From Bacteroidota bacterium (GTDB lineage Bacteria > Bacteroidota > Bacteroidia > Chitinophagales > Chitinophagaceae), in assembly GCA_018267965.1 (NCBI GenBank), contig JAFDXK010000005.1:124001-188000 (forward strand): a stretch of DNA of 64,000 bases, written 5' to 3'. Below are positions 1 to 64,000 of the stretch, in pieces (the stretch's first letter is position 1; each line of letters begins with the position of its first letter). The notes under the pieces are model-generated. The model was given only the letters and a program-made list of their open reading frames with translations. It did not search any database and was not told where the DNA came from. The position numbers and the translations under genes are program-made.

Positions 1-1123
1 TGAACTGCCTATACAGGAAGGTGATAGTGTTCACAAAGGAGAATTACTGGTACATATTAACCCTGCTATCTATTCATCATTGGTTAAACAAGCTGAGGCA
101 AACGTAGAAGAGACCCGTGCACGTGCTACCAATTCAGGACAAATGGTACAGCAGGCAAAAGCCAACTTCGAACAGGCACAGGCCAACTACGACAGAAACA
201 AGAAACTATATAACGACAAGGTTATCTCTGCAATGGAGTTCGAACAGGCACAGGCAAGTTACCTGAGTGCTAAGGCTAGTTACGAAGCATCTAAAGCCAA
301 TGCGGCAGGTGGCACTTACGGCGTGAGGGCTGCTGATGCAGGTTTATCTCAATCCAGAGAGAACCTGCGCAAAACAACTATCATGGCTCCTCGTTCGGGC
401 GTTGTATCTGCACTAAATGTAAAATTGGGCGAGCGTGTTGTCGGTACGGCACAAATGGCAGGTACAGAGATGCTCACGATTGCTGATATGAGCCGCATAG
501 AAGTACGTGTGGATGTAAGCGAAACAGATATTGCTAAAGTAAAAATCGGCGACACTACAATAATAGAAGCTGATGCCTACCGCGACCGCAAGTTCACAGG
601 CATTGTTTCTAAAGTAGGTCTATCAAGCAAGTCAGGACAATCACAGGTTAGCACAGATCAGGTAACTAATTACACTGTTCATATTCTTATCCTGCCATCT
701 AGTTATGCGGACCTCACTGCAAAATTGGAGAAAGGTGCATTTGTTTTCAAACCGGGCATGAGTGCTTCTGTTGAGATTCAGACAAGACGAGCTGCAAACA
801 TCTTATCAGTTCCGGTAAACGCCGTAACAACCAGAGAATATGCAGACAGCGTAAAGAAAAAAATGAAAGAAACATCCGGCACAGAGAATAATGATATTCG
901 CCAGGTTGTATTCGTTTATAATGCTAAGGAAAAGAAGGTATACCTGCGCGATGTAAAAACAGGGATACAAGACAATCAATACATAGAGATAACAAGTGGA
1001 TTGAAGGAAGGAGAAGAAGTAGTAATAGCACCATACGGTGCCATTGCGCGTACTTTAAAAGACAAGTCTTTAGTTACAATAACAGATAAAGAAAAATTGT
1101 TTGAATCTAAAAGCGAAGATTAG
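1..1123 (+). CDS. RND efflux periplasmic adaptor (HlyD/MFP family), 5' truncated
   Basis: This is the membrane-fusion subunit that links an inner-membrane RND (or ABC) exporter to an outer-membrane channel. The reading frame is already open at base 2, so the true start lies left of the window; the first residues (ELPIQEGDSVHKGELL) are the biotinyl/lipoyl-like hairpin of the family. Then come a long alpha-helical hairpin rich in Gln and Ala, the second lipoyl half (ending near GVVSALNVKLGERV), and a beta-barrel with the motif GMSASVEI. The tail EGEEVVIAPYGAI is typical of the membrane-proximal domain. The partner pump and channel genes are not in view. The substrate cannot be told from the sequence. 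Confidence 0.9.
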   Translation, partial: ELPIQEGDSVHKGELLVHINPAIYSSLVKQAEANVEETRARATNSGQMVQQAKANFEQAQANYDRNKKLYNDKVISAMEFEQAQASYLSAKASYEASKANAAGGTYGVRAADAGLSQSRENLRKTTIMAPRSGVVSALNVKLGERVVGTAQMAGTEMLTIADMSRIEVRVDVSETDIAKVKIGDTTIIEADAYRDRKFTGIVSKVGLSSKSGQSQVSTDQVTNYTVHILILPSSYADLTAKLEKGAFVFKPGMSASVEIQTRRAANILSVPVNAVTTREYADSVKKKMKETSGTENNDIRQVVFVYNAKEKKVYLRDVKTGIQDNQYIEITSGLKEGEEVVIAPYGAIARTLKDKSLVTITDKEKLFESKSED

Positions 1124-1128
1124 CAATA

Positions 1129-2151
1129 GTGAAGGATAGCGTATTAGGAAATATAGGCATTATAGGTAATGGCAGTTGGGGAACAGCTCTAGCCAAAATA
1201 CTTACTGATAATAACAATCAAATCCATTGGTGGGTAAGGAATAGCGAGGCGTTAGAACAGCTAAAAAACAGGGGCAATAACCCTCATTACCTTACATCTG
1301 TTCGCTTTCCACAAAACAGCATTCTACCAACAAACAATCTGGCTGATGTCTTACAAAATTGTAAGACCGTGATTATGGGTGTGCCATCAGCGTACACACA
1401 GGATGTATTTAAGAGTGTTGATACTAGCCTATGGAAGGATAAGCAAATCATTTCTGCCATTAAAGGTATATTGCCTGACTGCAACTTATTATTCAACGAT
1501 TACCTTGCCACACATGACTGGTTCAACCTGCAAAACTATGTAGCCATAACAGGCCCTTGCCATGCAGAGGAAGTAGCACAGGAGCGACTCTCCTATCTCA
1601 CCTTCTCAGGATTGAATGATACGCTGACAAGTGCCGTTGCTAAAGCCTTTCAAAACACTTACCTCTACACTACCTACAATCACGATATCTGGGGCGCACA
1701 GTTTGCAGCCGTGTTGAAGAATATATACGCTATTGGCGCAGGCATAGCTCACGGACTTGATTATGGTGATAACTTTCTGAGTGTATACATTACCAACTGC
1801 TATCGCGAAATGTACCGTTTCCTTGAAATGCACTTCGACAAAGTGCATCCTTCAAACGAACGCCCTGACTTTCATACCAGCGCATATTTAGGTGACTTAT
1901 TAGTCACCTGCTATTCGCTGCATAGCCGAAACCGTATGTTTGGCACTATGTTAGGCAAAGGCTATTCAGTACAGAACGCGCAATTGGAAATGAATATGGT
2001 AGCAGAAGGTTATTATGCCTCAAGAGGAATGGAAACTATCTCTGAGTCGCTCGGCATTCAGCACCCTATAGCCAGCAGCATATACAGTGTACTGTGGGAT
2101 GGTGTTCAGCCAAGAGAAATGTTCGAAAAACTGCAGAAGACTTTATCCTAA
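1129..2151 (+). CDS. gpsA: NAD(P)H-dependent glycerol-3-phosphate dehydrogenase
   Basis: This cytosolic enzyme reduces dihydroxyacetone phosphate to sn-glycerol 3-phosphate for phospholipid synthesis. The N-terminal Rossmann motif GNGSWGTA lies at residues 13-20. The catalytic lysine sits in AAVLKNIYAIGAGI (Lys197), and the C-terminal helical domain has the usual glycine-rich segments. The length of 340 residues is normal. Translation starts at a GTG only five bases after the adaptor stop, so the two genes are probably cotranscribed. The 3' end overlaps the convergent Nudix gene by four bases. Confidence 0.93.
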   Translation: MKDSVLGNIGIIGNGSWGTALAKILTDNNNQIHWWVRNSEALEQLKNRGNNPHYLTSVRFPQNSILPTNNLADVLQNCKTVIMGVPSAYTQDVFKSVDTSLWKDKQIISAIKGILPDCNLLFNDYLATHDWFNLQNYVAITGPCHAEEVAQERLSYLTFSGLNDTLTSAVAKAFQNTYLYTTYNHDIWGAQFAAVLKNIYAIGAGIAHGLDYGDNFLSVYITNCYREMYRFLEMHFDKVHPSNERPDFHTSAYLGDLLVTCYSLHSRNRMFGTMLGKGYSVQNAQLEMNMVAEGYYASRGMETISESLGIQHPIASSIYSVLWDGVQPREMFEKLQKTLS

Positions 2152-2717
2152 TGCTTTGCCAGTAAATACTGACAAGCTAAAACAGACTTAGCATCAGGTA
2201 TTAAGTTGTTCTTCAGGGCCATTTTCAATTCGTCAATGCTATACTCTATTATCTCAATATGCTCTGATTCATGTTCTAAACCGCCACCGTCTGCAACCTT
2301 ACCATTATTATCAACCTCTATGTAATACAGGAAAATCCTTTCTGTAGAGCCTCCGGGTGATGCGTATACCATTGTTATGTATTCGATGCGTTTAGTTTCA
2401 TATCCTACTTCTTCTATTACCTCACGCTTCATATCATCTTCAGGCAATGAACCATGTTCTAATTTACCTGCAACTACTTCTGTTATCCACCCGTCGCCAC
2501 GAACATAACCTGCATACCTGAACTGCCTTACCAATATAGCTTTCTGTGTATCAGTATTAAATACTACTCCGGCTACACTATCCCTATTAAGCAAACAGAG
2601 CCTTGTTACAGGCTCTGTCATACTTCCATCAGGTAATTCGTATTGAAAAGTAGTTTCTTCCATTTTATAGAAGTCGTCAAGAACGAGCTTTCTATCAATG
2701 ATGTTTACTTTCCTCAT
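2148..2717 (-). CDS. Nudix hydrolase, ADP-ribose pyrophosphatase-like
   Basis: This is a Nudix-fold pyrophosphohydrolase of the ADP-sugar type (the NudF/NudK group); it probably cleaves ADP-ribose or a related nucleotide sugar. The Nudix box runs from GKLEHGS to REVIEEVGY, with the metal-binding REVxEE intact. The Glu usually found six residues after the first Gly of the box is Ser here. I chose the ATG at 2717 (MRKVNII), four bases after the stop of the upstream S46 peptidase gene; an ATG at 2747 would give 199 residues and a 26-base overlap. The substrate is inferred from family resemblance only. Confidence 0.85.
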   Translation of the reverse strand: MRKVNIIDRKLVLDDFYKMEETTFQYELPDGSMTEPVTRLCLLNRDSVAGVVFNTDTQKAILVRQFRYAGYVRGDGWITEVVAGKLEHGSLPEDDMKREVIEEVGYETKRIEYITMVYASPGGSTERIFLYYIEVDNNGKVADGGGLEHESEHIEIIEYSIDELKMALKNNLIPDAKSVLACQYLLAKH

Positions 2718-2721
2718 AAGG

Positions 2722-4875
2722 TTATTTTCTGATGTCCATTTCTTCAATCAGGTTGTGTGCTTTACCCATCTTATCTATAATAAACAGGATAAAACGTGCA
2801 TCTGTACATATAGTACGTTTATAGTTCTTATCGAATGCTATATCACCGCTCATAGCTTCCCAGTTACCATCAAAGGCTATACCTATCCATTCACCATTAG
2901 CATTGATAATTGGGCTGCCTGAATTACCGCCCGTAATATCGTTATTGGTAATAAAGTCAGTATGTAATGTACCGTCTGCATCTACATACATTCCATAATC
3001 TTTCTTCTTGTATAAGTCCAGCAACTCTTTCGGAGCATCAAACTCATCATCACCGGCTTTGTATTTAGCTACAAAACCATCTAAAGTGGTAAAGTAATCA
3101 TAGTGCACAGCATCTTGTGGTGTGTAACCCAATACTTTACCATAAGTAATACGCATAGTTGAGTTAGCATCAGGGTAGAACAATTTGCCTTTGTTCATTT
3201 CCATCAGCCCTTTTACATACTTCTTGCTCAACTCTTTCTTTGTTTTACCAAACGCATCTATCTTAGGTTCAAAATATGCTTTGTAGTTACGCACAAAGCT
3301 CATACCATAAACTATGGCTGCGTCATTATCCATCTTCTCAATGGTCGGATTCTTACAGAAGTCATTAAACTTATTGCTATCAAGGAAGAGGTTATTCTTC
3401 ATTACATAATCTGAATAATCGCTGAAAGTCTTATTCATATCACTGCCGCCAAACTTCTTGAATATCACATTACGGTACACATCAGGTTGCTGGCTTTGTG
3501 GAATATCTTCATAGAACATCTTAGTCATCTCGGTCATCAATGCCAATTCTGTTCCTTTATCGAAACTCCTCATGATTGATTTTCTGCCCGCCTTGATGTT
3601 ATCTATATGCTTCTTGATGGTATCCTGATTCGGCTCTTCCTTTTCTAGTTCTTTATATAGCAACTCAACACTTGAACCTAACTTAGCTAATGCAGGTGCA
3701 CGAAAACACTCTGAATAGTACGTAGCAAACTTGGCATAAGATGCATAACCATTATATATCTTAGCAAACTCTGATGTAAGCTTTTTGTATTCTGGAGCAT
3801 TTTTATATGCCCATTGTGTAAACGCTGCTTCTTTTACTTTCTTCTCATCTACTACATGCAGACGTTTCAATTGCTCAGTTTGCCCGATATAATACTTCCA
3901 ATAGTTAGCGATGCTTGCATATTGAGAAGTCAGCTTCAGATAAACAGACTTGTCCTTATCCATGTGCTCTTTCATAATACCCAAACGGGCAGTACGAATC
4001 TTTACAATAGCAGGGTTTACTGTATTAATAGCCATGTCTACACCTTGCGACACTTCATAGCGATTGGTACGTCCGGGGTAGCCGAATATCATTGTGTAAT
4101 CACCTTCCTTAGGACCTTTGATATTGATAGGCAAATACTTCTTAGGTTTGTATGGCACGTTAGTAGTTGCATATTCAGATGGCTCATTGTCTTTATTAGC
4201 ATATACCCTGAACATAGAGAAGTCAGCTGTATGGCGAGGCCACATCCAGTTGTCAGTATCACCACCATACTTACCTAAAGACTTAGGAGGTGTACCCACC
4301 AAACGAATATCAGTATATTTCTTATATACCAACAACAGGTATTGGTTGCCATTGAAGTATTCCCTAACATTAGCTACATATTTTTTGTTCTCGCCTGCAC
4401 GCTCTTCTATCTTCTTTTTAATATCTTCCAGCTTCTTTGTCAGTTTATCACCTTTCAGCTTTTTAGTTGCAGCATTTATCTCGTCAGTAACATCCTCTAT
4501 TCTTTCAAGAAATATCACTGTCATATCTTTTGCAGGCAACTCCTGGTCTTTGCTATATGCCCAAAAGCCATTATCCAGGTAGTTTTTCTCTACCGAGCTT
4601 AATGTAGCTATTGCGCCATATCCGCAGTGGTGGTTTGTGATAAGCAAACCATCAGAAGAAATCATTTCAGCAGTACAACCGCCACCAAACTGAACAACAG
4701 CATCTTTCAGGCTACTATGGTTAATGCTATAGAGATCTTCTTTGGAAAGTTTAAGCCCCATTTTTACCATATCCTCATAATTCTTACCAATCAGCATGGG
4801 TATCCACATGCCTTCATCTGCTTTTACTTGCAGCATCATTATTACGGCAAGCAGCGATAATAGTATTCTTTTCAT
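2722..4875 (-). CDS. S46 family dipeptidyl peptidase (DPP7-like)
   Basis: This is a secreted periplasmic serine exopeptidase that removes dipeptides from peptide N-termini, a family used by Bacteroidota to live on protein. A signal peptide covers residues 1-19. The trypsin-like halves are split: the histidine is in TNHHCG (about residue 82) and the serine in GGNSGSP (Ser652). The length of 717 residues matches the family. In DPP7/DPP11 the residue 18 after the serine sets P1 preference (Gly in DPP7, Arg in DPP11); here it is Gly670, which points to hydrophobic P1 rather than Asp/Glu. That assignment comes from remembered enzyme numbering and is an inference. Confidence 0.9.
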   Translation of the reverse strand: MKRILLSLLAVIMMLQVKADEGMWIPMLIGKNYEDMVKMGLKLSKEDLYSINHSSLKDAVVQFGGGCTAEMISSDGLLITNHHCGYGAIATLSSVEKNYLDNGFWAYSKDQELPAKDMTVIFLERIEDVTDEINAATKKLKGDKLTKKLEDIKKKIEERAGENKKYVANVREYFNGNQYLLLVYKKYTDIRLVGTPPKSLGKYGGDTDNWMWPRHTADFSMFRVYANKDNEPSEYATTNVPYKPKKYLPINIKGPKEGDYTMIFGYPGRTNRYEVSQGVDMAINTVNPAIVKIRTARLGIMKEHMDKDKSVYLKLTSQYASIANYWKYYIGQTEQLKRLHVVDEKKVKEAAFTQWAYKNAPEYKKLTSEFAKIYNGYASYAKFATYYSECFRAPALAKLGSSVELLYKELEKEEPNQDTIKKHIDNIKAGRKSIMRSFDKGTELALMTEMTKMFYEDIPQSQQPDVYRNVIFKKFGGSDMNKTFSDYSDYVMKNNLFLDSNKFNDFCKNPTIEKMDNDAAIVYGMSFVRNYKAYFEPKIDAFGKTKKELSKKYVKGLMEMNKGKLFYPDANSTMRITYGKVLGYTPQDAVHYDYFTTLDGFVAKYKAGDDEFDAPKELLDLYKKKDYGMYVDADGTLHTDFITNNDITGGNSGSPIINANGEWIGIAFDGNWEAMSGDIAFDKNYKRTICTDARFILFIIDKMGKAHNLIEEMDIRK

Positions 4876-4954
4876 TTCTATGTATAATGTACGTTGAGGC
4901 GCAAAAATAGTAAATACGCAGTAAGAACATAGCCCCGTCGGCTATATCTCACGC

Positions 4955-5548
4955 TTATTGGGGGACTTCGCTCTTATCTACCCTTACAATGCCCTTTGGA
5001 TGAATGATGCGATACCAGGTAAAATCTTCATTGGCTTCTAATCCATCGCCATACATCACCTGGGTGGATGTGGTTATCTTAACAAACTTCTCTGTGTATA
5101 CCTTTTTGGCTGTTTGGTTCCAAACCAATTCTTCCGTATTAAGTCTTTCACCTTTCTTATTAACCACTACTATGCTATCGCGAATGAGGATATTGCCTTG
5201 CTTTTCATAATAACGGGCATAACGGGCAGTAAGCGTACTCTCTACTTTCAAACTATCATTAAACACTTCTGCCTTCAACCCGTTTTTCATATCTACGTAA
5301 GGTGGCTTAGCCAAGTCATTACGCACAAACTCTTTTGCATAAAGCCTCACCTTCACATGCCCGTTTTCACTTTGCAGAATAGTGACATCAAAGGCCTTGT
5401 CCTCCTGCATAGTGCCTTTATTCACAAGGGCATTAATTTCATTAGGGTCGTTTTTACAAGATGAAAGCAACAACATAGAAAACAAAATACCCGGAAGAAG
5501 ATTCCGGGTGATTGGTACAATATGTTTGATGATGCTTCGATTAATCAT
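4955..5548 (-). CDS. lptC: LPS export ABC transporter periplasmic protein LptC
   Basis: LptC sits between the LptBFG transporter and LptA and passes lipopolysaccharide across the periplasm. The N-terminus has a hydrophobic stretch ending in a lipobox, LLLSSC (Cys31), as is usual for Bacteroidota LptC. The rest is a beta-jellyroll-type chain with repeated short strands and the family-like segment VKVRLYAKEFVRND. I start at the ATG at 5548, which overlaps the stop of the upstream gene by eight bases (ATGATTAA); an ATG at 5575 would add nine residues and overlap more. It is the last gene of the coaX operon. Confidence 0.85.
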   Translation of the reverse strand: MINRSIIKHIVPITRNLLPGILFSMLLLSSCKNDPNEINALVNKGTMQEDKAFDVTILQSENGHVKVRLYAKEFVRNDLAKPPYVDMKNGLKAEVFNDSLKVESTLTARYARYYEKQGNILIRDSIVVVNKKGERLNTEELVWNQTAKKVYTEKFVKITTSTQVMYGDGLEANEDFTWYRIIHPKGIVRVDKSEVPQ

Positions 5549-6824
5549 ACTTGCGTTTGATAAACCACTTATCATTTAACGATAAACCAAGCCCTACTCT
5601 TACAAAGTTCTCTTTAAACAAACCATTAGCTGTTGTGCCTCTACGTCCTATTTCGATAGAAGTATGTAAGCGGGCTATGTTCTTTTTAAACGGTAAACTA
5701 AAACCGCCGGTTACTGCATAATAATTAAGTTGAGTATTACGCAACATCACAGGGTCTGTGCCATAGTAAAAACCGAGTCGATATGTAACCTTTGACAAGT
5801 ATTGTGTTTTAGCATCCGGATTGGGGCAGAATTCTCCACCTACTGCTATTCTATAATTACTTTGTGCAAATGAATCTGTGAGACCATAGCTGCGGAACTG
5901 TCCCCATTGTGCAGCGCTATAATCTACACCCACTGTCCAGTGGTCTGTACTTACTAATTGAATACCTGCACTATATCTCGTAGGAATAGTAACCTTACTT
6001 ACATTACCTACATTTTGGTAAGGAGTATCGGTTTGAAACTTATATGATATCCAGTACTCGTCGCGAGTAGCTTTTAACCCCTGCGAAATATGCAAGGTAG
6101 CACCACCACGCAAACCTAGTTTCTTTGTAATAGAATGCTCATACATAGCGCCCGCATCCCAGTATATACCGCCTATGCGTGTCTTGCGATAAAAGCGAGA
6201 GCTGATTACTTTACTGGTAATATCAAGTGGTTCCATAGAATTAATGATTTCAGTGGTACCAAAAACATAACCAAAGTTGAAACCTAAACTGATTCCTTTA
6301 TAGTTACCTGCAAAGCCAATATAGCCCTGACTTAAAGTACCTTCTCCAGAATAGCTTTTTATGGCTTTACCGAAACTATCTACCAGAGAGGTATCATTCA
6401 GCAAATAGAACGTGCGTGAAATTGGCCTGTATCCCAAAGCCATGCCTGCATATTTACCCAGAGGTATACCAATGTTCATGTAATTCAGAGTACCATTACC
6501 TGTCTTATATTTATCAACCCCACTTACTACTGTCTTTGTGTTTGCTTCAATAGAAGCTTCATAAGTTGTGAGACGCAATCCAGCATAAGAAGCCGGGTTT
6601 TCTGCATTCACGTTAGTTCCACTTGAATAAGCACTTGTTACAGACCCCATTCCTCTAAGGGATATATTAGCAGCATTGCGCATTTCCCCAACTCCATATC
6701 TTGAATAGGGAGAGTTTTCTCTTGTTGAACTTTGCCTGTCTAAGTTTGAACTCTGTGCAGCAGCTGATAAAACCGATGTAATGAATATAACTAATAGGAG
6801 ATACTTAGCGGATATGTGGTGCAT
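5541..6824 (-). CDS. Outer-membrane beta-barrel protein, function unknown
   Basis: The protein has a signal peptide (residues 1-23, cut after SAAAQ) and then about 400 residues of alternating aromatic and polar strands typical of an outer-membrane barrel. The conserved N-terminal segment NSPYSRYGVGEM is common in an uncharacterised Bacteroidota family found between coaX and lptC. The chain ends in charged residues (KRKYD) instead of the usual terminal aromatic. It overlaps coaX upstream by about 20 bases and lptC downstream by eight, so the three are one transcript. A role in envelope or LPS assembly is suggested only by its neighbours. Confidence 0.75.
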   Translation of the reverse strand: MHHISAKYLLLVIFITSVLSAAAQSSNLDRQSSTRENSPYSRYGVGEMRNAANISLRGMGSVTSAYSSGTNVNAENPASYAGLRLTTYEASIEANTKTVVSGVDKYKTGNGTLNYMNIGIPLGKYAGMALGYRPISRTFYLLNDTSLVDSFGKAIKSYSGEGTLSQGYIGFAGNYKGISLGFNFGYVFGTTEIINSMEPLDITSKVISSRFYRKTRIGGIYWDAGAMYEHSITKKLGLRGGATLHISQGLKATRDEYWISYKFQTDTPYQNVGNVSKVTIPTRYSAGIQLVSTDHWTVGVDYSAAQWGQFRSYGLTDSFAQSNYRIAVGGEFCPNPDAKTQYLSKVTYRLGFYYGTDPVMLRNTQLNYYAVTGGFSLPFKKNIARLHTSIEIGRRGTTANGLFKENFVRVGLGLSLNDKWFIKRKYD

Positions 6825-7551
6825 TATGCTTTAATATTATATTTAGACCCTTCATTAATAAGTTAGGGTCAGCAAATATCTTACTTTTCAGCTTGCCTTC
6901 AAAGAAAGAGGCATCACCACCAGTTAATACAGCGTTAAAATCAGGGTATTGAGATGCATACTCGGCTACAATACCATCGATTTCAGCAGCCATGCCCAAT
7001 ACAGCTCCACTGCGCATACAAGTTTCGGTATCATAACCCAATAACAGTAATTCACCATCTGGCTTCACATCAGGCAACTTATCTGTGAAATGGTGCATTG
7101 CCATTAACCTCATACGCAGGCCGGGAGATATGGCACCACCCCTGAATGTTTTAGTCTTTTGAATAAAATTATATGTAATGCAACTGCCTAAACAAACTAC
7201 GAGATTGTTTTTGGAAGGGTTCTCCATATGTGCCGCAACTGCAAGAGCAATTCTGTCTGCACCCAAAGAACCCGGAGAGGTATAAGCATTCATAATCGGC
7301 AATGGAGTATTGTTGTTCATGATAACCAGTGCCCTGAGGTTTTCCCTCAACATGGGTTCTATTGCGGCAGATTTATCAGTTACAGAACACAGAATACCTT
7401 TACCTGGTTTGAACTCGTTAACCATAGCTAATAAGCCTTCGCTTACATTGTCTTCAGAAAACACCCTCAACTCCAGTATCTGGTTATTCGCGTCGAAAAT
7501 GGCAGACTTTATTCGGCTGTTACCCCAATCTATACAAAGATTCAAAGACAT
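6805..7551 (-). CDS. coaX: Type III pantothenate kinase
   Basis: CoaX phosphorylates pantothenate, the first step of coenzyme A synthesis, with the ASKHA actin-like fold. The phosphate motif DWGNSRIK is at residues 8-15. The substrate/adenosine segments GSLGADRIALAV, AISPGLRMR and LTGGDAS are all present. The length of 248 residues is normal. It is the first gene of a minus-strand operon with the outer-membrane protein and lptC. Confidence 0.93.
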   Translation of the reverse strand: MSLNLCIDWGNSRIKSAIFDANNQILELRVFSEDNVSEGLLAMVNEFKPGKGILCSVTDKSAAIEPMLRENLRALVIMNNNTPLPIMNAYTSPGSLGADRIALAVAAHMENPSKNNLVVCLGSCITYNFIQKTKTFRGGAISPGLRMRLMAMHHFTDKLPDVKPDGELLLLGYDTETCMRSGAVLGMAAEIDGIVAEYASQYPDFNAVLTGGDASFFEGKLKSKIFADPNLLMKGLNIILKHNAPHIR

Positions 7552-7639
7552 AACTAATGGTTTTAATTTGGATGGACAGCCAAAATAAATAAAACTATTG
7601 ATAAAAAACAGCCCTTCTGTTGTAAAAATAAAGGTGGTT

Positions 7640-8881
7640 TCAGACCGCGTTACGGGCTTTACCCCTTAGGGTATATTGTTGCCAAAGCAGGAAAAAGACG
7701 TAAACAAAGATGCCCAATTGAATTTCGAGCATAGGCTCAAATAACAACGACAGGTTTACTGATAGCCAGCACATAAAAATATAGAAGCTTTTTTCCCTTG
7801 CCCGCAACCATAATAACGGATAGAATACCCAAACTGCAAAAAGCAGCATAGCAGGAATACCACACCCCAAGGCGACTATTACAAATTGATTATGGGGTAT
7901 CAGCCTGTACTCTGAAGGCACATCCGGATAATGAGCTTCGTACTGCTTCATCATATCATTATACATATCCCCTGCCCCTACTCCGGTTACCGGGTGTTCT
8001 GCTATCAGTTCTTTTGCAAGTTTATATGATATTACCCTGCCTATATCGCTATATCCTGAATTGAGTTGATTGGATTGATACAACTCATAACTATGCTTGA
8101 AATACCACACCCTTTTTTCTAATGTAGGGATATACGTGGCAGCAAGTGTGGCACCTGTGAATAACAATACCAGCGTAGCAAAGCCAATAATCATATTCTT
8201 TTTAAAAGCAAACCGCAAACTCCAAATAAGCATAAACAGATACCATACTATCAATCCGCTTCGCGCAGCAAGTATGTGCAGGTAAACACTTAAAATAGCT
8301 ATAGTTAACCCGATAAAAACTTTCAGCCATTTCGACCCCAACTCATTCCAAACCGACACCAGCCATATAATAAACAATACGATGGCAAGACTGTAACGTA
8401 TATGTTCGCCATAAGCGAGTGTTGGCAAAACATGAGAGAAAGTATATTGTTCGGCATAAAATGCCATGTCTTTAAAAAAGAATGACAGACTGTACCCAAC
8501 ACTAATCAAAAAAAGGATAGATACCGAAACTGCAAAAATCCTTATCTGCTTTGCTGACAAAGAAGGCAAAAACGCAAAAGCCAAAGGCAACAACAGGATG
8601 GGTAGCTTTACTTCAAGCCTAGTATTCCAATTATGAGTATCATCTGTCCAGAAAAACGAGATAGCATACATCGCTATCCAAAGCACTCCCAATACCCACC
8701 ATTTTTCTCTGAACCATCTTTTAGGGTGAACATCCCATAAAGCATTAACACCGAAAGCAAACGTAAAAAATGACAGTACAGACCTTGACCACAAAAACCC
8801 TATTATAGCGCCGATAGCACAAATAAGTGCTATATTGGTCTTGAGTAAGAGTTTTTGATTAACTGGATTATTTTTGCTCAC
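7640..8881 (-). CDS. O-antigen ligase / Wzy-type polymerase family membrane protein
   Basis: This polytopic inner-membrane protein has about ten to eleven hydrophobic segments and one large periplasmic loop. The Wzy_C-type region lies near residues 205-345, including ARSGLIVWYL and later HPVTGVGAGDMYND followed by IPHNQFVIVALGCG; Arg and His in these loops are the family's functional residues. The enzyme would either join O-polysaccharide to lipid A-core or polymerise a surface glycan, and sequence alone does not separate WaaL from Wzy. A wecA-like gene and a wecB-like gene lie within 4 kb. The 88 bases between it and coaX show nothing clear. Confidence 0.85.
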   Translation of the reverse strand: MSKNNPVNQKLLLKTNIALICAIGAIIGFLWSRSVLSFFTFAFGVNALWDVHPKRWFREKWWVLGVLWIAMYAISFFWTDDTHNWNTRLEVKLPILLLPLAFAFLPSLSAKQIRIFAVSVSILFLISVGYSLSFFFKDMAFYAEQYTFSHVLPTLAYGEHIRYSLAIVLFIIWLVSVWNELGSKWLKVFIGLTIAILSVYLHILAARSGLIVWYLFMLIWSLRFAFKKNMIIGFATLVLLFTGATLAATYIPTLEKRVWYFKHSYELYQSNQLNSGYSDIGRVISYKLAKELIAEHPVTGVGAGDMYNDMMKQYEAHYPDVPSEYRLIPHNQFVIVALGCGIPAMLLFAVWVFYPLLWLRAREKSFYIFMCWLSVNLSLLFEPMLEIQLGIFVYVFFLLWQQYTLRGKARNAV

Positions 8882-8925
8882 AAAGGGGGTCTTTACTCCT
8901 TAATAACGATTACAAAGCCTTTTTA

Positions 8926-9846
8926 GTGCAGGACAAGATAAAACAACTTTTAACAGAGATACAAGCAGGCAGCTTTTTAGCACTGGCAAAGGGTATTACT
9001 TTGGTTGAAAACGACTTGCCGGGATATGGGCAACTCTTACAATCACTGAACACTACCCACCAACCGAAAGTAGTAGGCATCACCGGCCCTCCGGGTGCGG
9101 GCAAAAGTACCCTTGTGAATGCTTTGCTGCACGAATGGACAAAAAAAGGATGTAAAGTAGCCGTAATAGCAGTAGACCCATCTTCTCCATTCAATTATGG
9201 GGCATTATTGGGAGACAGGATAAGACTGGCAGACTTCTACAATAATGACAACGTATTTATACGTTCGCTGGCAACGCGCGGAGCACTCGGTGGGCTGAAC
9301 CCAAAAATCATTGAAATAACAGATGTGGTTCGTAACGCACCCTTTGATTATATCTTAATTGAAACAGTAGGCGTAGGACAAAGCGAGGTAGAAATAGCCG
9401 GATTGGCAGATTGCACGATCGTTGCCTTAGTGCCTGAAGCAGGCGATGAAATACAGACCATAAAGGCAGGCATTATGGAAATAGCTGACATCTTTGTAGT
9501 GAATAAAGCCGACAGGGATGCAGCAGAATCATTATACCGCAACCTGAAAATAATGGTACATGAGAAATCAAGAGACAAATCAGAAATACCCGTTGTAAAA
9601 ACTGTTGCTACAGACAATAAAGGCATCTCAGAATTGAGTGAAGCCATCATTAGTTATTTTGACAATTTTCATGATTCGAATGAAAAAAAGCTGCAACTGC
9701 TAACCGAAAAATGCTGGCAGCTGATACAACACCATAAGATGAAAGGCATTGACAAAAGAGCCTTAGCCATGTCTATAAAAGACGCTTATACAAAGCCAAA
9801 TTTCAATTTATACAGCTTTACCGATACGTTTTTAAAAACATATTAA
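8926..9846 (+). CDS. meaB: Methylmalonyl-CoA mutase-associated GTPase MeaB (ArgK family)
   Basis: MeaB is a G3E-family GTPase chaperone that protects and loads adenosylcobalamin in methylmalonyl-CoA mutase. The P-loop GITGPPGAGKST is at residues 51-62, the switch region is ETVGVGQSEVEIAG, and the base-specificity motif is NKAD. The length of 306 residues is close to that of bacterial MeaB. The likely start is a GTG at 8926, 44 bases from the divergent ligase gene; no ATG is better placed. The mutase subunits are not in the window. Confidence 0.9.
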   Translation: MQDKIKQLLTEIQAGSFLALAKGITLVENDLPGYGQLLQSLNTTHQPKVVGITGPPGAGKSTLVNALLHEWTKKGCKVAVIAVDPSSPFNYGALLGDRIRLADFYNNDNVFIRSLATRGALGGLNPKIIEITDVVRNAPFDYILIETVGVGQSEVEIAGLADCTIVALVPEAGDEIQTIKAGIMEIADIFVVNKADRDAAESLYRNLKIMVHEKSRDKSEIPVVKTVATDNKGISELSEAIISYFDNFHDSNEKKLQLLTEKCWQLIQHHKMKGIDKRALAMSIKDAYTKPNFNLYSFTDTFLKTY

Positions 9847-9912
9847 CCTATTATCCACCTGAATTATCAGCACATTCGTTAACACGTAAGGGATTGTTAT
9901 ATTTACAATTAT

Positions 9913-10986
9913 ATGCTGGTTGACATCATAGCAGGAGACAGGGAAGATATTATACGTATGGCTTCGATTCTTGAGGCCATTCAGGCAGAACAGCAGAAAG
10001 GAACTAGGCTGGGTTACAGGTTTATCTATACCGGCCCGGATGTAGATATCAACATGGAGAAAGAACTGTTTTCTCAGCTACAAATCAATCGCCCGAATGT
10101 ATACCTTGGCATAGAAGAAAAGGACGACAACGCTGTTACTGCCGGTGTTATTCTCAGATACGACAGAACACTTGCAAATAGTAAACCTGATTGGATATTG
10201 ACTGCAGGCAGCAACACGGCTTCTGTGGCTTGTGCAATAACTGCTGCCCGAATCAGAGGCATACAACTGGCAGTAGTGAACGGTGGTGTTCGTGCTAATG
10301 ACACCACTAATGGCAGAGCAATCAATCATATCCTTACAGATGCATTAGCCCAGATTTATTTTACGGCAGGACGCAGTGCTAACGAAGCCCTGCGAAAAAT
10401 GGGCGTGTCTGATGAGAAGATTTTTTTTACAGGGAATAGTTATGTTGACAATGTTGTAAAACACAAAAACAATTACCTGCAACCCCAATTCTGGAATGAG
10501 TTAGAATTAAGAAAAGGACAGTACACTATTGTAATACTTAACAATAGCAACAATATTGATTACACTGAAACACTGGCAAATATCATCTCACCTTTGTTAC
10601 GTGCTGATATTAACAAGCCAGTTTTAATACAAGGCGATAAAATTTTAGAAAAGAAAATTGAAGATGCGGGAATACAGGCACAGCATTTGCATGTTATTAA
10701 GCAAACAGGCTATTTGCAATTGTGCTACTTAATGCAATCTGCAGACAAGTTGGTTACCGACAGTACTGAAATGATACAAATGTGCAGCATGTTCGATACG
10801 AGCATGGTTTACCTGGGTAATAATACTGATAACCCTGAACTAAATCTTGTTGCCGTCGATAATATTGCTGAGTTAGAAAGCGTTTTACTAAATATGAAAA
10901 AAGTGCATAGCAGGCGTAATTCTATACCTTATTTGTGGGATGGGAAAGCAGGCGAACGTATAGCTACTGTACTTAAAAACTTGTGA
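9913..10986 (+). CDS. UDP-GlcNAc 2-epimerase-like protein (divergent WecB family)
   Basis: The fold resembles non-hydrolysing UDP-N-acetylglucosamine 2-epimerases, which make UDP-ManNAc for surface polysaccharides. Family-like segments include the N-terminal GDREDIIRMASIL (for the usual GTRPE), GGVRANDTTNGRAINHILTD (like the acidic, His-containing catalytic region) and TGNSYVDNV. In the UDP-binding loop the usual DSGG is replaced by DSTEMIQ, so normal catalysis is doubtful. The length of 357 residues fits the family. It stands alone between meaB and the wecA-like gene. Confidence 0.7.
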   Translation: MLVDIIAGDREDIIRMASILEAIQAEQQKGTRLGYRFIYTGPDVDINMEKELFSQLQINRPNVYLGIEEKDDNAVTAGVILRYDRTLANSKPDWILTAGSNTASVACAITAARIRGIQLAVVNGGVRANDTTNGRAINHILTDALAQIYFTAGRSANEALRKMGVSDEKIFFTGNSYVDNVVKHKNNYLQPQFWNELELRKGQYTIVILNNSNNIDYTETLANIISPLLRADINKPVLIQGDKILEKKIEDAGIQAQHLHVIKQTGYLQLCYLMQSADKLVTDSTEMIQMCSMFDTSMVYLGNNTDNPELNLVAVDNIAELESVLLNMKKVHSRRNSIPYLWDGKAGERIATVLKNL

Positions 10987-11136
10987 GAATCAGCCTGTTA
11001 GCTAACTTATATTAATAAGCATACAGATATAAATTGCTATATACATTAATAAGATGTTAAGCCAAGTAAAAAACAGTAATATTATCGCAATAACTTTACA
11101 ACTTAGCATACGAATAGACATTCGACTAAAGGATAA

Positions 11137-12315
11137 ATGATACCACTACCGTCACATCTTATTTATCTCCTCACATTTATAAGCGCGCTTATAATAAGCA
11201 TCGTGTCTATTCCACAAATCATGTATATATCTGCCAGGAAGAGGTTATTTGACTTGCCTGACAATGACAGAAAGCTGCACTTGCGTGTTGTACCTAACCT
11301 TGGTGGTATAGGTATTTTCTTTGCTTACATTACTACATGCTCTCTCTTTTTAAATCCTGAAAGTTTTAAACACTGGAATTACATCATTGCATCTTCGCTG
11401 TTATTATTTCTTACAGGTATTATGGATGACCTTGTGTCATTAAATGCATCTAAAAAATTCTTTGCTCAATTTATTGCTGCGTTCATTACAGTATGTATTG
11501 CTAACATCAGGCTCACGTCTTTGCATGGTATATTTGGTGTGCATGAACTTACTTACTGGTACAGCGCAGGCTTCAGTATTGTAGGTATCATATTTATAAC
11601 CAATGCTTTCAATCTTATTGATGGTATAGATGGGCTAGCCGGAACAATTGGCGGACTATGCACTTTCAGCCTAGGCTTAGGTTTAGCAGCTTCGGGGAAT
11701 GCCGGTCCTGCTAGCCTTGCATTCAGTCTGATGGGAGCGATTGTCGGCTTCCTACGTTTCAATACTGCACCTGCAAGGATATTTATGGGAGATACCGGTT
11801 CGTTGTTGATAGGCTTTACGATATCTACGCTTTGCATCATTTTCGTCAATAGTTTTGATGTCAGTGCCTCAGAACAGCAAAACCTTGTTCTTGCCGGTGG
11901 AGATATTACTCGTGTAATACATTCTCCGCATGGGGCATTACTAATCGGTTTGGCAATATTATTTGTACCTGTATTCGATTCATTCCGCGTTTTCACTACA
12001 AGGATAATGAAGGGTGTATCTCCATTTAAAGCTGACAGGACACACCTGCACCATTACCTGTTAGATTTAGGCTTTACCCATACCCGCACTGTAACTATAT
12101 TGATCACTGCCAACATACTCATTATAACAGTTTCACTATTACTTCAGGATTTGAATCCAAACATTGGCATACTTTCAATTCTTATATTATCATTTGGCTT
12201 GTTTGCGGTATTGTATTACATGCGAAAGCATAGAATGGAAAGTGCCACCTACAAAAAACCGCCTATCAGCAGTTCGAAAGTAACTTCGTCGGGTGATATT
12301 TACCAGAAAGTATAA
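11137..12315 (+). CDS. Undecaprenyl-phosphate HexNAc-1-phosphate transferase (WecA/TagO, MraY family)
   Basis: This integral membrane enzyme moves a sugar-1-phosphate from a UDP-sugar onto undecaprenyl phosphate and starts O-antigen or capsule synthesis. There are about eleven hydrophobic helices. The family motifs are present in order: DNDRKLHLRVVPNLGG, GIMDDLVSLNA (the Asp pair), NAFNLIDGIDGLAG, FMGDTGS, and the cytosolic loop ADRTHLHHYLLDLGF with the HxHH-type motif that marks WecA against MraY. The length of 392 residues is slightly long because of a charged C-terminal tail. It ends base-to-base with the convergent gene on the right. The 150 bases upstream are A+T-rich. Confidence 0.9.
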   Translation: MIPLPSHLIYLLTFISALIISIVSIPQIMYISARKRLFDLPDNDRKLHLRVVPNLGGIGIFFAYITTCSLFLNPESFKHWNYIIASSLLLFLTGIMDDLVSLNASKKFFAQFIAAFITVCIANIRLTSLHGIFGVHELTYWYSAGFSIVGIIFITNAFNLIDGIDGLAGTIGGLCTFSLGLGLAASGNAGPASLAFSLMGAIVGFLRFNTAPARIFMGDTGSLLIGFTISTLCIIFVNSFDVSASEQQNLVLAGGDITRVIHSPHGALLIGLAILFVPVFDSFRVFTTRIMKGVSPFKADRTHLHHYLLDLGFTHTRTVTILITANILIITVSLLLQDLNPNIGILSILILSFGLFAVLYYMRKHRMESATYKKPPISSSKVTSSGDIYQKV

Positions 12316-13608
12316 TTATTGTTCTATCATGTAAGAACTGCTCTGATACTTGTATAAGTATATGTGCTTGTTTTCCTGGTAATACAAGTTGTCATCTTTG
12401 TCGCGCTTCACTTTTATATCAAACTTGGTGAAAGGTGCCGCTGCATTATCACTGAAATTCTTATTGAATATAGTTCCGTATTTCTCCAGCAAATAAGCAT
12501 ACCAATACATAGTTTCATAACCACGAAACACCATATCGCCCGGGTGACTACTGCCCGCCTCTTTCTTATAAGAGGCTATTAAAGTTTGCCCGGGACCGGT
12601 AGAATAATCGAAATAAAAAGGAGACGTAACAAATACAGTAATATTGGGGAATGCATCAGGTTTTCTCAAGGCATCCATACTTTTCCATGAAGGCATGCCA
12701 TATACTTCAAAAGCATAACCGGGAAACCATTCATATAACTGCTTCAATGTAGTCTCCGCATAATTCACATCGAGTATAGGCAGTATTACGAGATTCGTAT
12801 TTACGCTATCCAGCAATGGTTTAATTTTTCCTTTAGTAAGAGCATTGTTTAAAGACAGCTTCTTTGTAGCCCATTCTGATATCTTCATACAATTGTAGGC
12901 ATTGCTATCTTGCGAAACAGATGTACGATATAATACAACAGGTGTCTTATTCTTATACTTTTTATTAATTGACGACAATATCCAATCGCAGTGAGATTGT
13001 AAAGATGGCTGTATCAGTATAAAATATGGATTATCCCTCACCCCGGCATCTGACGGGGAATATGCCGATACAAAATTAATCTTCTTAGACTTAGCGAAAT
13101 TTGCCAATGCAGGAATATGCTTGTTTGTAACAGCGCCTATTATCAGATTCGATGTATCCAACTCATGCGTAGCTATCAATGCTTCAGGTGTATGCAACGG
13201 GTCAGTCACATCATGCACGTACAAATCAAAAGCATGACCTGTAAGATTGAGTGTATCTGTGGCCAATTTTATGCCTTCATAAAAATCCAGCCCGGGAATT
13301 GCTTTATCAGGCACCTTGCCTTTATAAACAGGCTTGTCGTCTTTTACTAACTCATCAAGGTATAATTGTGCGAATACATCAATTCTATACCTGCGCTTAA
13401 TAACAGTTTGAGGATATTCAATCTCAGTTTTCTTTTTTACCTGAGGCTGAACATTTTTGTTTTTGGCATTGCCCGTAGTAGTACGTGGCCTGTATTCTGA
13501 TTTATGTTCTTTGTGGTGGAACCATCTTTTCCAGAATTGGGCATGAGCAGTCTGACCTGCAAAAAGCAGAATAAGTAACAGGTAATAACAGGCTTTGCGT
13601 TTCATCAT
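12316..13608 (-). CDS. Secreted periplasmic-binding-like protein (ABC receptor type I fold)
   Basis: A signal peptide (residues 1-24, ending AHAQ) leads into a basic linker of about 45 residues. The rest resembles type I periplasmic binding proteins of the LivK/amino-acid receptor kind: a segment LDFYEGIKLATDTL, then LIIGAVTNKHIPALANFAK and FVSAYSPSDAG, the alternating beta-alpha pattern of a Venus-flytrap fold. In Bacteroidota such free-standing proteins often accompany cell-wall genes; no transporter partner is seen here. It starts nine bases after the guaA stop and may share its transcript. The ligand is unknown. Confidence 0.7.
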   Translation of the reverse strand: MMKRKACYYLLLILLFAGQTAHAQFWKRWFHHKEHKSEYRPRTTTGNAKNKNVQPQVKKKTEIEYPQTVIKRRYRIDVFAQLYLDELVKDDKPVYKGKVPDKAIPGLDFYEGIKLATDTLNLTGHAFDLYVHDVTDPLHTPEALIATHELDTSNLIIGAVTNKHIPALANFAKSKKINFVSAYSPSDAGVRDNPYFILIQPSLQSHCDWILSSINKKYKNKTPVVLYRTSVSQDSNAYNCMKISEWATKKLSLNNALTKGKIKPLLDSVNTNLVILPILDVNYAETTLKQLYEWFPGYAFEVYGMPSWKSMDALRKPDAFPNITVFVTSPFYFDYSTGPGQTLIASYKKEAGSSHPGDMVFRGYETMYWYAYLLEKYGTIFNKNFSDNAAAPFTKFDIKVKRDKDDNLYYQENKHIYLYKYQSSSYMIEQ

Positions 13609-13617
13609 ATCAGAATA

Positions 13618-15159
13618 CTATTCCCATTCGATGGTAGCCGGCGGCTTGGAGCTAATATCATAAACTACACGGTTGATTCCTTTTACATGATTACAAATAT
13701 CACTTGATACTTTACCTAAAAATTCGTGCGGCAAATGAGCCCAATCTGCGGTCATACCGTCTACCGATGTAACAGCCCTCAACGCTACAGTGTATTCATA
13801 GGTACGTTCGTCGCCCATCACACCCACACTTTGAACCGGCAACAAAATAGTACCCGCCTGCCATACCTGGCTGTATAATCCGCTATCGCGCAGATGCTGT
13901 ACATATATAGCGTCAGCTTCCTGCAATAGTTTTACTTTTTCTTCACTTACAGCACCTAAAATGCGTATGCCTAAACCCGGACCAGGGAATGGATGCCTTG
14001 CCAGGAAGATATCATCAATGCCCAGCTCGCGACCCACTTTACGTACTTCGTCTTTAAATAAATAACGCAATGGCTCTACTAAGGACATGTGCATTTTCTC
14101 CGGCAAACCACCTACGTTATGGTGAGACTTGATTGTCTGAGACGGGCCATGTACTGATACTGATTCAATAACATCAGGATATATAGTACCCTGCCCCAAG
14201 AAGGAAACATCTTTAAGTTTGTTTGCCTCTTCCTGGAAGACATCAATAAACAATCTGCCGATTATTTTGCGTTTGCCTTCCGGGTCAGAAACCCCTGCCA
14301 GTTCTTTATAAAATAATTGTTTGGCATCCACACCTTTAGTATTCAAACCAAGATGCTTGTAGCCTTCCAATACCTGTTCAAATTCATTTTTGCGCAGCAA
14401 TCCATTATCAACAAAAATGCAATAAAGATTATCGCCAATGGCTCTATGTATCAGAGTAGCGGCGACTGTAGAGTCTACCCCACCGCTCAATGCCATTACT
14501 ACTTTCTTATTACCTACTTCATTCTTGATACGTTCAACTGTTTCATGAACAAACGATGCAGGTGTCCAGTCTTGTTTGCAACCACAAATATCTGTAACAA
14601 AATTCTTCAGTAATTGGCGGCCATCAGTGCTGTGTGTCACTTCGGGGTGAAACTGTATAGCATACAAAGGATTGACAGCATAAGATGCAGGAGCTTTGAA
14701 CGCAGCTACAGGGATACTTTCGGTTGTAGCTATGACATCAAAACCATCAGGGAGTTTTTTGATTGTGTCGCTATGGCTCATCCAAACCTGAGAGCCGTTA
14801 TTAATGGTGGCTAATAACTTATCCTGAACAATATTCTGGAGATGAGCCCTACCGTATTCGCGATGCGTGGATTTACCAACCTCGCCACCAGCCTGCTGAG
14901 CCAATAACTGTGCCCCATAACAAACAGCCAAAACAGGTAGCTTATCTGCTATAGCTTTGATGTCAGGTTTAGGAGCGTTGTTGTCATTTACGGAAAAAGG
15001 ACTGCCTGACAGTATTACGCCCTTGAGTGAGGGTTCATAATTAACCGGCTTGGTACATGGTTGTATTTCGCAATAAATGTTTAGTTCACGTATACCTCTT
15101 GCAATCAGCTGAGTGTACTGTGAGCCAAAATCTAATATGAGTATCTTATCGTTCATCAA
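13618..15159 (-). CDS. guaA: GMP synthase (glutamine-hydrolysing)
   Basis: GuaA converts XMP to GMP with glutamine and ATP in the cytosol. The N-terminal class I amidotransferase domain begins [16 protein letters not shown], with the nucleophile in AVCYGAQLL (Cys80) and the His-Glu pair in FHPEVTHS. The ATP-pyrophosphatase domain has the P-loop [11 protein letters not shown] near residue 226. The dimerisation domain closes with KPPATIEWE, the invariant family ending. At 513 residues it is full length. It lies 13 bases downstream of the DUF3467 gene. Confidence 0.97.
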
Positions 15160-15172
15160 AATAATTTATGCA

Positions 15173-15484
15173 TTAAGCTTGTCCGGGAGTGCCACCAAAA
15201 TTAAAAGGCAATGTAACAGCGTCCTGTTCTTTGATATTGCCGTGCTGAGCTTCAAAACGCTTTACGTTTTCTACCAAAGCCCTCATGAGGCGTTTTGCAT
15301 GCTGGGGTGTCATCACGACTCTTGATTTCACCTTAGCTTTAGGTACATTAGGCATCACGTTAACAAAATCGAAAACGAATTCGGCAAATGAATGTGTTAT
15401 CACCACAAGATTGGCGTAAGTGCCGTCTGCCATTTCTTCGGTTAGTTCTATATTAAGCTGTTGTTCTATTTGCTGGTCTTGCAT
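15173..15484 (-). CDS. DUF3467 family protein
   Basis: This is a small soluble protein of 103 residues from a family common in Bacteroidota and of unknown function. Recognisable segments are TYANLVVITHSFAEFVFDF and RVVMTPQHAKRLMRALVEN. I use the ATG at 15484 (MQDQQIEQQ), since the extra residues of a longer frame starting at 15523 do not look like the family. It is the first gene of a probable guaA operon and has a good -7 box upstream. Confidence 0.8.
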   Translation of the reverse strand: MQDQQIEQQLNIELTEEMADGTYANLVVITHSFAEFVFDFVNVMPNVPKAKVKSRVVMTPQHAKRLMRALVENVKRFEAQHGNIKEQDAVTLPFNFGGTPGQA

Positions 15485-15511
15485 CAGATAATGGATTTTT
15501 GAATGGAAACG

Positions 15512-15519
15512 CAAAATTA
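15512..15519 (-). promoter_or_regulatory. Putative -7 promoter box of the DUF3467-guaA operon
   Basis: On the minus strand the bases read TAATTTTG, an exact match to the Bacteroidota -7 consensus TAnnTTTG, 27 bases ahead of the DUF3467 start. No clear -33 TTG box is seen at the usual distance. Confidence 0.4.
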
Positions 15520-15581
15520 GCAAAAGAAGACGAGAGGTTAAAGGAATAGGCGATTTAGAATTTTATCATAGTTTTGGCTGC

Positions 15582-16169
15582 ATGAAGCGATTATTGCCTT
15601 TGCTTATTATATTGTTTGCAGCCTGCGGGCCGGATGTATATACCCCAAAGCCACGCGGGTACTACAGAATAGAACTGCCAACCAGGTCTTATCAAAAATT
15701 TAATACCCCAGGATTTCCCTATACATTTGAATACCCAACATATGGAAAAATAACTAATGACACTTCCTATACGGGCAGTAAAAGCGAAAAACCATATTGG
15801 ATCAATGTTGATTTTCCGTCCTTGGGAGGCAAAATATATTTGAGCTATAAGTCGATTGATAATGCTCAATCTCTGAATAAACTAATAGAGGATGCGTATG
15901 TAATGACCGTAGAAGCGCATAATAAACGTGCAGACAATATTGAGCCTATAGTCTTTCATAATAAACAATACAACGTACATGGTTTATTTTACAATGTAAG
16001 TGGTAATGCTGCGTCTGCGTACCAATTTTTCGCTACAGACTCTACAAAACACTTCCTTCGCGGGGCTTTATATTTTGAAGTATCGCCGAATGCCGACTCG
16101 CTGAAGCCTGTAAACGAATTTTTGAGAACAGACATACAACACATACTGGAAACATTAAGATGGCAATAA
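15582..16169 (+). CDS. gldD: Gliding motility lipoprotein GldD
   Basis: GldD is an outer-envelope lipoprotein needed for gliding motility and type IX secretion in Bacteroidota. The lipobox LFAACG lies at residues 11-16 of a short signal peptide. The family signature PKPRGYYRIELP follows, then PFTFEYP-like and PYWINVDFPSLGGKIYLSY segments. The chain of 195 residues is full length. It is transcribed away from the DUF3467 gene, and the tRNA starts 61 bases after its stop. Confidence 0.93.
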   Translation: MKRLLPLLIILFAACGPDVYTPKPRGYYRIELPTRSYQKFNTPGFPYTFEYPTYGKITNDTSYTGSKSEKPYWINVDFPSLGGKIYLSYKSIDNAQSLNKLIEDAYVMTVEAHNKRADNIEPIVFHNKQYNVHGLFYNVSGNAASAYQFFATDSTKHFLRGALYFEVSPNADSLKPVNEFLRTDIQHILETLRWQ

Positions 16170-16230
16170 TCCTGAACGAGAAAAATATTATCAGGTTAAG
16201 CCCAGATACATTATTTTCGCAACCCGATTT

Positions 16231-16302
16231 GGTCCCGTAGTTCAATGGATAGAATAGAAGTTTCCTAAACTTTAGATACAAGTTCGATTCTTGTCGGGAC
16301 TA
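16231..16302 (+). tRNA. tRNA-Arg (anticodon CCT)
   Basis: The acceptor stem is GGTCCCG with CGGGACT (one G-T pair at the first position), followed by discriminator A at 16302. The anticodon stem GAAGT/ACTTT encloses the loop TTCCTAA, so the anticodon is CCT. The T arm is ACAAG-TTCGATT-CTTGT. The D arm is short (GTTC/GAAT). CCA is not encoded. The 3' half is also the end of the recombinase gene on the other strand and marks the element's attachment site. Confidence 0.93.
16265..16302. other. Probable left attachment site in the tRNA-Arg 3' half
   Basis: The minus-strand recombinase frame continues through the complement of the tRNA anticodon arm, T arm and acceptor and stops at 16265. Its last residues VVPTRIELVSKV are read from tRNA sequence. 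Elements that insert in tRNA 3' ends commonly leave this kind of overlap. A direct repeat of part of this segment should lie at the right end, beyond the window. The exact crossover cannot be placed from one end. Confidence 0.6.
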
Positions 16303-17824
16303 CTCTACAGGAAAGCAAGTTATTTTTTGAAAATTTGCTTTCCTTTTTTTTCTCAAACCCCTTGCCCATAGCAGCTATCAGCAGAATGACATTATTGTTC
16401 GAATTAGTTCGATATTGATTATTTTCAAAAATCAGCTTTTCAGGAAAGGTCGAACTAATTATTTGACGTTTTACGTCCAAAGCCGCTGTGGTAAAGAGTT
16501 TATCCATATGTTGCAAAAAATGAAATCCGTATTCCATCACGGCAATTTCATCTTTGGTTTTTGATCCTGCGATCGCTTCAATCTTTATTTGAATGCGGTG
16601 TATGTCTTCTTGTAATCTTGATTTGATGGGTTGGTATTCCATAAAATCCATTTGTCCATCCAGCATTAATGTTTGTGCTCTTTCCATTCGTTGTTCACAG
16701 GTTTCCAGTTTCTTTTTCAGTTCCGCCAGTTCTTCTGCCCTGCTGCTGTTCGCTTCTTTATTCTCGCTTCCTAATATAAGCTCCAGTGAACGAAACACTT
16801 TATCATTACTGCTTACTGCTCGCAATACATCATAAAATACTTCATTGGCTTTATCTGCCCTGAATCGTTCCTTACATCCAAAATTGCAGTGATAATAATA
16901 ATACCTTGCTGTACTTCCCTTAGATGCACTGCCCGTTAATGGCCTCCCACATTTAGAGCATTGTAAAAAACCTCGCAGTGGCAGTTCCTCTTTTTGACGG
17001 TTAGCTTTGGGCCGTTCATTATTCTTTCTTCCTTCTAATATATCCTGCACTTCATAAAACAATGCTTCCGGTATGATCGCTTCATGAACTGCTTTGACCA
17101 AACAAGCGGGTTCTCCTTTATATGCCGGTACAAATACTTTTCCCATATAGGTCGGATTGCGCAGCATTGACCAAAAGCAAGCTCGCCCCAAACGCATTCC
17201 GGTTTTATTGAGCTTTCGTCTCAGTTCTTCCAACTGGTAAGAACCTGTTGCCATCATCTCAAAAGATTGCAGTACCATTTCTTGTTCATCGGATGGTACA
17301 ATGGTTGGTTTATTATTTTCTGTGCGTCCGTGTTTATAGCCATAGGGTGCTGAACCCATATATCGCCCTTCTTTCATTGCCTTACGCATTCCTGCCAAAA
17401 CGTTCAATGACCTTCTATCATTCTCTACTTCGGGGGCAGTCAGGTATAAGGCTAATAAGAACTTCTGTTCAGGGATCTCCATGTTAAGAGGTTGCTCGAT
17501 AGCTTGTGGTTCTACTCCGAGTTTTTGTAACCTTGCTATCATGGTATAGGCTTCAGGGGCATTACGGGAGAACCTATCCCATTTAAGGAACAGGAGTAAG
17601 TCTACAATGCCTTTATTCTTTCTTTGAAATTCCAAGAGCTTCTTAAACTGGGGGCGTTCAAAGGTCTTGGCGGAGTAATCTTCTTTAAAGAAGGCTACGA
17701 TCTCAATATGATTGGTGGTACAATACCTGCGGAGCGTTTCTTCCTGGTGTGCCAGGCTATGGCCTTTCTCTGCCTGTTCGTCGGTACTTACTCTTATATA
17801 TACTATGGCCTTTCTGCTTTTCAT
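16265..17824 (-). CDS. Large serine recombinase (integrase)
   Basis: This is the site-specific recombinase likely responsible for inserting the element. The N-terminal resolvase domain has the nucleophile in YIRVSTDEQ (Ser13) and the arginine-rich segment LKWDRFSRN. A recombinase domain follows (about residues 170-270, with GSAPYGYKHG), then a zinc ribbon (CSKCGRPLTG ... HCNFGC) and a coiled coil near residues 360-410. At 519 residues it fits the large serine family. The C-terminus is encoded by the complement of tRNA-Arg. Large serine integrases seldom use tRNA genes, so the target is notable. No separate directionality factor is recognised. Confidence 0.92.
   Translation of the reverse strand: MKSRKAIVYIRVSTDEQAEKGHSLAHQEETLRRYCTTNHIEIVAFFKEDYSAKTFERPQFKKLLEFQRKNKGIVDLLLFLKWDRFSRNAPEAYTMIARLQKLGVEPQAIEQPLNMEIPEQKFLLALYLTAPEVENDRRSLNVLAGMRKAMKEGRYMGSAPYGYKHGRTENNKPTIVPSDEQEMVLQSFEMMATGSYQLEELRRKLNKTGMRLGRACFWSMLRNPTYMGKVFVPAYKGEPACLVKAVHEAIIPEALFYEVQDILEGRKNNERPKANRQKEELPLRGFLQCSKCGRPLTGSASKGSTARYYYYHCNFGCKERFRADKANEVFYDVLRAVSSNDKVFRSLELILGSENKEANSSRAEELAELKKKLETCEQRMERAQTLMLDGQMDFMEYQPIKSRLQEDIHRIQIKIEAIAGSKTKDEIAVMEYGFHFLQHMDKLFTTAALDVKRQIISSTFPEKLIFENNQYRTNSNNNVILLIAAMGKGFEKKKESKFSKNNLLSCRVVPTRIELVSKV
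16309..16351 (+). terminator. Rho-independent terminator after tRNA-Arg
   Basis: A 10-bp stem (AGGAAAGCAA / TTGCTTTCCT, arms 16309-16318 and 16335-16344) is followed by a run of eight T residues. It lies on the plus strand seven bases past the tRNA and inside the 3' coding part of the recombinase gene, so the element itself supplies the terminator for the host tRNA. Confidence 0.75.
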
Positions 17825-17945
17825 CTTAATACTGTTCTCTTTTTAGGTAAATATTGTCCTGATCTTTACTTCCATAAAGATACAAAATATTGATTATCAA
17901 TTACTTATATTGTTTTATGATTGCCCTCTTAAAGAATATTAGGGG

Positions 17946-18266
17946 CTATGGGTTGAGTGGATGCTCATTCGATTCAATAAACACTAAGGCGTTCTTGTTG
18001 ATACGCCTGGTTGCTTTCGTATTTCGGATGGATTCAAGGGTTTCAGCAGGGGTATTTTCGATCGTATGTACAATGGCTCCTGCCATAACATATAACCATT
18101 CCCGGATCTGGTAAAGTTCATCATCGCTGTATTGGCGGTTTTTATCATTCCAGATGCTGCGCAGCTCTTCTATCGATACCCGTTGGGTAAAAATATCTGA
18201 CGTGGGGTGTTCAGCTTGCTCTCTTTCTATTGCAATGACTTGACGAAGTGCTTTTTCTTTTACCAT
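17946..18266 (-). CDS. Hypothetical protein next to the recombinase
   Basis: I do not recognise this protein of 106 residues. It is mostly helical and charged (for example EELRSIWNDKNRQYSDDEL) with no membrane segment or signal peptide. A candidate ATG is at 18266; a TTG four codons earlier is possible. It lies upstream of the recombinase on the same strand, separated by 121 bases, a position often taken by an excision or control gene, but nothing in the sequence proves this. Confidence 0.5.
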   Translation of the reverse strand: MVKEKALRQVIAIEREQAEHPTSDIFTQRVSIEELRSIWNDKNRQYSDDELYQIREWLYVMAGAIVHTIENTPAETLESIRNTKATRRINKNALVFIESNEHPLNP

Positions 18267-18380
18267 ATCTGTGAGCAAGCTTTAAAGTGAGCGATCTTCT
18301 CGTTGCACACAACTGTTTTCATTACAAGAGTATGCAAACCGGGTAGCAATATTCCCAAAACTGCAAGAACCTCTGCTGCT

Positions 18381-18416
18381 CTTTGCTGCTTTATGATTCC
18401 CTTTGTTGCTTTATGA
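18381..18416 (+). repeat. Tandem 16-bp direct repeat, 20-bp period
   Basis: CTTTGCTGCTTTATGA (18381-18396) is repeated with one change as CTTTGTTGCTTTATGA (18401-18416), and a partial copy (TCTGCTGCT) precedes them. They lie in the 348-bp non-coding gap between the hypothetical gene and the DUF4248-like gene. The two-turn spacing would suit a protein-binding site. Confidence 0.45.
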
Positions 18417-18515
18417 GGGCATTCTTATTGTTATAGCTGTAATAATCCTTCCTGATACTGTATTACAGGCTATCAGGAACGTATTTTATCGTGCTAAATA
18501 CATGGTTTTTCATTG

Positions 18516-18523
18516 TAAATTTG
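18516..18523 (+). promoter_or_regulatory. Putative -7 promoter box
   Basis: TAAATTTG matches the Bacteroidota -7 consensus and lies 91 bases before the DUF4248-like start. No good -33 box is visible, and A+T-rich DNA gives such matches by chance. Confidence 0.3.
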
Positions 18524-18614
18524 TAATGTGTAAAAAAAGATGTACAATGTTTTAGACAGTTGCACATATCAATAAGCACTACCAATATTTTTGCCGAAAC
18601 AATTACCACTATCA

Positions 18615-18821
18615 ATGTTTGAATTAAAACCGTACTCCCGCAAAGAACTTGCGTTCCTTTATTTTCCGCACTGCCAAACGGCTAAAAGTGCCTGTTTAAG
18701 TTTTCGGCGTTTACTGGATATGAGCCCGAAGGGCACTGCGCTAAAACAATCGCTACATTATCGTAAGCATCTGACCAAAGCCGAGGTCTCTGCTGTCATA
18801 GACATACTGGGTGAACCTTAA
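18615..18821 (+). CDS. Small DUF4248-like protein
   Basis: This is a basic protein of 68 residues. The segments FELKPYSRKELAFLYFP and LTKAEVSAVIDILGEP resemble DUF4248, a family of small proteins seen in Bacteroidota phages and mobile elements and probably DNA binding. I start at the ATG at 18615; a TTG eight codons upstream is possible. It is followed about 100 bases later by a strong terminator, so it forms a transcript of its own. The family name rests on recalled similarity. Confidence 0.6.
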   Translation: MFELKPYSRKELAFLYFPHCQTAKSACLSFRRLLDMSPKGTALKQSLHYRKHLTKAEVSAVIDILGEP

Positions 18822-18925
18822 AAATGAACGTTCATACAATAACTGATTGATCATAACATACTCTTATAACTGCAACTATTCCTTCCTAATGCAGCCGGAT
18901 AAATCGCCAGCTTTATCCAAAAATG

Positions 18926-18960
18926 AATAACCCGCTACTCATCTAGCGGGTTATTTTTTT
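18926..18960 (+). terminator. Strong rho-independent terminator
   Basis: A perfect 12-bp stem (AATAACCCGCTA / TAGCGGGTTATT) with a six-base loop is followed directly by a T run. It closes the transcript of the DUF4248-like gene and insulates the downstream region. Confidence 0.88.
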
Positions 18961-19073
18961 GCTTTGTTCTCTCTCTTTTTAATGATCCGTTTGACCACTC
19001 TGTTCGTAAGATATTTCTAATCCGTTAGAAAGATTTGAAATTTTGGTGGTCAAATTTATTAGCAGGTAAAAAC

Positions 19074-19305
19074 TTGTAGCATTTGTAGCAATTTGTAGTA
19101 AAACAGACTCTAAGGCAATACAGGTAATCATTTCAGCGTGCTACAATTCTATTAACTTTTTCAATATGCAAAACAAATTGTAGCAAACGTATATATACAA
19201 TTGCTCTTATACTACTACAAACCTGCTACAAGTTTACTGGCTCAAAATCGGGTTGTATGCCTTTACTGTATTGGCATTGATGCCATTTTGCTAAAAATGC
19301 TACAT
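19074..19305. repeat. Cluster of TTGTAGCA boxes (iteron-like)
   Basis: Forward copies of TTGTAGCA or TTGTAGTA start at 19074, 19083, 19093 and 19178. Reverse copies TGCTACAA or TACTACAA start at 19139, 19213 and 19224, and TGCTACAT at 19298. The first three are spaced 9-10 bases, about one helical turn. This pattern is typical of replication iterons or a multi-site operator. There is no spacer regularity like that of a CRISPR array. Confidence 0.65.
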
Positions 19306-19517
19306 CCAAGTCCGCAAAATAATTTCAGGATGATTTTTATAAGCCTCGTCATGTATGATTAGTACTACTTCCATTCAAAGCCAAATCAACCGTTTTCAGG
19401 ATGATGTGAACAAAATGATTCAATAAATAAAACGGGCAGATATACAAGGACTCAGCAGAAGGATGGCAATAAAAAAGCCGGCCCGAGAACAGGCCAGCCC
19501 CTATAAACCCTATCACC

Positions 19518-19619
19518 ATGAAAACAGTTCTAAATTATACTCTCTGTTTCAATTCAACAAATAAAATTTCTGTGCTTTTTTCTGTAAAGAGCATCATATG
19601 GTATCAAAGGATTACATAG
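19518..19619 (+). CDS. Possible short leader ORF, 33 codons
   Basis: An ATG at 19518 follows the G+C-rich hairpin and the phrase AAACCCTATCACC and opens a frame beginning MKTVLNYTL. It has no recognisable domain. It may be a leader peptide for the operon that starts 89 bases on, or chance. Confidence 0.2.
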   Translation: MKTVLNYTLCFNSTNKISVLFSVKSIIWYQRIT

Positions 19620-19707
19620 GTCATCGTCAAGCAACGAAGGGCATCAACACCTTTTCACGGCGTTGTAATCTTGTTGCCTTGCAGTACATATTCCTGCAAA
19701 AGCATCC

Positions 19708-19953
19708 ATGCAATTTTCTTCTCCCGATAATAATGACTGGCCTGTTAGTGAAGCCACTACGCTCTGGACAGTAGCTTTCGGCACGATCGGCGGTGTATAT
19801 AAAGCACAAGCCATGCCTCATCTTTTACTCAGCAGCATCACAATGGATAACAGCATCTCTGTGGTGTCGTACGCTTTCATGAGTGCCGTAGTGGGTTACT
19901 GCACTAAAAAAGGAATGGATTATCTGTTTGAAAAATTCCGTAAGAAAAAATAA
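19708..19953 (+). CDS. Small hypothetical membrane protein, first gene of the virion-like operon
   Basis: I do not recognise this protein of 81 residues. Its middle holds one or two weakly hydrophobic helices (around AQAMPHLLLSSI and VVSYAFMSAVVGY) and it ends in a basic tail, KFRKKK. The next gene starts two bases after its stop, so they are cotranslated. A membrane or capsid-associated role is only suggested by position. Confidence 0.6.
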   Translation: MQFSSPDNNDWPVSEATTLWTVAFGTIGGVYKAQAMPHLLLSSITMDNSISVVSYAFMSAVVGYCTKKGMDYLFEKFRKKK

Positions 19954-19955
19954 AG

Positions 19956-20456
19956 ATGCACGCTGCGGTAAAAATAGGATTGGGCATAGGAGCTGTCATA
20001 GTTGCCAGCCGTTTGTTACAACTTAACAAACTGGCAGCTAATGTTTCCGTGTCACTGTCTAAAGTCCGCATCCACAAAGTCAATCTTTCCGGCATCCAGA
20101 TAGCCACTACTTCCAAAGTGAATAACCCTTCCAATGTGTCGGTAACGATCATCAACCCGGTAGTGCGTTTATGGAACAGCCAGGGCGGCATGATAGCTGA
20201 AAGCCCTGCCAGCAATCGCAGTTTCCCAATTGGTGCGAACAGCCAAAGCGAGGTCGGTGAAATACTCTTGCCCATTTCCTGGAATACAATATTGCCGCTG
20301 ATGGGTATTAAGAACATCACCAGCATCATCAACCTGTTTAGCAAAGGTGGCACGAAAGGATTTTTAAAATCGGTTACCCAACCCATTGCTATGTCAGTGA
20401 TCATGCAGGTAGAAGGTATGACGATTGAAACACCTAAAACCATTATCAACAAATGA
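19956..20456 (+). CDS. LEA14/WHy-domain-like protein
   Basis: The protein of 166 residues starts with a short hydrophobic helix (IGLGIGAVIVASRLL). The body resembles the late-embryogenesis-abundant LEA14 (WHy) beta-sandwich: IQIATTSKVNNPSNVSVTIINP followed, as in that fold, by a second half with FPIGANSQSEVGEILLPI. The conserved Asn-Pro in KVNNPS is visible. In bacteria such domains are found in secreted or membrane-anchored proteins; its role here is unknown. Its stop overlaps the next start by four bases (ATGA). Confidence 0.6.
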   Translation: MHAAVKIGLGIGAVIVASRLLQLNKLAANVSVSLSKVRIHKVNLSGIQIATTSKVNNPSNVSVTIINPVVRLWNSQGGMIAESPASNRSFPIGANSQSEVGEILLPISWNTILPLMGIKNITSIINLFSKGGTKGFLKSVTQPIAMSVIMQVEGMTIETPKTIINK

Positions 20457-22354
20457 CGATGAAGATTTTTAACAGGGATTATCATCCCGACCTGGAGATC
20501 AGCAGTGGCCAACGCATTTTACGAATTGATGGGGCAAAGTATAATCAGTTCTTTCCTAAAGCAGAGGCAAAGGACACTGTTGTCATAGATAATGGTGAAG
20601 TAGCAGATACGCTGAAAGTCATTGAAGAAGTTGTCTGGAAATATATTTCAGATACAAAGGAAATAGCAGCAACATTACTCAAGGAGAGACTGGAAGATAC
20701 CTTAAAAAGTATTTGGGAATTTCTCTACTACAATATCCAGTATAAGCTTGACAGGCAAGGCATGGAAGAGTTACGCCGCCCAGCAAGGGCATGGCATGAC
20801 CGCCTTTCAGGTATTGACTGCGATTGCTTTTCCATCTTCTGTTCTTCCATACTGTGTAATCTCGGTATACCACACCGCTTTCGCATTACCCGTTACTCCC
20901 AACCCCACTGGCAGCATATCTATGTGATCGTGCCACTGGCAGATGGTGAGGGCTATTATACCATAGATGCTGTACTCGGGCAGTTCAACTATGAAAAACC
21001 TTTTTCCGAAAAAATGGATTATACCATGAGCTTAAATGGAATCAAGATCGCCGTATTAAGCGGCGTAGAAAATAATTCGCCATCCGCAAACGATACCGGC
21101 AGAATAATAATGAACTCCTCCCAGCTTGCGGCTGCTAATAACGCAGCCCTTCATGCTGCGATCTTCGGAGTGGATTTACAGGGCTTAGGTATCCTGGATG
21201 GCGAAACATATTTACAGGGTGTTGTTAAAGACCTTGCATTAGAGCAAGGCTTATACCGTTACCTGCTGGCAACCAGGCAAGCCATTGCAGAAAATCCGGT
21301 CACTTCTTTTGTGGCAGGTTACAATCACCAGGAGCTCTTAAAGATGCTGGACTATGCCATCCAGTATTGGTTCACCGACAAGCGTGATGCCGCACTCGGT
21401 CAACTCATGGCCAATGAAGCTTTGTTAGACAGGCTCAATGGCTTTGGTAATCTTGAAGGTTTATTGGGTGATGAAGAACTCTATGACGACGATGATATCT
21501 TCTTCGGTTATGAGGACATACAGTTAGGGCGAGCTAAAAAAGATAAAGGCGCTACAAAAAAACCGAAAGCCAAGAAGAAGGGGTTTTTCAAAAAAGTAGG
21601 ACAGGGATTAAAAAAAGTAGGTAAGGGTTTAGTCCGCTTCAACCCGGCTACCATAGCTGCACGTAACGGGTTTTTACTCGCATTAAAACTCAATGTCGGT
21701 AAAATGTCCAGCCGCCTCAAATGGGCATATGCCACACCGGAACAGGCAAGGGCAAAGGGTGTGAACCCAGCTATGATCACCCGTGCCAAACATGCTATTG
21801 AGAAAGTAGAAAAACTATTTGAAAAAGTTGGCGGTAAAAAAGACAACCTGCGTAAAGCCATTCTTAGTGGTAGGAAAGGCAGCTTGAATGGATTAGGTAT
21901 CGTTCCTGTTGCAGCAGCCGTTGCGGCAGCTACACCGCTGATCACAGCAGTCGTAAAAATTATGCACGATACGGGGCTAGCGAAAAAAGAGGAAGTCATT
22001 GATATTTCTTCAACCGATGGCCAAGCTACTGAAGATGATGGCGTGGATTTCAATGATACAGGGAATACCTCAACAGACGATAGCAATATAACACCTGCCG
22101 TTGATGAGAATGATAACGATGGTATAAATGGATTAGGCAGCATCGCTACAGGCGCGATACAATTTGCGCAAAACAATCCCCTGCTCGGTATTGCCATCGG
22201 TGGTGCAGTAGCCTATGGTGTTTATAAACTCTTAGATAATGACAGCGATAAAGCACCTAAAGCCATTGCAGCCCCTGCATTAACAGGGCACAGCAACAGC
22301 GATAGGGTTGGTGGGCGGCATCCTCCCCAAGTACAACAATTTCAACTGGCATAA
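20453..22354 (+). CDS. Transglutaminase-like domain protein with basic core and membrane helices
   Basis: This chain of 633 residues has a transglutaminase/cysteine-protease-like domain at about residues 75-180. The likely triad is Cys123 in SGIDCDCFSIF, His155 in QHIYV and Asp172 in TIDAV. An acidic stretch (near 340) is followed by a Lys-rich segment (about 360-390) and a region with FNPATIAARNGFLLALKLN. Two glycine/alanine-rich hydrophobic helices lie near 485 and 585. The domain could crosslink or cleave protein or peptidoglycan peptides. The Lys-rich tail and position among beta-rich proteins suggest a structural component of a particle; this is inference. Confidence 0.7.
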   Translation: MTMKIFNRDYHPDLEISSGQRILRIDGAKYNQFFPKAEAKDTVVIDNGEVADTLKVIEEVVWKYISDTKEIAATLLKERLEDTLKSIWEFLYYNIQYKLDRQGMEELRRPARAWHDRLSGIDCDCFSIFCSSILCNLGIPHRFRITRYSQPHWQHIYVIVPLADGEGYYTIDAVLGQFNYEKPFSEKMDYTMSLNGIKIAVLSGVENNSPSANDTGRIIMNSSQLAAANNAALHAAIFGVDLQGLGILDGETYLQGVVKDLALEQGLYRYLLATRQAIAENPVTSFVAGYNHQELLKMLDYAIQYWFTDKRDAALGQLMANEALLDRLNGFGNLEGLLGDEELYDDDDIFFGYEDIQLGRAKKDKGATKKPKAKKKGFFKKVGQGLKKVGKGLVRFNPATIAARNGFLLALKLNVGKMSSRLKWAYATPEQARAKGVNPAMITRAKHAIEKVEKLFEKVGGKKDNLRKAILSGRKGSLNGLGIVPVAAAVAAATPLITAVVKIMHDTGLAKKEEVIDISSTDGQATEDDGVDFNDTGNTSTDDSNITPAVDENDNDGINGLGSIATGAIQFAQNNPLLGIAIGGAVAYGVYKLLDNDSDKAPKAIAAPALTGHSNSDRVGGRHPPQVQQFQLA

Positions 22355-22385
22355 ATGATTTTCTAACAATAAATACAACTCAACA

Positions 22386-23018
22386 ATGACAACTACAACC
22401 AATACAATGCCTGCACCGGGTATCAAGGATGTACTCAAACAGGTACAGCCCATGATAGAGAATGTAGCCGGTTTTGTGATCGGCAATATCGCCGTCAACG
22501 TGGCGAATAAAGCGCTGAAAATAGACCCTTCGGATGCATCCCAAAAAGGCATTAAAAAAGTATTGCCGCCACTGGTGGTATCGGCAGGTGCTATGTATGG
22601 GGCTACTAAAGTGGAACAGCCGATGCTGAAAAACATCTTACAGGGTGCTGCCATTGCAGGGGCTTATAAAACAGCTAAAACACTGATGCCTACTGCTACA
22701 TTTTTAGCAGGTGATGGCTTAGGCTTGACCCCGGTATCCGCCGTATCCAACGGTGACCGTTGGCTTTACCATGAGCGTACACCGATATCAGGCATGGGCT
22801 TTCCTGATTTAGGAACGATACAACCGCCTTCAGGCAGTTCAGGCTATTATATCGACGCACCTGCTTATATGGGCGAACCCGAACCTGTATACACTACACC
22901 TGTAGGATATATACGAGGTACAAATGACCCCCTCTATGGAAATGAGGAAGAACTCCAAGGGGCTAACGAAGAATATGCAGCACAGATGAGCGGCAATGAC
23001 GACATCCAGATATTATAG
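22386..23018 (+). CDS. Hypothetical protein with hydrophobic central helices
   Basis: The protein of 210 residues has amphipathic or weakly hydrophobic helices (ENVAGFVIGNIAVNV, VLPPLVVSAGAMYG, NILQGAAIAGAY) in its first half. The second half is Gly-, Pro- and Tyr-rich with YYIDAPAYMGEPEPVY and ends acidic. There is no signal peptide. Such a layout fits a membrane-associated virion protein. I know no named family. Confidence 0.55.
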   Translation: MTTTTNTMPAPGIKDVLKQVQPMIENVAGFVIGNIAVNVANKALKIDPSDASQKGIKKVLPPLVVSAGAMYGATKVEQPMLKNILQGAAIAGAYKTAKTLMPTATFLAGDGLGLTPVSAVSNGDRWLYHERTPISGMGFPDLGTIQPPSGSSGYYIDAPAYMGEPEPVYTTPVGYIRGTNDPLYGNEEELQGANEEYAAQMSGNDDIQIL

Positions 23019-23109
23019 GACTTATTCTTCAGCAATAAAAAACACAACAAGCATCATTATTAATTACGGTTCGCCAACTATGCGGACAATATAAAAGCAA
23101 CTTCAAAAA

Positions 23110-23820
23110 ATGTTTACATTGGGACAGATCAACGACAGTGAATACAATTTACTCGGCGCGATGAATGAGGCCGAGTTCCTCGGAGCAGTAGAACAGGCTC
23201 AGCCTGAAGAAAAAGCAAGGTTCTTTCGCAAGACCAAAGAGATAGCCCGCCAAAGTGCCGGTAAAAATGCACGCGGCAGCCGTGGCGATTTTGAAAGCCG
23301 CATCAATTTATTACCCCGCGACATTCAAAAAGGGTTAGCCACCAAATCCCTGCAATCGGTGGACATCAGTTATTACGCGGTAAAAGATATCACCAACAGC
23401 AAGGTGGTAAAAATGCTGCGCGATGATGATAATAAAACAGTCGGCTATACCAATATCAGTTCAGCCAAACTGGAGAAAGGTGCGTTCTTTTTATTACATG
23501 CCATCCGCTTGATGTATGGTGTGGCAGACCAGGGAACGACCAGCCCTTTGAATGTCAACTTCTCCATCACACCGGATTTTATCCGTAACGGTGAATTTGA
23601 ATTTAAAGCAAACGGTGCCGTGCTGATACCTAATACATCATTGGAAGTATTCAACACAAAGGGCAATAACAAACTGGTAGAAGGCACGTACATCTTAGAT
23701 AATCCGAAGCTGATACGCGACCAGCAGACCATTGAATTCAACCTCGAATGGGGAACGAATGCACCGCAGAACGCTTTCCTGAAAGTAGTGCTAATCGGTA
23801 CTACCGTAGTGAAAGCCTAA
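23110..23820 (+). CDS. Candidate major structural (capsid-like) protein, family unknown
   Basis: The protein of 236 residues begins with a helical, charged N-terminus of about 70 residues (KARFFRKTKEIARQSAGKN) that could serve as a scaffold or arm. The C-terminal 150 residues are a run of predicted beta strands with turns (NVNFSITPDFIRNGEFEF, TIEFNLEWG, FLKVVLIGTT), as in jelly-roll proteins. It has its own 91-bp leader, unlike the tightly packed genes around it, which would fit high expression. It precedes four small beta-rich genes. No HK97 motif is seen. The capsid idea is an inference from fold pattern and position. Confidence 0.5.
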   Translation: MFTLGQINDSEYNLLGAMNEAEFLGAVEQAQPEEKARFFRKTKEIARQSAGKNARGSRGDFESRINLLPRDIQKGLATKSLQSVDISYYAVKDITNSKVVKMLRDDDNKTVGYTNISSAKLEKGAFFLLHAIRLMYGVADQGTTSPLNVNFSITPDFIRNGEFEFKANGAVLIPNTSLEVFNTKGNNKLVEGTYILDNPKLIRDQQTIEFNLEWGTNAPQNAFLKVVLIGTTVVKA

Positions 23821-23874
23821 TAGGGTTATAGGGTTTGGGCTTATAGAATAGGATCCGCGCATAAAAAACTTTCA

Positions 23875-24342
23875 GTGAAGAATAATAAATTTCAACGTAT
23901 ACGCCTACGGGTATCATCAGCCGGTGAAACACTCCGTTTCAACGCGGTTTGTGATAAAGGCTTCCGTACCATTAAAGGCATCTATGTTTCCCTTCCGCAG
24001 GATAAAGCGGTACAGGGTGCAACACTGGGCTTCCGCCTGAACAATGTAGAAGTACTGGATGACGGGCATGAAGTGAAAAACCTTACTGCGACCAACAGCG
24101 TTGCACCAAACAATAAGTTTTTCCTGTTCCCTGAAAAAATAGAAGCGGCAGGTGGGAGCATCGAAGGCCGATATACGGATGGAAGTAAATATCCTTTACT
24201 GGTAGATAATGGCGAAGACAGCGGTGTATATGATCCTGGCAAGGTAGACTTTAAAAACCTTGCCGGGTATACTACCAATCCGTTCGGTGTGGTGTTCCCT
24301 TATGATGTGATTGTCAATATCTGGTTAACCAACGAAGGCTAA
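23875..24342 (+). CDS. Small beta-rich protein A, paralogue of the next gene
   Basis: The protein of 155 residues starts at a GTG at 23875. It shares with the next gene the layout FQRIRLRVSSAG, then TIKGIYVSLP, GATLGFRLN, VLDDGHE, VAPNNK, G-x-YTD, and a final strand with PYDVIVNIWL. No signal peptide or helix is predicted. This looks like a single beta-sandwich, as in viral minor capsid, vertex or spike proteins. The function is not known. Confidence 0.55.
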   Translation: MKNNKFQRIRLRVSSAGETLRFNAVCDKGFRTIKGIYVSLPQDKAVQGATLGFRLNNVEVLDDGHEVKNLTATNSVAPNNKFFLFPEKIEAAGGSIEGRYTDGSKYPLLVDNGEDSGVYDPGKVDFKNLAGYTTNPFGVVFPYDVIVNIWLTNEG

Positions 24343-24343
24343 G

Positions 24344-24952
24344 ATGATACACGGATATCGTTTTCAGAAAGTGAGCCTGCGCATCAGCCAGAGCGGGCAA
24401 CGTGTGTATTTCAATACAGAAAGCCATAAGGATTTTTCTGTACTGAAAGGTATCGCTTTATCTGTGGGATATGAGAATGCACTCTTCGGCAGCACTTTTG
24501 GGTTCAGGGTAGATGAAAAGAAAGTGCTGGATGAGAGCCATGAAGCGCACTTGTTGGTATTCGGCAATGATATAGCACCGAATGAGCGTATGCTGTTCTT
24601 TGAAACACCCATACCCATTCACAGCTCCAAGCTGGAAGGTATTTATACTGATAGTGCGTTACAATCACTGTTAGGTAATATCAGCTATAGCCCCGGTGGC
24701 GGTGTGATTGCGCAAACGGATGTGAACGTGAAGAAAACTTATGTATCGGGTAAGGATATTGTTTCCTACAGCAATGCGGTTGTCGATGTGTTGCCTGCAT
24801 ACAATGCCTCTAACGTTGCTGTTGTTGGTGGTGGTGGAACAGCCATGTCAGGAGCAGGTGCAACAGCAGCAGCTCCTCCGCCGGGCACGCCTCCTCCGCC
24901 CGTGTATTATCCTTATGATGTAAAAATAACCATGTTCTTATCCAAACAATGA
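24344..24952 (+). CDS. Small beta-rich protein B, paralogue with proline-rich linker
   Basis: The protein of 202 residues aligns with protein A: FQKVSLRISQSG, VLKGIALSV, GSTFGFRVD, VLDESHE, IAPNER, EGIYTDS and the last strand PYDVKITMFL. It carries an insertion of about 70 residues rich in Val, Gly, Ala and Pro (about 120-190) between the body and the final strand. It starts one base after protein A, so the pair arose by tandem duplication. A structural role is inferred. Confidence 0.55.
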   Translation: MIHGYRFQKVSLRISQSGQRVYFNTESHKDFSVLKGIALSVGYENALFGSTFGFRVDEKKVLDESHEAHLLVFGNDIAPNERMLFFETPIPIHSSKLEGIYTDSALQSLLGNISYSPGGGVIAQTDVNVKKTYVSGKDIVSYSNAVVDVLPAYNASNVAVVGGGGTAMSGAGATAAAPPPGTPPPPVYYPYDVKITMFLSKQ

Positions 24953-25380
24953 TGAGCACAACCAGGATCATATACCATCCCGTGCCTTTTATCATACGAC
25001 AGCCACTGACACCGGTGACGATCAATACGGTATTGCCCGGCCATATCCGAAAAGTAATTGGTATCAAGGCTGTGCATTCCGCAGGTGTACAATTTATGGC
25101 AACAGGGAATTACTTGCCTGTCATCGGTTATCTCTCGCTGGAGTTCAACAACAAGCGTTATCATTTCGGACACCTTGATGTACCCTTCGATAACCGCGCT
25201 GAAGCCAGTGATGCTTTTTTAGATGCAGCCATTGATTTAGCGCCGGGCAGTTTGCTCACAGGTAATTATGAGAACAAAGTGTTTACAGGAACGGATTACC
25301 AGAAAACGGACGGCACGGTAACGGGCAAATGGAGCAATTATATCGTAACGATTTATCTCAAAGCCCTGTCGGATGATTAA
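24949..25380 (+). CDS. Small beta-rich protein C, distant paralogue
   Basis: The protein of 143 residues overlaps protein B by an ATGA. Its core (IRKVIGIKAVHSAG, YLSLEFNNKRYHFGHLDVPF, LLTGNYENK, YIVTIYLKAL) follows the order of strands seen in proteins A and B, with lower identity. A second ATG directly follows the first. No motif points to enzymatic activity. Confidence 0.5.
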   Translation: MMSTTRIIYHPVPFIIRQPLTPVTINTVLPGHIRKVIGIKAVHSAGVQFMATGNYLPVIGYLSLEFNNKRYHFGHLDVPFDNRAEASDAFLDAAIDLAPGSLLTGNYENKVFTGTDYQKTDGTVTGKWSNYIVTIYLKALSDD

Positions 25381-25717
25381 TGTAGAAGATTACGTAGAGC
25401 GGCAGATGCAGCGCAGGGAAACAGAGATCGCTTATGCACGCATTCTTCCTGTGGTGGTAAGAAGGATTACGGATAGCACCGGGAAAGTATTGAACAACAG
25501 CATGGAGTTCGATGCCTACAACCAATACTGGTACCTGGTCAATGCTTATGAGCTGCCCATTGGTACACGCATCACGAGTGATACCAATGTATTGTTACTG
25601 GAAGCGCATACCAACGATACGATGGAAGAGTTCTGGGGCAAGATCACTATCCAGCTACCCGATTCCTTTACCGGCAGTTTATGCCAGGCTTTGTTTTACC
25701 AGGTAATACCAAAATAA
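25373..25717 (+). CDS. Small beta-rich protein D
   Basis: The protein of 114 residues begins with a short charged helix (VERQMQRRETEIAYAR) and continues as beta strands (ILPVVVRRITD, TRITSDTNVLLLEAH). It starts eight bases before the end of protein C. It is not clearly a paralogue of A-C but belongs to the same cotranslated block. I do not recognise a family. Confidence 0.5.
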   Translation: MINVEDYVERQMQRRETEIAYARILPVVVRRITDSTGKVLNNSMEFDAYNQYWYLVNAYELPIGTRITSDTNVLLLEAHTNDTMEEFWGKITIQLPDSFTGSLCQALFYQVIPK

Positions 25718-25736
25718 AAAGACGAACCAACGATCT

Positions 25737-26597
25737 ATGGCACAAAGTGATTTTCCGGAACTGCGTTCCCTCTTTGATAAGAACAGGGAAGTAGTCAAAA
25801 TGCTCAAAGGCGAGAAACAACTCTCCGATAAGCAGATAGCCTTTACGGCTGTATATAGCAAGCTGGGTAAAAAAATAGCAGAGAGTAAAGATAAAACCTC
25901 ACTCACTGCGTTCACAACCGTTATCTGCGGACGCTTCCAGGTATGTCAGCCTGATAGCATTACTGTTACCTGGCACAACAGCGATACCAGCGAAAAATTA
26001 TTCGAGCATACATTTTCAGTTGGCAGGATGCAACGTGAGGAAGAGCCATCTGTACGAATGATGCCTATAGCTGCACAGCCTGTAAATTTTCAGGGCTTAG
26101 GCGAAGCGGATGTCAACAACCTGGTTGAAAAGCGGCTGACTGAAATGCGCCAGCGCGAAGAATATGAACGGCTGCGCGAAGAGAACCAGAAGCTGCAATC
26201 ACAGATGGCAGAACTCGAAGCTCGCAATGCCGACCTGAAGCATGACATCGCTGCCAAAGAAACGACGGAGAGCTATATGCGTATTCTCGGCATGGCGCTG
26301 CCCGGGTTATCCAAATTCTTCGGGGGAGCAGGTATACTCAGTATGCTGGCAGGCACCGATGAAAAAGAGCAACAAGCTCAGGCACCAGCAGCGATTGGTG
26401 CTGCAACAACTGATGCACCTGTTAAAACAGAACCCAAAGATGAACGGGAACAAATGATCTTCATGCTACGCGATTATATGTTGGAAGAACTTACCCAGCA
26501 GGAGATCGCTACACTCTATCTCATGTTTGTGGAAATCCAGAAAGACAAAACAGTCATTCAAAAATTATTGAATCAACTCACACAACAACAACAATGA
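25737..26597 (+). CDS. Coiled-coil hypothetical protein
   Basis: The protein of 286 residues has a mixed N-terminal domain (about 1-100, with FTTVICGRFQVC), a coiled coil near residues 130-178 (EYERLREENQKLQSQMAELE), a glycine-rich hydrophobic helix (MALPGLSKFFGGAGILSML), an Ala/Pro linker and a helical C-terminus ending in polyglutamine. It could be an oligomeric membrane-associated structural protein. Its stop overlaps the next start by four bases. Confidence 0.55.
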   Translation: MAQSDFPELRSLFDKNREVVKMLKGEKQLSDKQIAFTAVYSKLGKKIAESKDKTSLTAFTTVICGRFQVCQPDSITVTWHNSDTSEKLFEHTFSVGRMQREEEPSVRMMPIAAQPVNFQGLGEADVNNLVEKRLTEMRQREEYERLREENQKLQSQMAELEARNADLKHDIAAKETTESYMRILGMALPGLSKFFGGAGILSMLAGTDEKEQQAQAPAAIGAATTDAPVKTEPKDEREQMIFMLRDYMLEELTQQEIATLYLMFVEIQKDKTVIQKLLNQLTQQQQ

Positions 26598-26809
26598 AAT
26601 TACCGTCACTCACAAATAAATCATCCAACACGCAACAACGCAACTACGGCATCACCGTCAACGTAGCTGCGCAAAATGAACAGGAAGCGGCAGAGATGCA
26701 GGAAGCGATCCAAAGTTTTGTACAACATTTTTCCCTCAAGGAAATGAAAAGCGCTGCACACAAACTGAAGACCCCGACCAACCGTGCCATGATCAAAACT
26801 TTTCTATAG
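26594..26809 (+). CDS. Small hypothetical protein
   Basis: This protein of 71 residues is basic and helical in its second half (FSLKEMKSAAHKLKTPTNR). It is joined to the gene before it by an ATGA overlap and is directly followed by the next ATG. No family is recognised. Confidence 0.5.
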   Translation: MKLPSLTNKSSNTQQRNYGITVNVAAQNEQEAAEMQEAIQSFVQHFSLKEMKSAAHKLKTPTNRAMIKTFL

Positions 26810-27346
26810 ATGCCGGATAACCATTCGGAGATACAACAACAGTTAATCAGTAACCTGCCGATGATATTACTTGCAGGTGGTGCTATTTACCTGACATCCA
26901 AAGTGATCAATGGTGCTGGACAAACAGCTGATGAGATCGCACAGGCTTTGCAATTGAAGAAATCAGATGTGCAGGTTAAAAGTGAAAAGCAAGCCCAGGA
27001 AGCCATCGACCGCTATGTCAATGAAGTACAACAAAAACAAAAGCCTACACGCCCTGACGGGTTCTGGGCGCAACTGGCAGAGCGCATTTATAGAGATACG
27101 CAGTACAGCGCAGTAGGCGACGCACATGAAGACGCAAGGTTTTGCATGACCTATGTAGGTAATGACGCAGACTTTGCACTTCTCTATAAATATTATGGTA
27201 AAAGACAGGAGACCTGGTTCGGGGTATTTCCGGACGGAGGCCCTAAAGATCTGACGCAAGCGATCTCTTCCAACCTGAACAAAGCGCAGAAGAGATCTAT
27301 CAATGATAACTATGCCCGCAAAGGCATTGCAATTCGGTTTGTTTAA
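26810..27346 (+). CDS. Hypothetical membrane-anchored protein
   Basis: The protein of 178 residues has one N-terminal hydrophobic helix (LPMILLAGGAIYLTSKVI), a charged linker and a compact C-terminal domain with aromatic residues (FWAQLAERIYRDTQYS, DFALLYKYYGKRQETWFGVF). That domain pattern (an LxYxxYGxR-like turn) is shared by small phage proteins of Bacteroidota, but I cannot name it. The next gene starts inside it. Confidence 0.5.
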   Translation: MPDNHSEIQQQLISNLPMILLAGGAIYLTSKVINGAGQTADEIAQALQLKKSDVQVKSEKQAQEAIDRYVNEVQQKQKPTRPDGFWAQLAERIYRDTQYSAVGDAHEDARFCMTYVGNDADFALLYKYYGKRQETWFGVFPDGGPKDLTQAISSNLNKAQKRSINDNYARKGIAIRFV

Positions 27347-28028
27347 TTATAGTAAAAACAAAACATTGAATACCCAACTCGAACAACAGGCTTCATCTAA
27401 ACAGGATCACACCGTGCAGTATATTATCTATGCCGCCGCCGCTTATTTTGGTTTGCAATATTTACTGAAACCCAAACGGGCTACGGCTGCTATCGTAACT
27501 GTACAACCAACTGAACAGGTAGTGGTGGCGGATGATACTCCGGCTACAACAAAACCTGTGCAGCCCGTTGTAGTGCCTACGCAACCTATAGTTGCAACCT
27601 CAACGAACAGCACAGAATCTTTCCCTTTGCACAAAGACATGAAAGGACAGCGTGTACAAGCCTTGCAACAAAAATTAGGTGTTACAGCTGATGGTATTTT
27701 CGGCAACCAGACAGAAGCTGCATTATTAAAACAATATGGTGTTACTACCGTTACCGCATCGCAGTATGCATCTATTATGCTATCGAAAGTAAAAACAGCG
27801 ACACCGGTCATAACAAATACAACAGCAGTGCTAAAGAAAGGAAGTAGTGGAGAAAATGTATACCGATTACAAAAATGGCTGGGTTTTAAAGACAGGGCAG
27901 TTGCGAAGAAAGGAGAACAGGTTGCAGATAGCGCATTCGGGCCGCAAACAGAAGCAGCACTGTTAAAGAAAACGGGACAACGAAGTATCGCTGTCAATCT
28001 ACTCAATCAATACACAAAAAAACAGTAG
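27303..28028 (+). CDS. Membrane-anchored protein with two peptidoglycan-binding domains
   Basis: This protein of up to 241 residues has an N-terminal hydrophobic helix (VQYIIYAAAAYFGLQYLL), a Pro/Val/Thr linker and two PG_binding_1-type repeats: KGQRVQALQQKLGVTADGIF with NQTEAALLK (about 105-150) and SGENVYRLQKWLGF with FGPQTEAALLKK (about 180-225). It probably tethers a particle or enzyme to the cell wall. The start is uncertain: the ATG at 27303 overlaps the previous gene by 44 bases, and a second ATG is at 27312. It has no hydrolase motif of its own. Confidence 0.7.
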   Translation: MITMPAKALQFGLFNYSKNKTLNTQLEQQASSKQDHTVQYIIYAAAAYFGLQYLLKPKRATAAIVTVQPTEQVVVADDTPATTKPVQPVVVPTQPIVATSTNSTESFPLHKDMKGQRVQALQQKLGVTADGIFGNQTEAALLKQYGVTTVTASQYASIMLSKVKTATPVITNTTAVLKKGSSGENVYRLQKWLGFKDRAVAKKGEQVADSAFGPQTEAALLKKTGQRSIAVNLLNQYTKKQ

Positions 28029-28094
28029 CAGGTATTGGCGATACCGATGCCATCCTATTATAAAAATACCAACGCTTACTATCCGATTTAAACA

Positions 28095-28484
28095 ATGGCA
28101 GTTTTTTCACTCCGGTCGCAACGCACCGGGCAATACAAGGAATTTAGCTTGCTGGAGATACTCAAATTACTGGGTGATCCTGTCAATGATGAGATATGGC
28201 TGGATGACGGAGAAGATGTTTTCAATCTCTCCAGTTTCCAGGATAACAGTGGCAGCGGAGGTACAATCAGTACGCCGCTGAATTGGAACATGGAGAATTT
28301 TGCGCAGCTTGCCGGACAGTCGGCTTTCACCCTGCAACGCATCCCTGCACCTCCTGTACTGATGGTGATGCTCAATGGCATTGAACTGCGAAGAAATGCA
28401 GATTATCAAATGGATGGCACCAGGATACAATTACCATTTGCGCTCAATGCGCAGGACAGCCTGCAATGCATCTATACTTACTAA
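28095..28484 (+). CDS. Small fibre-like protein
   Basis: The C-terminal half of this protein of 129 residues has the pattern VMLNGIELRRNADYQMDGTR then a hydrophobic strand and DSLQCIYTY. This is the NG-x-DY beta-sandwich often found in phage fibre and spike proteins. The following gene ends with a similar domain. The N-terminal half (about 60 residues) is charged and not recognised. A receptor-binding or spike role is inferred. Confidence 0.55.
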   Translation: MAVFSLRSQRTGQYKEFSLLEILKLLGDPVNDEIWLDDGEDVFNLSSFQDNSGSGGTISTPLNWNMENFAQLAGQSAFTLQRIPAPPVLMVMLNGIELRRNADYQMDGTRIQLPFALNAQDSLQCIYTY

Positions 28485-28527
28485 GAGACCGGTCAATTAA
28501 TCATAACAGTTAAAAACAAGTTTACAA

Positions 28528-29382
28528 ATGCAAGAAACAAGAATCAGGTTAGACAAACAGATCCAGAAAGCGCCGGGGTATAAATATGTCCCGCTTTCTG
28601 ATGGAAATGGAGAATTACAGTTTGCAGGCATAGATGCCTTAATTAAAGCCGGCGAGACCCTAACCCGTTTAAACTCGGTGGAGATCGCCAATGGCAGCCT
28701 CGTTATCAAGTACACTCCTGAAGATGGCAACCAGCAAGTGGTATCTACGCCATTTAATTTCAGCGCTACGGATGTGCATGTCACCAACGCGATATTGGAT
28801 AACCCCAGCGCAGGAGTGTACAAACTGATCATTTCAGAATCCAACGGTAACACTTATCCTGTTGACCTGACGGCCTTGCTGGCAGTGATCTCTCAGAGCA
28901 CAGAATACATCAACTTGTCCGGTAACGGTACTCCACAGAGCCCGTTGAACGCTACACTTTCGCAGGCATTCCTGGATAGCATACCACACACTATCAGCAG
29001 GATGAATGATGTCAATACAGACTCGCATCTTATTGATACCGAACAGCAAAAAGGCGGCGCTACAGTACTGGCATGGGACAATGTTAACCAGCAATGGATA
29101 CCAAAATCTGCAACAACGTTGGGACAAACTAACGAGATCACTGAATATTTCCGTGACCTGGTCAATGGTAACAGCGTGAACCTGAGTTATCCTATTGCAC
29201 AAATCGATACTGCCAGTATCAAGGTATACCGCAATGGTATGCGTATGGAGCCTATCATTGACTACCGGTATGATAACCCAGGCCAACCGTATGGTATCGT
29301 ACTGAACGCAGGCTTTACAGGTAACTACGCTGAAAAAGTCATCGTGGACTACCGTCTCAAACCCGGTGTTCCGTTAAGCTAA
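28528..29382 (+). CDS. Fibre or spike-like protein
   Basis: The protein of 284 residues starts with a short, charged segment and then beta-rich repeats (SLVIKYTPEDGNQQVV, YKLIISESNG). A conserved DVNTDSHLIDTEQQKGGATV-like stretch in the middle resembles fibre linkers, with WDNVNQQWIPKSA after it. It ends in a domain (IKVYRNGMRMEPIIDY ... VIVDYRLKPG) like that of the preceding gene. No enzymatic motif is seen. A good terminator follows its stop. It is the best candidate for the host-recognition protein of the module. Confidence 0.55.
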   Translation: MQETRIRLDKQIQKAPGYKYVPLSDGNGELQFAGIDALIKAGETLTRLNSVEIANGSLVIKYTPEDGNQQVVSTPFNFSATDVHVTNAILDNPSAGVYKLIISESNGNTYPVDLTALLAVISQSTEYINLSGNGTPQSPLNATLSQAFLDSIPHTISRMNDVNTDSHLIDTEQQKGGATVLAWDNVNQQWIPKSATTLGQTNEITEYFRDLVNGNSVNLSYPIAQIDTASIKVYRNGMRMEPIIDYRYDNPGQPYGIVLNAGFTGNYAEKVIVDYRLKPGVPLS

Positions 29383-29392
29383 TTTTTTCTTT

Positions 29393-29437
29393 ACAAGCCG
29401 GGGTGCCAATATGATGCTTCCTTCCCCGGCTTGTTTT
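29393..29437 (+). terminator. Rho-independent terminator after the fibre gene
   Basis: An 11-bp stem (ACAAGCCGGGG at 29393 and CCCCGGCTTGT at 29424) with a 20-base loop is followed by TTT. It separates the structural block from the lysis-like block that starts at 29439. Confidence 0.75.
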
Positions 29438-29438
29438 A

Positions 29439-29783
29439 ATGTTTATAATGATGATACCACCACCCGATATTATCCGCAAACTCTCAGCAGCTACTCCACA
29501 AAACTATGTGTGGCAATGGTTGCTGGTAACAATGCTATACAGTTGCTGCATTCTGGTCAATGAGCATTTTGAATTGATCCAGGCATTGGAACTCTCTCAG
29601 CATATACAAAACCTTATTCGCATGGCGGGGGTGCTAGTTTATATTTTTTTAACCACTTATTCTTTTCAAAAAACAACGGATGATACGCATACTACAACTA
29701 TTCAAGGCCCCAACCACCTGGCTGCTGATAAGCCTCATGGCGCTAGTGTCCCTGACACGCCAGGCAATGATGATGTACCGTGA
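29439..29783 (+). CDS. Small protein with two membrane helices, holin-like
   Basis: The protein of 114 residues has two hydrophobic helices (VWQWLLVTMLYSCCILV and MAGVLVYIFLTTYSF) joined by a short polar loop and a hydrophilic tail. Size and layout fit a phage holin or small pore former. Its last 104 bases are shared, in another frame, with the next gene, an arrangement familiar from phage lysis cassettes. The holin role is inferred. Confidence 0.5.
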   Translation: MFIMMIPPPDIIRKLSAATPQNYVWQWLLVTMLYSCCILVNEHFELIQALELSQHIQNLIRMAGVLVYIFLTTYSFQKTTDDTHTTTIQGPNHLAADKPHGASVPDTPGNDDVP

Positions 29784-30321
29784 ACTAACACGGATACGCA
29801 GCAACCAGCAACTGATGCAACAAACCCAGCAACAGATACTTCTGGCTAACGGGCGTATTGCTGCTCAAACAGGTGTTTTACAGTTAAAGCAACAAGAGTT
29901 TTCAAGCCTGTTCCCCGAGTTGCATGAGGAAATAAAAACATTAGGTCTAAAGATCCGAAACGTACAAACGGTATCAACCCTTTCATTGGGTAGCAACAAA
30001 ATGATCATTGCGCCTCTCTATGATAGTATCCTGTATCCGAAAAATGATACCGTACTGCGTTTTTTAAAATGGCCTGCTGATAGTTTCCGATTAAAAACAT
30101 TCAGTTACCACGACAGTTATTATGATGTGTCCGGCTATACTCTCCTGGATAAACAGGTGTTGCATATCTGTACCCGCGATACCATGACACAGCTCATTTA
30201 TAAAAAACGCATACATCCCTGGCTCTGGATATTCAGCCGCAAACAATTACTGCAACGGGTCTATTTCAAAAACCCGAATGCACATATTTATTATTCACGT
30301 ACCATTCAATTGCAGCGATGA
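29680..30321 (+). CDS. DUF6549-like phage protein, possible spanin
   Basis: The protein of 213 residues has one N-terminal membrane helix (TTWLLISLMALVSLTRQAM), a Gln-rich coiled coil (about 30-75) and a beta-rich periplasmic tail with WPADSFRLKTFSYHDSYYDV and an end like NPNAHIYYSRTIQL. That ending and order resemble a family from Bacteroidota phages (DUF6549, from memory) sited next to lysozymes. It starts inside the holin-like gene and overlaps the following gene by an ATGA. Confidence 0.6.
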   Translation: MIRILQLFKAPTTWLLISLMALVSLTRQAMMMYRELTRIRSNQQLMQQTQQQILLANGRIAAQTGVLQLKQQEFSSLFPELHEEIKTLGLKIRNVQTVSTLSLGSNKMIIAPLYDSILYPKNDTVLRFLKWPADSFRLKTFSYHDSYYDVSGYTLLDKQVLHICTRDTMTQLIYKKRIHPWLWIFSRKQLLQRVYFKNPNAHIYYSRTIQLQR

Positions 30322-31346
30322 AAGAACCATCCAAAAATAAACTACTTGTTCCTCTGGGTATCGGTGCTGGGGTATTATTATTACTGGCAAGCACGAAAAA
30401 CAAAGCATCCGCAGCACAATCGTCACCTGCTTCGCCATCTTCACCACAGTTAAACACATCGGGTGATGATGCTATGCCGCAACCCGATGAACCGACTGCA
30501 GCGGGACAGATCGTTCCCTCTCCTGCCCCACCCTATAAACCCTCCAACGTGCGGTCTGCACAACCTATACCGGGTGGTAATAATGATGATACGGATGAAA
30601 GGCAGCAGGATGATACCGGTGGTGATGGACAGGGAGAAGAACAAGATGTTAGGGAGAAGAATAACGATGATACATCTGCTGATGTAAGAAATGATGATGA
30701 TAGCACTAATGATGATGGTTCAGACTATACTATACCTGATGAAGATGCGTCTTCGTTCCTACGCTACCAGCCTAAGCTAGCTTTGCCTACCGGTAAAAAC
30801 CAAAGGTTTGCACCTGGCAGTAAGCGTATGCCAACTTCCCAAGCAACAGGTAAACGCTCTGTCAATTATCGTCCCGGTACTTACAACCCGAAGCAAGCCC
30901 GTTTTGACAACCAGTCTTATACATCGGTTAGCCACCGTCCCGGTGCATCGAATGCGTCGCGCAAGTCCGCTGTGCAAAATGAGCCTGTACCTGGCAATAC
31001 TAATTCGACTGTAAAAAACAGGATGCTGCAATCTTTGCCTAATCAGGCTGGAAAAATATTTCCGCTCCGTATGGGTATGAACAATGCTTATGTTAAAGAG
31101 ATACAGAGGCGTATAGGTGTACCTGCAACAGGATATTTTGGAACGATGACTCTGACAGCACTCCGCAAACGATATAATGTTTCAGATGTATCGGAGGCTT
31201 TATACAAACAGATCATTACAGGTAAAGTGATTGTTGCGCAAAAACAAGCTGCCAAAAAACCAATGCAACAAAAACGCAGACCGCACAAACCTTCACATAG
31301 TAAGCATGGTAAAAAAGTTCTTCCACAACAACGCCCCAATGCATAG
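30318..31346 (+). CDS. Membrane-anchored protein with acidic stalk and peptidoglycan-binding domain
   Basis: The protein of 342 residues has an N-terminal hydrophobic helix (LLVPLGIGAGVLLLLAS), a long Asp/Asn-rich stretch (about 85-145), a basic Tyr/Arg-rich region and one PG_binding_1-type domain near 250-290 (NAYVKEIQRRIGVPATGYFG then TMTLTALRKRY). A Lys/Gln-rich tail closes it. It is the second wall-binding protein of the element and lies just ahead of two lysozyme-like genes, so it may hold them at the wall. Confidence 0.65.
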   Translation: MKEPSKNKLLVPLGIGAGVLLLLASTKNKASAAQSSPASPSSPQLNTSGDDAMPQPDEPTAAGQIVPSPAPPYKPSNVRSAQPIPGGNNDDTDERQQDDTGGDGQGEEQDVREKNNDDTSADVRNDDDSTNDDGSDYTIPDEDASSFLRYQPKLALPTGKNQRFAPGSKRMPTSQATGKRSVNYRPGTYNPKQARFDNQSYTSVSHRPGASNASRKSAVQNEPVPGNTNSTVKNRMLQSLPNQAGKIFPLRMGMNNAYVKEIQRRIGVPATGYFGTMTLTALRKRYNVSDVSEALYKQIITGKVIVAQKQAAKKPMQQKRRPHKPSHSKHGKKVLPQQRPNA

Positions 31347-31374
31347 TATATATCCATAACATCTCAACCCAAAA

Positions 31375-32100
31375 ATGTTTTTAAGAACACAACGCTTTCC
31401 TTCCATCAATGTACCTAATCCGTTTTCAAAGGATGCTATGTTCGTTTTTTTTGACCGCATCAAAACAAACTGGCTGCCTTATTTTAAGCAGGCAGCCAAT
31501 GTGACAGGCTTACCGCTTGCTCTAATAGTAGCGAAGGCAGCAGTAGAAAGTGGTGGCAACCAAAAGACATCCAATACAGCGCATGTAGGATTGATGCAAT
31601 TAGGCAGGGATACCATTGCTGCCTGCCTGGATTACCTCGAAGGTAAAATGTATGCTGATGGTAAGCGCTGGGCTGCTCCTGCACAAGTCGTAGTCCGGGC
31701 AAATCCCGTTATTAGAAAATTCTTTCCTGCTTATGGTAAGGGCGAAACCATACACGCAGATGCTGCATTTGCATTAGCGAGTGCTGATAGTCCTTCAGGT
31801 GCTGAGTTCAACGTACTCATGGGAGCTATCTATTTGCAATACCTCTGCCAGAACCCCAAATTTATTGATAGCAATGGCACCGTACTGCGGCTGGATAAAG
31901 TAATGAGTGCCTACAACACGGGGCCGAATTATCATTTTTATAAAACGCCTGTAGCCGATACTTCCGGATTGGTCAGCATCATACGAGCCTCACAATTATC
32001 CGCAGGTAAAAAGGAGGAGACCAGCAGGCATATCCTCAAATTCTGCGGACAGGGTGGCGCATTCGACCTGCTCTTCAACAGGCAGTATTCACTGGCATAA
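31375..32100 (+). CDS. Lytic transglycosylase-like protein
   Basis: This protein of 241 residues resembles the SLT/goose-lysozyme fold. The catalytic glutamate is in AAVESGGNQ (Glu58), followed by the glycine-rich HVGLMQLG and by MSAYNTGPNYHF, which matches the family's third motif AYNxGP. There is no signal peptide, as expected if it acts from a particle or with a holin. It probably cleaves peptidoglycan glycan strands during entry or lysis. Confidence 0.75.
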   Translation: MFLRTQRFPSINVPNPFSKDAMFVFFDRIKTNWLPYFKQAANVTGLPLALIVAKAAVESGGNQKTSNTAHVGLMQLGRDTIAACLDYLEGKMYADGKRWAAPAQVVVRANPVIRKFFPAYGKGETIHADAAFALASADSPSGAEFNVLMGAIYLQYLCQNPKFIDSNGTVLRLDKVMSAYNTGPNYHFYKTPVADTSGLVSIIRASQLSAGKKEETSRHILKFCGQGGAFDLLFNRQYSLA

Positions 32101-32145
32101 AACAGTTAGATCCGTTTCACCATAACACCAATCATTCAACAAAAA

Positions 32146-32808
32146 ATGAACCTCATTTATAGTGACCACCCCAATATACCTGTAGCGGTCCGCACTGCTT
32201 TTGCACAAAAGGTCATTGACATCGCAGCATGGCTGAACATTGACCCCAACTGGCTGATGCAGGTGATGTATGCAGAAAGCAGGCTGAATAGTCAGGCAAA
32301 AAATATTCAACATGGCAGGTTAATTGCAGCAGGGCTCTTGCAATGGACAAAAGCATCCGGCATTGCAGGTGCGCCCCTCAGTATACTTAAATATAACCAC
32401 CTGCAACAACTCGATCTTGTAAAGGCTTATTTCGCGCCCTATCGCGGTAAGATGCACAGCTATTTTGATGTCTATCTCATTACTTTCTTCCCTTCCGCAG
32501 TAGGACAGGATGACCAGTATGTTTTTGCAACCAGTAAACTTCCCGCTTCCCTGATCGCTACCCAGAACCCGGCTATTGATACGGTCAAGGATGGCAAGAT
32601 CACAATGGCAGAGTTCAAAGAATACGTCCGCAACAGCACGCCTCATGGAGTACGTGATTTTGTATTTGCAACCGGGCAATTAGCTAAGGATGTCAAACAA
32701 AAAACAACCAAGGTCTTTACGGCTATCAAAGAAAACCCCGATACGCTGGGCGAAGCCGCCGCAGGTATCGGAACGATACTGGCTTTTTTTTTCTCTTTCG
32801 CCATTTAA
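32146..32808 (+). CDS. Second lysozyme-like protein with C-terminal membrane helix
   Basis: The protein of 220 residues has a lysozyme-like N-terminal domain: the likely catalytic Glu44 in MYAESRLN, followed by AAGLLQWT and DVYLITFFPSAVG. An insert near 145-155 (DTVKDGKITMAEF) looks like a calcium-binding loop. The chain ends in a hydrophobic helix (IGTILAFFFSFAI), which would anchor it in a membrane. Together with the preceding gene it makes a pair of wall-cutting enzymes. Confidence 0.65.
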   Translation: MNLIYSDHPNIPVAVRTAFAQKVIDIAAWLNIDPNWLMQVMYAESRLNSQAKNIQHGRLIAAGLLQWTKASGIAGAPLSILKYNHLQQLDLVKAYFAPYRGKMHSYFDVYLITFFPSAVGQDDQYVFATSKLPASLIATQNPAIDTVKDGKITMAEFKEYVRNSTPHGVRDFVFATGQLAKDVKQKTTKVFTAIKENPDTLGEAAAGIGTILAFFFSFAI

Positions 32809-32841
32809 GGCAGGAACACATTTATAAACAAACCTTAGTTC

Positions 32842-35800
32842 ATGATATACACAGAACATCCTGAAATTGTATTAGGTGCCGTAGCGCCTGAAGGCGTACC
32901 GGAATTAAGTATAAGCTATACACGCAGCGGAAAACCTTTCTTAGGTACCGTACAAAATAGCATCGAGGTAGCGGCTTTTATACGCAGCCTGTTCAATGAA
33001 GGAGAAATTGAATTACAGGAATATTTTATCGTACTCTATCTCAATACTGCCAAGCGCATTGTTGGCTATTACCGGCATACCAAAGGCATGATCCATGCAA
33101 CAATGGCAGATACGCGCATCATACTGGGCACGGCACTTAAAAGCCTCTCTACGGGTATTATCGTAGCGCATAACCATCCTTCAGGAAAACTACAGCCTTC
33201 GCAGGCAGATATAGAGATGACAACGAAATTGAAGGATGCCTGTAAATACCTGCAAGTTGAATTATTAGACCATCTGATCGTCACTACTGACGGACATTAT
33301 TCTTTTGCAGACAGTAATATGGCAGGATTAGAACGTACTGTTGATAAGCAGGCAGATTATATCGCCAGCGTAGAATATGATCTGGAGCACCATAGCAAAC
33401 AAACCAAAAGTAGCCTTGAACGCAGGGCTGCACAATTACATATCCATGACCAGAATACGGTCAAAGAACTCACAGAGCTTGCCATCGTCAATGTAGCTAG
33501 AAGAATTGCGCTGCAATCTGGTGTATCTATTGAAGAAAAATATGAGCGCTTAGTGCACCTCTATCATGAACAGGTCAACCTGTCGCACCGCACTTCACAA
33601 AGTATCTTGCTGCAACAATACAGCACACCCGCACCCATCGGTTATCTTATGGGTGTTTTCTGCGGTATTGATACACTGCAACAAAGAGGAGGTTATGCGT
33701 TTGAGCCTTCAGCAGGTAACGGGCTCTTAACAGTCGCTGCCGTACCTGATCGTGTCTATGTCAATGAAGTGGATGCACTGCGCCGTGCCAATTTATTGCG
33801 GCAGGGATTTGCCAACGTTTGGAATCGTGACGGAAACAAACCATTTTTTGATGTGCAGCAGCATTTTATGGCGGTCATCACCAACCCGCCATTTGGCAAG
33901 CTGGATAAAGCAGTTGTAGTAAATGGTTATCCTATAGATACGCTCGAACACCTTATGGCTATCTATGCATTAGATACTATGACTGCTGACGGTAAAGCAG
34001 CGATCATCATCGGCGGGCATACTACATGGGATGGCAAAGGGCGCATACAGGCGGGTAAGAACCGCGTATTTTTTAATTACCTCTATCGTCACTACCATGT
34101 AGCCGATGTACTCCAGATGAGTGGTAAACAACTCTACTCCCGCCAGGGCACGGCTTTTAATACACGTTTGATACTTATCGGCGGACGCAAGAAAATTTTC
34201 AGTGGTGCAGCACCAGTATATAATGCGGAAAAGGATAAGGTGATTTACAGCTTTGATGAGCTGTTTATGCGGGTAAATACTGCCATGCAAAAAACATTTA
34301 CATTTTCCGAAGAGATGAATGCAACTTCTAGACCACAACACAATAAAAATTCAAATGACAATATGAATAGTGAAGCGCAACGATTACTACAAGCCTTACG
34401 TGGCAAAACCTTGGGCAATAGTGATACAGAGGATAATCAATACGCGATGGCATATACTGAATACTACTTACCGCTCCAGGATTTTTATCGCGGCGCATTG
34501 ATACTCATGCACAGCGGCGACTATTATGAAGTATATGGCAGGGATGCAGGCCTTATCAAACATTTTATACCTGCTGTAACAGTAAGTACTTTCTTATGTG
34601 ATGAGATGTATATTGAGCATATCGCATTGGATGCAGAGCAGGTAACAAAACTTACAAGCCAGCTTAGAGAAATGGGTATCCGTTTTATACTGACCGATGA
34701 TGAAGAAGCCTCTTACCCGGTATCACGCGAAGACGTTCCCCTGTCCGAAAAGCATCTTTGGGAAATTTCTTTTGCTGATTTTTTAGCATCCGAAAAACAA
34801 GTTTATCGCGAGTTATTAGCCGACGGTACTGAATATGAACTTCCCTACAAAACAGAATATGTGATATTATTCAACACCTTCTTAGGTGCTAATGTATATG
34901 AAGCTTATCCGGATAACCCTTATACGGCTACTGGCAGAAAACATCTATCCCAGCCAGCCTTCATGGAAAACTGCTTAAATATTATCCATGCTTATAATAT
35001 CCGTCTTGCCATGACGATGGATATTATAGTAAGCGAAAAAGTGCTGGCTGATTATCCACGCATGAAATTACGACAGGATGCGAGGATCACTTATTTAAAA
35101 ACATTGGTCTATGCAGGCAATCAGCTCAATGGTATAAAGCAGAAGTTTTCGGCATTATCAAAAAAGACCTTTTCACGCTTATCAAAAGAACTCAAACCTC
35201 TATTTCAGTTACCAGGTAAAAAAACACTACAAGGCAATGAAGATGATGACATCGTTGACCACAATGCTTTGTTTGAGCAGTATAAAAAACTCAAGCAAGA
35301 TAAAGCCGATGCTCTATATCTTTTGGAAACCCCTGAAACCTTCGTCACTTTTAATGAAGATGCAGAAATATTAGCGAAGACATGCAATATCGGTATCATC
35401 AAAGTAACGGAAGCTGGTGCATTCAACTATTTTATCACAGGCTCATCCAAGTCTTTATTATTTGTACGATTAGCCCAATTAGAAGATGCAGGCTATAAGC
35501 CTGTCCTTGTGGAAGACACACGTTATCATACCAGCGATTTACAAGAGCGTGTAGACCAGGAGTTGCATAAAATACTGCGCCAGATAGATAAGTTAAAGGA
35601 CGAGGAGAACTTGGGAGCTCCCTATAAACCCTCGTCGAATGCCTGTGTGGTATTAGATACCCAAGTGCCGGACAGTATGGCTTTTGAAACGCAGGAAGCC
35701 CTTGCAACTATTAAAGAAGCTGTCGGTGGTGATGCCGATAATTTTGTCCGTGACCGTTTGGGTTATCCTACCAAGACCGCTTTGTGCAAAGCCTTGTCTG

Positions 35801-38800
35801 CCGAACAAACAGATGCCGTGATGATGGCGATCTACAATATCGAAGCAAGAGGGCAAGGCATGATCATTGGTGACCAGACAGGTATCGGCAAAGGGCGTGT
35901 GGCGGCAGCCATGCTGCGTTATGCGCATCATCAGGGCATGAAGCCGGTATTCCTCACTGAAAAAGCTAACCTGTTTTCTGACCTGTACCGTGACCTCTAT
36001 GCCATCGGTTCAGGGCATTTACGCCCTTTCATCATCAATGGCAGGGAAAGTAAAACCGATATTAAGGACGAAGATGGCAATATTATTTACCAGGCACTGC
36101 CCTATACCGAACAGGCTGCGGTATTTAAAGCTGAAAAACTGCCTGCTGGTTTTGATTTTGCCATTGGTACTTATAGCCAGTTCAACAGCCCGGACAAAAA
36201 ACCTGAAAAGCCTGCTTTCCTAAATGCCATATCCCGTGACACAGTATTTATCATGGATGAATCGCATAACAGCAGTGGTATTTCCAACACAGGTAATTTT
36301 TTGCAAGGCGTTATAGCACAGGCAAGAGGGGTGGTCTATCTCTCTGCCACTTTTGCCAAACGCCCGGATAACATGCCTATCTATGCGGTGAAGACCGCTA
36401 TATCGGATTGTAATATGAGCCGCGACCAGTTGGTTGATGCTATACAGCGCGGCGGTGTAGCTTTACAGGAAGTATTGTCTTCGCAACTGGTCGCGGAAGG
36501 GCAGATGATACGCAGGGAGCGGAGCTTTGAAGGGGTTGAGGTGAACTATATCACTTTACAGGATAAGGCGCAGGAACATGCAGCCATTGCCGATAATATC
36601 ACAGGTATCGTCCGTGATATAATCAGTTTTCAGAAAGATTATATTGATGCCATCGTTGAAGAGTTAGATACCATTGCTGTTGCTGAAGGTAAAGCTGTCA
36701 ACATGAGAGATGGCACCAGCAAAGCTGGTGTAGATAATACACCCTACTTCAGCAAAGTATTTAATATTATCAACCAGATGCTGTTTTCTATCAAAGCTGC
36801 TTCCGTTGCAGAGCGTGCCATTGAACGGTTGAAGGAAGGCAAGAAACCTGTGATTGCTTTTTCTTCCACGATGGGTAGCTTTTTAGAAGACATGACGGAT
36901 GAGAAAGGGTTACCTGTAAGTGACGGCTCTGTGATCATGCCTGATTTTTCGGAAGTGCTGCGCCGAGGCTTGGATGGTGTGATGCGTTATACAGAACGAG
37001 GCGCTAACGGGGAACCTGTATACAGGGCATTCGAGGTAACGGAACTTTCTCCTGAAGCACAAACTATATATCATAGCATCCGTAAACGCATTGATGAGAT
37101 TGCTACTGGCATCTCTATCTCCCCTATTGATGTGGTGATACAAAAAATAAAAGCGGCTGGTTATAGGGTTGCCGAAGTCACCGGGCGTAAATACGAGCTG
37201 CAATGGTTAGAGCCTGATGATCCTTTGAATGATTTACTCCCAGAAGACATTGTGGTGAACAAGGATGGCAAATCGAATGGAACAGTACATAAGGCGATTG
37301 TAGCCTTACGTAAGAAGATCAATACCAACGATGCCTTCCGGGAGTTCAACAATAATCAAGTAGATGTGCTGCTCATCAACCAGAGCGGCAGCACGGGTGC
37401 ATCAGCACACGCTATACCCACATCAAAAGTAAAGAAGGAAAAAGTAAAGCAGCGTGTCATGATCGTGCTTCAGGCAGAACTGGACATCAACACAGAAGTG
37501 CAAAAACGCGGGCGTATCAACCGTACCGGGCAATTACTCAAGCCTATCTATGATTATATAAGCTCTGCTATACCGGCAGAGATGCGCCTGATGATGATGC
37601 TCCAGAAAAAACTCAAATCACTGGATGCCAATACAGCCTCCAATCAAAAACAATCTTCCAAAATATTAGATGTACCTGATTTTTTAAACAAATACGGCGA
37701 CCGCGTGGTCAAAGAATACCTGCTGGAGAATCCAACTATTAACCGGATGCTGGATGACCCTTTGCGGTTAAAGAACACAACCGATAGTGAACAAGGTGAA
37801 GTACAGCTACTGGAGAATGCAGCACATAAAGTGAGCGGGCGTGTGGCGGTGCTCTCTGTAAAAATGCAGCAGGAGTTTTATGCTGAAATTACGGAACGAT
37901 ATAACGATTATGTCTCCTACCTGCAACAGATAGGTGACTATGACCTCGAAATGGAAGCTATGAACCTGGAAGCCGAAACAGTAAACAGCAAGATCGTAAA
38001 AATGGGCAGTGGGTCCGGTAGTGTATTCAGCGAGGATAGCATACTGGAGACCGTACATGCGAATGTACTGCGAAAACCTTTTACAGCAACCGAGTTGGAT
38101 AATTTACTAAAAGAATCCCTGCAAGGAGAGGATGCACAGAAAATACAGCAGGATATTATCCGGGACTATAATGAAGAAACGGCAATGGCTGCGGACATCG
38201 AAGCCAGAGAATTGAATGAACGCTACCATGAGCTGACCAAACGTATTTACTTAGAAAAGAAATTTCAACGGCTAAAATCAGATAGTGAAAGGGAACAATA
38301 TTATCATGAACGGGAAAAGCAGATAGAAGACGCAAGGCAGAAAGCACTCAAGCAATTATTAGATAAAGCAGCCGCCCGTAAATTTTATCTCGAAAAACTG
38401 TTCCGCTTCTTTTACATTGGGCGTAACCTCTCCTTTCCTATTAATGCAGGCAACGGCTATATGGAATATGTGCCTGCGGTGTTCTTAGGGTTTGTGATCG
38501 ACTGGAAGCGTAAGCACCCTTTTCTACCGTCGAAAATCAAACTCCGTTTTGCGCTGGCGAACAGCAATAAATATTTTGCAATGCCTGCTTCTTTTGATGA
38601 TATAGATAAAATCATTGGTGCGAGTGCAGAACTGCCGCAACTAGGTAATGAACAGATGCTGCATAACTGGGGAACCTATATCCAGCAGAATAATGCAGAC
38701 CGCAAGACCCGCCATATTGTAACGGGCAATTTATTACAGGCCTTCAGTGATTTCAGGGGCAAGTTGGTGAACTATACGACTCTTGATGGTAAAATAGAAA

Positions 38801-39327
38801 AAGGAATATTGCTACCGGAGAATTGGGTGATGGACGAGCAGGAACAGGATAAGGTGAGCATACCTGCTATCAAAGCTTTACCACTTATTAAATCGATCAC
38901 TATCGGGCATTCTATTGTCACTACTACAGGCATTGGTTTTGTACGCCAGCCAGCCAATTATAAAATTATTGTGCCGATGTCACGTAAGGTGGCAGGTGAT
39001 ATTTACCTGGATAAGGATTTACTCGCTCTCGTTGAAGGCAATAATTTTAACAGGGTATCGGATAAGATGGTAGCGCAGGTAGAATTTTCTGCCATCGAAC
39101 GGTTCGTCGGGATCATACAGGATAAACATACCTGTTCGGTGATGGTGAGCCGTCACCAGTTCAACCAGATGGAAAAACAGGTGGTCGCACAATATCGCCG
39201 CAGGCCCATCAGGATGCCCTCCCCTGAGACTGAATTTCAGCCCAACGACCAGGAGTTAGAATTATTACAACTCGAAGCGGAAGCGCTTAAACTCAAATTA
39301 CGTCTCAAACTACGATTAGCAGCCTAA
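32842..39327 (+). CDS. Giant polyvalent protein: RadC/JAB, N6-methylase, MutS-I-like, strawberry-notch/DarB-like helicase
   Basis: This protein of 2161 residues joins several enzymes. Residues about 20-160 are a RadC/JAB domain with the metal ligands of HNHPSGKLQPSQAD (His110, His112, Asp123). Residues 200-470 are an N6-adenine methylase (FEPSAGNG at 287, NPPF at 348). Residues near 545-640 resemble the MutS mismatch-binding domain I (HSGDYYEVYGRDA at 557). A strawberry-notch helicase follows: Walker A GDQTGIGKGR (about 1010), DESHN (about 1139), the arginine-finger motif KRGRINRTGQ (about 1555), then coiled coil. Phage P1 DarB is a known relative and protects injected DNA. Here it may modify or guard element DNA; this is inference. 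Confidence 0.8.
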   Translation: MIYTEHPEIVLGAVAPEGVPELSISYTRSGKPFLGTVQNSIEVAAFIRSLFNEGEIELQEYFIVLYLNTAKRIVGYYRHTKGMIHATMADTRIILGTALKSLSTGIIVAHNHPSGKLQPSQADIEMTTKLKDACKYLQVELLDHLIVTTDGHYSFADSNMAGLERTVDKQADYIASVEYDLEHHSKQTKSSLERRAAQLHIHDQNTVKELTELAIVNVARRIALQSGVSIEEKYERLVHLYHEQVNLSHRTSQSILLQQYSTPAPIGYLMGVFCGIDTLQQRGGYAFEPSAGNGLLTVAAVPDRVYVNEVDALRRANLLRQGFANVWNRDGNKPFFDVQQHFMAVITNPPFGKLDKAVVVNGYPIDTLEHLMAIYALDTMTADGKAAIIIGGHTTWDGKGRIQAGKNRVFFNYLYRHYHVADVLQMSGKQLYSRQGTAFNTRLILIGGRKKIFSGAAPVYNAEKDKVIYSFDELFMRVNTAMQKTFTFSEEMNATSRPQHNKNSNDNMNSEAQRLLQALRGKTLGNSDTEDNQYAMAYTEYYLPLQDFYRGALILMHSGDYYEVYGRDAGLIKHFIPAVTVSTFLCDEMYIEHIALDAEQVTKLTSQLREMGIRFILTDDEEASYPVSREDVPLSEKHLWEISFADFLASEKQVYRELLADGTEYELPYKTEYVILFNTFLGANVYEAYPDNPYTATGRKHLSQPAFMENCLNIIHAYNIRLAMTMDIIVSEKVLADYPRMKLRQDARITYLKTLVYAGNQLNGIKQKFSALSKKTFSRLSKELKPLFQLPGKKTLQGNEDDDIVDHNALFEQYKKLKQDKADALYLLETPETFVTFNEDAEILAKTCNIGIIKVTEAGAFNYFITGSSKSLLFVRLAQLEDAGYKPVLVEDTRYHTSDLQERVDQELHKILRQIDKLKDEENLGAPYKPSSNACVVLDTQVPDSMAFETQEALATIKEAVGGDADNFVRDRLGYPTKTALCKALSAEQTDAVMMAIYNIEARGQGMIIGDQTGIGKGRVAAAMLRYAHHQGMKPVFLTEKANLFSDLYRDLYAIGSGHLRPFIINGRESKTDIKDEDGNIIYQALPYTEQAAVFKAEKLPAGFDFAIGTYSQFNSPDKKPEKPAFLNAISRDTVFIMDESHNSSGISNTGNFLQGVIAQARGVVYLSATFAKRPDNMPIYAVKTAISDCNMSRDQLVDAIQRGGVALQEVLSSQLVAEGQMIRRERSFEGVEVNYITLQDKAQEHAAIADNITGIVRDIISFQKDYIDAIVEELDTIAVAEGKAVNMRDGTSKAGVDNTPYFSKVFNIINQMLFSIKAASVAERAIERLKEGKKPVIAFSSTMGSFLEDMTDEKGLPVSDGSVIMPDFSEVLRRGLDGVMRYTERGANGEPVYRAFEVTELSPEAQTIYHSIRKRIDEIATGISISPIDVVIQKIKAAGYRVAEVTGRKYELQWLEPDDPLNDLLPEDIVVNKDGKSNGTVHKAIVALRKKINTNDAFREFNNNQVDVLLINQSGSTGASAHAIPTSKVKKEKVKQRVMIVLQAELDINTEVQKRGRINRTGQLLKPIYDYISSAIPAEMRLMMMLQKKLKSLDANTASNQKQSSKILDVPDFLNKYGDRVVKEYLLENPTINRMLDDPLRLKNTTDSEQGEVQLLENAAHKVSGRVAVLSVKMQQEFYAEITERYNDYVSYLQQIGDYDLEMEAMNLEAETVNSKIVKMGSGSGSVFSEDSILETVHANVLRKPFTATELDNLLKESLQGEDAQKIQQDIIRDYNEETAMAADIEARELNERYHELTKRIYLEKKFQRLKSDSEREQYYHEREKQIEDARQKALKQLLDKAAARKFYLEKLFRFFYIGRNLSFPINAGNGYMEYVPAVFLGFVIDWKRKHPFLPSKIKLRFALANSNKYFAMPASFDDIDKIIGASAELPQLGNEQMLHNWGTYIQQNNADRKTRHIVTGNLLQAFSDFRGKLVNYTTLDGKIEKGILLPENWVMDEQEQDKVSIPAIKALPLIKSITIGHSIVTTTGIGFVRQPANYKIIVPMSRKVAGDIYLDKDLLALVEGNNFNRVSDKMVAQVEFSAIERFVGIIQDKHTCSVMVSRHQFNQMEKQVVAQYRRRPIRMPSPETEFQPNDQELELLQLEAEALKLKLRLKLRLAA

Positions 39328-39338
39328 TATAAAACAGC

Positions 39339-41183
39339 ATGACAATGAAACTTACCAGAACAAATTATTTTCAGCAGGTAGATAATTACAAGAGCATCAT
39401 ACAAGCCGATGCAGATTTTGAAGCTACCTACCAGTTTATTAATAAAGTAACCAGGAACGGTAAAGAGCCGCAGAACCTTGACAAGTCCCCTGAGATACGG
39501 GAAACCTTCGACTTGTTCTTAAAGAACCTCAACAGCCAGGAAGGCAAACATCCAAAACCTTCCTCGAAGAAAGCAGTTCCTGCAAATGCCGCAAAGAAAA
39601 CTGTTCAAAAACCCAATCCTGAAGTACCTAAGAAAAAAGCTAAGGTTAAGAAAGAGGTAAAAAAAGCACCTGCTCCTAAAGCGAAGAAAAAAGCAATCGC
39701 TAAACATAAAGCAGCTGAACAGGTAGCGCATATACCTTCTGATATTGCGCTGGTTAAAAAATACCTCTCACTGCATGACAAGGAGAAAAGCTATGACCAG
39801 TTATTAGCGGTATGGAGGGCTTTCAATAAAGCCATTGTCGAACGGAAAGTAATGCGGGGTTCTCCTTATCAAACCGAAATAGCAGTGATGAACGCTAGCT
39901 TGCGGGTAGCTGTAGATAATGCCAGCGAAACTGGCAGCTTGCATTTAGTGATCCCGGATGTACGTTTACAGGTGTACCAGGAGATTGCCCATAGTGTTGA
40001 GCGCTCTGCAGGTGTCGGCATCCTGATGGAATACATCAATATTACGGGTAAGAAAGGATGGCAGGAACGAGCAGAAAAACTATTGCGCCGTATCGAGAAA
40101 GCAGAAGCTGAAGGGCGTTTGAAAGGCGACCGCTATATCAAAGAGATCAATAAGGCAAAAGTTGCCATTAAGTCTTACCTGGACAGGGAAACAGATGTGG
40201 TCGATGTTAGCACTTACAGTTTGAGCGGTATCGGTGAAATAGCCGTGAACGGTTGCCCTTGTGAAGAAGGGTTGGATGGTTTTAACCGTTCGCAGAATGC
40301 GGTTATTTATAAACTGATGGAAGAAAAAGTAAAGAATTTAAGTGATGAGGAATTAGACCGTGCATTCGGTGATACCGTTGCACCTTCTTTGTGTAAAGTA
40401 ATCACCCATAAGCTGGTGCAGAGCAGGCAGCTCACCATGAGCCTGCTGCGAAACCCGGCTAAGGTAACTCGCAGAGCGGGATTAGCGGGTAGTGATTATG
40501 ATATGGAAACGGAGCTGATGGATATGCGCCTGAAGAAAGCAGGCAGGAACCAGCCTAAAAAAACAGGGAGTAGTTTAAGTGGCGTAGACGATATATCCGT
40601 AGACACTGCACCCCAGGACGTGCAAATTATATCCGCAAGGGAACTAGTCAACAAAAAGTTCAAAACAATGGGGCTCAAGGGTAAATACCGCAAACTCTTA
40701 GGTGATCCGGAGCCGGGCTTTTCTGCGATGATCTATGGTAAACCCAAGCAAGGCAAGTCAACGGTTGCTATTGATTTGGCTAAAGAATTGACCAGGCATG
40801 GACGTGTATTGTATTGCGCCTTCGAGGAAGGGCATGGTTATACCTTGCAGGATAAGGTGATACGAAATAATGCCAATGTGCCGGGTCTAGATTTTGCCAA
40901 TAAATTACCTGCGCATTTAGCAGACTATCAGTTTGTATTTATTGATAGTGTCAGTGATGCGGGATTAGACGAAAACGAATTTAAGCAACTGATCAAATCC
41001 AACAAGCCTACTTCCATTATCGGTATCTTCCATGCTACCAAGGATGGTAAGTTTCGTGGCGGGCAGACCTATGCGCATGATGTAGATATACTCGTGCGTG
41101 TGGAAGATGGTGTTACCTATGCACAAGGCCGGTTCGCGCCGCCTGAAGAAATGGATATTGCGGCTTTGCAGACACATGCTTGA
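39339..41183 (+). CDS. RadA/RepA-like ATPase with Lys/Pro-rich linker
   Basis: The C-terminal domain of this chain of 614 residues is a RecA-fold ATPase of the RadA/KaiC/RepA kind: Walker A GKPKQGKSTVAIDLA at 467 and Walker B FVFIDSVSDAG near 533, with CAFEEGHGYTLQDKVIR in between. Residues about 65-115 are Lys-, Ala- and Pro-rich and probably disordered. The middle is helical with a CPCEEG segment. Such ATPases act in element replication or recombination; a packaging role cannot be excluded. It starts 11 bases after the giant gene, which suggests joint work, and is followed by a terminator. Confidence 0.7.
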   Translation: MTMKLTRTNYFQQVDNYKSIIQADADFEATYQFINKVTRNGKEPQNLDKSPEIRETFDLFLKNLNSQEGKHPKPSSKKAVPANAAKKTVQKPNPEVPKKKAKVKKEVKKAPAPKAKKKAIAKHKAAEQVAHIPSDIALVKKYLSLHDKEKSYDQLLAVWRAFNKAIVERKVMRGSPYQTEIAVMNASLRVAVDNASETGSLHLVIPDVRLQVYQEIAHSVERSAGVGILMEYINITGKKGWQERAEKLLRRIEKAEAEGRLKGDRYIKEINKAKVAIKSYLDRETDVVDVSTYSLSGIGEIAVNGCPCEEGLDGFNRSQNAVIYKLMEEKVKNLSDEELDRAFGDTVAPSLCKVITHKLVQSRQLTMSLLRNPAKVTRRAGLAGSDYDMETELMDMRLKKAGRNQPKKTGSSLSGVDDISVDTAPQDVQIISARELVNKKFKTMGLKGKYRKLLGDPEPGFSAMIYGKPKQGKSTVAIDLAKELTRHGRVLYCAFEEGHGYTLQDKVIRNNANVPGLDFANKLPAHLADYQFVFIDSVSDAGLDENEFKQLIKSNKPTSIIGIFHATKDGKFRGGQTYAHDVDILVRVEDGVTYAQGRFAPPEEMDIAALQTHA

Positions 41184-41194
41184 TATAAATAATA

Positions 41195-41227
41195 GAAAAA
41201 GGATAAACAGTTTGTTTATCCTTTTTC
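41195..41227. terminator. Bidirectional terminator between the long operon and the defence-like operon
   Basis: A perfect 15-bp stem (arms 41195-41209 and 41213-41227, GAAAAAGGATAAACA and its complement) with the loop GTT has an A run on one side and a T run on the other, so it can stop both convergent transcripts. The remaining 200 bases to 41428 hold no gene I can support. Confidence 0.82.
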
Positions 41228-41427
41228 ATTCGGTTGTGTTGTATATCAGTAAGTGAGACTGTTATATTACTGCTTATTATTTTTCTTCCGCTTTTCAGCC
41301 TTGAGCATTTTTCTGATGTGCTTCAAAATCTTTTTCGATACAGGAGTACACTTATTAAATAATTTTGCAAGAGCTACTTTCCTATAAAAAGGTAAAATAA
41401 AGCAAAAACGTATAGTTGTAATTTTGC

Positions 41428-42489
41428 CTATAATAAATCAGAAATGGTGTTTAATGACCGATTACTAACATATCTAGTTGGTTTAACATCAGCTTTTAGA
41501 ATTCTTTTTTCAAATTCATCAATAATATCTTGAGCGTTATCTTTTTGTATTTCTTCAAGAAGATCGGAAAACGAGTTAGCAAACATCAGCCCTCTAGCTC
41601 CTAAAAACAAGCAGTTTAATGAGCCTAATAATTGGCCAAAATTCATAGCCTCTATTAAAATATCCTTTGAGAGATTTTTTTCAAAACTGCCGCTTGAAAG
41701 TAACCGATGGATAACCCCAGAAGAGCACCAATCACCTGCCCCAGCTGCATCGAATACATTAGAAATTTTATAGGCTGGTAAATAACTCCAATTTGTGTCG
41801 TATATAGTTCTGAAATTTAAACCCTTCTCCCCCAAAGTTTCAATTTCCAACGCAACTCTAGGCTTTTTATATAGCTGCTTATAATTGGGGATTCTTTCAC
41901 TACTAAATTTGATTATATCACAGTAGGATAAGCATTCATTAAATATTTTCTCTTCCCTAATACTGGATGGTTCAAGAAAAACAACTCCGCCACTTGATTT
42001 ACACTCCTTCGCTAATTCAACAGATGATCTTGTTATTCTATCCAAGTACAATACTTTGGCTGAGGGTTTCTTATCAACAATGTCCGGAATGGCAGATGCC
42101 AATACTGGCTTATAACTTGGTAAATACTTCCCAGTTTCTGGATCTCTAAATTCGAACCTGTGTTTGGGCTTCCCAGCTTTATCTTTAAGTACTCGGTGAA
42201 TAATGATAGGCGTACTTCCATCATTAGTAACAGAAACCAATTCAGTATTTACATGATTCTGCTTAAATTCTTTAAGTATAATTTTTGTCGCATCATTATT
42301 TGCTAACCGGGCTACTGGAAAAGTCTGCCAATCCATATAAGCTAAAATTGCCATTACATTTCCACAAGAGCCACCTACAAAATATAGTGGTTTAAACGCC
42401 TTGTCTCCATTCATTATAACATCTAAAGCCACTAGCCCTATTCCAATGGCTATATTTGACTTCGCTTCCCTTATCATTTTATCCTTCAT
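41428..42489 (-). CDS. PfkB/ribokinase-family kinase
   Basis: This protein of 353 residues has the ribokinase-like fold that phosphorylates sugars or nucleosides with ATP. The N-terminal glycine motif is VGGSCGN (residues 38-44) and the anion-hole/catalytic motif is DAAGAGDW (247-254, base Asp253; DTxGAGD in most members). It is the last gene of the six-part operon. The ATG at 42489 overlaps the previous gene by 11 bases, while the ATG at 42477, one base past that stop and behind AAGGA, is an alternative start. The substrate is unknown; partners that handle sugar phosphates suggest a sugar or nucleotide product. Confidence 0.82.
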   Translation of the reverse strand: MKDKMIREAKSNIAIGIGLVALDVIMNGDKAFKPLYFVGGSCGNVMAILAYMDWQTFPVARLANNDATKIILKEFKQNHVNTELVSVTNDGSTPIIIHRVLKDKAGKPKHRFEFRDPETGKYLPSYKPVLASAIPDIVDKKPSAKVLYLDRITRSSVELAKECKSSGGVVFLEPSSIREEKIFNECLSYCDIIKFSSERIPNYKQLYKKPRVALEIETLGEKGLNFRTIYDTNWSYLPAYKISNVFDAAGAGDWCSSGVIHRLLSSGSFEKNLSKDILIEAMNFGQLLGSLNCLFLGARGLMFANSFSDLLEEIQKDNAQDIIDEFEKRILKADVKPTRYVSNRSLNTISDLL

Positions 42490-43609
42490 ATGGCACTCCG
42501 ATAAGCCAAATTACAAATAATTCGCTTTGCTTATTAAATTCTTCTTGCTCATCGATATTTTCAATAGTGTAGCCTCTAGCATCTACATTTACTACTCCAA
42601 TAATATCTCGCTCTATATTTGTTTGGTATGCAGCTAGTAATGTACCAATTGACAATAATTTACTTGAAAAAGTTGAAAGAGCCGCACGACAGCCATTTAA
42701 TATTCCTAACGATTTGTAATAGTTATTTACTGTCTTAATAATAATTTTATATGCTTCAAATGGGTTTTGTTCAGGTACATACATTATATTTTGAGGTTCA
42801 ATTTTAAGAACATCAAACAATAAACTATGATAGCTGATTAACAATGAGTCTGGGCGTCGAAGATCTTTAGCTGGGAAAGGAAATATTGGACAAACCTCGT
42901 TGGGCGCAAGCTCGCTATGCGCTGACCTTATGTGGGGTTCTTTATCTTCTCCTAATATCGGTAACCATATTAAAGGCTCTTCCCTTTCTGGCGGAGATTT
43001 AATACCTCCCATGAAACCCATTAGAAACTTCGGTTCGCTATCAAGATCATTTTCCTTTATGCAGTTATCAATTTTTGCATTTTCTGAGACAGTAACCATT
43101 AAGTTAATCAAAGGTGCATCAGCAGGCTTAGAATCTAATATGTGAATAAACTTTCCGACCAATGAAAAATAGATTCCACGTGGCAATGCGCTAATGTCTA
43201 TGATAATATCTGAATAACCTTTCAAATCATCGTAACTATTAATAAGAGCGGCAGCTTCTCTGTCTCCCACTCGTCTTCTCCGTGTACCATCTTGTTTCCA
43301 TAAATTGATATTCTTCTCGATAAGACTTTTACCGCTTAAAATTGTAGTAAGATCATCGTAGTTTTTCTTTACATAATCCACATACTGATGTGACGACGAC
43401 TCACTTCCCTCATTAAAACAAATAAGCAAACACGAGATATTCAGATTGGGATTAGTAGATACTATATCACGAATTACATTATTCATCCTAACATCAAATC
43501 CCTTACCCATTACAAATAACAAGTGGTGACTTGCTGTTGTATCAAAATGTTGCTTGAGCAGATGTTTGGCTTTTACGCCTGATTCAAGTACATAAGGATC
43601 CCATCTCAT
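42479..43609 (-). CDS. Unknown protein with GKGFDVR and DISALPR motifs
   Basis: I cannot name the family of this protein of 376 residues. An N-terminal Rossmann-like pattern is visible: strand LLFVMGKGFDVR (31-41), strand ISCLLICFNEG (58-68), and IIIDISALPRGIYFSL (135-150), with charged loops between. The small-residue and Asp/Arg motifs at strand ends look like a nucleotide- or phosphate-binding site. The C-terminal half is less distinctive. It starts two bases after the ATPase gene and overlaps the kinase gene, so it is a fixed part of the operon. Confidence 0.65.
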   Translation of the reverse strand: MRWDPYVLESGVKAKHLLKQHFDTTASHHLLFVMGKGFDVRMNNVIRDIVSTNPNLNISCLLICFNEGSESSSHQYVDYVKKNYDDLTTILSGKSLIEKNINLWKQDGTRRRRVGDREAAALINSYDDLKGYSDIIIDISALPRGIYFSLVGKFIHILDSKPADAPLINLMVTVSENAKIDNCIKENDLDSEPKFLMGFMGGIKSPPEREEPLIWLPILGEDKEPHIRSAHSELAPNEVCPIFPFPAKDLRRPDSLLISYHSLLFDVLKIEPQNIMYVPEQNPFEAYKIIIKTVNNYYKSLGILNGCRAALSTFSSKLLSIGTLLAAYQTNIERDIIGVVNVDARGYTIENIDEQEEFNKQSELFVIWLIGVPYEG

Positions 43610-43611
43610 TT

Positions 43612-45504
43612 TTAGGTGATTTTAGTCCATTTTAATAAGTCCTCAGGTTTAATAGATCTCCACCCACCGTAACCTAGCGGTAAGTTAAATCTAACGCATA
43701 ACCATCTATTTAGGTAATAAACCGTGGTAGGATCACTCCCTTTTTTACCATGATTGACGGTTCGTTTCTCTAACAGATTAAACGAAACACAGGTTGAAAG
43801 CACATTTGACAATTGTATAAAAACTTCATCGTCAAGCCAATGCTCATCTTGTATAAGTTTGTTAGATGCCGGAGGCTTTAATGCGAATCCGGTAACACCT
43901 GGCGCATAAGGGAAAGTTGGTCGATTAGATTCTTTATATGCAAATTCATGAAATTTTTGTAAAAATTTCTTAACAACTTCGGAGTATGGTATTAATGTTG
44001 ATAGTTCTTTCCATTTATCATTTACCACTCGCATGATAATTCTTTGCTGCTCTTCTGTGGTAATAAGAGTCGCTTTTCTGGCAATACGATTGGACAGCAT
44101 AGCCTCATAAAGTTCTCCAGCAAAATGTAAAAATTGGTCAATATTAAATGACGAAATCTGTACAAGTTTATCAAACGAATAATAATACGGTAGTTTTGAT
44201 TCTAAGCTAATAAAGTATTCAGCTGCATTTTCAATTTGTGAGATTATAGATGCCTTTAATACTGCACTCGGGATTTCCATTTCCATTGCTGTTTGTTGTT
44301 CCGACAAATTTCTATGGACGATTATTTCCGTGCTCCTGGTTAAAATGGCTCTTTCTAAATCCGAGCAGTCCTCTGTACGTACATAATTTAACCACTCATT
44401 AAATTTTGTTGTTTGTTCAGATATTGAGTTGAGGCGGGTTATTGACTTTTCATACGCATCTTGGTAATTAGTCTTAAACACTTCTTCATTAATATTAGCT
44501 TCAAGGTTTTCGTCAAAACCTGGGACATCTTCGGTTGAAATTGCTGCTCTTCTAAATGCTATATTACTCACGATACTTTTGAACTTCGCTTCCCTTGTTT
44601 GCCAGATAGCCTCTAGATTTAACTCATTATAATCTCTTCCTTGATAAGACTTAAGATTTTCCTCAGTAGTTAATGCCTCTAAGCGTTCAGAAACCCAAAT
44701 GCTAAAATTATTACGTTGCTCAATTATGTATTTTATGAGAAAATCCCTTTGTTTGCCAGATAGTTTATGCGCATCGTCAAACATAAATAACATACGTTCA
44801 TTAAACGCTTCATTGTTAATTTTAATTTCAGCGTTAACTAGTAATCTGAGGGTAAACAATTCACTATGTCCTTCTGGTTGAATTTGATCGATAGGCAAGA
44901 AGCTATCTAAAGCCTTATAAACTTTCTTTTCAACATTAATCGCCCAATCATAGAGCAAAGCACCTGTACAAGGAAATGAAACATCATTAATAAAATTAGT
45001 GTCAGGTGTGTTAATTGTAATTTTATCTAAATCTTGGGGAAATGAAAGTCTTTTTATAGTTAATAACCCCCTTAAGGTGGTCATTACAATTCTTGCGTTA
45101 ATAAGGGCAAAAAAGAAACGTTTTTTCTTAGCATCGTCTACATGAAGATCTTCTAGAATCTCGTAATTTTTATTGCAGTGTAAGCAAACACCCAATAGCT
45201 TAACCTTATCATTATCAATGACGTCAATCTTCTTTAAGTAATCTCTAAGGTCTTTTACCTGGGGGCTAGATTTACTATTATGCAGCGTTACAAGAGTTGC
45301 AGGTTCAAATATTCTTAGTAAAGAGGATTTACCTGCACCAGGCGAACTTCGAATAAAAAGTAGGTCGTTCCACAACTTATCATCTTTATGTCTTTCTGCA
45401 AAATCTTCTAGTATTATAGGACTATAAATACGCAGGAAAGTAGAGTCTGAGTCAATTTTCTCAGATCTTCTAATTTTAAACGGATTTCTAGTTCTCAGGC
45501 TCAT
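43612..45504 (-). CDS. ORC/Cdc6-like AAA ATPase
   Basis: The protein of 630 residues has Walker A SSPGAGKSS at 53-61 (after the strand DLLFIR) and Walker B MLFMFDDAHKL at 238-247, with FSIWVSERLEAL as sensor region. The order resembles ORC/Cdc6-type and other STAND-like ATPases. The C-terminal 100 residues (LSNVLSTCVSFNLLEKRTV ... TVYYLNRWLCV) look like a winged helix. Such ATPases in defence islands act as sensors or switches; that role is an inference here. Its start overlaps the stop of the phosphoribosyltransferase-like gene by four bases. Confidence 0.75.
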   Translation of the reverse strand: MSLRTRNPFKIRRSEKIDSDSTFLRIYSPIILEDFAERHKDDKLWNDLLFIRSSPGAGKSSLLRIFEPATLVTLHNSKSSPQVKDLRDYLKKIDVIDNDKVKLLGVCLHCNKNYEILEDLHVDDAKKKRFFFALINARIVMTTLRGLLTIKRLSFPQDLDKITINTPDTNFINDVSFPCTGALLYDWAINVEKKVYKALDSFLPIDQIQPEGHSELFTLRLLVNAEIKINNEAFNERMLFMFDDAHKLSGKQRDFLIKYIIEQRNNFSIWVSERLEALTTEENLKSYQGRDYNELNLEAIWQTREAKFKSIVSNIAFRRAAISTEDVPGFDENLEANINEEVFKTNYQDAYEKSITRLNSISEQTTKFNEWLNYVRTEDCSDLERAILTRSTEIIVHRNLSEQQTAMEMEIPSAVLKASIISQIENAAEYFISLESKLPYYYSFDKLVQISSFNIDQFLHFAGELYEAMLSNRIARKATLITTEEQQRIIMRVVNDKWKELSTLIPYSEVVKKFLQKFHEFAYKESNRPTFPYAPGVTGFALKPPASNKLIQDEHWLDDEVFIQLSNVLSTCVSFNLLEKRTVNHGKKGSDPTTVYYLNRWLCVRFNLPLGYGGWRSIKPEDLLKWTKIT

Positions 45505-46604
45505 TCTTTATGTCTTGTTACTCTTGGAAATAATCCTTCAATCTTAGCACCCTCTTCAGACGGGAACCAAAGAATAGGCAATGAATTATTTGGCGTATTA
45601 TGATTCAAAATAAGAGGCAGTGCACATTCATCAAAACCTAGATATGGTTTATCTATTTTGCCTTTTTTATAATGTCTATCTATAATAGACTCATCGAAAT
45701 ATTTTTCTTGCGAAATTAATTGTGCAAATGGTGCATTATTTATTACAGACTCCCAAATAAATGGCCCTATCTCTTGAACTGCTGACACAGTGTGTTTGAA
45801 GTTGTAATTGTTTTTCAATTTCCATGCTTCAATTCCACCACTAATATATTCTAGTGCCTTTTTCGTAGCTAAATAAAACAGAATATGTAATTCTAAATGC
45901 TGTTGTTCTAACAATTCTTTAAGGCCTAAATCTTGCTCGGCTGAATCCTGAAAAATTTTATCAATAAATCTGAGGAGCTTACCTTCACCTTCTTCGGGAC
46001 GCAAATAACTTAACCCACTTGCCGTAAAATCGTCTATTAAAAAGACTGTAGTAAATTTACAATCTTTATCAAGCTTCTTTTTTAACTCCTCAAGTAAGTC
46101 TCTTATTTTTTCACTTGATATATGGTATGATGAAAATACCTGTTCATTATCTAGTTTAGCAAATCTTCGCAGTTGGTCAATCCTTGCCCCATCACTTAAT
46201 CCTAAAAAAATTGATTGCCGTTTTACTTCTTTATACACACTGTTGTTGTGAATTTTTGTAGTGTGGTAGTAGGGTAGCGATAATAGCTCTGCAGCTTTTT
46301 GTGTAAGAAGCGGGTCAATTTTTTCTTGGAAACTTATTTCAATTAAGTGGTTTATTTGTTCGCTAGTTATAAATATCAAATGTGATTTCAGAAAATCGTA
46401 CGCCGTATTCCTCTCTTCTATTGTTTGAAATTGATTTAGCCAATTTACCAAACTTTCTGTGAATCTTCGACCAGGGGAAAACTGCTGGTATTCATCATAC
46501 TTAAAGTTTCCCATCGCCTGTATCAATGGTCGTTCTTTTGAAATCTGGTCTTGATTCCAGCCCATAATTTGTACAAGTATGCTTTCGGCTAGGGCGCTAT
46601 TCAT
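45501..46604 (-). CDS. Phosphoribosyltransferase-like protein (PRTase-CE type)
   Basis: The C-terminal two thirds of this protein of 367 residues resemble a type I phosphoribosyltransferase. The PRPP-binding loop is VFLIDDFTASGLSYL (187-201), where DD-x-x-A-S-G replaces the usual DD-x-x-T-T-G. The N-terminal 100 residues are helical. Related proteins have been described from bacterial conflict islands under the name PRTase-CE (recalled). They may transfer to or from PRPP, or only bind a ribosyl-phosphate ligand. It overlaps the HAD gene by eight bases and the ATPase gene by four. Confidence 0.7.
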   Translation of the reverse strand: MNSALAESILVQIMGWNQDQISKERPLIQAMGNFKYDEYQQFSPGRRFTESLVNWLNQFQTIEERNTAYDFLKSHLIFITSEQINHLIEISFQEKIDPLLTQKAAELLSLPYYHTTKIHNNSVYKEVKRQSIFLGLSDGARIDQLRRFAKLDNEQVFSSYHISSEKIRDLLEELKKKLDKDCKFTTVFLIDDFTASGLSYLRPEEGEGKLLRFIDKIFQDSAEQDLGLKELLEQQHLELHILFYLATKKALEYISGGIEAWKLKNNYNFKHTVSAVQEIGPFIWESVINNAPFAQLISQEKYFDESIIDRHYKKGKIDKPYLGFDECALPLILNHNTPNNSLPILWFPSEEGAKIEGLFPRVTRHKE

Positions 46605-47502
46605 TAACTATAAATTTAAAAAAATTCTTAGTAGGGTGTATTTGTTTTAAATACAACAAACACGCCTTATCGTTAGTAACACCAAATGAAGATATATTCC
46701 AACAAGTATCGGGATCAAGTGAAACCTCATTTACGCTCAGTGAATAGGGGGTACTTAATAACTCAAAATCATTACCCGGCCATTTTCCTTTGTCTCCAAT
46801 ACATAAACAATTCTCAGGAGCTCTTTTCTGCTCCAGTAATGGTTTACAATATTTAAGAATATTCAATTTAGATACTTCAGGCCGTTTAATTATGTCTAAA
46901 GAACGACTTGATTCTAATATCATAACCCCATCATTTTTAATCAACATCACACTCTGATAAATCAGGGCTTTAATTGACTCCCACTCACCTGTATTCTTAC
47001 TTTCAATTGTTAATTGATACGGTCTAGGTTGGATGTCAATATGCTTTTTAAAATCCGCTACATTAAGCACTTTAATTATACCACCAAAGACAGGATCTAT
47101 TGGCAATTGAGTATTTGGATAGGTATTATTATCTAATGATGCTATTTCGGCACCGTTATAATACCCTATTATTATTTCGTTCCAATATTTTTTGTCTATA
47201 AGCTTCCTTAGATCATTTTTTATCGATTGTCCCCTACCCGTTACTATTCCTATTGTAATGCCAGCTTTTAATAAGCGGTTCAATTCTATTAGTATTTCCT
47301 TCGTTGGGCCAACTAGACGGTTTTTATCAGAGCATAAAGTTCTGTCATAGTCAAAAATTACTGCTCCAAATTTTACATCTTCTAGTTTTTCCTTAAAACT
47401 GTAATAATGCTTATTCCAACGATTTAATTCACTTTTATTCAGTTCATTAATATGTACAGGTCTAATTTTACGCTGAATAGCTATATCTGCATTTTTTTTT
47501 TT
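46597..47502 (-). CDS. HAD-superfamily phosphatase domain, probably made as a SIS-HAD fusion
   Basis: The frame is open from the stop codon at 47506-47508. It encodes an HAD phosphatase: motif I AVIFDYDRTL (nucleophile codon 47350-47352), motif II TIGIVTGRG, a Lys in SKLNILKYC and motif IV CIGDKGKWPGND. The layout is like that of Cof or sucrose-phosphatase types. There is no ATG before motif I; the first usable TTG (47283) would delete it. The frame meets the upstream SIS gene at a run of eleven A residues, so a -1 slip would make one SIS-HAD chain of about 640 residues. A sequencing error or mutation in the A run is the other explanation. Confidence 0.75.
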   Translation of the reverse strand, partial: KKKNADIAIQRKIRPVHINELNKSELNRWNKHYYSFKEKLEDVKFGAVIFDYDRTLCSDKNRLVGPTKEILIELNRLLKAGITIGIVTGRGQSIKNDLRKLIDKKYWNEIIIGYYNGAEIASLDNNTYPNTQLPIDPVFGGIIKVLNVADFKKHIDIQPRPYQLTIESKNTGEWESIKALIYQSVMLIKNDGVMILESSRSLDIIKRPEVSKLNILKYCKPLLEQKRAPENCLCIGDKGKWPGNDFELLSTPYSLSVNEVSLDPDTCWNISSFGVTNDKACLLYLKQIHPTKNFFKFIVNE

Positions 47503-48509
47503 GAATTAGATTTTATGAGAGAGGAGTAACTCAAATTATATAGTTTACTGCCAAAAGCTGGTACCCCTGGTCTTCCTGGATCGATATTTAGTCTTTTCCC
47601 TATTTCGTCAACTAAATAAAAACTTTGTATCAATAAATCTAATGTTGCATCTGGGCCTTCGTTTTTTGTATCTAATATCAAGCGTGGGATTTGTTTAGGT
47701 ATTACGTTAAGTGTCTTTTGAGCTAAGTCATATTCTGCGGGGGTTGTTAGAGCTACTATTGCACTTTGATTACCTCGTTTAGCTAACCAATGATGTCTCC
47801 CATGTCCAAAATTACGATAGTCTGCAAGCAAGCTATTACCTAATGCAGCTTCAGTTAATTTCGATTCCAAATCGATAGCTACCGGTTTGCCCCAACCTCC
47901 ATACATAACTTTGTATGTCACATTTGCCACATCAATAGAATCCAAGAATACGTTAATTCGTTTTCGAGTATCTAGTTCATGTTTTTGCGATATAAATTTT
48001 GTTTTAAACTCATGCCCATAAGCCCTAGCCAGGATTATAAAAAATGCGACCAATGAATTTGAGGCAAGAAAGCCATCTTTCCCTGTTGGTAATGGGAATT
48101 CGAATGTTGACACTATATTATATGGGATGGCTTTTTTAGCTATTAAGCTTTTAGCCGTTGTGCTTATTGTTATGATTTGCTGAGGTTCACATTGTATAAC
48201 CTGATCAAAGCTAAATAGTATATCCTTATTTCTCCCCCCCGCTGTAATAAAAAAAATCAATCCTTCACTTATTGCCTTTGATAAATATATTGTTTCTAGT
48301 GGTGTAACTGCTTTACCCGCAAAACCAGCTTCCTGATGAAGTAATTCTGCAAAATAACAGGCACTTAATGAGCCTCCAGAACCTACAGCAAACAAAGGTT
48401 TAGAAGCGTATTTTTTTACGGTATCTTTTAATTCAGATATATCTAGTCCTAGTACATATTCTGCGATTTCAGGTAGTTTATTTAGTTCTTGTGCAAATGG
48501 TTTCCCCAT
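47481..48509 (-). CDS. SIS-domain (sugar isomerase-like) protein
   Basis: SIS domains bind phosphosugars, as in GlmS and sugar-phosphate isomerases. This protein of 342 residues has FAVGSGGSLSACYFAELL (40-57) and the second binding segment IFFITAGGRNKDILFSF. A second half holds YRNFGHGRHHWLAKRGNQS, a His-rich stretch that may carry the active site. It is the first gene of the operon; the C-terminus runs into the A11 run, where the HAD frame takes over. With the kinase and HAD proteins it suggests turnover of a sugar phosphate. The specific substrate is unknown. Confidence 0.8.
   Translation of the reverse strand: MGKPFAQELNKLPEIAEYVLGLDISELKDTVKKYASKPLFAVGSGGSLSACYFAELLHQEAGFAGKAVTPLETIYLSKAISEGLIFFITAGGRNKDILFSFDQVIQCEPQQIITISTTAKSLIAKKAIPYNIVSTFEFPLPTGKDGFLASNSLVAFFIILARAYGHEFKTKFISQKHELDTRKRINVFLDSIDVANVTYKVMYGGWGKPVAIDLESKLTEAALGNSLLADYRNFGHGRHHWLAKRGNQSAIVALTTPAEYDLAQKTLNVIPKQIPRLILDTKNEGPDATLDLLIQSFYLVDEIGKRLNIDPGRPGVPAFGSKLYNLSYSSLIKSNSKKKMQI
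47492..47502 (-). other. A11 slippage site joining the SIS and HAD frames
   Basis: The coding strand has eleven consecutive A residues, read as TCA AAA AAA AAA ATG in the SIS frame, which then stops three codons later. A -1 ribosomal shift or one extra A in the mRNA moves to the HAD frame. Runs of this length are known sites of transcriptional slippage. Confidence 0.6.
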
Positions 48510-48555
48510 GTTAATATGTTCTAATCGATTTTGAAAAAATTACAAAAAATACCTG

Positions 48556-48563
48556 CAAAAGTA
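48556..48563 (-). promoter_or_regulatory. Putative -7 box of the SIS-HAD-PRTase operon
   Basis: On the minus strand the bases are TACTTTTG, an exact fit to TAnnTTTG, 47 bases ahead of the SIS start. The -33 element is not evident. Confidence 0.5.
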
Positions 48564-48660
48564 TCTTTTCAACTACCGAAAATGACTTATTCTACTTTAT
48601 ATTTTCTAATGTTATGTAAGAATAAATAGTCAGTTAGGGAAAAAGACACTATTTAAACAA

Positions 48661-48710
48661 ATGTACAAACAATACTTTAATTTTCAAAATTAAATTGCAC
48701 ATTTGTACAT
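48661..48710. repeat. Inverted repeat ATGTACAAA / TTTGTACAT, possible operator
   Basis: Two perfect 9-base arms (48661-48669 and 48702-48710) face each other across 32 bases in the 342-bp, very A+T-rich gap ahead of the operon. A further ATGTAC occurs just beyond. It is 150-200 bases upstream of the SIS start and could bind a regulator. The rest of the gap (48510-48851) holds no gene. Confidence 0.45.
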
Positions 48711-48851
48711 ATTTTAAAAAGATACTGAAAACACTAATGTATAAATATGTACTATTGTATTACTAAATAATTATATGGACTTCTTTGTTGCAGTAGACCG
48801 GTAATGCACTGTCTTTCGTTCATATGAATTGGGAAAATCATTTTGAGCATT

Positions 48852-50426
48852 TCATACGTTCAAATTAGGATTCAATCCCAATGGCGTAATAACATTAGCC
48901 TTTAACCTTGCAAAATAAGGACGGTCTTGTCCATTGATCCTGTGAGGTATTTTATCAAATTGCTGCCATACTGTAGCCATATATCCAAAATAAGGATGAT
49001 TATTATCCATTGTTGCACTTGGCTGACGCAACATATTTTCCAGTACTGTCTTTACCTGATCCGTTTGAGCATTTTCCTGTAGACGACAATATCTGGATAA
49101 AAGAGTATCAAGGATCTGCAATTTTCTACGGTCTCCATAATAAGGACTACGTGTAATATCCTCTAGCATAGAACCAAGACAGCGAATTATATCAACATAT
49201 ATTCCTGGATGGGCTCTCTCATTTGAAAGCTTTAACCATAATAATAAGTTATCAACCATTATTTCTACCAGTTGATGGTAGTTAGCAATCTCCCTCTCAA
49301 AATTATCTGGCGGTGTTGTATCGAATGTCTTTAGAATATTTTCTGTTATACGGTCATAATAGTAAAGCCAAAAATGGCTATCGGTATATCCCTTAATAAT
49401 CGCTTCAATAAGCAGGAATTTTAGGAACTGAACGGCATAGTAGGTCTTGAATTCCCAAAGTATTTGTTCATTGATAAATCCCTGAAATAATTTACTTGCG
49501 AGACCCTTAAAGCGTTCTTCATTAATTTCATTAACGGCAGCTTCTCCGAATGGTATCCAAACATTATTTATATCAGCTACTCCTAGATCCATAAAAAGAG
49601 CAGACAAAATACGGTTATCCTTAAAAAACCACCCAGGCTGTCCACTATCATGCTTTTCACTATCTATTAACTCTTTTTTCAGCCAAAAATTTTTAGCAGC
49701 CAACAGTTCTCTAAAATAGCTTTGTATTAATTCGCGAGGAAAGGCATCTCTTTTTGCCGGTTTAAAATGTTTAAATAGGTCCGCAAAAAAATAAGGGTGT
49801 TCATTGGCAGCAAGGCTAACAAAAGCAGGGTCTGCAATAATATTAGAAAGAATGGTTTGTGCATACATTCGTCTGCTCAAAGGTGAAAAAGGGAATAAGG
49901 CAAGTACCCCTTTCTCCCAGCGTTCTTTTGCCTTTTCCCTGAATGTTCTTTGTACAAGCCTTCTTTCCCACCAATCTCTATCTTCCACAAAATCTTTACT
50001 CCGGTCAATATATCGAATAATGTCTCCTTTATGATATTTTTCCAAAAGTTCAATCAGGAAGGAAATATTGTTATTCTCAATCTGCTGCCTGTAAAACACT
50101 AATAGCTTTTCGCATTTACTGTAAAAGAAATATGGAGCCCAGATTTTATACCCTAAGTACAAAAGACTTACCAGGGAAATACAATATGCCCAATGTCTGG
50201 GTTGCCGAAACCCGAAGTTTTTAAAATACAGGAATGGCAAATATATCCCCCTGCCGGAGAAACTTTCATAGTAAACAAAATAATTAATAGCTATGAACGC
50301 TACTGAAAATAATACATAATCTCCTGTACCAAGCTTCAATAACAAATGCCTCCTGTTCCGTTCATTAATAAGCGCAAAGATTGCTATGATTAAGGTTAGT
50401 AAAACTATTACATCGTTGACACTCAT
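48852..50426 (-). CDS. Membrane-anchored protein of unknown function
   Basis: The protein has three or four hydrophobic helices in its first 110 residues (VIVLLTLIIAIFAL, YVLFSVAFIAINYFV, AYCISLVSLLYLGY) and then a large helical, charged cytosolic domain of about 400 residues rich in Trp and Tyr. No catalytic motif is seen. The ATG at 50426 is preferred; a frame from a TTG at 50495 adds 23 hydrophobic residues. It lies upstream of the defence-like operon on the same strand. A sensor or membrane effector role is possible but unproven. Confidence 0.6.
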   Translation of the reverse strand: MSVNDVIVLLTLIIAIFALINERNRRHLLLKLGTGDYVLFSVAFIAINYFVYYESFSGRGIYLPFLYFKNFGFRQPRHWAYCISLVSLLYLGYKIWAPYFFYSKCEKLLVFYRQQIENNNISFLIELLEKYHKGDIIRYIDRSKDFVEDRDWWERRLVQRTFREKAKERWEKGVLALFPFSPLSRRMYAQTILSNIIADPAFVSLAANEHPYFFADLFKHFKPAKRDAFPRELIQSYFRELLAAKNFWLKKELIDSEKHDSGQPGWFFKDNRILSALFMDLGVADINNVWIPFGEAAVNEINEERFKGLASKLFQGFINEQILWEFKTYYAVQFLKFLLIEAIIKGYTDSHFWLYYYDRITENILKTFDTTPPDNFEREIANYHQLVEIMVDNLLLWLKLSNERAHPGIYVDIIRCLGSMLEDITRSPYYGDRRKLQILDTLLSRYCRLQENAQTDQVKTVLENMLRQPSATMDNNHPYFGYMATVWQQFDKIPHRINGQDRPYFARLKANVITPLGLNPNLNV

Positions 50427-50505
50427 CGTTGAAATCGTATTGGTAAAAGGTGTTATTGCACTTAGTAATGTCGTATAAAGAATCGTTTTAAGCAAAATAA
50501 AACAA

Positions 50506-50513
50506 TACTTTTG
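50506..50513 (+). promoter_or_regulatory. Putative -7 box ahead of the structured RNA
   Basis: TACTTTTG on the plus strand matches TAnnTTTG exactly. Transcription would begin near 50520 and read straight into the folded region at 50549-50683. No matching -33 box is obvious. Confidence 0.45.
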
Positions 50514-50548
50514 CGAAAGTAAAATTCTTGAAGCGTTGTTGCTTTAAG

Positions 50549-50683
50549 TCTCGTCCTGAAAACTGGTAATTTTTACGACTACGAGACGATAAGTAAAGAC
50601 GTTCACGCTAAAAGGCGTGGGCGCTCACTTATTCGTAGTCGGGTATACCAGTACCTCAGGACGGTAAGCAGAGACCCACGCCT
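50549..50683 (+). ncRNA. Candidate structured non-coding RNA
   Basis: Five perfect stems nest in order: 50553-50560 with 50656-50663, 50563-50569 with 50646-50652, 50576-50584 with 50633-50641, 50589-50594 with 50627-50632, and 50604-50608 with 50615-50619. A further 9-bp match pairs the apical part (AGGCGTGGG, 50613-50621) with the 3' flank (CCCACGCCT, 50675-50683), so the fold can switch or form a pseudoknot. GTCTC (50549) can pair with GAGAC (50671). No reading frame explains this. A mobile-repeat or DNA hairpin is the alternative. Confidence 0.6.
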
Positions 50684-50730
50684 GTTATTTTTGGATTTAC
50701 TGGCTGGTGCTCTACACTAAAATCATAACT

Positions 50731-51012
50731 ATGAGCACGAAGAACTACCCGGCATTCCCTCACCATGCTTCTGAATTATCAGCTTTCAAACTGACGTTGG
50801 ACATATACATCATTTCCCTAAAAAATGGGAATATGGTTCATTTCGTACCCGATGATTCAGATAGCTTTAGGCGATGGCTTAACCAACATCACATACGTGA
50901 CATTGATAATAATGATGGTATTCCTGAAAATATTGAACGAGTGATTTATAAAAAACGAAACTTTTTAGTTCGCATTATTCACTCAATAAAAAACCGAAAA
51001 ATGACACACTAA
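50731..51012 (+). CDS. Small hypothetical protein
   Basis: I do not recognise this protein of 93 residues. It contains a beta-like stretch, FKLTLDIYIISLKNGNMVHF, then DDSDSFRRWLNQHHIRDI and a basic tail. I start at the ATG at 50731; a GTG at 50707 is possible. It lies just behind the structured RNA on the same strand and could be cotranscribed with it. Confidence 0.5.
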   Translation: MSTKNYPAFPHHASELSAFKLTLDIYIISLKNGNMVHFVPDDSDSFRRWLNQHHIRDIDNNDGIPENIERVIYKKRNFLVRIIHSIKNRKMTH

Positions 51013-51032
51013 AAAAATAAAAAGCCTGTAGT

Positions 51033-51068
51033 GTATAACTATGTAGTATTAATACTACATAGTTATAC
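51033..51068. repeat. Perfect 36-bp palindrome
   Basis: Bases 51033-51050 (GTATAACTATGTAGTATT) are followed without a gap by their exact reverse complement. There is no T run, so it is not a typical terminator. It may bind a dimeric protein, mark a resolution or hairpin-telomere-like site, or form a cruciform. The gap 51013-51329 otherwise holds no gene. Confidence 0.7.
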
Positions 51069-51306
51069 GCATACGCGTTAAAAAATGATGAAACAGTCAT
51101 TATCTATAAAATATTTTTTAGCTAAACCCTTGACAATGACAATGTTTTGTTTTTAACTTAGTATTACCATTTCTCACAACTATAGGTTTACAGGATAAAC
51201 AAACCTGCCCTTATAGCTCTATCAGTACTATCGGCAAGCCACATCGTAAGGTGTAGATCTACCAGTCGTACTTAATCAATATCAGTTTCAAGCAAACCTG
51301 ACCAAA

Positions 51307-51324
51307 CACGGGTGAAAACCCGTG
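51307..51324 (+). other. GNRA-loop hairpin at the translation start of the barrel gene
   Basis: CACGGGT and ACCCGTG form a 7-bp stem with a GAAA loop that ends five bases before the ATG at 51330. It could hinder or tune ribosome entry, or be the end of a structured leader. No known riboswitch is recognised in the preceding bases. Confidence 0.45.
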
Positions 51325-51329
51325 GTGCT

Positions 51330-54152
51330 ATGATTATGCCCTTGAAGAAAACCATACTATCGCTCACCTATGTACTCGCAGCATGTATCGCACATGCACG
51401 TCCAGCCGATAGTTTATTGGTTTCCGTTGATCCTATGTACAGCAGGTATCAGCAAGCGTTCCAGCCCATCAATTACCAGATCCCAGATGCACAATATCGC
51501 AAGCTTCGCTTATCATGCTACCAGCAAACAGATAGCAGCAGCAAATGTTTATATGATATAGAATACGAACGTGTACTCTTTGAAAAAGGCATACACCAGC
51601 TCTTATTGGATTTTGATAAGAACTCGAAGATCAATGATGTCTCCTATGAGTTCATTGCCCTGTTAAAGCGCTTTGAGTTTTTTCCACCGGGCAGGTACAC
51701 TACCAGGTTGTGGATGCAGCAGGAAGGCACAGGTGATACCGCCAGCTATAGCTTTGAATGGAATATAGACAGCGCCCTTGCCTACCGAAGTGGATTGCGT
51801 AATGATATTAATTCCAGCTTTACCAAAGGCAGTCATAAAAATTCCAATGCCTTTGTAAGTAAGACCGCATCCAATGTGACCAATCCTGCACAACTCGCTA
51901 AAACAAGAAAGCTCTTTGAACGGAGGATCGATAAACAGAAGGGCATCACCAGCGTCAGTTGTACATATAATAATCAAGCTAGCGAAGCACTGTACTACAA
52001 AGGTTTTTTCTTGGGCTTCTACCCTGTGGCAGAACCAAACCGTCTGCAAAAGCAGATAGCCGGAGAAGAACAACGCCTCGGCAGCAATCCTTCCTCTTTT
52101 GTGAACCTTAACCTTCCCAATGCACCAAGCGTCAATTCCCGGTTCAAACAATTCAATAACCAGCAAAAAAAAGAAGACGAAACCACTGAAGGTAATATAG
52201 ATCTTTCGGGCAATTTCAGTACCGGGCAGGAACCCAATTCCATGCAGGACAATAATTTTCAGGAGATAAGAGGTGATATCCATACCGAAATCAAAAACAT
52301 ACCTGTTATCATCGAAGGTTATTATACCACCCAGGACCAGCACCGCAAAGCCAAAGCCAGCTATTTCAGGTTTCGTTATGATGTCGATAAATACAAAAAG
52401 AAATTGCGTGGCTCTGTTTCCTCTTATAAGAATAGTTATGAAGATACTAAAGCAAAAGGCAGCAGCTTTAATAATATCGCTCAAATTGCCATCGCTAAAC
52501 TCCGCCAAGAAAAAGCCATATTACTAGATGGTTTGCGCAGGGACTATGGTATTACTGAACCAGGATTAAATGCATCGGGATGTAATATGGATCAACTCCT
52601 GGCAGACAGTGCCGGTAAGAAAGTAGCCAAGATCAAAGCCGACCAGGCAGACATCTGCAACAAATACAACCGCATCATCAGTGCCGAAAAAAAGATAGCC
52701 GCTTACCAACACCAGGTAGACCAGTATAATAAACAGGACTATTTCGACAAAGAACTCTCCTACAATAAGATCAAAGACATTGCTAACAACCCAAACGCTT
52801 CTAACAAACAATTAGCATCCGCCGCTAAATATATCCTGCCCCAATCTGGCCCTCTGGCATTTATGGCGGGGTTCACCAAAATAGACGGGGGCATACTGAA
52901 TAGTTATGAGTCCAGCTATACGATGTCAGGACAAACTCTGAAAGGTGGCAGTATCGGCTATGAACTGAATGTCGTTAAGGTGGGATTATCAGCAGGCAAA
53001 ACAGAATATATTTCAAGAGATGGCAATGTAGACAGGTATAACACTTACCTCGCAAGATTGGATTTCAAGAAAACTTATAAGCAGCAATTCAGCCTGATCT
53101 ATTTTGGCTATACTCCCACCAAACAAATACTCGATGACCCGCAGTTCAAGAAAACAGATGCGTATTTACCCACATTCCAGCAACCGGTGCATATCCTTTC
53201 GCTAACCCATACCGGCACCATAACCAAAGATCTTTCTATGGAATCAGAAGGAGCTGTATCATATAAAAATTCTGCGAACGGAGATAAAATCAGTAATGAT
53301 AACGCTGCCTATAAAACTGCTTTAGAATACCAGCTTCCAAAGATCAACAGTAACCTGAAGGGAGAATGGGAGCATGTCGGCAAGAATTTTGAAAACAATG
53401 CGATGCCTTATACCAAAGCGGCTACAGAGCGCTACACACTGGCAGGGCAAACCAGTTTGTTCAAATCTTTCTTATTACTCGGTGTGCAATGGAACAGGGT
53501 CAAACAACAATCCTTCTCTTCATCAGGCTATAATACACGCTGGGGGTTTGACTTGCAAACCAAATCCAAACAATACCCCAATATCTATTTATCCTACAAG
53601 CCTTACAGCACGTTTAGAAAATATGATGATACGCTTGCCATAGCACAGCGCCCTGTTTTCGGAGAAGTATGGATCGCTAGGGCTACTTACCAGTTCAAAA
53701 GAGGCAAAGCCTACCATCGTTTTATGCTTAGTTATAATAGCAACAAAAGCACGATGGATACCCTGACTTATAAAAGCCAGACCATTCAGGCTGGTTATAT
53801 ATACACGGATAAGACATACACCATTTCAAATACAGCCGGATGGATGAAGCAACCCTTAAACAGCATCAGCGGTTTGAGTTACCATTCCAGTGTATTTACA
53901 GGTGCATCAGCCGGTTTTAAACTGAACCAGCAACTTACTGCGAATATAGGACAGGACATCGCAGTTGCTAGCTATGGCATACAGCGGTATACAGCAACTG
54001 CAGGTATGGCTTACAGTTTTATGAAGCTCCCATTCAGGCTGCATATACAGGCAAGATATTCCAGCCTGCATATAGATGAGACGGTTCCTTCAAGGCATAT
54101 ATGGTACGGACAAATAGGTATTAACTGGCGTTTTAAAACACAGGCATTTTAA
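51330..54152 (+). CDS. Large outer-membrane barrel protein with N-terminal periplasmic region
   Basis: A signal peptide (ending AACIAHA) leads into a periplasmic region of about 500 residues with beta strands, coiled-coil stretches and a segment of Asn/Gln-rich linker. The last 420 residues alternate in the way of a beta barrel and end in aromatic residue F after INWRFKTQAF, the typical outer-membrane signal. The ATG at 51330 or 51336 is the likely start; GTG at 51312 lies inside the hairpin. It begins a plus-strand cluster with a Skp-like chaperone and an RHS protein and may form their outer-membrane export or anchoring channel. That is inferred. Confidence 0.65.
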   Translation: MIMPLKKTILSLTYVLAACIAHARPADSLLVSVDPMYSRYQQAFQPINYQIPDAQYRKLRLSCYQQTDSSSKCLYDIEYERVLFEKGIHQLLLDFDKNSKINDVSYEFIALLKRFEFFPPGRYTTRLWMQQEGTGDTASYSFEWNIDSALAYRSGLRNDINSSFTKGSHKNSNAFVSKTASNVTNPAQLAKTRKLFERRIDKQKGITSVSCTYNNQASEALYYKGFFLGFYPVAEPNRLQKQIAGEEQRLGSNPSSFVNLNLPNAPSVNSRFKQFNNQQKKEDETTEGNIDLSGNFSTGQEPNSMQDNNFQEIRGDIHTEIKNIPVIIEGYYTTQDQHRKAKASYFRFRYDVDKYKKKLRGSVSSYKNSYEDTKAKGSSFNNIAQIAIAKLRQEKAILLDGLRRDYGITEPGLNASGCNMDQLLADSAGKKVAKIKADQADICNKYNRIISAEKKIAAYQHQVDQYNKQDYFDKELSYNKIKDIANNPNASNKQLASAAKYILPQSGPLAFMAGFTKIDGGILNSYESSYTMSGQTLKGGSIGYELNVVKVGLSAGKTEYISRDGNVDRYNTYLARLDFKKTYKQQFSLIYFGYTPTKQILDDPQFKKTDAYLPTFQQPVHILSLTHTGTITKDLSMESEGAVSYKNSANGDKISNDNAAYKTALEYQLPKINSNLKGEWEHVGKNFENNAMPYTKAATERYTLAGQTSLFKSFLLLGVQWNRVKQQSFSSSGYNTRWGFDLQTKSKQYPNIYLSYKPYSTFRKYDDTLAIAQRPVFGEVWIARATYQFKRGKAYHRFMLSYNSNKSTMDTLTYKSQTIQAGYIYTDKTYTISNTAGWMKQPLNSISGLSYHSSVFTGASAGFKLNQQLTANIGQDIAVASYGIQRYTATAGMAYSFMKLPFRLHIQARYSSLHIDETVPSRHIWYGQIGINWRFKTQAF

Positions 54153-54172
54153 ACAAGAAAAACATTTTCAGC

Positions 54173-55309
54173 ATGAACTACAAAATGCTATTGAGATGGG
54201 GAATACTGGTGCTGCTATTCAGCATAGCATCACCGAGTATCCTTCATGCCCAGCAATCCGTAATGGTCAATATGGCCATGCTGGATGGTGTAGAGCTTAC
54301 ACCGAACAATGTATTTAGCTATGATATTGATAACAATACAGGCACTAACCAAAGCCTAAACGTCAAAGGGATGATACGCTATCGCAACTCGCAACTACGG
54401 ATGTCTTATCAATATACCACAACCGTTAATCCGGGCAAGAATACGATGTCCAAAGACAAAGCTTATAATGCCGTATGGGATTATTCGGATAATGCGCTCA
54501 AAGAACTCTTTGTTGATTATGGTAAAATGCCGCAGGGTACGTATGAATATTGTGTAACTATTACAATCAACAGCACTCATGCAGAGAACCAGGGAGCTGC
54601 ACCTTTGGACGAATGTATCTACCAGACCGTAAATGATATTTTTCTCATCAACCTGGTATCGCCTGAGAACAATGCCAAGCTCACCGAGTATTATCCGATG
54701 CTTACCTGGGTGGTCAACTATCCCTTTGCCAGCCAACTTACATATAGAGTAAGAGTAGCCGAATTAAAAGAAGGACAGAATAATCAAAATGCCATTAACC
54801 GCAATAACCCCGTGTTCCAGGACAACGAAGTATTATCCACCGGTATTACCTACCCTGTTACAGCCAAGCCATTGGAAAAATTTCAACCTTATGTATGGAC
54901 AGTAGATGCTTATTACAAAGGTATATTATTGGGTGGCGCCGAGGTATGGAAGTTCATCATTATCGAAGATAGCCTACTGATAGAAGCTAAAGTAGACCAG
55001 TCTTATTATGAGTTTGCCAGCCATATTGGTGATACACGATTAAATATCGCAGGACAAATGAAACTCAAATACCGTGCAGATGGTAATGGTGAAGTTTTTA
55101 CAGTTAAAATTACCGATGCAGCAGGTAATGAAATTAAATACCCCGATGCTACTATCCAGCTTAAAAACGGCTATAACTGGATCGTGCTGGATATGAAAGA
55201 GAAGATAGGCTTGAAACACAAAGGAAAATATGACCTGCATATCAGCAGTAATCAAGGAAAGAATTACGATATACCATTTATGTATTTAAACCCCCTATTT
55301 ATTAAATGA
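54173..55309 (+). CDS. Secreted Ig/FnIII-like protein
   Basis: The protein of 378 residues has a signal peptide (cut after SILHAQ). The middle (about 165-265) has a fibronectin-type pattern (LTEYYPMLTWVVNYP, LTYRVRVAELKEGQ, YVWTVDAYYKGILLGG), and the rest is beta-rich with a C-terminal domain ending KGKYDLHISSNQG. No catalytic motif is seen. It lies 20 bases after the barrel gene and overlaps the chaperone gene by an ATGA. It is probably an accessory surface or periplasmic protein of the cluster. Confidence 0.6.
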   Translation: MNYKMLLRWGILVLLFSIASPSILHAQQSVMVNMAMLDGVELTPNNVFSYDIDNNTGTNQSLNVKGMIRYRNSQLRMSYQYTTTVNPGKNTMSKDKAYNAVWDYSDNALKELFVDYGKMPQGTYEYCVTITINSTHAENQGAAPLDECIYQTVNDIFLINLVSPENNAKLTEYYPMLTWVVNYPFASQLTYRVRVAELKEGQNNQNAINRNNPVFQDNEVLSTGITYPVTAKPLEKFQPYVWTVDAYYKGILLGGAEVWKFIIIEDSLLIEAKVDQSYYEFASHIGDTRLNIAGQMKLKYRADGNGEVFTVKITDAAGNEIKYPDATIQLKNGYNWIVLDMKEKIGLKHKGKYDLHISSNQGKNYDIPFMYLNPLFIK

Positions 55310-55809
55310 GCGACTCAAGATTTTCTATGAACAGGATCGTATTAGTGCTGCTATGTATTGCTGTAGCAGGTTTATGGGTCTATGTATTACAAGGCAATGG
55401 TAGTAAAAACAATATAGGTTATGTAGATGTTGGCAAACTGACAGAGAGCTATAACCTCAAAAAAGACCTGGAGAAACAAAGCGAACATGACCTCTACCAG
55501 ATTAAAGGGGTTATTGACAGCCTGAAGATGGTCAAGAAACTGCAAGGTGATGCCATCACCAAAGTGGATACCCAATTAGGCAGGGCGCAATATGCTTTTA
55601 AGGAATACTACCAGCGCTCTAACCAGGAGATAACCAAAAAAGTATGGGACAGGCTCAATGGTGACATCGAAAACTTTGGCAAGGAAAAACACCTGCAACT
55701 CCTGTTAGGGGCGACAGGTACAGGCAGCTTATTGTATGCTGACAAAGGAAAAGACATGACCGATGCAGTGATCCAGTACGTAAACAAAAAATATGAAAAA
55801 GGTAATTAG
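55306..55809 (+). CDS. Skp/OmpH-like periplasmic chaperone
   Basis: The protein of 167 residues has an N-terminal hydrophobic helix (IVLVLLCIAVAGLWVYVLQG), the Skp/OmpH start NIGYVDVGKLTESYN, a long coiled-coil hairpin (about 50-120) and the C-terminal strand LLLGATGTGSLLYADKGKDMTDAVIQ, which matches the family end. Skp holds unfolded outer-membrane proteins in the periplasm. Its place next to a large barrel and a giant secreted protein suggests a dedicated chaperone. It overlaps its downstream neighbour by 17 bases. Confidence 0.75.
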   Translation: MSDSRFSMNRIVLVLLCIAVAGLWVYVLQGNGSKNNIGYVDVGKLTESYNLKKDLEKQSEHDLYQIKGVIDSLKMVKKLQGDAITKVDTQLGRAQYAFKEYYQRSNQEITKKVWDRLNGDIENFGKEKHLQLLLGATGTGSLLYADKGKDMTDAVIQYVNKKYEKGN

Positions 55810-56398
55810 CAGCATATCATTATTGATTACGTTTTTGTGGTGTTCTTGTAGTTCCATGACTGCATTGGCACCGGATGCTTACGTCCGCTACATGGATGAC
55901 CCCGCCAACGATTTGATCCGCACCATCAAATTGAAAACAGCGACTTATACCATACACCTGATCACACCAGAATACATCGCCTCTAAAGAGTTCAGCGACG
56001 GTAGCGACAGCATAAAGAATTTCGAAAAACGTTTGCGTGACCTGGAAGGTGTTATTTATTTCTATATCAATATTCAAAAGAATAACACTGATAACAGTGT
56101 TGCTGCTGGCATGGCAGAAAAATCAAAGGCAGAGCAGATGGTGATGTATTACGAAGCTGACGCTGCTAAAGACATTTACCTGCTGAACAATAACAACCAG
56201 TTATCCCCTGCCATTTACCATTATGAAGATAATTACGGGCTTGCTGCTTATAACAAGATCATTGTCGGTTTTCATGTAGATACGAAGAACCCGGATTATA
56301 AGCTCGTATTTAATGACCGCTATAATGATAACCCGCAGATACAAGCGAGTTATTCCTCATCCACCATAAAAAACTTACCGCAGTTAACCATCAAATAG
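55793..56398 (+). CDS. Lipoprotein of unknown function
   Basis: The protein of 201 residues has a signal peptide with a lipobox (FLWCSCS, cysteine near 17-19). The rest mixes short strands and helices and carries the charged segment EFSDGSDSIKNFEKRLRDLEG. No family is recognised. It sits between the Skp-like chaperone and the giant RHS gene and probably serves the same surface system. Confidence 0.55.
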   Translation: MKKVISSISLLITFLWCSCSSMTALAPDAYVRYMDDPANDLIRTIKLKTATYTIHLITPEYIASKEFSDGSDSIKNFEKRLRDLEGVIYFYINIQKNNTDNSVAAGMAEKSKAEQMVMYYEADAAKDIYLLNNNNQLSPAIYHYEDNYGLAAYNKIIVGFHVDTKNPDYKLVFNDRYNDNPQIQASYSSSTIKNLPQLTIK

Positions 56399-56407
56399 TT
56401 GACAACT

Positions 56408-59400
56408 ATGAAGAAGACATTGCTAAAATTCACCGCGAGAGTATTGATGCTATCCTTTGTGTACCAGTTAGCGTTCCCGCTATCTACCTATGCGTTGACC
56501 ACCGGGCCATCAACACCTGAAGTACAAAGCTTTGAGCCGGTGGGAACAACAGAAATGGTGGATATGTTCTCCGGTGACTTTAACTATAACCTGCCACTCA
56601 TGGATGTAGAAGGCTTCCCTGTTAACATAGCCTACCACAGCGGTATCAATATTGAACAGGAAGCAAGCTGGGTAGGTTTGGGTTGGAACATTAACCCCGG
56701 AGAGATCAACCGGTCTGTTCGCGGCCTGCCGGATGATTTTAATGGCGAGACCATAGAGAAAGTGATCAACATACAGGATGAAGTGAATTACCGTTTCGGT
56801 ACCGGATTAAATATTGGCTTGGAACTCTTTGGTTTTGATCCCAGCCGATATGGTTTGAATTTATCGGTGGGGCTTGGCAGTTATGTTGCCTGGAATAATT
56901 ATAAAGGTTTGAGTGCGGGGGCTGATATCGGTGTAGATGTGTCAACACCTATTGCGAGTGCGGGGGTAGATGTTGGGTTGGGTTCACAATCAGGGGCTGA
57001 CATAGATGTGAACGCCAACCTGCATTTACCCCAAAGTGTGACCAGGGATGCAGGGGTTGGTTTGAATGTATATGGAGGTACAGGGTTCAACTCCAGATCG
57101 GGGTTAAAGGATATATCCTTTGGTGTAAGTGGTTCGCTGACTTCTAAAGATGGTCAAAAACTCAATTTGAACTGGGGTTCTTCCATACCGATCGGTATGC
57201 AAAACTATGTGCCTGTCATTACTAATGCGAGTACGCAGAAATCATTTGAGTTCCAGGCACGCCTGGGCGGCGAGGTATGGGGAACCTTTCCAAGTGTGAA
57301 GATGAATATTATGAAAAGCACCCTTAGCTATGAACCTGATGGTTCAAGGCCGGGCTATGGATTTTTATATGCAGAGAATGCTACTGATGATGCCATCATG
57401 GATTTTTCAAGGGACAAAGACGGGTATTATAATAATACACTCCGAAACCTTCCGCTATCATCGATGACCTATGATGTGTATTCCATCAGCGGGCAGGGAA
57501 CCGGCGGTATGTTCCGTCCTTTCCGCAATGATATCGGAACGATACATGATCCTGAAGTACACCCTTCTCCTAGTACTTCTGATGTACTGCGCATTGAAGC
57601 CGGTATAGGTACGCTATTTGAAATAGGAACCGATTTCACCTATTATGAAAATGAGACTAGGTCAGGGGCATGGAAGAAAATGCCTTTTAAAGGCAATGAA
57701 TCCAACAGCCTATATGAGAAAGCTTATTTTAAACAAGCCGGTGAATTAACCTACAACAACCAGGAGAACAGCTCAGGCTTATTCAACAAACAAGCAGCCT
57801 ATGTCCTTGATAATACGGCTACACTTGTCGGAGGGGCATTGCCATCAAAGGATGGAAATAACTATATTTTTACAGGAAGCAAAAACGACCGTACCACCAG
57901 AGCTAACATGCTCAGCTTTATTACAGGCGCTGATGCTGACCTGCCTGATGTCCCGCAATACAAAAACATTGTCCATTTTGTTGATAGTTCTTCACAACCT
58001 TATTGCATACCCGGTTCAAGGGCAGATGCCCGTTATGGCACCAATCCCGGACAAGCGAAGAAACACCATATCACGGAGTTCACCCAGACACTACCCGATG
58101 GCAGAAGATATGTTTACGGCATACCTGCCATGAACAATGTCACTAAAGAAGTCACTTTTGGTGTCAACCCATCGCAGGCAGATCTGAGCACTGGATTAGT
58201 AGGCATCCTTTCGGGAGATGATTCCAGAAGTAATAATGAGGGCAAGGAACATTTTTACTCTCATACGGGTACTCCTGCTTATGCGTATAGTTATTTGCTG
58301 ACTTCCGTATTAGCCAATGATTATGTAGATGTATTAGGTGATGGGCCAACCGATGATGACTTAGGTGGCTTTACCAAGATCAACTATACCAAATACGATG
58401 ATGATTACCGCTGGCGTGCCCCTTATGATAATTCTAAGGCGCAGTACAATCCCGGATTTTGGAGTGACCCTAAAGATGATAAAGGCAATTACATAACTGG
58501 CTCTAAACAGATATGGCATATCCGCTCTATTGAAACTAAAAATTATGTGGCGGAGTTCTATGTTTCTAAAAGGCGTGACGGTAAAGGAATCACCAATGCG
58601 TTGGTAGCTTCCGACAGTAAGGTCAACAGTGAAGGAAAGTATTCCGGTACGAAATCTACCCCATCCTATTCTTACAAGCTGGATTCCATCCGCTTGTTCA
58701 ACAAACATGACCGCTATATCAATGAGGATAATGCTGTGCCTATTAAAACGGTCATATTCCGTTATTCCTACAGGCTTTGTAAATCCATACCCAATTATGA
58801 CGCTTCTTTAGATGCATCCGCACCTTCAGGGGCGGATGTTACAACAGGCAAATTAACCCTCGAACGCATTTATATCCGTTACAGGAATTCGGATAAGAAT
58901 ATGCTGAGCCCTTATGTATTTCAATATAATAGCAGCAACCCGCCATATAGTTTTGCCACTAAAGACCGCTGGGGCAATTTTAAACCCGTGACAGGTGGTA
59001 TCAGCAATTATGAATACCCTTATGTCAACCAGGAGGGAACGGATATCGATTCTAATGCAGCTGCCTGGAGCCTGACGGACATCAAGTTGCCTTCCGGAGG
59101 GATGATCCACGTGGATTATGAGAGTGATGATTATTCCTACGTGCAGAATAAACGTTCCATGCAGATGTTTACCGTAGCTGGTGTTGGAAGCAGCAACCAA
59201 AAAGAATCCAAAGCTGCACTCTACGAAGACTTGAATAACGTCAACGAATATGTCTATTTCAAAAGGCGTATATCAGCAGAAAACCCTAGCATGTCCTTAC
59301 GCAATAATTACCTGGAGGGAACAGATGTACTCTACTACAGTTTTAACATGGATATTACCGGGACGGGAAAATACGAGCATATAAAAGGCTATGCCAGCAT

Positions 59401-62400
59401 TGATGATATAGGCGTCTGTCCCAACGATACCACTTACGCTTATATCAAACTGCGAAAGCAGCGGACGGGAGGCAAGAGCAATGCCTTGCTCAACCCTGCA
59501 ACAATTTACGGTATCAATATAGGCAGGTATTACCTGCCGCAGATCATGTACAAAGGTTATGACGGCGACAACCAGGGTGCTATGCAGGTACTTTATGGAT
59601 TGAAACAATCCATACGGGAATTATTCACTATCAAGCAAGACCCTATTGTACGTTTTATCAATCAGAATAAAAGCGGCAAGAATATCAAGTTGGCTAAATC
59701 ATGGGTAAGGTTGAATATACCCGGCCTGACTAAAAAAGGCGGTGGTTTGCGTGTCAAAACACTTACACTGAATGATTCCTGGTCGAAACAATCGGGACAG
59801 CCGGATGATGCTTCTTATGGCAAACAATATGACTATACAGTATGGAACCCTGCCTGGAGTAAATATGTGAGTTCAGGTGTGGCCAGTTATGAGCCATCGA
59901 TCGGTGGTGACGAGAACCCATACAAGATGCCATCGAAATACACCGCAGAAGCCGGACGCTTATTGCCTGCGATCGAATTTTTCCAGGAAGAACCGTTTGG
60001 AGAACCCTTCTTCCCGCCACCTGTAATAGGCTATAGCAAAATAACGGTAAAAAGCATCCATGCAGCAACGGCCCGCTCCTCCCAATCAGAAGAGGTGTAT
60101 AATTTCTATACCGCTAAAGATTTTCCATTGGAAGTAACCTTTACCGATAAAAATGCACCGACGAAGGTCAAGACCAAGACGTTGCGTAAGAAATACGAAG
60201 AGACCAGAGTATTCCAGGGCTATTCACTACGGTTCAATGATATGCACGGCAAAATGAGATCCGATAGTGTGTATATAATTAAAACAGATGGCACGAACCG
60301 CAAACGGGAACTGGCATCTGCGGTGTCCTATAATTACCAGACGGATGGTAAGGGGCAACTGGATAATAATGTCCGTGCAGTAGTTCGTAACCGAAATACG
60401 CGCAAAACTTTAAGCATTCAGACCGTGCGGTTGGGCGAAGAAATGGATTTTACCGTAGACAGCAGGGAACGGGATATCAAAAATTCTACTCGCAATATCA
60501 ACGTGAACTGCAACGTACTGATGGTTGGTATTTTTCCTATACCTATTCCTACTGCTTTCCTGCCGGATAAAAAAGAAGAAGTATTGTTTCATTCAATGGT
60601 CTCCACCAAGATCATGCAGCAGTATGGTATTCTTAAATCGGTAGAGACCTATGATCACGGGGCAAAGACCCGTGTTGACAACGTTTTATACGATAGTGAA
60701 ACAGGCAGGGTGTTACTGACCAAAACCAATAATGAATATGATAGCCGTGTATACAACCTGAGCTTCCCTGCTTATTGGGCTTACGAAGGGATGGAACCAT
60801 CTTATTCCAATCATGGGTTTGAAGAGACCAATGCTTATTTTGTGCTCTTCAGGAACCATCCGCTGATCCATGTAGCTGATCTCAGCAAGTATACACCAGG
60901 TGATGAATTACTGCTCACTTATAATAAAGGAGGTACCGATTACCGTGTTAAGGTATGGAACCTGAATGCGCTCAATTTACACCACTACTTCAAGGGCAAC
61001 CCCTATGTCGTTGAACAATTTGGAAGGCTGACTACTGCGCCGAGGTATTTATACAAGAATAATGTACCAATATGGCAAGGCCTGGGAAATATAGCTAATG
61101 GCGATACGGTTTGGAATGTTACGGTCAAAGTGATCCGCTCCGGCAGGCGCAACAACCTGGATAAAGATGTACAGAATACGGTATTCTATAAAAACCCAGA
61201 TAAAGGAAGTTTTAGCGATCTGATAGGTGATAATTCTGATACTTCAGCTTACGATAAAGTATTGAATGTATCTACCCGCATTTTCACCGATGCAGCCAAA
61301 CCTTATTGTTCGGATACATCCATTAACTATTTTGATTCCTTCGGCGTTTACAGGCCGACTATTTTCCCTGTAAACATTACTGTCAACAGCGACACGTTCC
61401 AGGCACTGAACCGGTATGTACTGGGGCATTATGGCAATTTTAGACCGCTAGCGGAATGGATCTACCATACCAACAGGGATTATGCAAGCGGAGCCGTTAA
61501 GAACGAAGGATTCTTCAGTATCAAAAATCATTACTTCTGGAATCTATCCGGTTCTTATTTAAACCCCTGGTTATCGCCCAACGTTATTAACCCTTACTGG
61601 ACGTTACGTGCCAACATCAACAAATACGATGTCTTTGGTAATTCTATCGAGGAGCAGGATGCTTTAGGAAAATATACTTCTGCACAATACGGCTATAACC
61701 GTTCGTTGCCTGTAGCAGTGGCTTCCAACGCAAGGCAGAAAGCATTCTGCTTTGAAGGCTTTGAAGATTATTATATGCTCGTGCCGGAATACCTGAGAAG
61801 TTTATATAGTGGCTACTATTATTATTTCACACCGTTCTCAAAGCTATTCAACAATGTAGCGTCAGGATTAAAACGGTATAACCAGAACTATGTCCGTTTA
61901 AGCCGTGTTGATGCCAACGGGGATTCGATCAGCAATGCCTGCAGCCATTCGGGTAATTATTGTTTCCGTGCAGCATCCGGCGGGGCTAATATTGATATCG
62001 CTATCCGTGACCCTGAAAAAGAACAAGGGGCTACTTATATAGGTTTTGGTATCAATGCTAAAGATTTTTCATTCGATACGACCCGCGTTTATGTAGCGAG
62101 TGTCTGGCTGCGGCCTGTATCGGGCGGGTACTCTGATGCTATTACCGCCGCATCCAACACCAAAATGAATATTACTTACAGCAGTTTGTCAGTACTGAAG
62201 AACTTCCAGTTAAAAACGGGCAATATTGATGGATGGTATAAAGCCGAATGTATCGTAGACCTGAGAATGGATATTCATGGGGTGTCTATTACCTTACCGG
62301 ATAATGTATACTTCGATGATATCCGCTTCGTACCGCGTGATGCAACCATGAAATCTTTTGTCTATGACCCGCTGACCTTCAAGCTGATCGCCCAGATGGA

Positions 62401-62524
62401 TGAAAACAATTTTGCGACTTTTTATGAATATGATAAAGAAGGTTTGTTGATACGGGTGAAGAAAGAAACGGACAAAGGCATCATGACAATCAGCGAAAGC
62501 AGAAGGTCTAATGCTAAAAAATAA
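56408..62524 (+). CDS. Giant RHS-family surface protein
   Basis: This secreted protein (about 2038 residues) has a signal peptide (FVYQLAFPLSTYA). The N-terminus carries the Bacteroidota RHS-family start, FSGDFNYNLPLMDVEGFP and WVGLGWNINPGEINR. The last part has VFGNSIEEQDALGKYTSAQ, FCFEGFEDY and, near the end, ATFYEYDKEGLLIRVKKETD, typical of these proteins. The start is the ATG at 56408. No polymorphic toxin tip is visible; the chain stops after the KKET segment. It may form a shell or surface fibre; the partly visible gene at 63252 could be a partner. The role is inferred from the family. Confidence 0.8.
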   Translation: MKKTLLKFTARVLMLSFVYQLAFPLSTYALTTGPSTPEVQSFEPVGTTEMVDMFSGDFNYNLPLMDVEGFPVNIAYHSGINIEQEASWVGLGWNINPGEINRSVRGLPDDFNGETIEKVINIQDEVNYRFGTGLNIGLELFGFDPSRYGLNLSVGLGSYVAWNNYKGLSAGADIGVDVSTPIASAGVDVGLGSQSGADIDVNANLHLPQSVTRDAGVGLNVYGGTGFNSRSGLKDISFGVSGSLTSKDGQKLNLNWGSSIPIGMQNYVPVITNASTQKSFEFQARLGGEVWGTFPSVKMNIMKSTLSYEPDGSRPGYGFLYAENATDDAIMDFSRDKDGYYNNTLRNLPLSSMTYDVYSISGQGTGGMFRPFRNDIGTIHDPEVHPSPSTSDVLRIEAGIGTLFEIGTDFTYYENETRSGAWKKMPFKGNESNSLYEKAYFKQAGELTYNNQENSSGLFNKQAAYVLDNTATLVGGALPSKDGNNYIFTGSKNDRTTRANMLSFITGADADLPDVPQYKNIVHFVDSSSQPYCIPGSRADARYGTNPGQAKKHHITEFTQTLPDGRRYVYGIPAMNNVTKEVTFGVNPSQADLSTGLVGILSGDDSRSNNEGKEHFYSHTGTPAYAYSYLLTSVLANDYVDVLGDGPTDDDLGGFTKINYTKYDDDYRWRAPYDNSKAQYNPGFWSDPKDDKGNYITGSKQIWHIRSIETKNYVAEFYVSKRRDGKGITNALVASDSKVNSEGKYSGTKSTPSYSYKLDSIRLFNKHDRYINEDNAVPIKTVIFRYSYRLCKSIPNYDASLDASAPSGADVTTGKLTLERIYIRYRNSDKNMLSPYVFQYNSSNPPYSFATKDRWGNFKPVTGGISNYEYPYVNQEGTDIDSNAAAWSLTDIKLPSGGMIHVDYESDDYSYVQNKRSMQMFTVAGVGSSNQKESKAALYEDLNNVNEYVYFKRRISAENPSMSLRNNYLEGTDVLYYSFNMDITGTGKYEHIKGYASIDDIGVCPNDTTYAYIKLRKQRTGGKSNALLNPATIYGINIGRYYLPQIMYKGYDGDNQGAMQVLYGLKQSIRELFTIKQDPIVRFINQNKSGKNIKLAKSWVRLNIPGLTKKGGGLRVKTLTLNDSWSKQSGQPDDASYGKQYDYTVWNPAWSKYVSSGVASYEPSIGGDENPYKMPSKYTAEAGRLLPAIEFFQEEPFGEPFFPPPVIGYSKITVKSIHAATARSSQSEEVYNFYTAKDFPLEVTFTDKNAPTKVKTKTLRKKYEETRVFQGYSLRFNDMHGKMRSDSVYIIKTDGTNRKRELASAVSYNYQTDGKGQLDNNVRAVVRNRNTRKTLSIQTVRLGEEMDFTVDSRERDIKNSTRNINVNCNVLMVGIFPIPIPTAFLPDKKEEVLFHSMVSTKIMQQYGILKSVETYDHGAKTRVDNVLYDSETGRVLLTKTNNEYDSRVYNLSFPAYWAYEGMEPSYSNHGFEETNAYFVLFRNHPLIHVADLSKYTPGDELLLTYNKGGTDYRVKVWNLNALNLHHYFKGNPYVVEQFGRLTTAPRYLYKNNVPIWQGLGNIANGDTVWNVTVKVIRSGRRNNLDKDVQNTVFYKNPDKGSFSDLIGDNSDTSAYDKVLNVSTRIFTDAAKPYCSDTSINYFDSFGVYRPTIFPVNITVNSDTFQALNRYVLGHYGNFRPLAEWIYHTNRDYASGAVKNEGFFSIKNHYFWNLSGSYLNPWLSPNVINPYWTLRANINKYDVFGNSIEEQDALGKYTSAQYGYNRSLPVAVASNARQKAFCFEGFEDYYMLVPEYLRSLYSGYYYYFTPFSKLFNNVASGLKRYNQNYVRLSRVDANGDSISNACSHSGNYCFRAASGGANIDIAIRDPEKEQGATYIGFGINAKDFSFDTTRVYVASVWLRPVSGGYSDAITAASNTKMNITYSSLSVLKNFQLKTGNIDGWYKAECIVDLRMDIHGVSITLPDNVYFDDIRFVPRDATMKSFVYDPLTFKLIAQMDENNFATFYEYDKEGLLIRVKKETDKGIMTISESRRSNAKK

Positions 62525-63232
62525 ATGAAGATAAATATGAGTCGGAGTATTTTTTTGTTGCTACTACTTGCCATTACTCATCCTGTCTTTGGACAGGATG
62601 CGACAGGCGAAGTATTGGCTGCATTGAAAAAGCTACACCAGGGAGACATGATCTCCTATGATTATAAAATGGTGCTGCGAAGCAACGTGCAAAACAAACG
62701 GGTGGATAGCATTACCGGGCATTTATATAAGAAGGGGGATAATTATCTCGACAGTAATAAGTATGCCATATCAGCAGTGAACAACCGGAAATTTTGTAAG
62801 GTTGATATCAGTGACCAATCGGTTTATGTTCTTGCCTTGGACAGCTTCTTACGCAAGACAGGCTTGAATGAAAAAACGATAGAAAACTCGGTCATCGACA
62901 TATCCGATTCGATCATTCAACGCTATGGTAAAGTGAGCTCGAGGAAACTAGCCAATGGGAACACATCCTATGATATTTCCTTTACCCGGCAAAACTTTCA
63001 ACACCTGGTACTGGAACTGGATAAAGCCTCCGGGCAAATACATTCCCTGAGCATGAAAGTGCCAGATAAAGATAGCTACGGGGGGGCTACGGGCTATGAA
63101 AGGGATTATGTGATCACCAATATCAAATACCAGTTTGAAGAGCACAAATTATTGCTTGACCGTTTTTTTAAGGAAGAAAAGAACCGCATTGTGCTCAAAG
63201 GAAAATACGCTACTTACCATTTAATACGATAA
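62525..63232 (+). CDS. LolA-like secreted protein
   Basis: The protein of 235 residues has a signal peptide (ending THPVFGQ). The body resembles the LolA/LolB-type half-barrel: segments SYDYKMVLRSNVQNKR, ITGHLYKKGDNYLDS, VDISDQSVYVLALDS and VLELDKASGQIHSLSMKV. It starts directly after the RHS stop. Such domains carry acyl chains or lipoproteins, so it could help move a lipidated partner to the outer membrane. Identity with true LolA is uncertain. Confidence 0.55.
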   Translation: MKINMSRSIFLLLLLAITHPVFGQDATGEVLAALKKLHQGDMISYDYKMVLRSNVQNKRVDSITGHLYKKGDNYLDSNKYAISAVNNRKFCKVDISDQSVYVLALDSFLRKTGLNEKTIENSVIDISDSIIQRYGKVSSRKLANGNTSYDISFTRQNFQHLVLELDKASGQIHSLSMKVPDKDSYGGATGYERDYVITNIKYQFEEHKLLLDRFFKEEKNRIVLKGKYATYHLIR

Positions 63233-63251
63233 CCATAAAAGGGAAACGAAT

Positions 63252-64000
63252 ATGGCCAGAAAACTATCGCTGATTATTATAATGCTCTTGAGCTTTGTCC
63301 ATCTAAAGGCACAGGATTTTCAATTCCTGCCCGATGAAAAAAGCGAACGCATCTACAGCTATAACCTGATCGCAAACCTCAGCTATAAACCGAATAATGT
63401 CTATACCGATTCGCTGCCGGAAAACAAGGATAACGAATATGACGACCTTGTTGCTTCTCCGTCACGGACCGATATGTTTGCCAAAAGCATACAGGATTAT
63501 GTACTGGTGGGTGTGAACCATGATACCAATGTGGTAGCAACTGCTTATTCCTATACGATCAGTTTGCGGATATGGTGTTTTGATTATAACTCACCGGGTT
63601 CGCCCAGTCATAAAGACATTGACATGCGATTTAATTATAATCCCGACTCAGGTAAATCTTATATTGATGCCAATGTATTTAAGTTTACAGGCTTCCATAA
63701 GATACTGGTCGAAGTAAAGGATGTCAAAGATGATTCAACGGGCAGTACCGTATTGCGGTCACAACTGCCTAAGAATTTTTATGTAATGTCTACAGTGAGC
63801 CTGCAACGCTATGACACCCAACCTTTTTCGATATACAGTTCTGCAGACCTGTCTACTGACGGTAAGACATTACATATCAACTGGAAACCGTCCACAGGCT
63901 CTTATAGCAGTTGCACGAACCCAAGTAGTGTGACGGAGTACAACCTCAAGCCCGTAGAATATGAACTGGAATGGACTTACATTGATAATTACAGCTACAA
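63252..64000 (+). CDS. Secreted protein N-terminus, 3' truncated by the window edge
   Basis: An ATG at 63252, 19 bases after the LolA-like gene, opens a frame that runs unbroken to the end of the window (249 codons). It starts with a signal peptide (MARKLSLIIIMLLSFVHLKA, then Gln). The following 230 residues are beta-rich, with DYNSPGSPSHKDIDMRFNY and, at the edge, VEYELEWTYIDNY. That ending resembles the start of large RHS or Ig-type surface proteins in Bacteroidota, so it is probably another giant of this cluster. The true length and product cannot be given. Confidence 0.65.
   Translation, partial: MARKLSLIIIMLLSFVHLKAQDFQFLPDEKSERIYSYNLIANLSYKPNNVYTDSLPENKDNEYDDLVASPSRTDMFAKSIQDYVLVGVNHDTNVVATAYSYTISLRIWCFDYNSPGSPSHKDIDMRFNYNPDSGKSYIDANVFKFTGFHKILVEVKDVKDDSTGSTVLRSQLPKNFYVMSTVSLQRYDTQPFSIYSSADLSTDGKTLHINWKPSTGSYSSCTNPSSVTEYNLKPVEYELEWTYIDNYSY

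Follow-up and report, generated by a model that had tools for sequence, protein, structure and literature searches.

The window (the whole stretch of DNA analysed, 64,000 nucleotides) holds an operon whose six reading frames were all confirmed, every one on the minus strand. Its features are:

47481..48509, minus strand: SIS part, tandem-SIS phosphosugar isomerase/deaminase class with a GlmS/NagB-II-like fold; corresponds to the first half of the SIS-HAD fusion gene of relatives
47492..47502, minus strand: A11 run, at which the SIS frame gives way to the HAD frame
46597..47496, minus strand: HAD part, HAD-IIB phosphatase (Pfam Hydrolase_3, E 2.2e-7; motif I DYDRT, motif IV GDKGKWPGND)
45501..46604, minus strand: PRTase-CE phosphoribosyltransferase (Pfam PF24390, E 2.3e-23; PADLOC PRTase_III-A, E 3.7e-14; PRPP-loop motif DDFTASG)
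43612..45504, minus strand: ORC-CDC6-like AAA+ ATPase (Pfam PF24389, E 2.1e-22; P-loop and Walker B Asp kept)
42479..43609, minus strand: CARF6-family tandem Rossmann-like protein (PADLOC PDLC01910, E 1.2e-106; AlphaFold2 model with pLDDT 94)
41428..42489, minus strand: PfkB-family sugar or nucleoside kinase (Pfam PF00294, E 1.5e-10; catalytic GAGD kept)

From HAD to PfkB, adjoining frames overlap by 4–11 bases or are separated by 2 bases, in agreement with the close and often overlapping packing described in an earlier note on this DNA. That note also placed the operon in a mobile element, which is borne out by a large serine recombinase (16265–17824) whose end overlaps tRNA-Arg (16231–16303). 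The G+C content of the operon is 0.34–0.36, versus about 0.43–0.45 outside. Related operons occur on plasmids and with T4SS neighbours, and also on chromosome-sized contigs (L040, L061).

Conservation and co-evolution among relatives

We compared 97 loci of the window class (class A), consisting of the window, 80 genome contigs, 12 plasmids and 4 viral contigs. For the genomes, the 80 best of 331 relatives (from 370 pattern matches) were taken, a choice that leans towards close relatives; the plasmid regions (11 via ORC, 1 via CARF6) were selected from 17 CARF6 and 16 ORC records. SIS-HAD is a single ORF in 86 of the 97 loci, where it spans 85% or more of the profile; one of these (L013) has the frame broken near the C-end. 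Six further loci have a partial SIS-HAD at which the contig starts, L056 has breaks in several genes, and three loci start at a contig edge within or just ahead of the PRTase gene. Only in the window are SIS and HAD two adjoining frames. The SIS part of the window has no Pfam match of its own; it can be aligned to the SIS portion of the fused relatives, and the structure model of a fused relative (L016) matches NagB-II/GlmS-type isomerases. The HAD frame has no ATG, GTG or TTG upstream of its catalytic motif, which makes an independent HAD gene with a usual start codon unlikely. A TTG start at 47283, given in the ORF list, would remove HAD motif I. The A11 run may be a slippage site, a sequencing slip or a mutation. 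Because the split falls at this run and the relatives have one gene, we count five proteins and not the six parts of the earlier note; six independent genes are ruled out by the single ORF in the 86 loci.

Catalytic motifs are kept in the SIS (HGR, 86/86), PRTase (94/95), ORC-like ATPase (P-loop, 92/93) and PfkB (83/83) sequences. Sugar kinase PH1459 and fructokinases are matched by the PfkB profile, and the protein is similar to profiles of ribose-1-phosphate kinase and fructokinase. The protein encoded between the ATPase and the kinase had been called unknown and Rossmann-like; it matches the CARF6 family of PADLOC. The CARF name rests on PADLOC, since a Foldseek search with the CARF6 model gave no CARF protein among the 50 matches listed, only weak tandem-Rossmann ones (TM 0.19–0.27 on the query). 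PDB sequence searches with the CARF6 and PRTase profiles gave no match.

The earlier note proposed a search for the same gene order in other genomes. PRTase, ORC and CARF6 stand in one order in all 93 loci that have the three genes, and in each of these, the window included, the ATPase gene adjoins CARF6 on a common strand. The operon order recurs over many distant bacterial phyla, far more than expected by chance. In a set of 63 loci whose PRTases are more than 10% different from one another, evolutionary distances correlate strongly within PRTase-ORC-CARF6 (r 0.92–0.96) and between SIS-HAD and PfkB (r 0.93); between these two groups r is 0.59–0.66, and the best of 500 shuffles reaches at most 0.19. 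Thus, the operon consists of two separately co-evolving units, PRTase-ORC-CARF6 (unit 1) and SIS-HAD with PfkB (unit 2). L004 has two complete triads and a single SIS-HAD/PfkB/NADAR set in the part of that locus examined. L009 has two ORC-CARF6 cores, again with a single such set; the PRTase of the second core is frame-broken and that of the first lies outside the stretch examined. Doubled cores with one shared metabolic set fit a product that acts in trans.

Few viral contigs (4 loci) carry the operon. An ORC search of 50,697 phage records gave no match and a search of viral contigs with CARF6 alone found nothing. CARF6 found only the window in 395 genomes of the phylum, and a divergent CARF6 model matched in 2 of 398 genomes around G405.

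Known systems and divergent ORC-CARF6 loci

The earlier note could name no matching defence system, yet three core components belong to families already in Pfam or PADLOC: the ORC-CDC6-like, PRTase-CE and HD-CE families (PF24389, PF24390, PF24391) and CARF6 cover three of the five operon proteins, in the order PRTase-ORC-CARF6. A scan of seven proteins against Pfam and PADLOC detected no nucleotide cyclase, Cas10, CD-NTase, nuclease or membrane toxin in this set. CBASS and type III CRISPR are ruled out, as the PADLOC scan of these proteins gave no cyclic-oligonucleotide synthase (Cas10 or CD-NTase). Literature searches on PRTase-CE, CARF6, retron PRTases and combined topics returned no publication evidently describing the operon among the matches listed; PRTase-CE by itself gave no paper and CARF6 a single unrelated one. 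The papers most likely to bear on it are Makarova 2020, Burroughs 2015 and Burroughs and Aravind 2020.

The PADLOC name PRTase_III-A presumably denotes retron type III-A, and a homologous PRTase occupies the effector place of the operon (E 3.7e-14). We regard the PRTase as a candidate effector because of this match and because PRTases are the usual effectors of type III retrons, as described in an excerpt of PMC12548924. The operon differs from retron type III-A in having ORC and CARF6 instead of a reverse transcriptase, none of which was found in the seven proteins (Pfam/PADLOC). With BREX, whose core contains the ORC/Cdc6-clade ATPase BrxC (PMC12839542, in the part cited), the operon shares an ATPase of this clade, and some divergent relatives have methyltransferase and phosphoesterase partners; PglZ, PglX/BrxX and BrxB, however, found no match in the seven proteins. 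Ter systems combine PRTases with HAD phosphoesterases, predicted makers of a nucleoside-like signal in the relevant passage of PMC7824862. This pairing recurs in the operon, which differs in having another PRTase family and the ORC ATPase, with no TerB, TerC, TerD or vWA match in the same proteins. Membership of retrons, BREX or Ter is ruled out by the absence of reverse transcriptase, PglZ/PglX and Ter proteins from the seven. NADAR removes ADP-ribose from DNA guanine and in DarT-NADAR reverses guanine ADP-ribosylation, according to the cited section of PMC11125620. It is an optional component of class A, present in 18 of the 97 loci and not found in 79, some of them incomplete and the window among them; a DarT-type toxin was not recognised in the operon.

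Divergent relatives have a core of like kind, to which the window class adds SIS-HAD, PfkB and sometimes NADAR and an HTH gene. We analysed 17 such loci (L148 and L151–L166), picked for holding ORC and CARF6, the plasmid loci being drawn from 10 of 19 plasmid records. L119–L121, L123, L149 and L150 are shorter cuts of the same places; L122 and L124 (of seven inspected) were dropped, having neither PRTase nor CARF6, and the weaker matches L125–L147 were left out. The gene directly upstream of ORC, PRTase-CE in the window, is exchanged among these relatives: HD-CE occupies the effector slot in L154, L155, L163 and L164, a metallophosphoesterase in L152, L153, L157–L159 and L166, and other PRTase-CE proteins in L151, L160–L162 and L165. 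None of the three was recognised upstream of ORC in L148 and L156.

A DNA methyltransferase is present in 16 of the 17 divergent loci, nine of which supplied the profile seeds and seven of which were found by the profiles. Its type follows the effector, N6/N4-type with PRTase-CE (5/5), Dam with metallophosphoesterase (5/6) and C5 with HD-CE (4/4). In L153 and L155 the methyltransferase is about 3 kb away. Thymidylate synthases adjoin five of the 17 (L148, L160, L161, L164, L165). The same methyltransferase profiles matched none of the 97 class A loci, although other methyltransferase types would escape them and type I and IIG enzymes are present in the class A flank sample; the thymidylate synthase profiles likewise matched 0/97. 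The ORC-CARF6 pair is thus a wider modular class, with methyltransferases, thymidylate synthases or sugar-phosphate enzymes beside interchangeable effectors. On the strength of the methyltransferase counts we file the window class as its variant with a sugar-phosphate unit in place of the methyltransferase.

Proposed role and alternatives

The operon is probably a conflict system borne by mobile elements, most likely anti-phage or anti-plasmid, in which a PRTase effector is licensed by ORC-CARF6. In unit 1, the putative immune core, the ORC/CDC6-like AAA+ ATPase and CARF6 would serve as a sensor or switch that depends on ATP and through which PRTase-CE is licensed. Once an invader is sensed, the PRTase would act on nucleobases, nucleotides, PRPP or nucleic-acid bases and so stop growth or replication. 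We infer that unit 2 is a sugar-phosphate pathway of SIS-HAD (isomerase and phosphatase), PfkB (kinase) and, in some lineages, NADAR; it may supply or clear a diffusible phosphosugar linked to the PRTase chemistry, by which the cell would be protected or primed. As the earlier note suggested, the ATPase could govern a signal made of nucleotides or sugar phosphates. Several results speak against the conflict reading: few viral contigs carry the operon, phage records gave no ORC match, the defence enrichment described below is modest, Foldseek listed no CARF protein, and the seven scanned proteins yielded no cyclase, Cas10, nuclease or membrane toxin. The catalytic residues of SIS-HAD and PfkB are also so well kept that a metabolic role would fit.

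On this reading, familiar components would be joined in an unusual way into an immune system that acts against genetic parasites. The operon is a widespread set of five genes in which an unexplained PRTase effector, kin of the type III-A retron one, stands with an ORC-type ATPase and a CARF-type protein. No explanation of the role of PRTase effectors in immunity was found in the excerpts of the literature consulted; if the immune reading is true, metabolite analysis of one operon could show what they do.

The earlier note also suggested a check for defence-island enrichment, and the flanks do show a modest one. Among the 25 families listed per table, ten distinct PADLOC system names (E ≤ 1e-60; TniQ_V and DrmMI excluded) occur in the set of 150 flank proteins, versus two in the set of 140 control proteins. 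Fisher's test gives p = 0.036, a rough guide: each system name is taken as one protein, and a single protein may stand behind several names. The flank sample is 150 of 557 flanking ORFs, from 58 loci, out of 69 of the 97 loci; the 28 left out are the 12 plasmids, the window and 15 near-duplicates or short contigs. The control is 140 of 298 ORFs (10 of 150 drawn were left out) in 20 regions of 20 kb at hand-chosen round positions in 13 of the same genomes. An AbiEi-like gene lies at L059; its PDB sequence search was without a match.

A modification-type, restriction-like system seems unlikely. Here ORC-CARF6 would inspect DNA, the methyltransferase of the relatives would mark self, and PRTase, HD or phosphoesterase would be the effector; SIS-HAD and PfkB (and NADAR) would replace the methyltransferase in the window class, making or editing a sugar-derived self mark or antidote. 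The distribution of the methyltransferases, their regular pairing with effectors, the neighbouring thymidylate synthases and a NADAR that strips ADP-ribose from DNA guanine (PMC11125620, as excerpted) are consistent with it. However, no DNA glycosyl- or ribosyl-transferase was recognised in the operon, the substrates of SIS, HAD and PfkB are small molecules, most class A loci yielded no NADAR, and the methyltransferase profiles are blind to other types. A more particular form is quite unlikely: SIS-HAD and PfkB (and NADAR) would produce, trim or erase a mark or antidote derived from phosphoribosyl or sugar groups, with the same chemistry serving PRTase-CE as a weapon. If true, immunity would work through (phospho)ribosyl chemistry directed at nucleotides or at the bases of DNA.

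We consider it improbable that the operon is a specialised sugar or nucleotide salvage operon merely carried by mobile elements, with ORC and CARF6 as regulators. Retained catalytic motifs in four enzyme activities and the resemblance of PfkB to ribose-1-phosphate kinase and fructokinase profiles would suit such a role, as would a plasmid locus (L007) that adjoins ABC transporter genes and an arabinofuranosidase. Yet the triad evolves apart from SIS-HAD/PfkB, related triads exist without them, and the scatter across distant phyla is unlike core metabolism. A catabolic context, named in the earlier note as an argument against a defence role, was looked for: genes for sugar uptake or catabolism were not recurrent in the 25 largest neighbour clusters or in the 12 annotated plasmid regions. 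L007 is the one region with such neighbours, and an RND-efflux-like gene, recognised by eye, lies near six loci. A sugar-uptake operon is ruled out by the lack of such recurring neighbours in the clusters listed.

Least probable is a toxin-antitoxin-like module stabilising plasmids or integrative elements, in which the PRTase would be the toxin and unit 2 its antidote: the mobile setting and the one metabolic set common to duplicated cores would fit, but five genes are a large module, it is also present on chromosome-sized contigs, and no small labile antitoxin was seen.

Five proteins of the window operon

All six reading frames placed by the earlier note at 41428-48509 were found there on the minus strand, and its identification of four of the products was borne out by Pfam; the protein it had called unknown belongs to a known PADLOC family.

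PRTase, minus strand: Pfam PRTase-CE, E 2.3e-23
ATPase, minus strand: Pfam ORC-CDC6-like, E 2.1e-22
CARF6 protein, minus strand: PADLOC CARF6, E 1.2e-106
PfkB, final operon gene, minus strand: Pfam, E 1.5e-10
HAD, minus strand: Pfam Hydrolase_3, E 2.2e-7
47492-47502: A11 run, where the SIS and HAD frames part
48852-50495, same strand, upstream of the operon: 547-residue protein

The operon encodes five proteins rather than six. In relatives SIS and HAD form a single polypeptide (~ 630 residues), and a fused ORF (at least 85% of the profile) is present in 86/97 loci with a window-type operon, including L013, where the frame breaks close to the C-end. Six loci have a partial SIS-HAD because the contig starts inside the gene, three have none because it starts at the PRTase, and in L056 several genes, SIS-HAD included, are broken. 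Only the window has two adjoining SIS and HAD frames. No ATG, GTG or TTG was found in its HAD frame upstream of the catalytic motif; transcriptional slippage, a sequencing slip or a mutation at the A11 run are possible causes of the split. Frame breaks in the PRTase (L009), SIS-HAD (L013, L056), ORC (L056, L071, L165) and CARF6 (L056) of relatives reflect either decay or sequencing slips.

The PRTase motif DDFxx[ST]G occurs in 94/95 proteins, the ORC P-loop and Walker B in 92/93 and 90/93, HGR of SIS in 86/86 and G[ASC]GD of PfkB in 83/83. DxDxT of HAD is present in 86/86 anywhere in the protein (82/86 at the expected place) and motif IV in 81/86. The window PRTase also matches the PADLOC PRTase_III-A profiles (best E 3.7e-14), which we take to represent type III-A retrons. 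Matches of the SIS-HAD model (pLDDT 91.6) to structures of NagB-II, GlmS and tagatose-6-phosphate isomerase place the predicted SIS fold in the ketose-aldose isomerase/deaminase class. For PfkB, the profile search picked out sugar kinase PH1459 and fructokinases; the best NCBIfam match, ribose-1-phosphate kinase, falls far short of the cut-off. A CPxC cysteine pair, which we do not know from other sugar kinases, is found in 14/29 PfkB members (alignment A7) and is absent from the window PfkB. The CARF6 model (pLDDT 94.2) gave only weak tandem-Rossmann matches, with no CARF protein among the 50 matches listed. For the 547-residue protein there was no convincing family match in Pfam, PADLOC or NCBIfam, and it is absent from the recurring neighbour clusters listed.

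Distribution and modularity

Scanning the PRTase alignment against ~ 85 000 species genomes gave 370 pattern matches, 331 of them relatives, and the best 80 relatives were used. By record title these 80 include Bacteroidota, Alphaproteobacteria, Planctomycetota, Acidobacteria, Nitrospirae, Nostoc, Desulfosporosinus, Dehalococcoidia, Armatimonadetes, Myxococcales and two archaeal MAGs, many names coming from MAGs whose contigs are possibly misbinned. Plasmid records also match (tblastn; CARF6 17, ORC 16), mostly from rhizobia, with Sphingomonas, Sulfitobacter, Paenarthrobacter and Paraburkholderia, and the operon occurs on four viral contigs.

The earlier note had proposed looking for the same gene order elsewhere: PRTase, ORC, CARF6 (the triad) is constant in 93/93 loci with all three genes, and the most frequent full order is SIS-HAD, PRTase, ORC, CARF6, PfkB (56 loci). 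PfkB was found in 84/97 loci; of the 13 others, ten run out of sequence no more than 1.8 kb from the module. The remaining three (L007, L094, L097), which lack it despite at least 2.4 kb on either side, all carry NADAR, a gene found in 18/97 loci.

Across 63 loci, pairwise distances correlate within the triad (r 0.92–0.96) and between SIS-HAD and PfkB (r 0.93), versus 0.59–0.66 across the two groups. The Rhizobium tumorigenes locus L004 has two complete triads, while Sinorhizobium meliloti L009 carries a triad whose PRTase frame is broken and, where the retrieved stretch ends, another ORC-CARF6 pair; each of the two retrieved stretches holds one SIS-HAD, one PfkB and one NADAR. The operon therefore acts as if built from two modules that can be exchanged, an immune-like core and a sugar-phosphate pair.

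Mobile and defence setting

The mobile-element setting claimed earlier is upheld by a recombinase gene over a tRNA in the window and by the relatives on plasmids.

16231-16303: tRNA-Arg, overlapped by the recombinase 3' end
16265-17824: serine recombinase (resolvase, recombinase and zinc-ribbon domains)
32842-39327: 2161-residue protein

The large serine recombinase and tRNA-Arg (16231-17824) are likely the integrase and attachment site of the element. Judged by eye, the 2161-residue protein resembles the polyvalent proteins of conjugative elements, combining a helicase part with motifs of RadC-like (HNHPSG) and methylase (NPPFG) type.

Defence-island enrichment, suggested as a check, was found in part. 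At E ≤ 1e-15, 138 PADLOC families matched in 150 flanking proteins versus 25 in 140 control proteins; many-model families inflate these counts, so distinct system names at 1e-60 were also counted. Among the matches listed there were ten in the flanks, TniQ_V and DrmMI excluded (Gabija GajA, type I methyltransferase, type I restriction enzyme, type IIG, PD-T4-1, AbiEi, NsnA, PDC-S27, PDC-M45B, PDC-M48A), versus two in the control (DpdF, PsyrT; Fisher p 0.036). Weaker matches, short of 1e-60, include four to mad2 in the flanks and, in the control, SoFic, IetA, a TPR protein, PDC-S24 and three to mad3. The setting is partly defence-rich.

One gene family recurs after CARF6 in 13 loci, chiefly from Prevotella and other Bacteroidales MAGs (L042, L043, L046-L048, L053, L059, L060, L062, L064, L067, L087, L091); by position, 14 of its 21 ORFs belong to the operon itself, with CARF6 on one side and PfkB on the other. 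It looks AbiEi-like by eye, querying the PDB with the sequence of a single member gave no match, and AbiEi and AbiEii matches are present in the flank sample (PADLOC).

The wider ORC-CARF6 class

PF24389 finds a match at E ≤ 0.001 in 102 of the 395 genomes from the window's phylum; only 25 of them pass its cut-off, most through a short P-loop region. Besides the window, three matches are both strong (E < 1e-90) and full-length. A further strong match lies in a genome that also carries a window-type locus. Neighbours of strong ORC matches, two CARF6 matches in other genomes and ten plasmid relatives supplied 17 divergent loci with ORC-CARF6, accompanied by:

L151, L160-L162, L165: N6/N4 methyltransferase and PRTase-CE; three also ThyX
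L152, L153, L157-L159, L166: metallophosphoesterase; Dam in all except L166
L154, L155, L163, L164: C5 methyltransferase and HD-CE; one also ThyX
L148: C5 methyltransferase and thymidylate synthase
L156: N6/N4-like gene

Profile searches place a methyltransferase in 16/17 (~ 3 kb away in L153 and L155), nine of these being seeds of the profiles and seven detected by them. The same profiles have no match in the 97 window-type loci, whose flanks do carry methyltransferases of other types. Unlike its divergent relatives, the window operon is therefore a variant without a DNA-modifying partner and with a sugar-phosphate unit.

We favour a scheme in which ORC-CARF6 would sense an invader or signal and then license the PRTase, which would alter PRPP, nucleotide or base chemistry, while SIS-HAD and PfkB would supply or clear a phosphosugar. 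The PRTase is proposed as effector because of its retron III-A homology and the gene swapping in the effector slot; a PRTase is the usual effector of type III retrons, according to PMC12548924. In a less likely and more novel alternative, the sugar-phosphate unit would stand in for the methyltransferase as a self mark.

The window operon, whose content, order, motifs, modularity and mobile, partly defence-rich setting are established computationally, is real, widespread, mobile and defence-like, a new variant within the ORC-CDC6-like/CARF6 conflict class. The idea that nothing known matches is not supported for the core, whose families are already in Pfam and PADLOC and which was thus probably noticed before; the matches listed by a literature search, in the portions available, contain no evident description of the five-gene operon. 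The divergent systems (L148, L151-L166), with their interchangeable effectors, perhaps merit separate study. One genome (G401) has both types, a window-type operon (L032) and the C5-methyltransferase/thymidylate synthase ORC-CARF6 system (L148).
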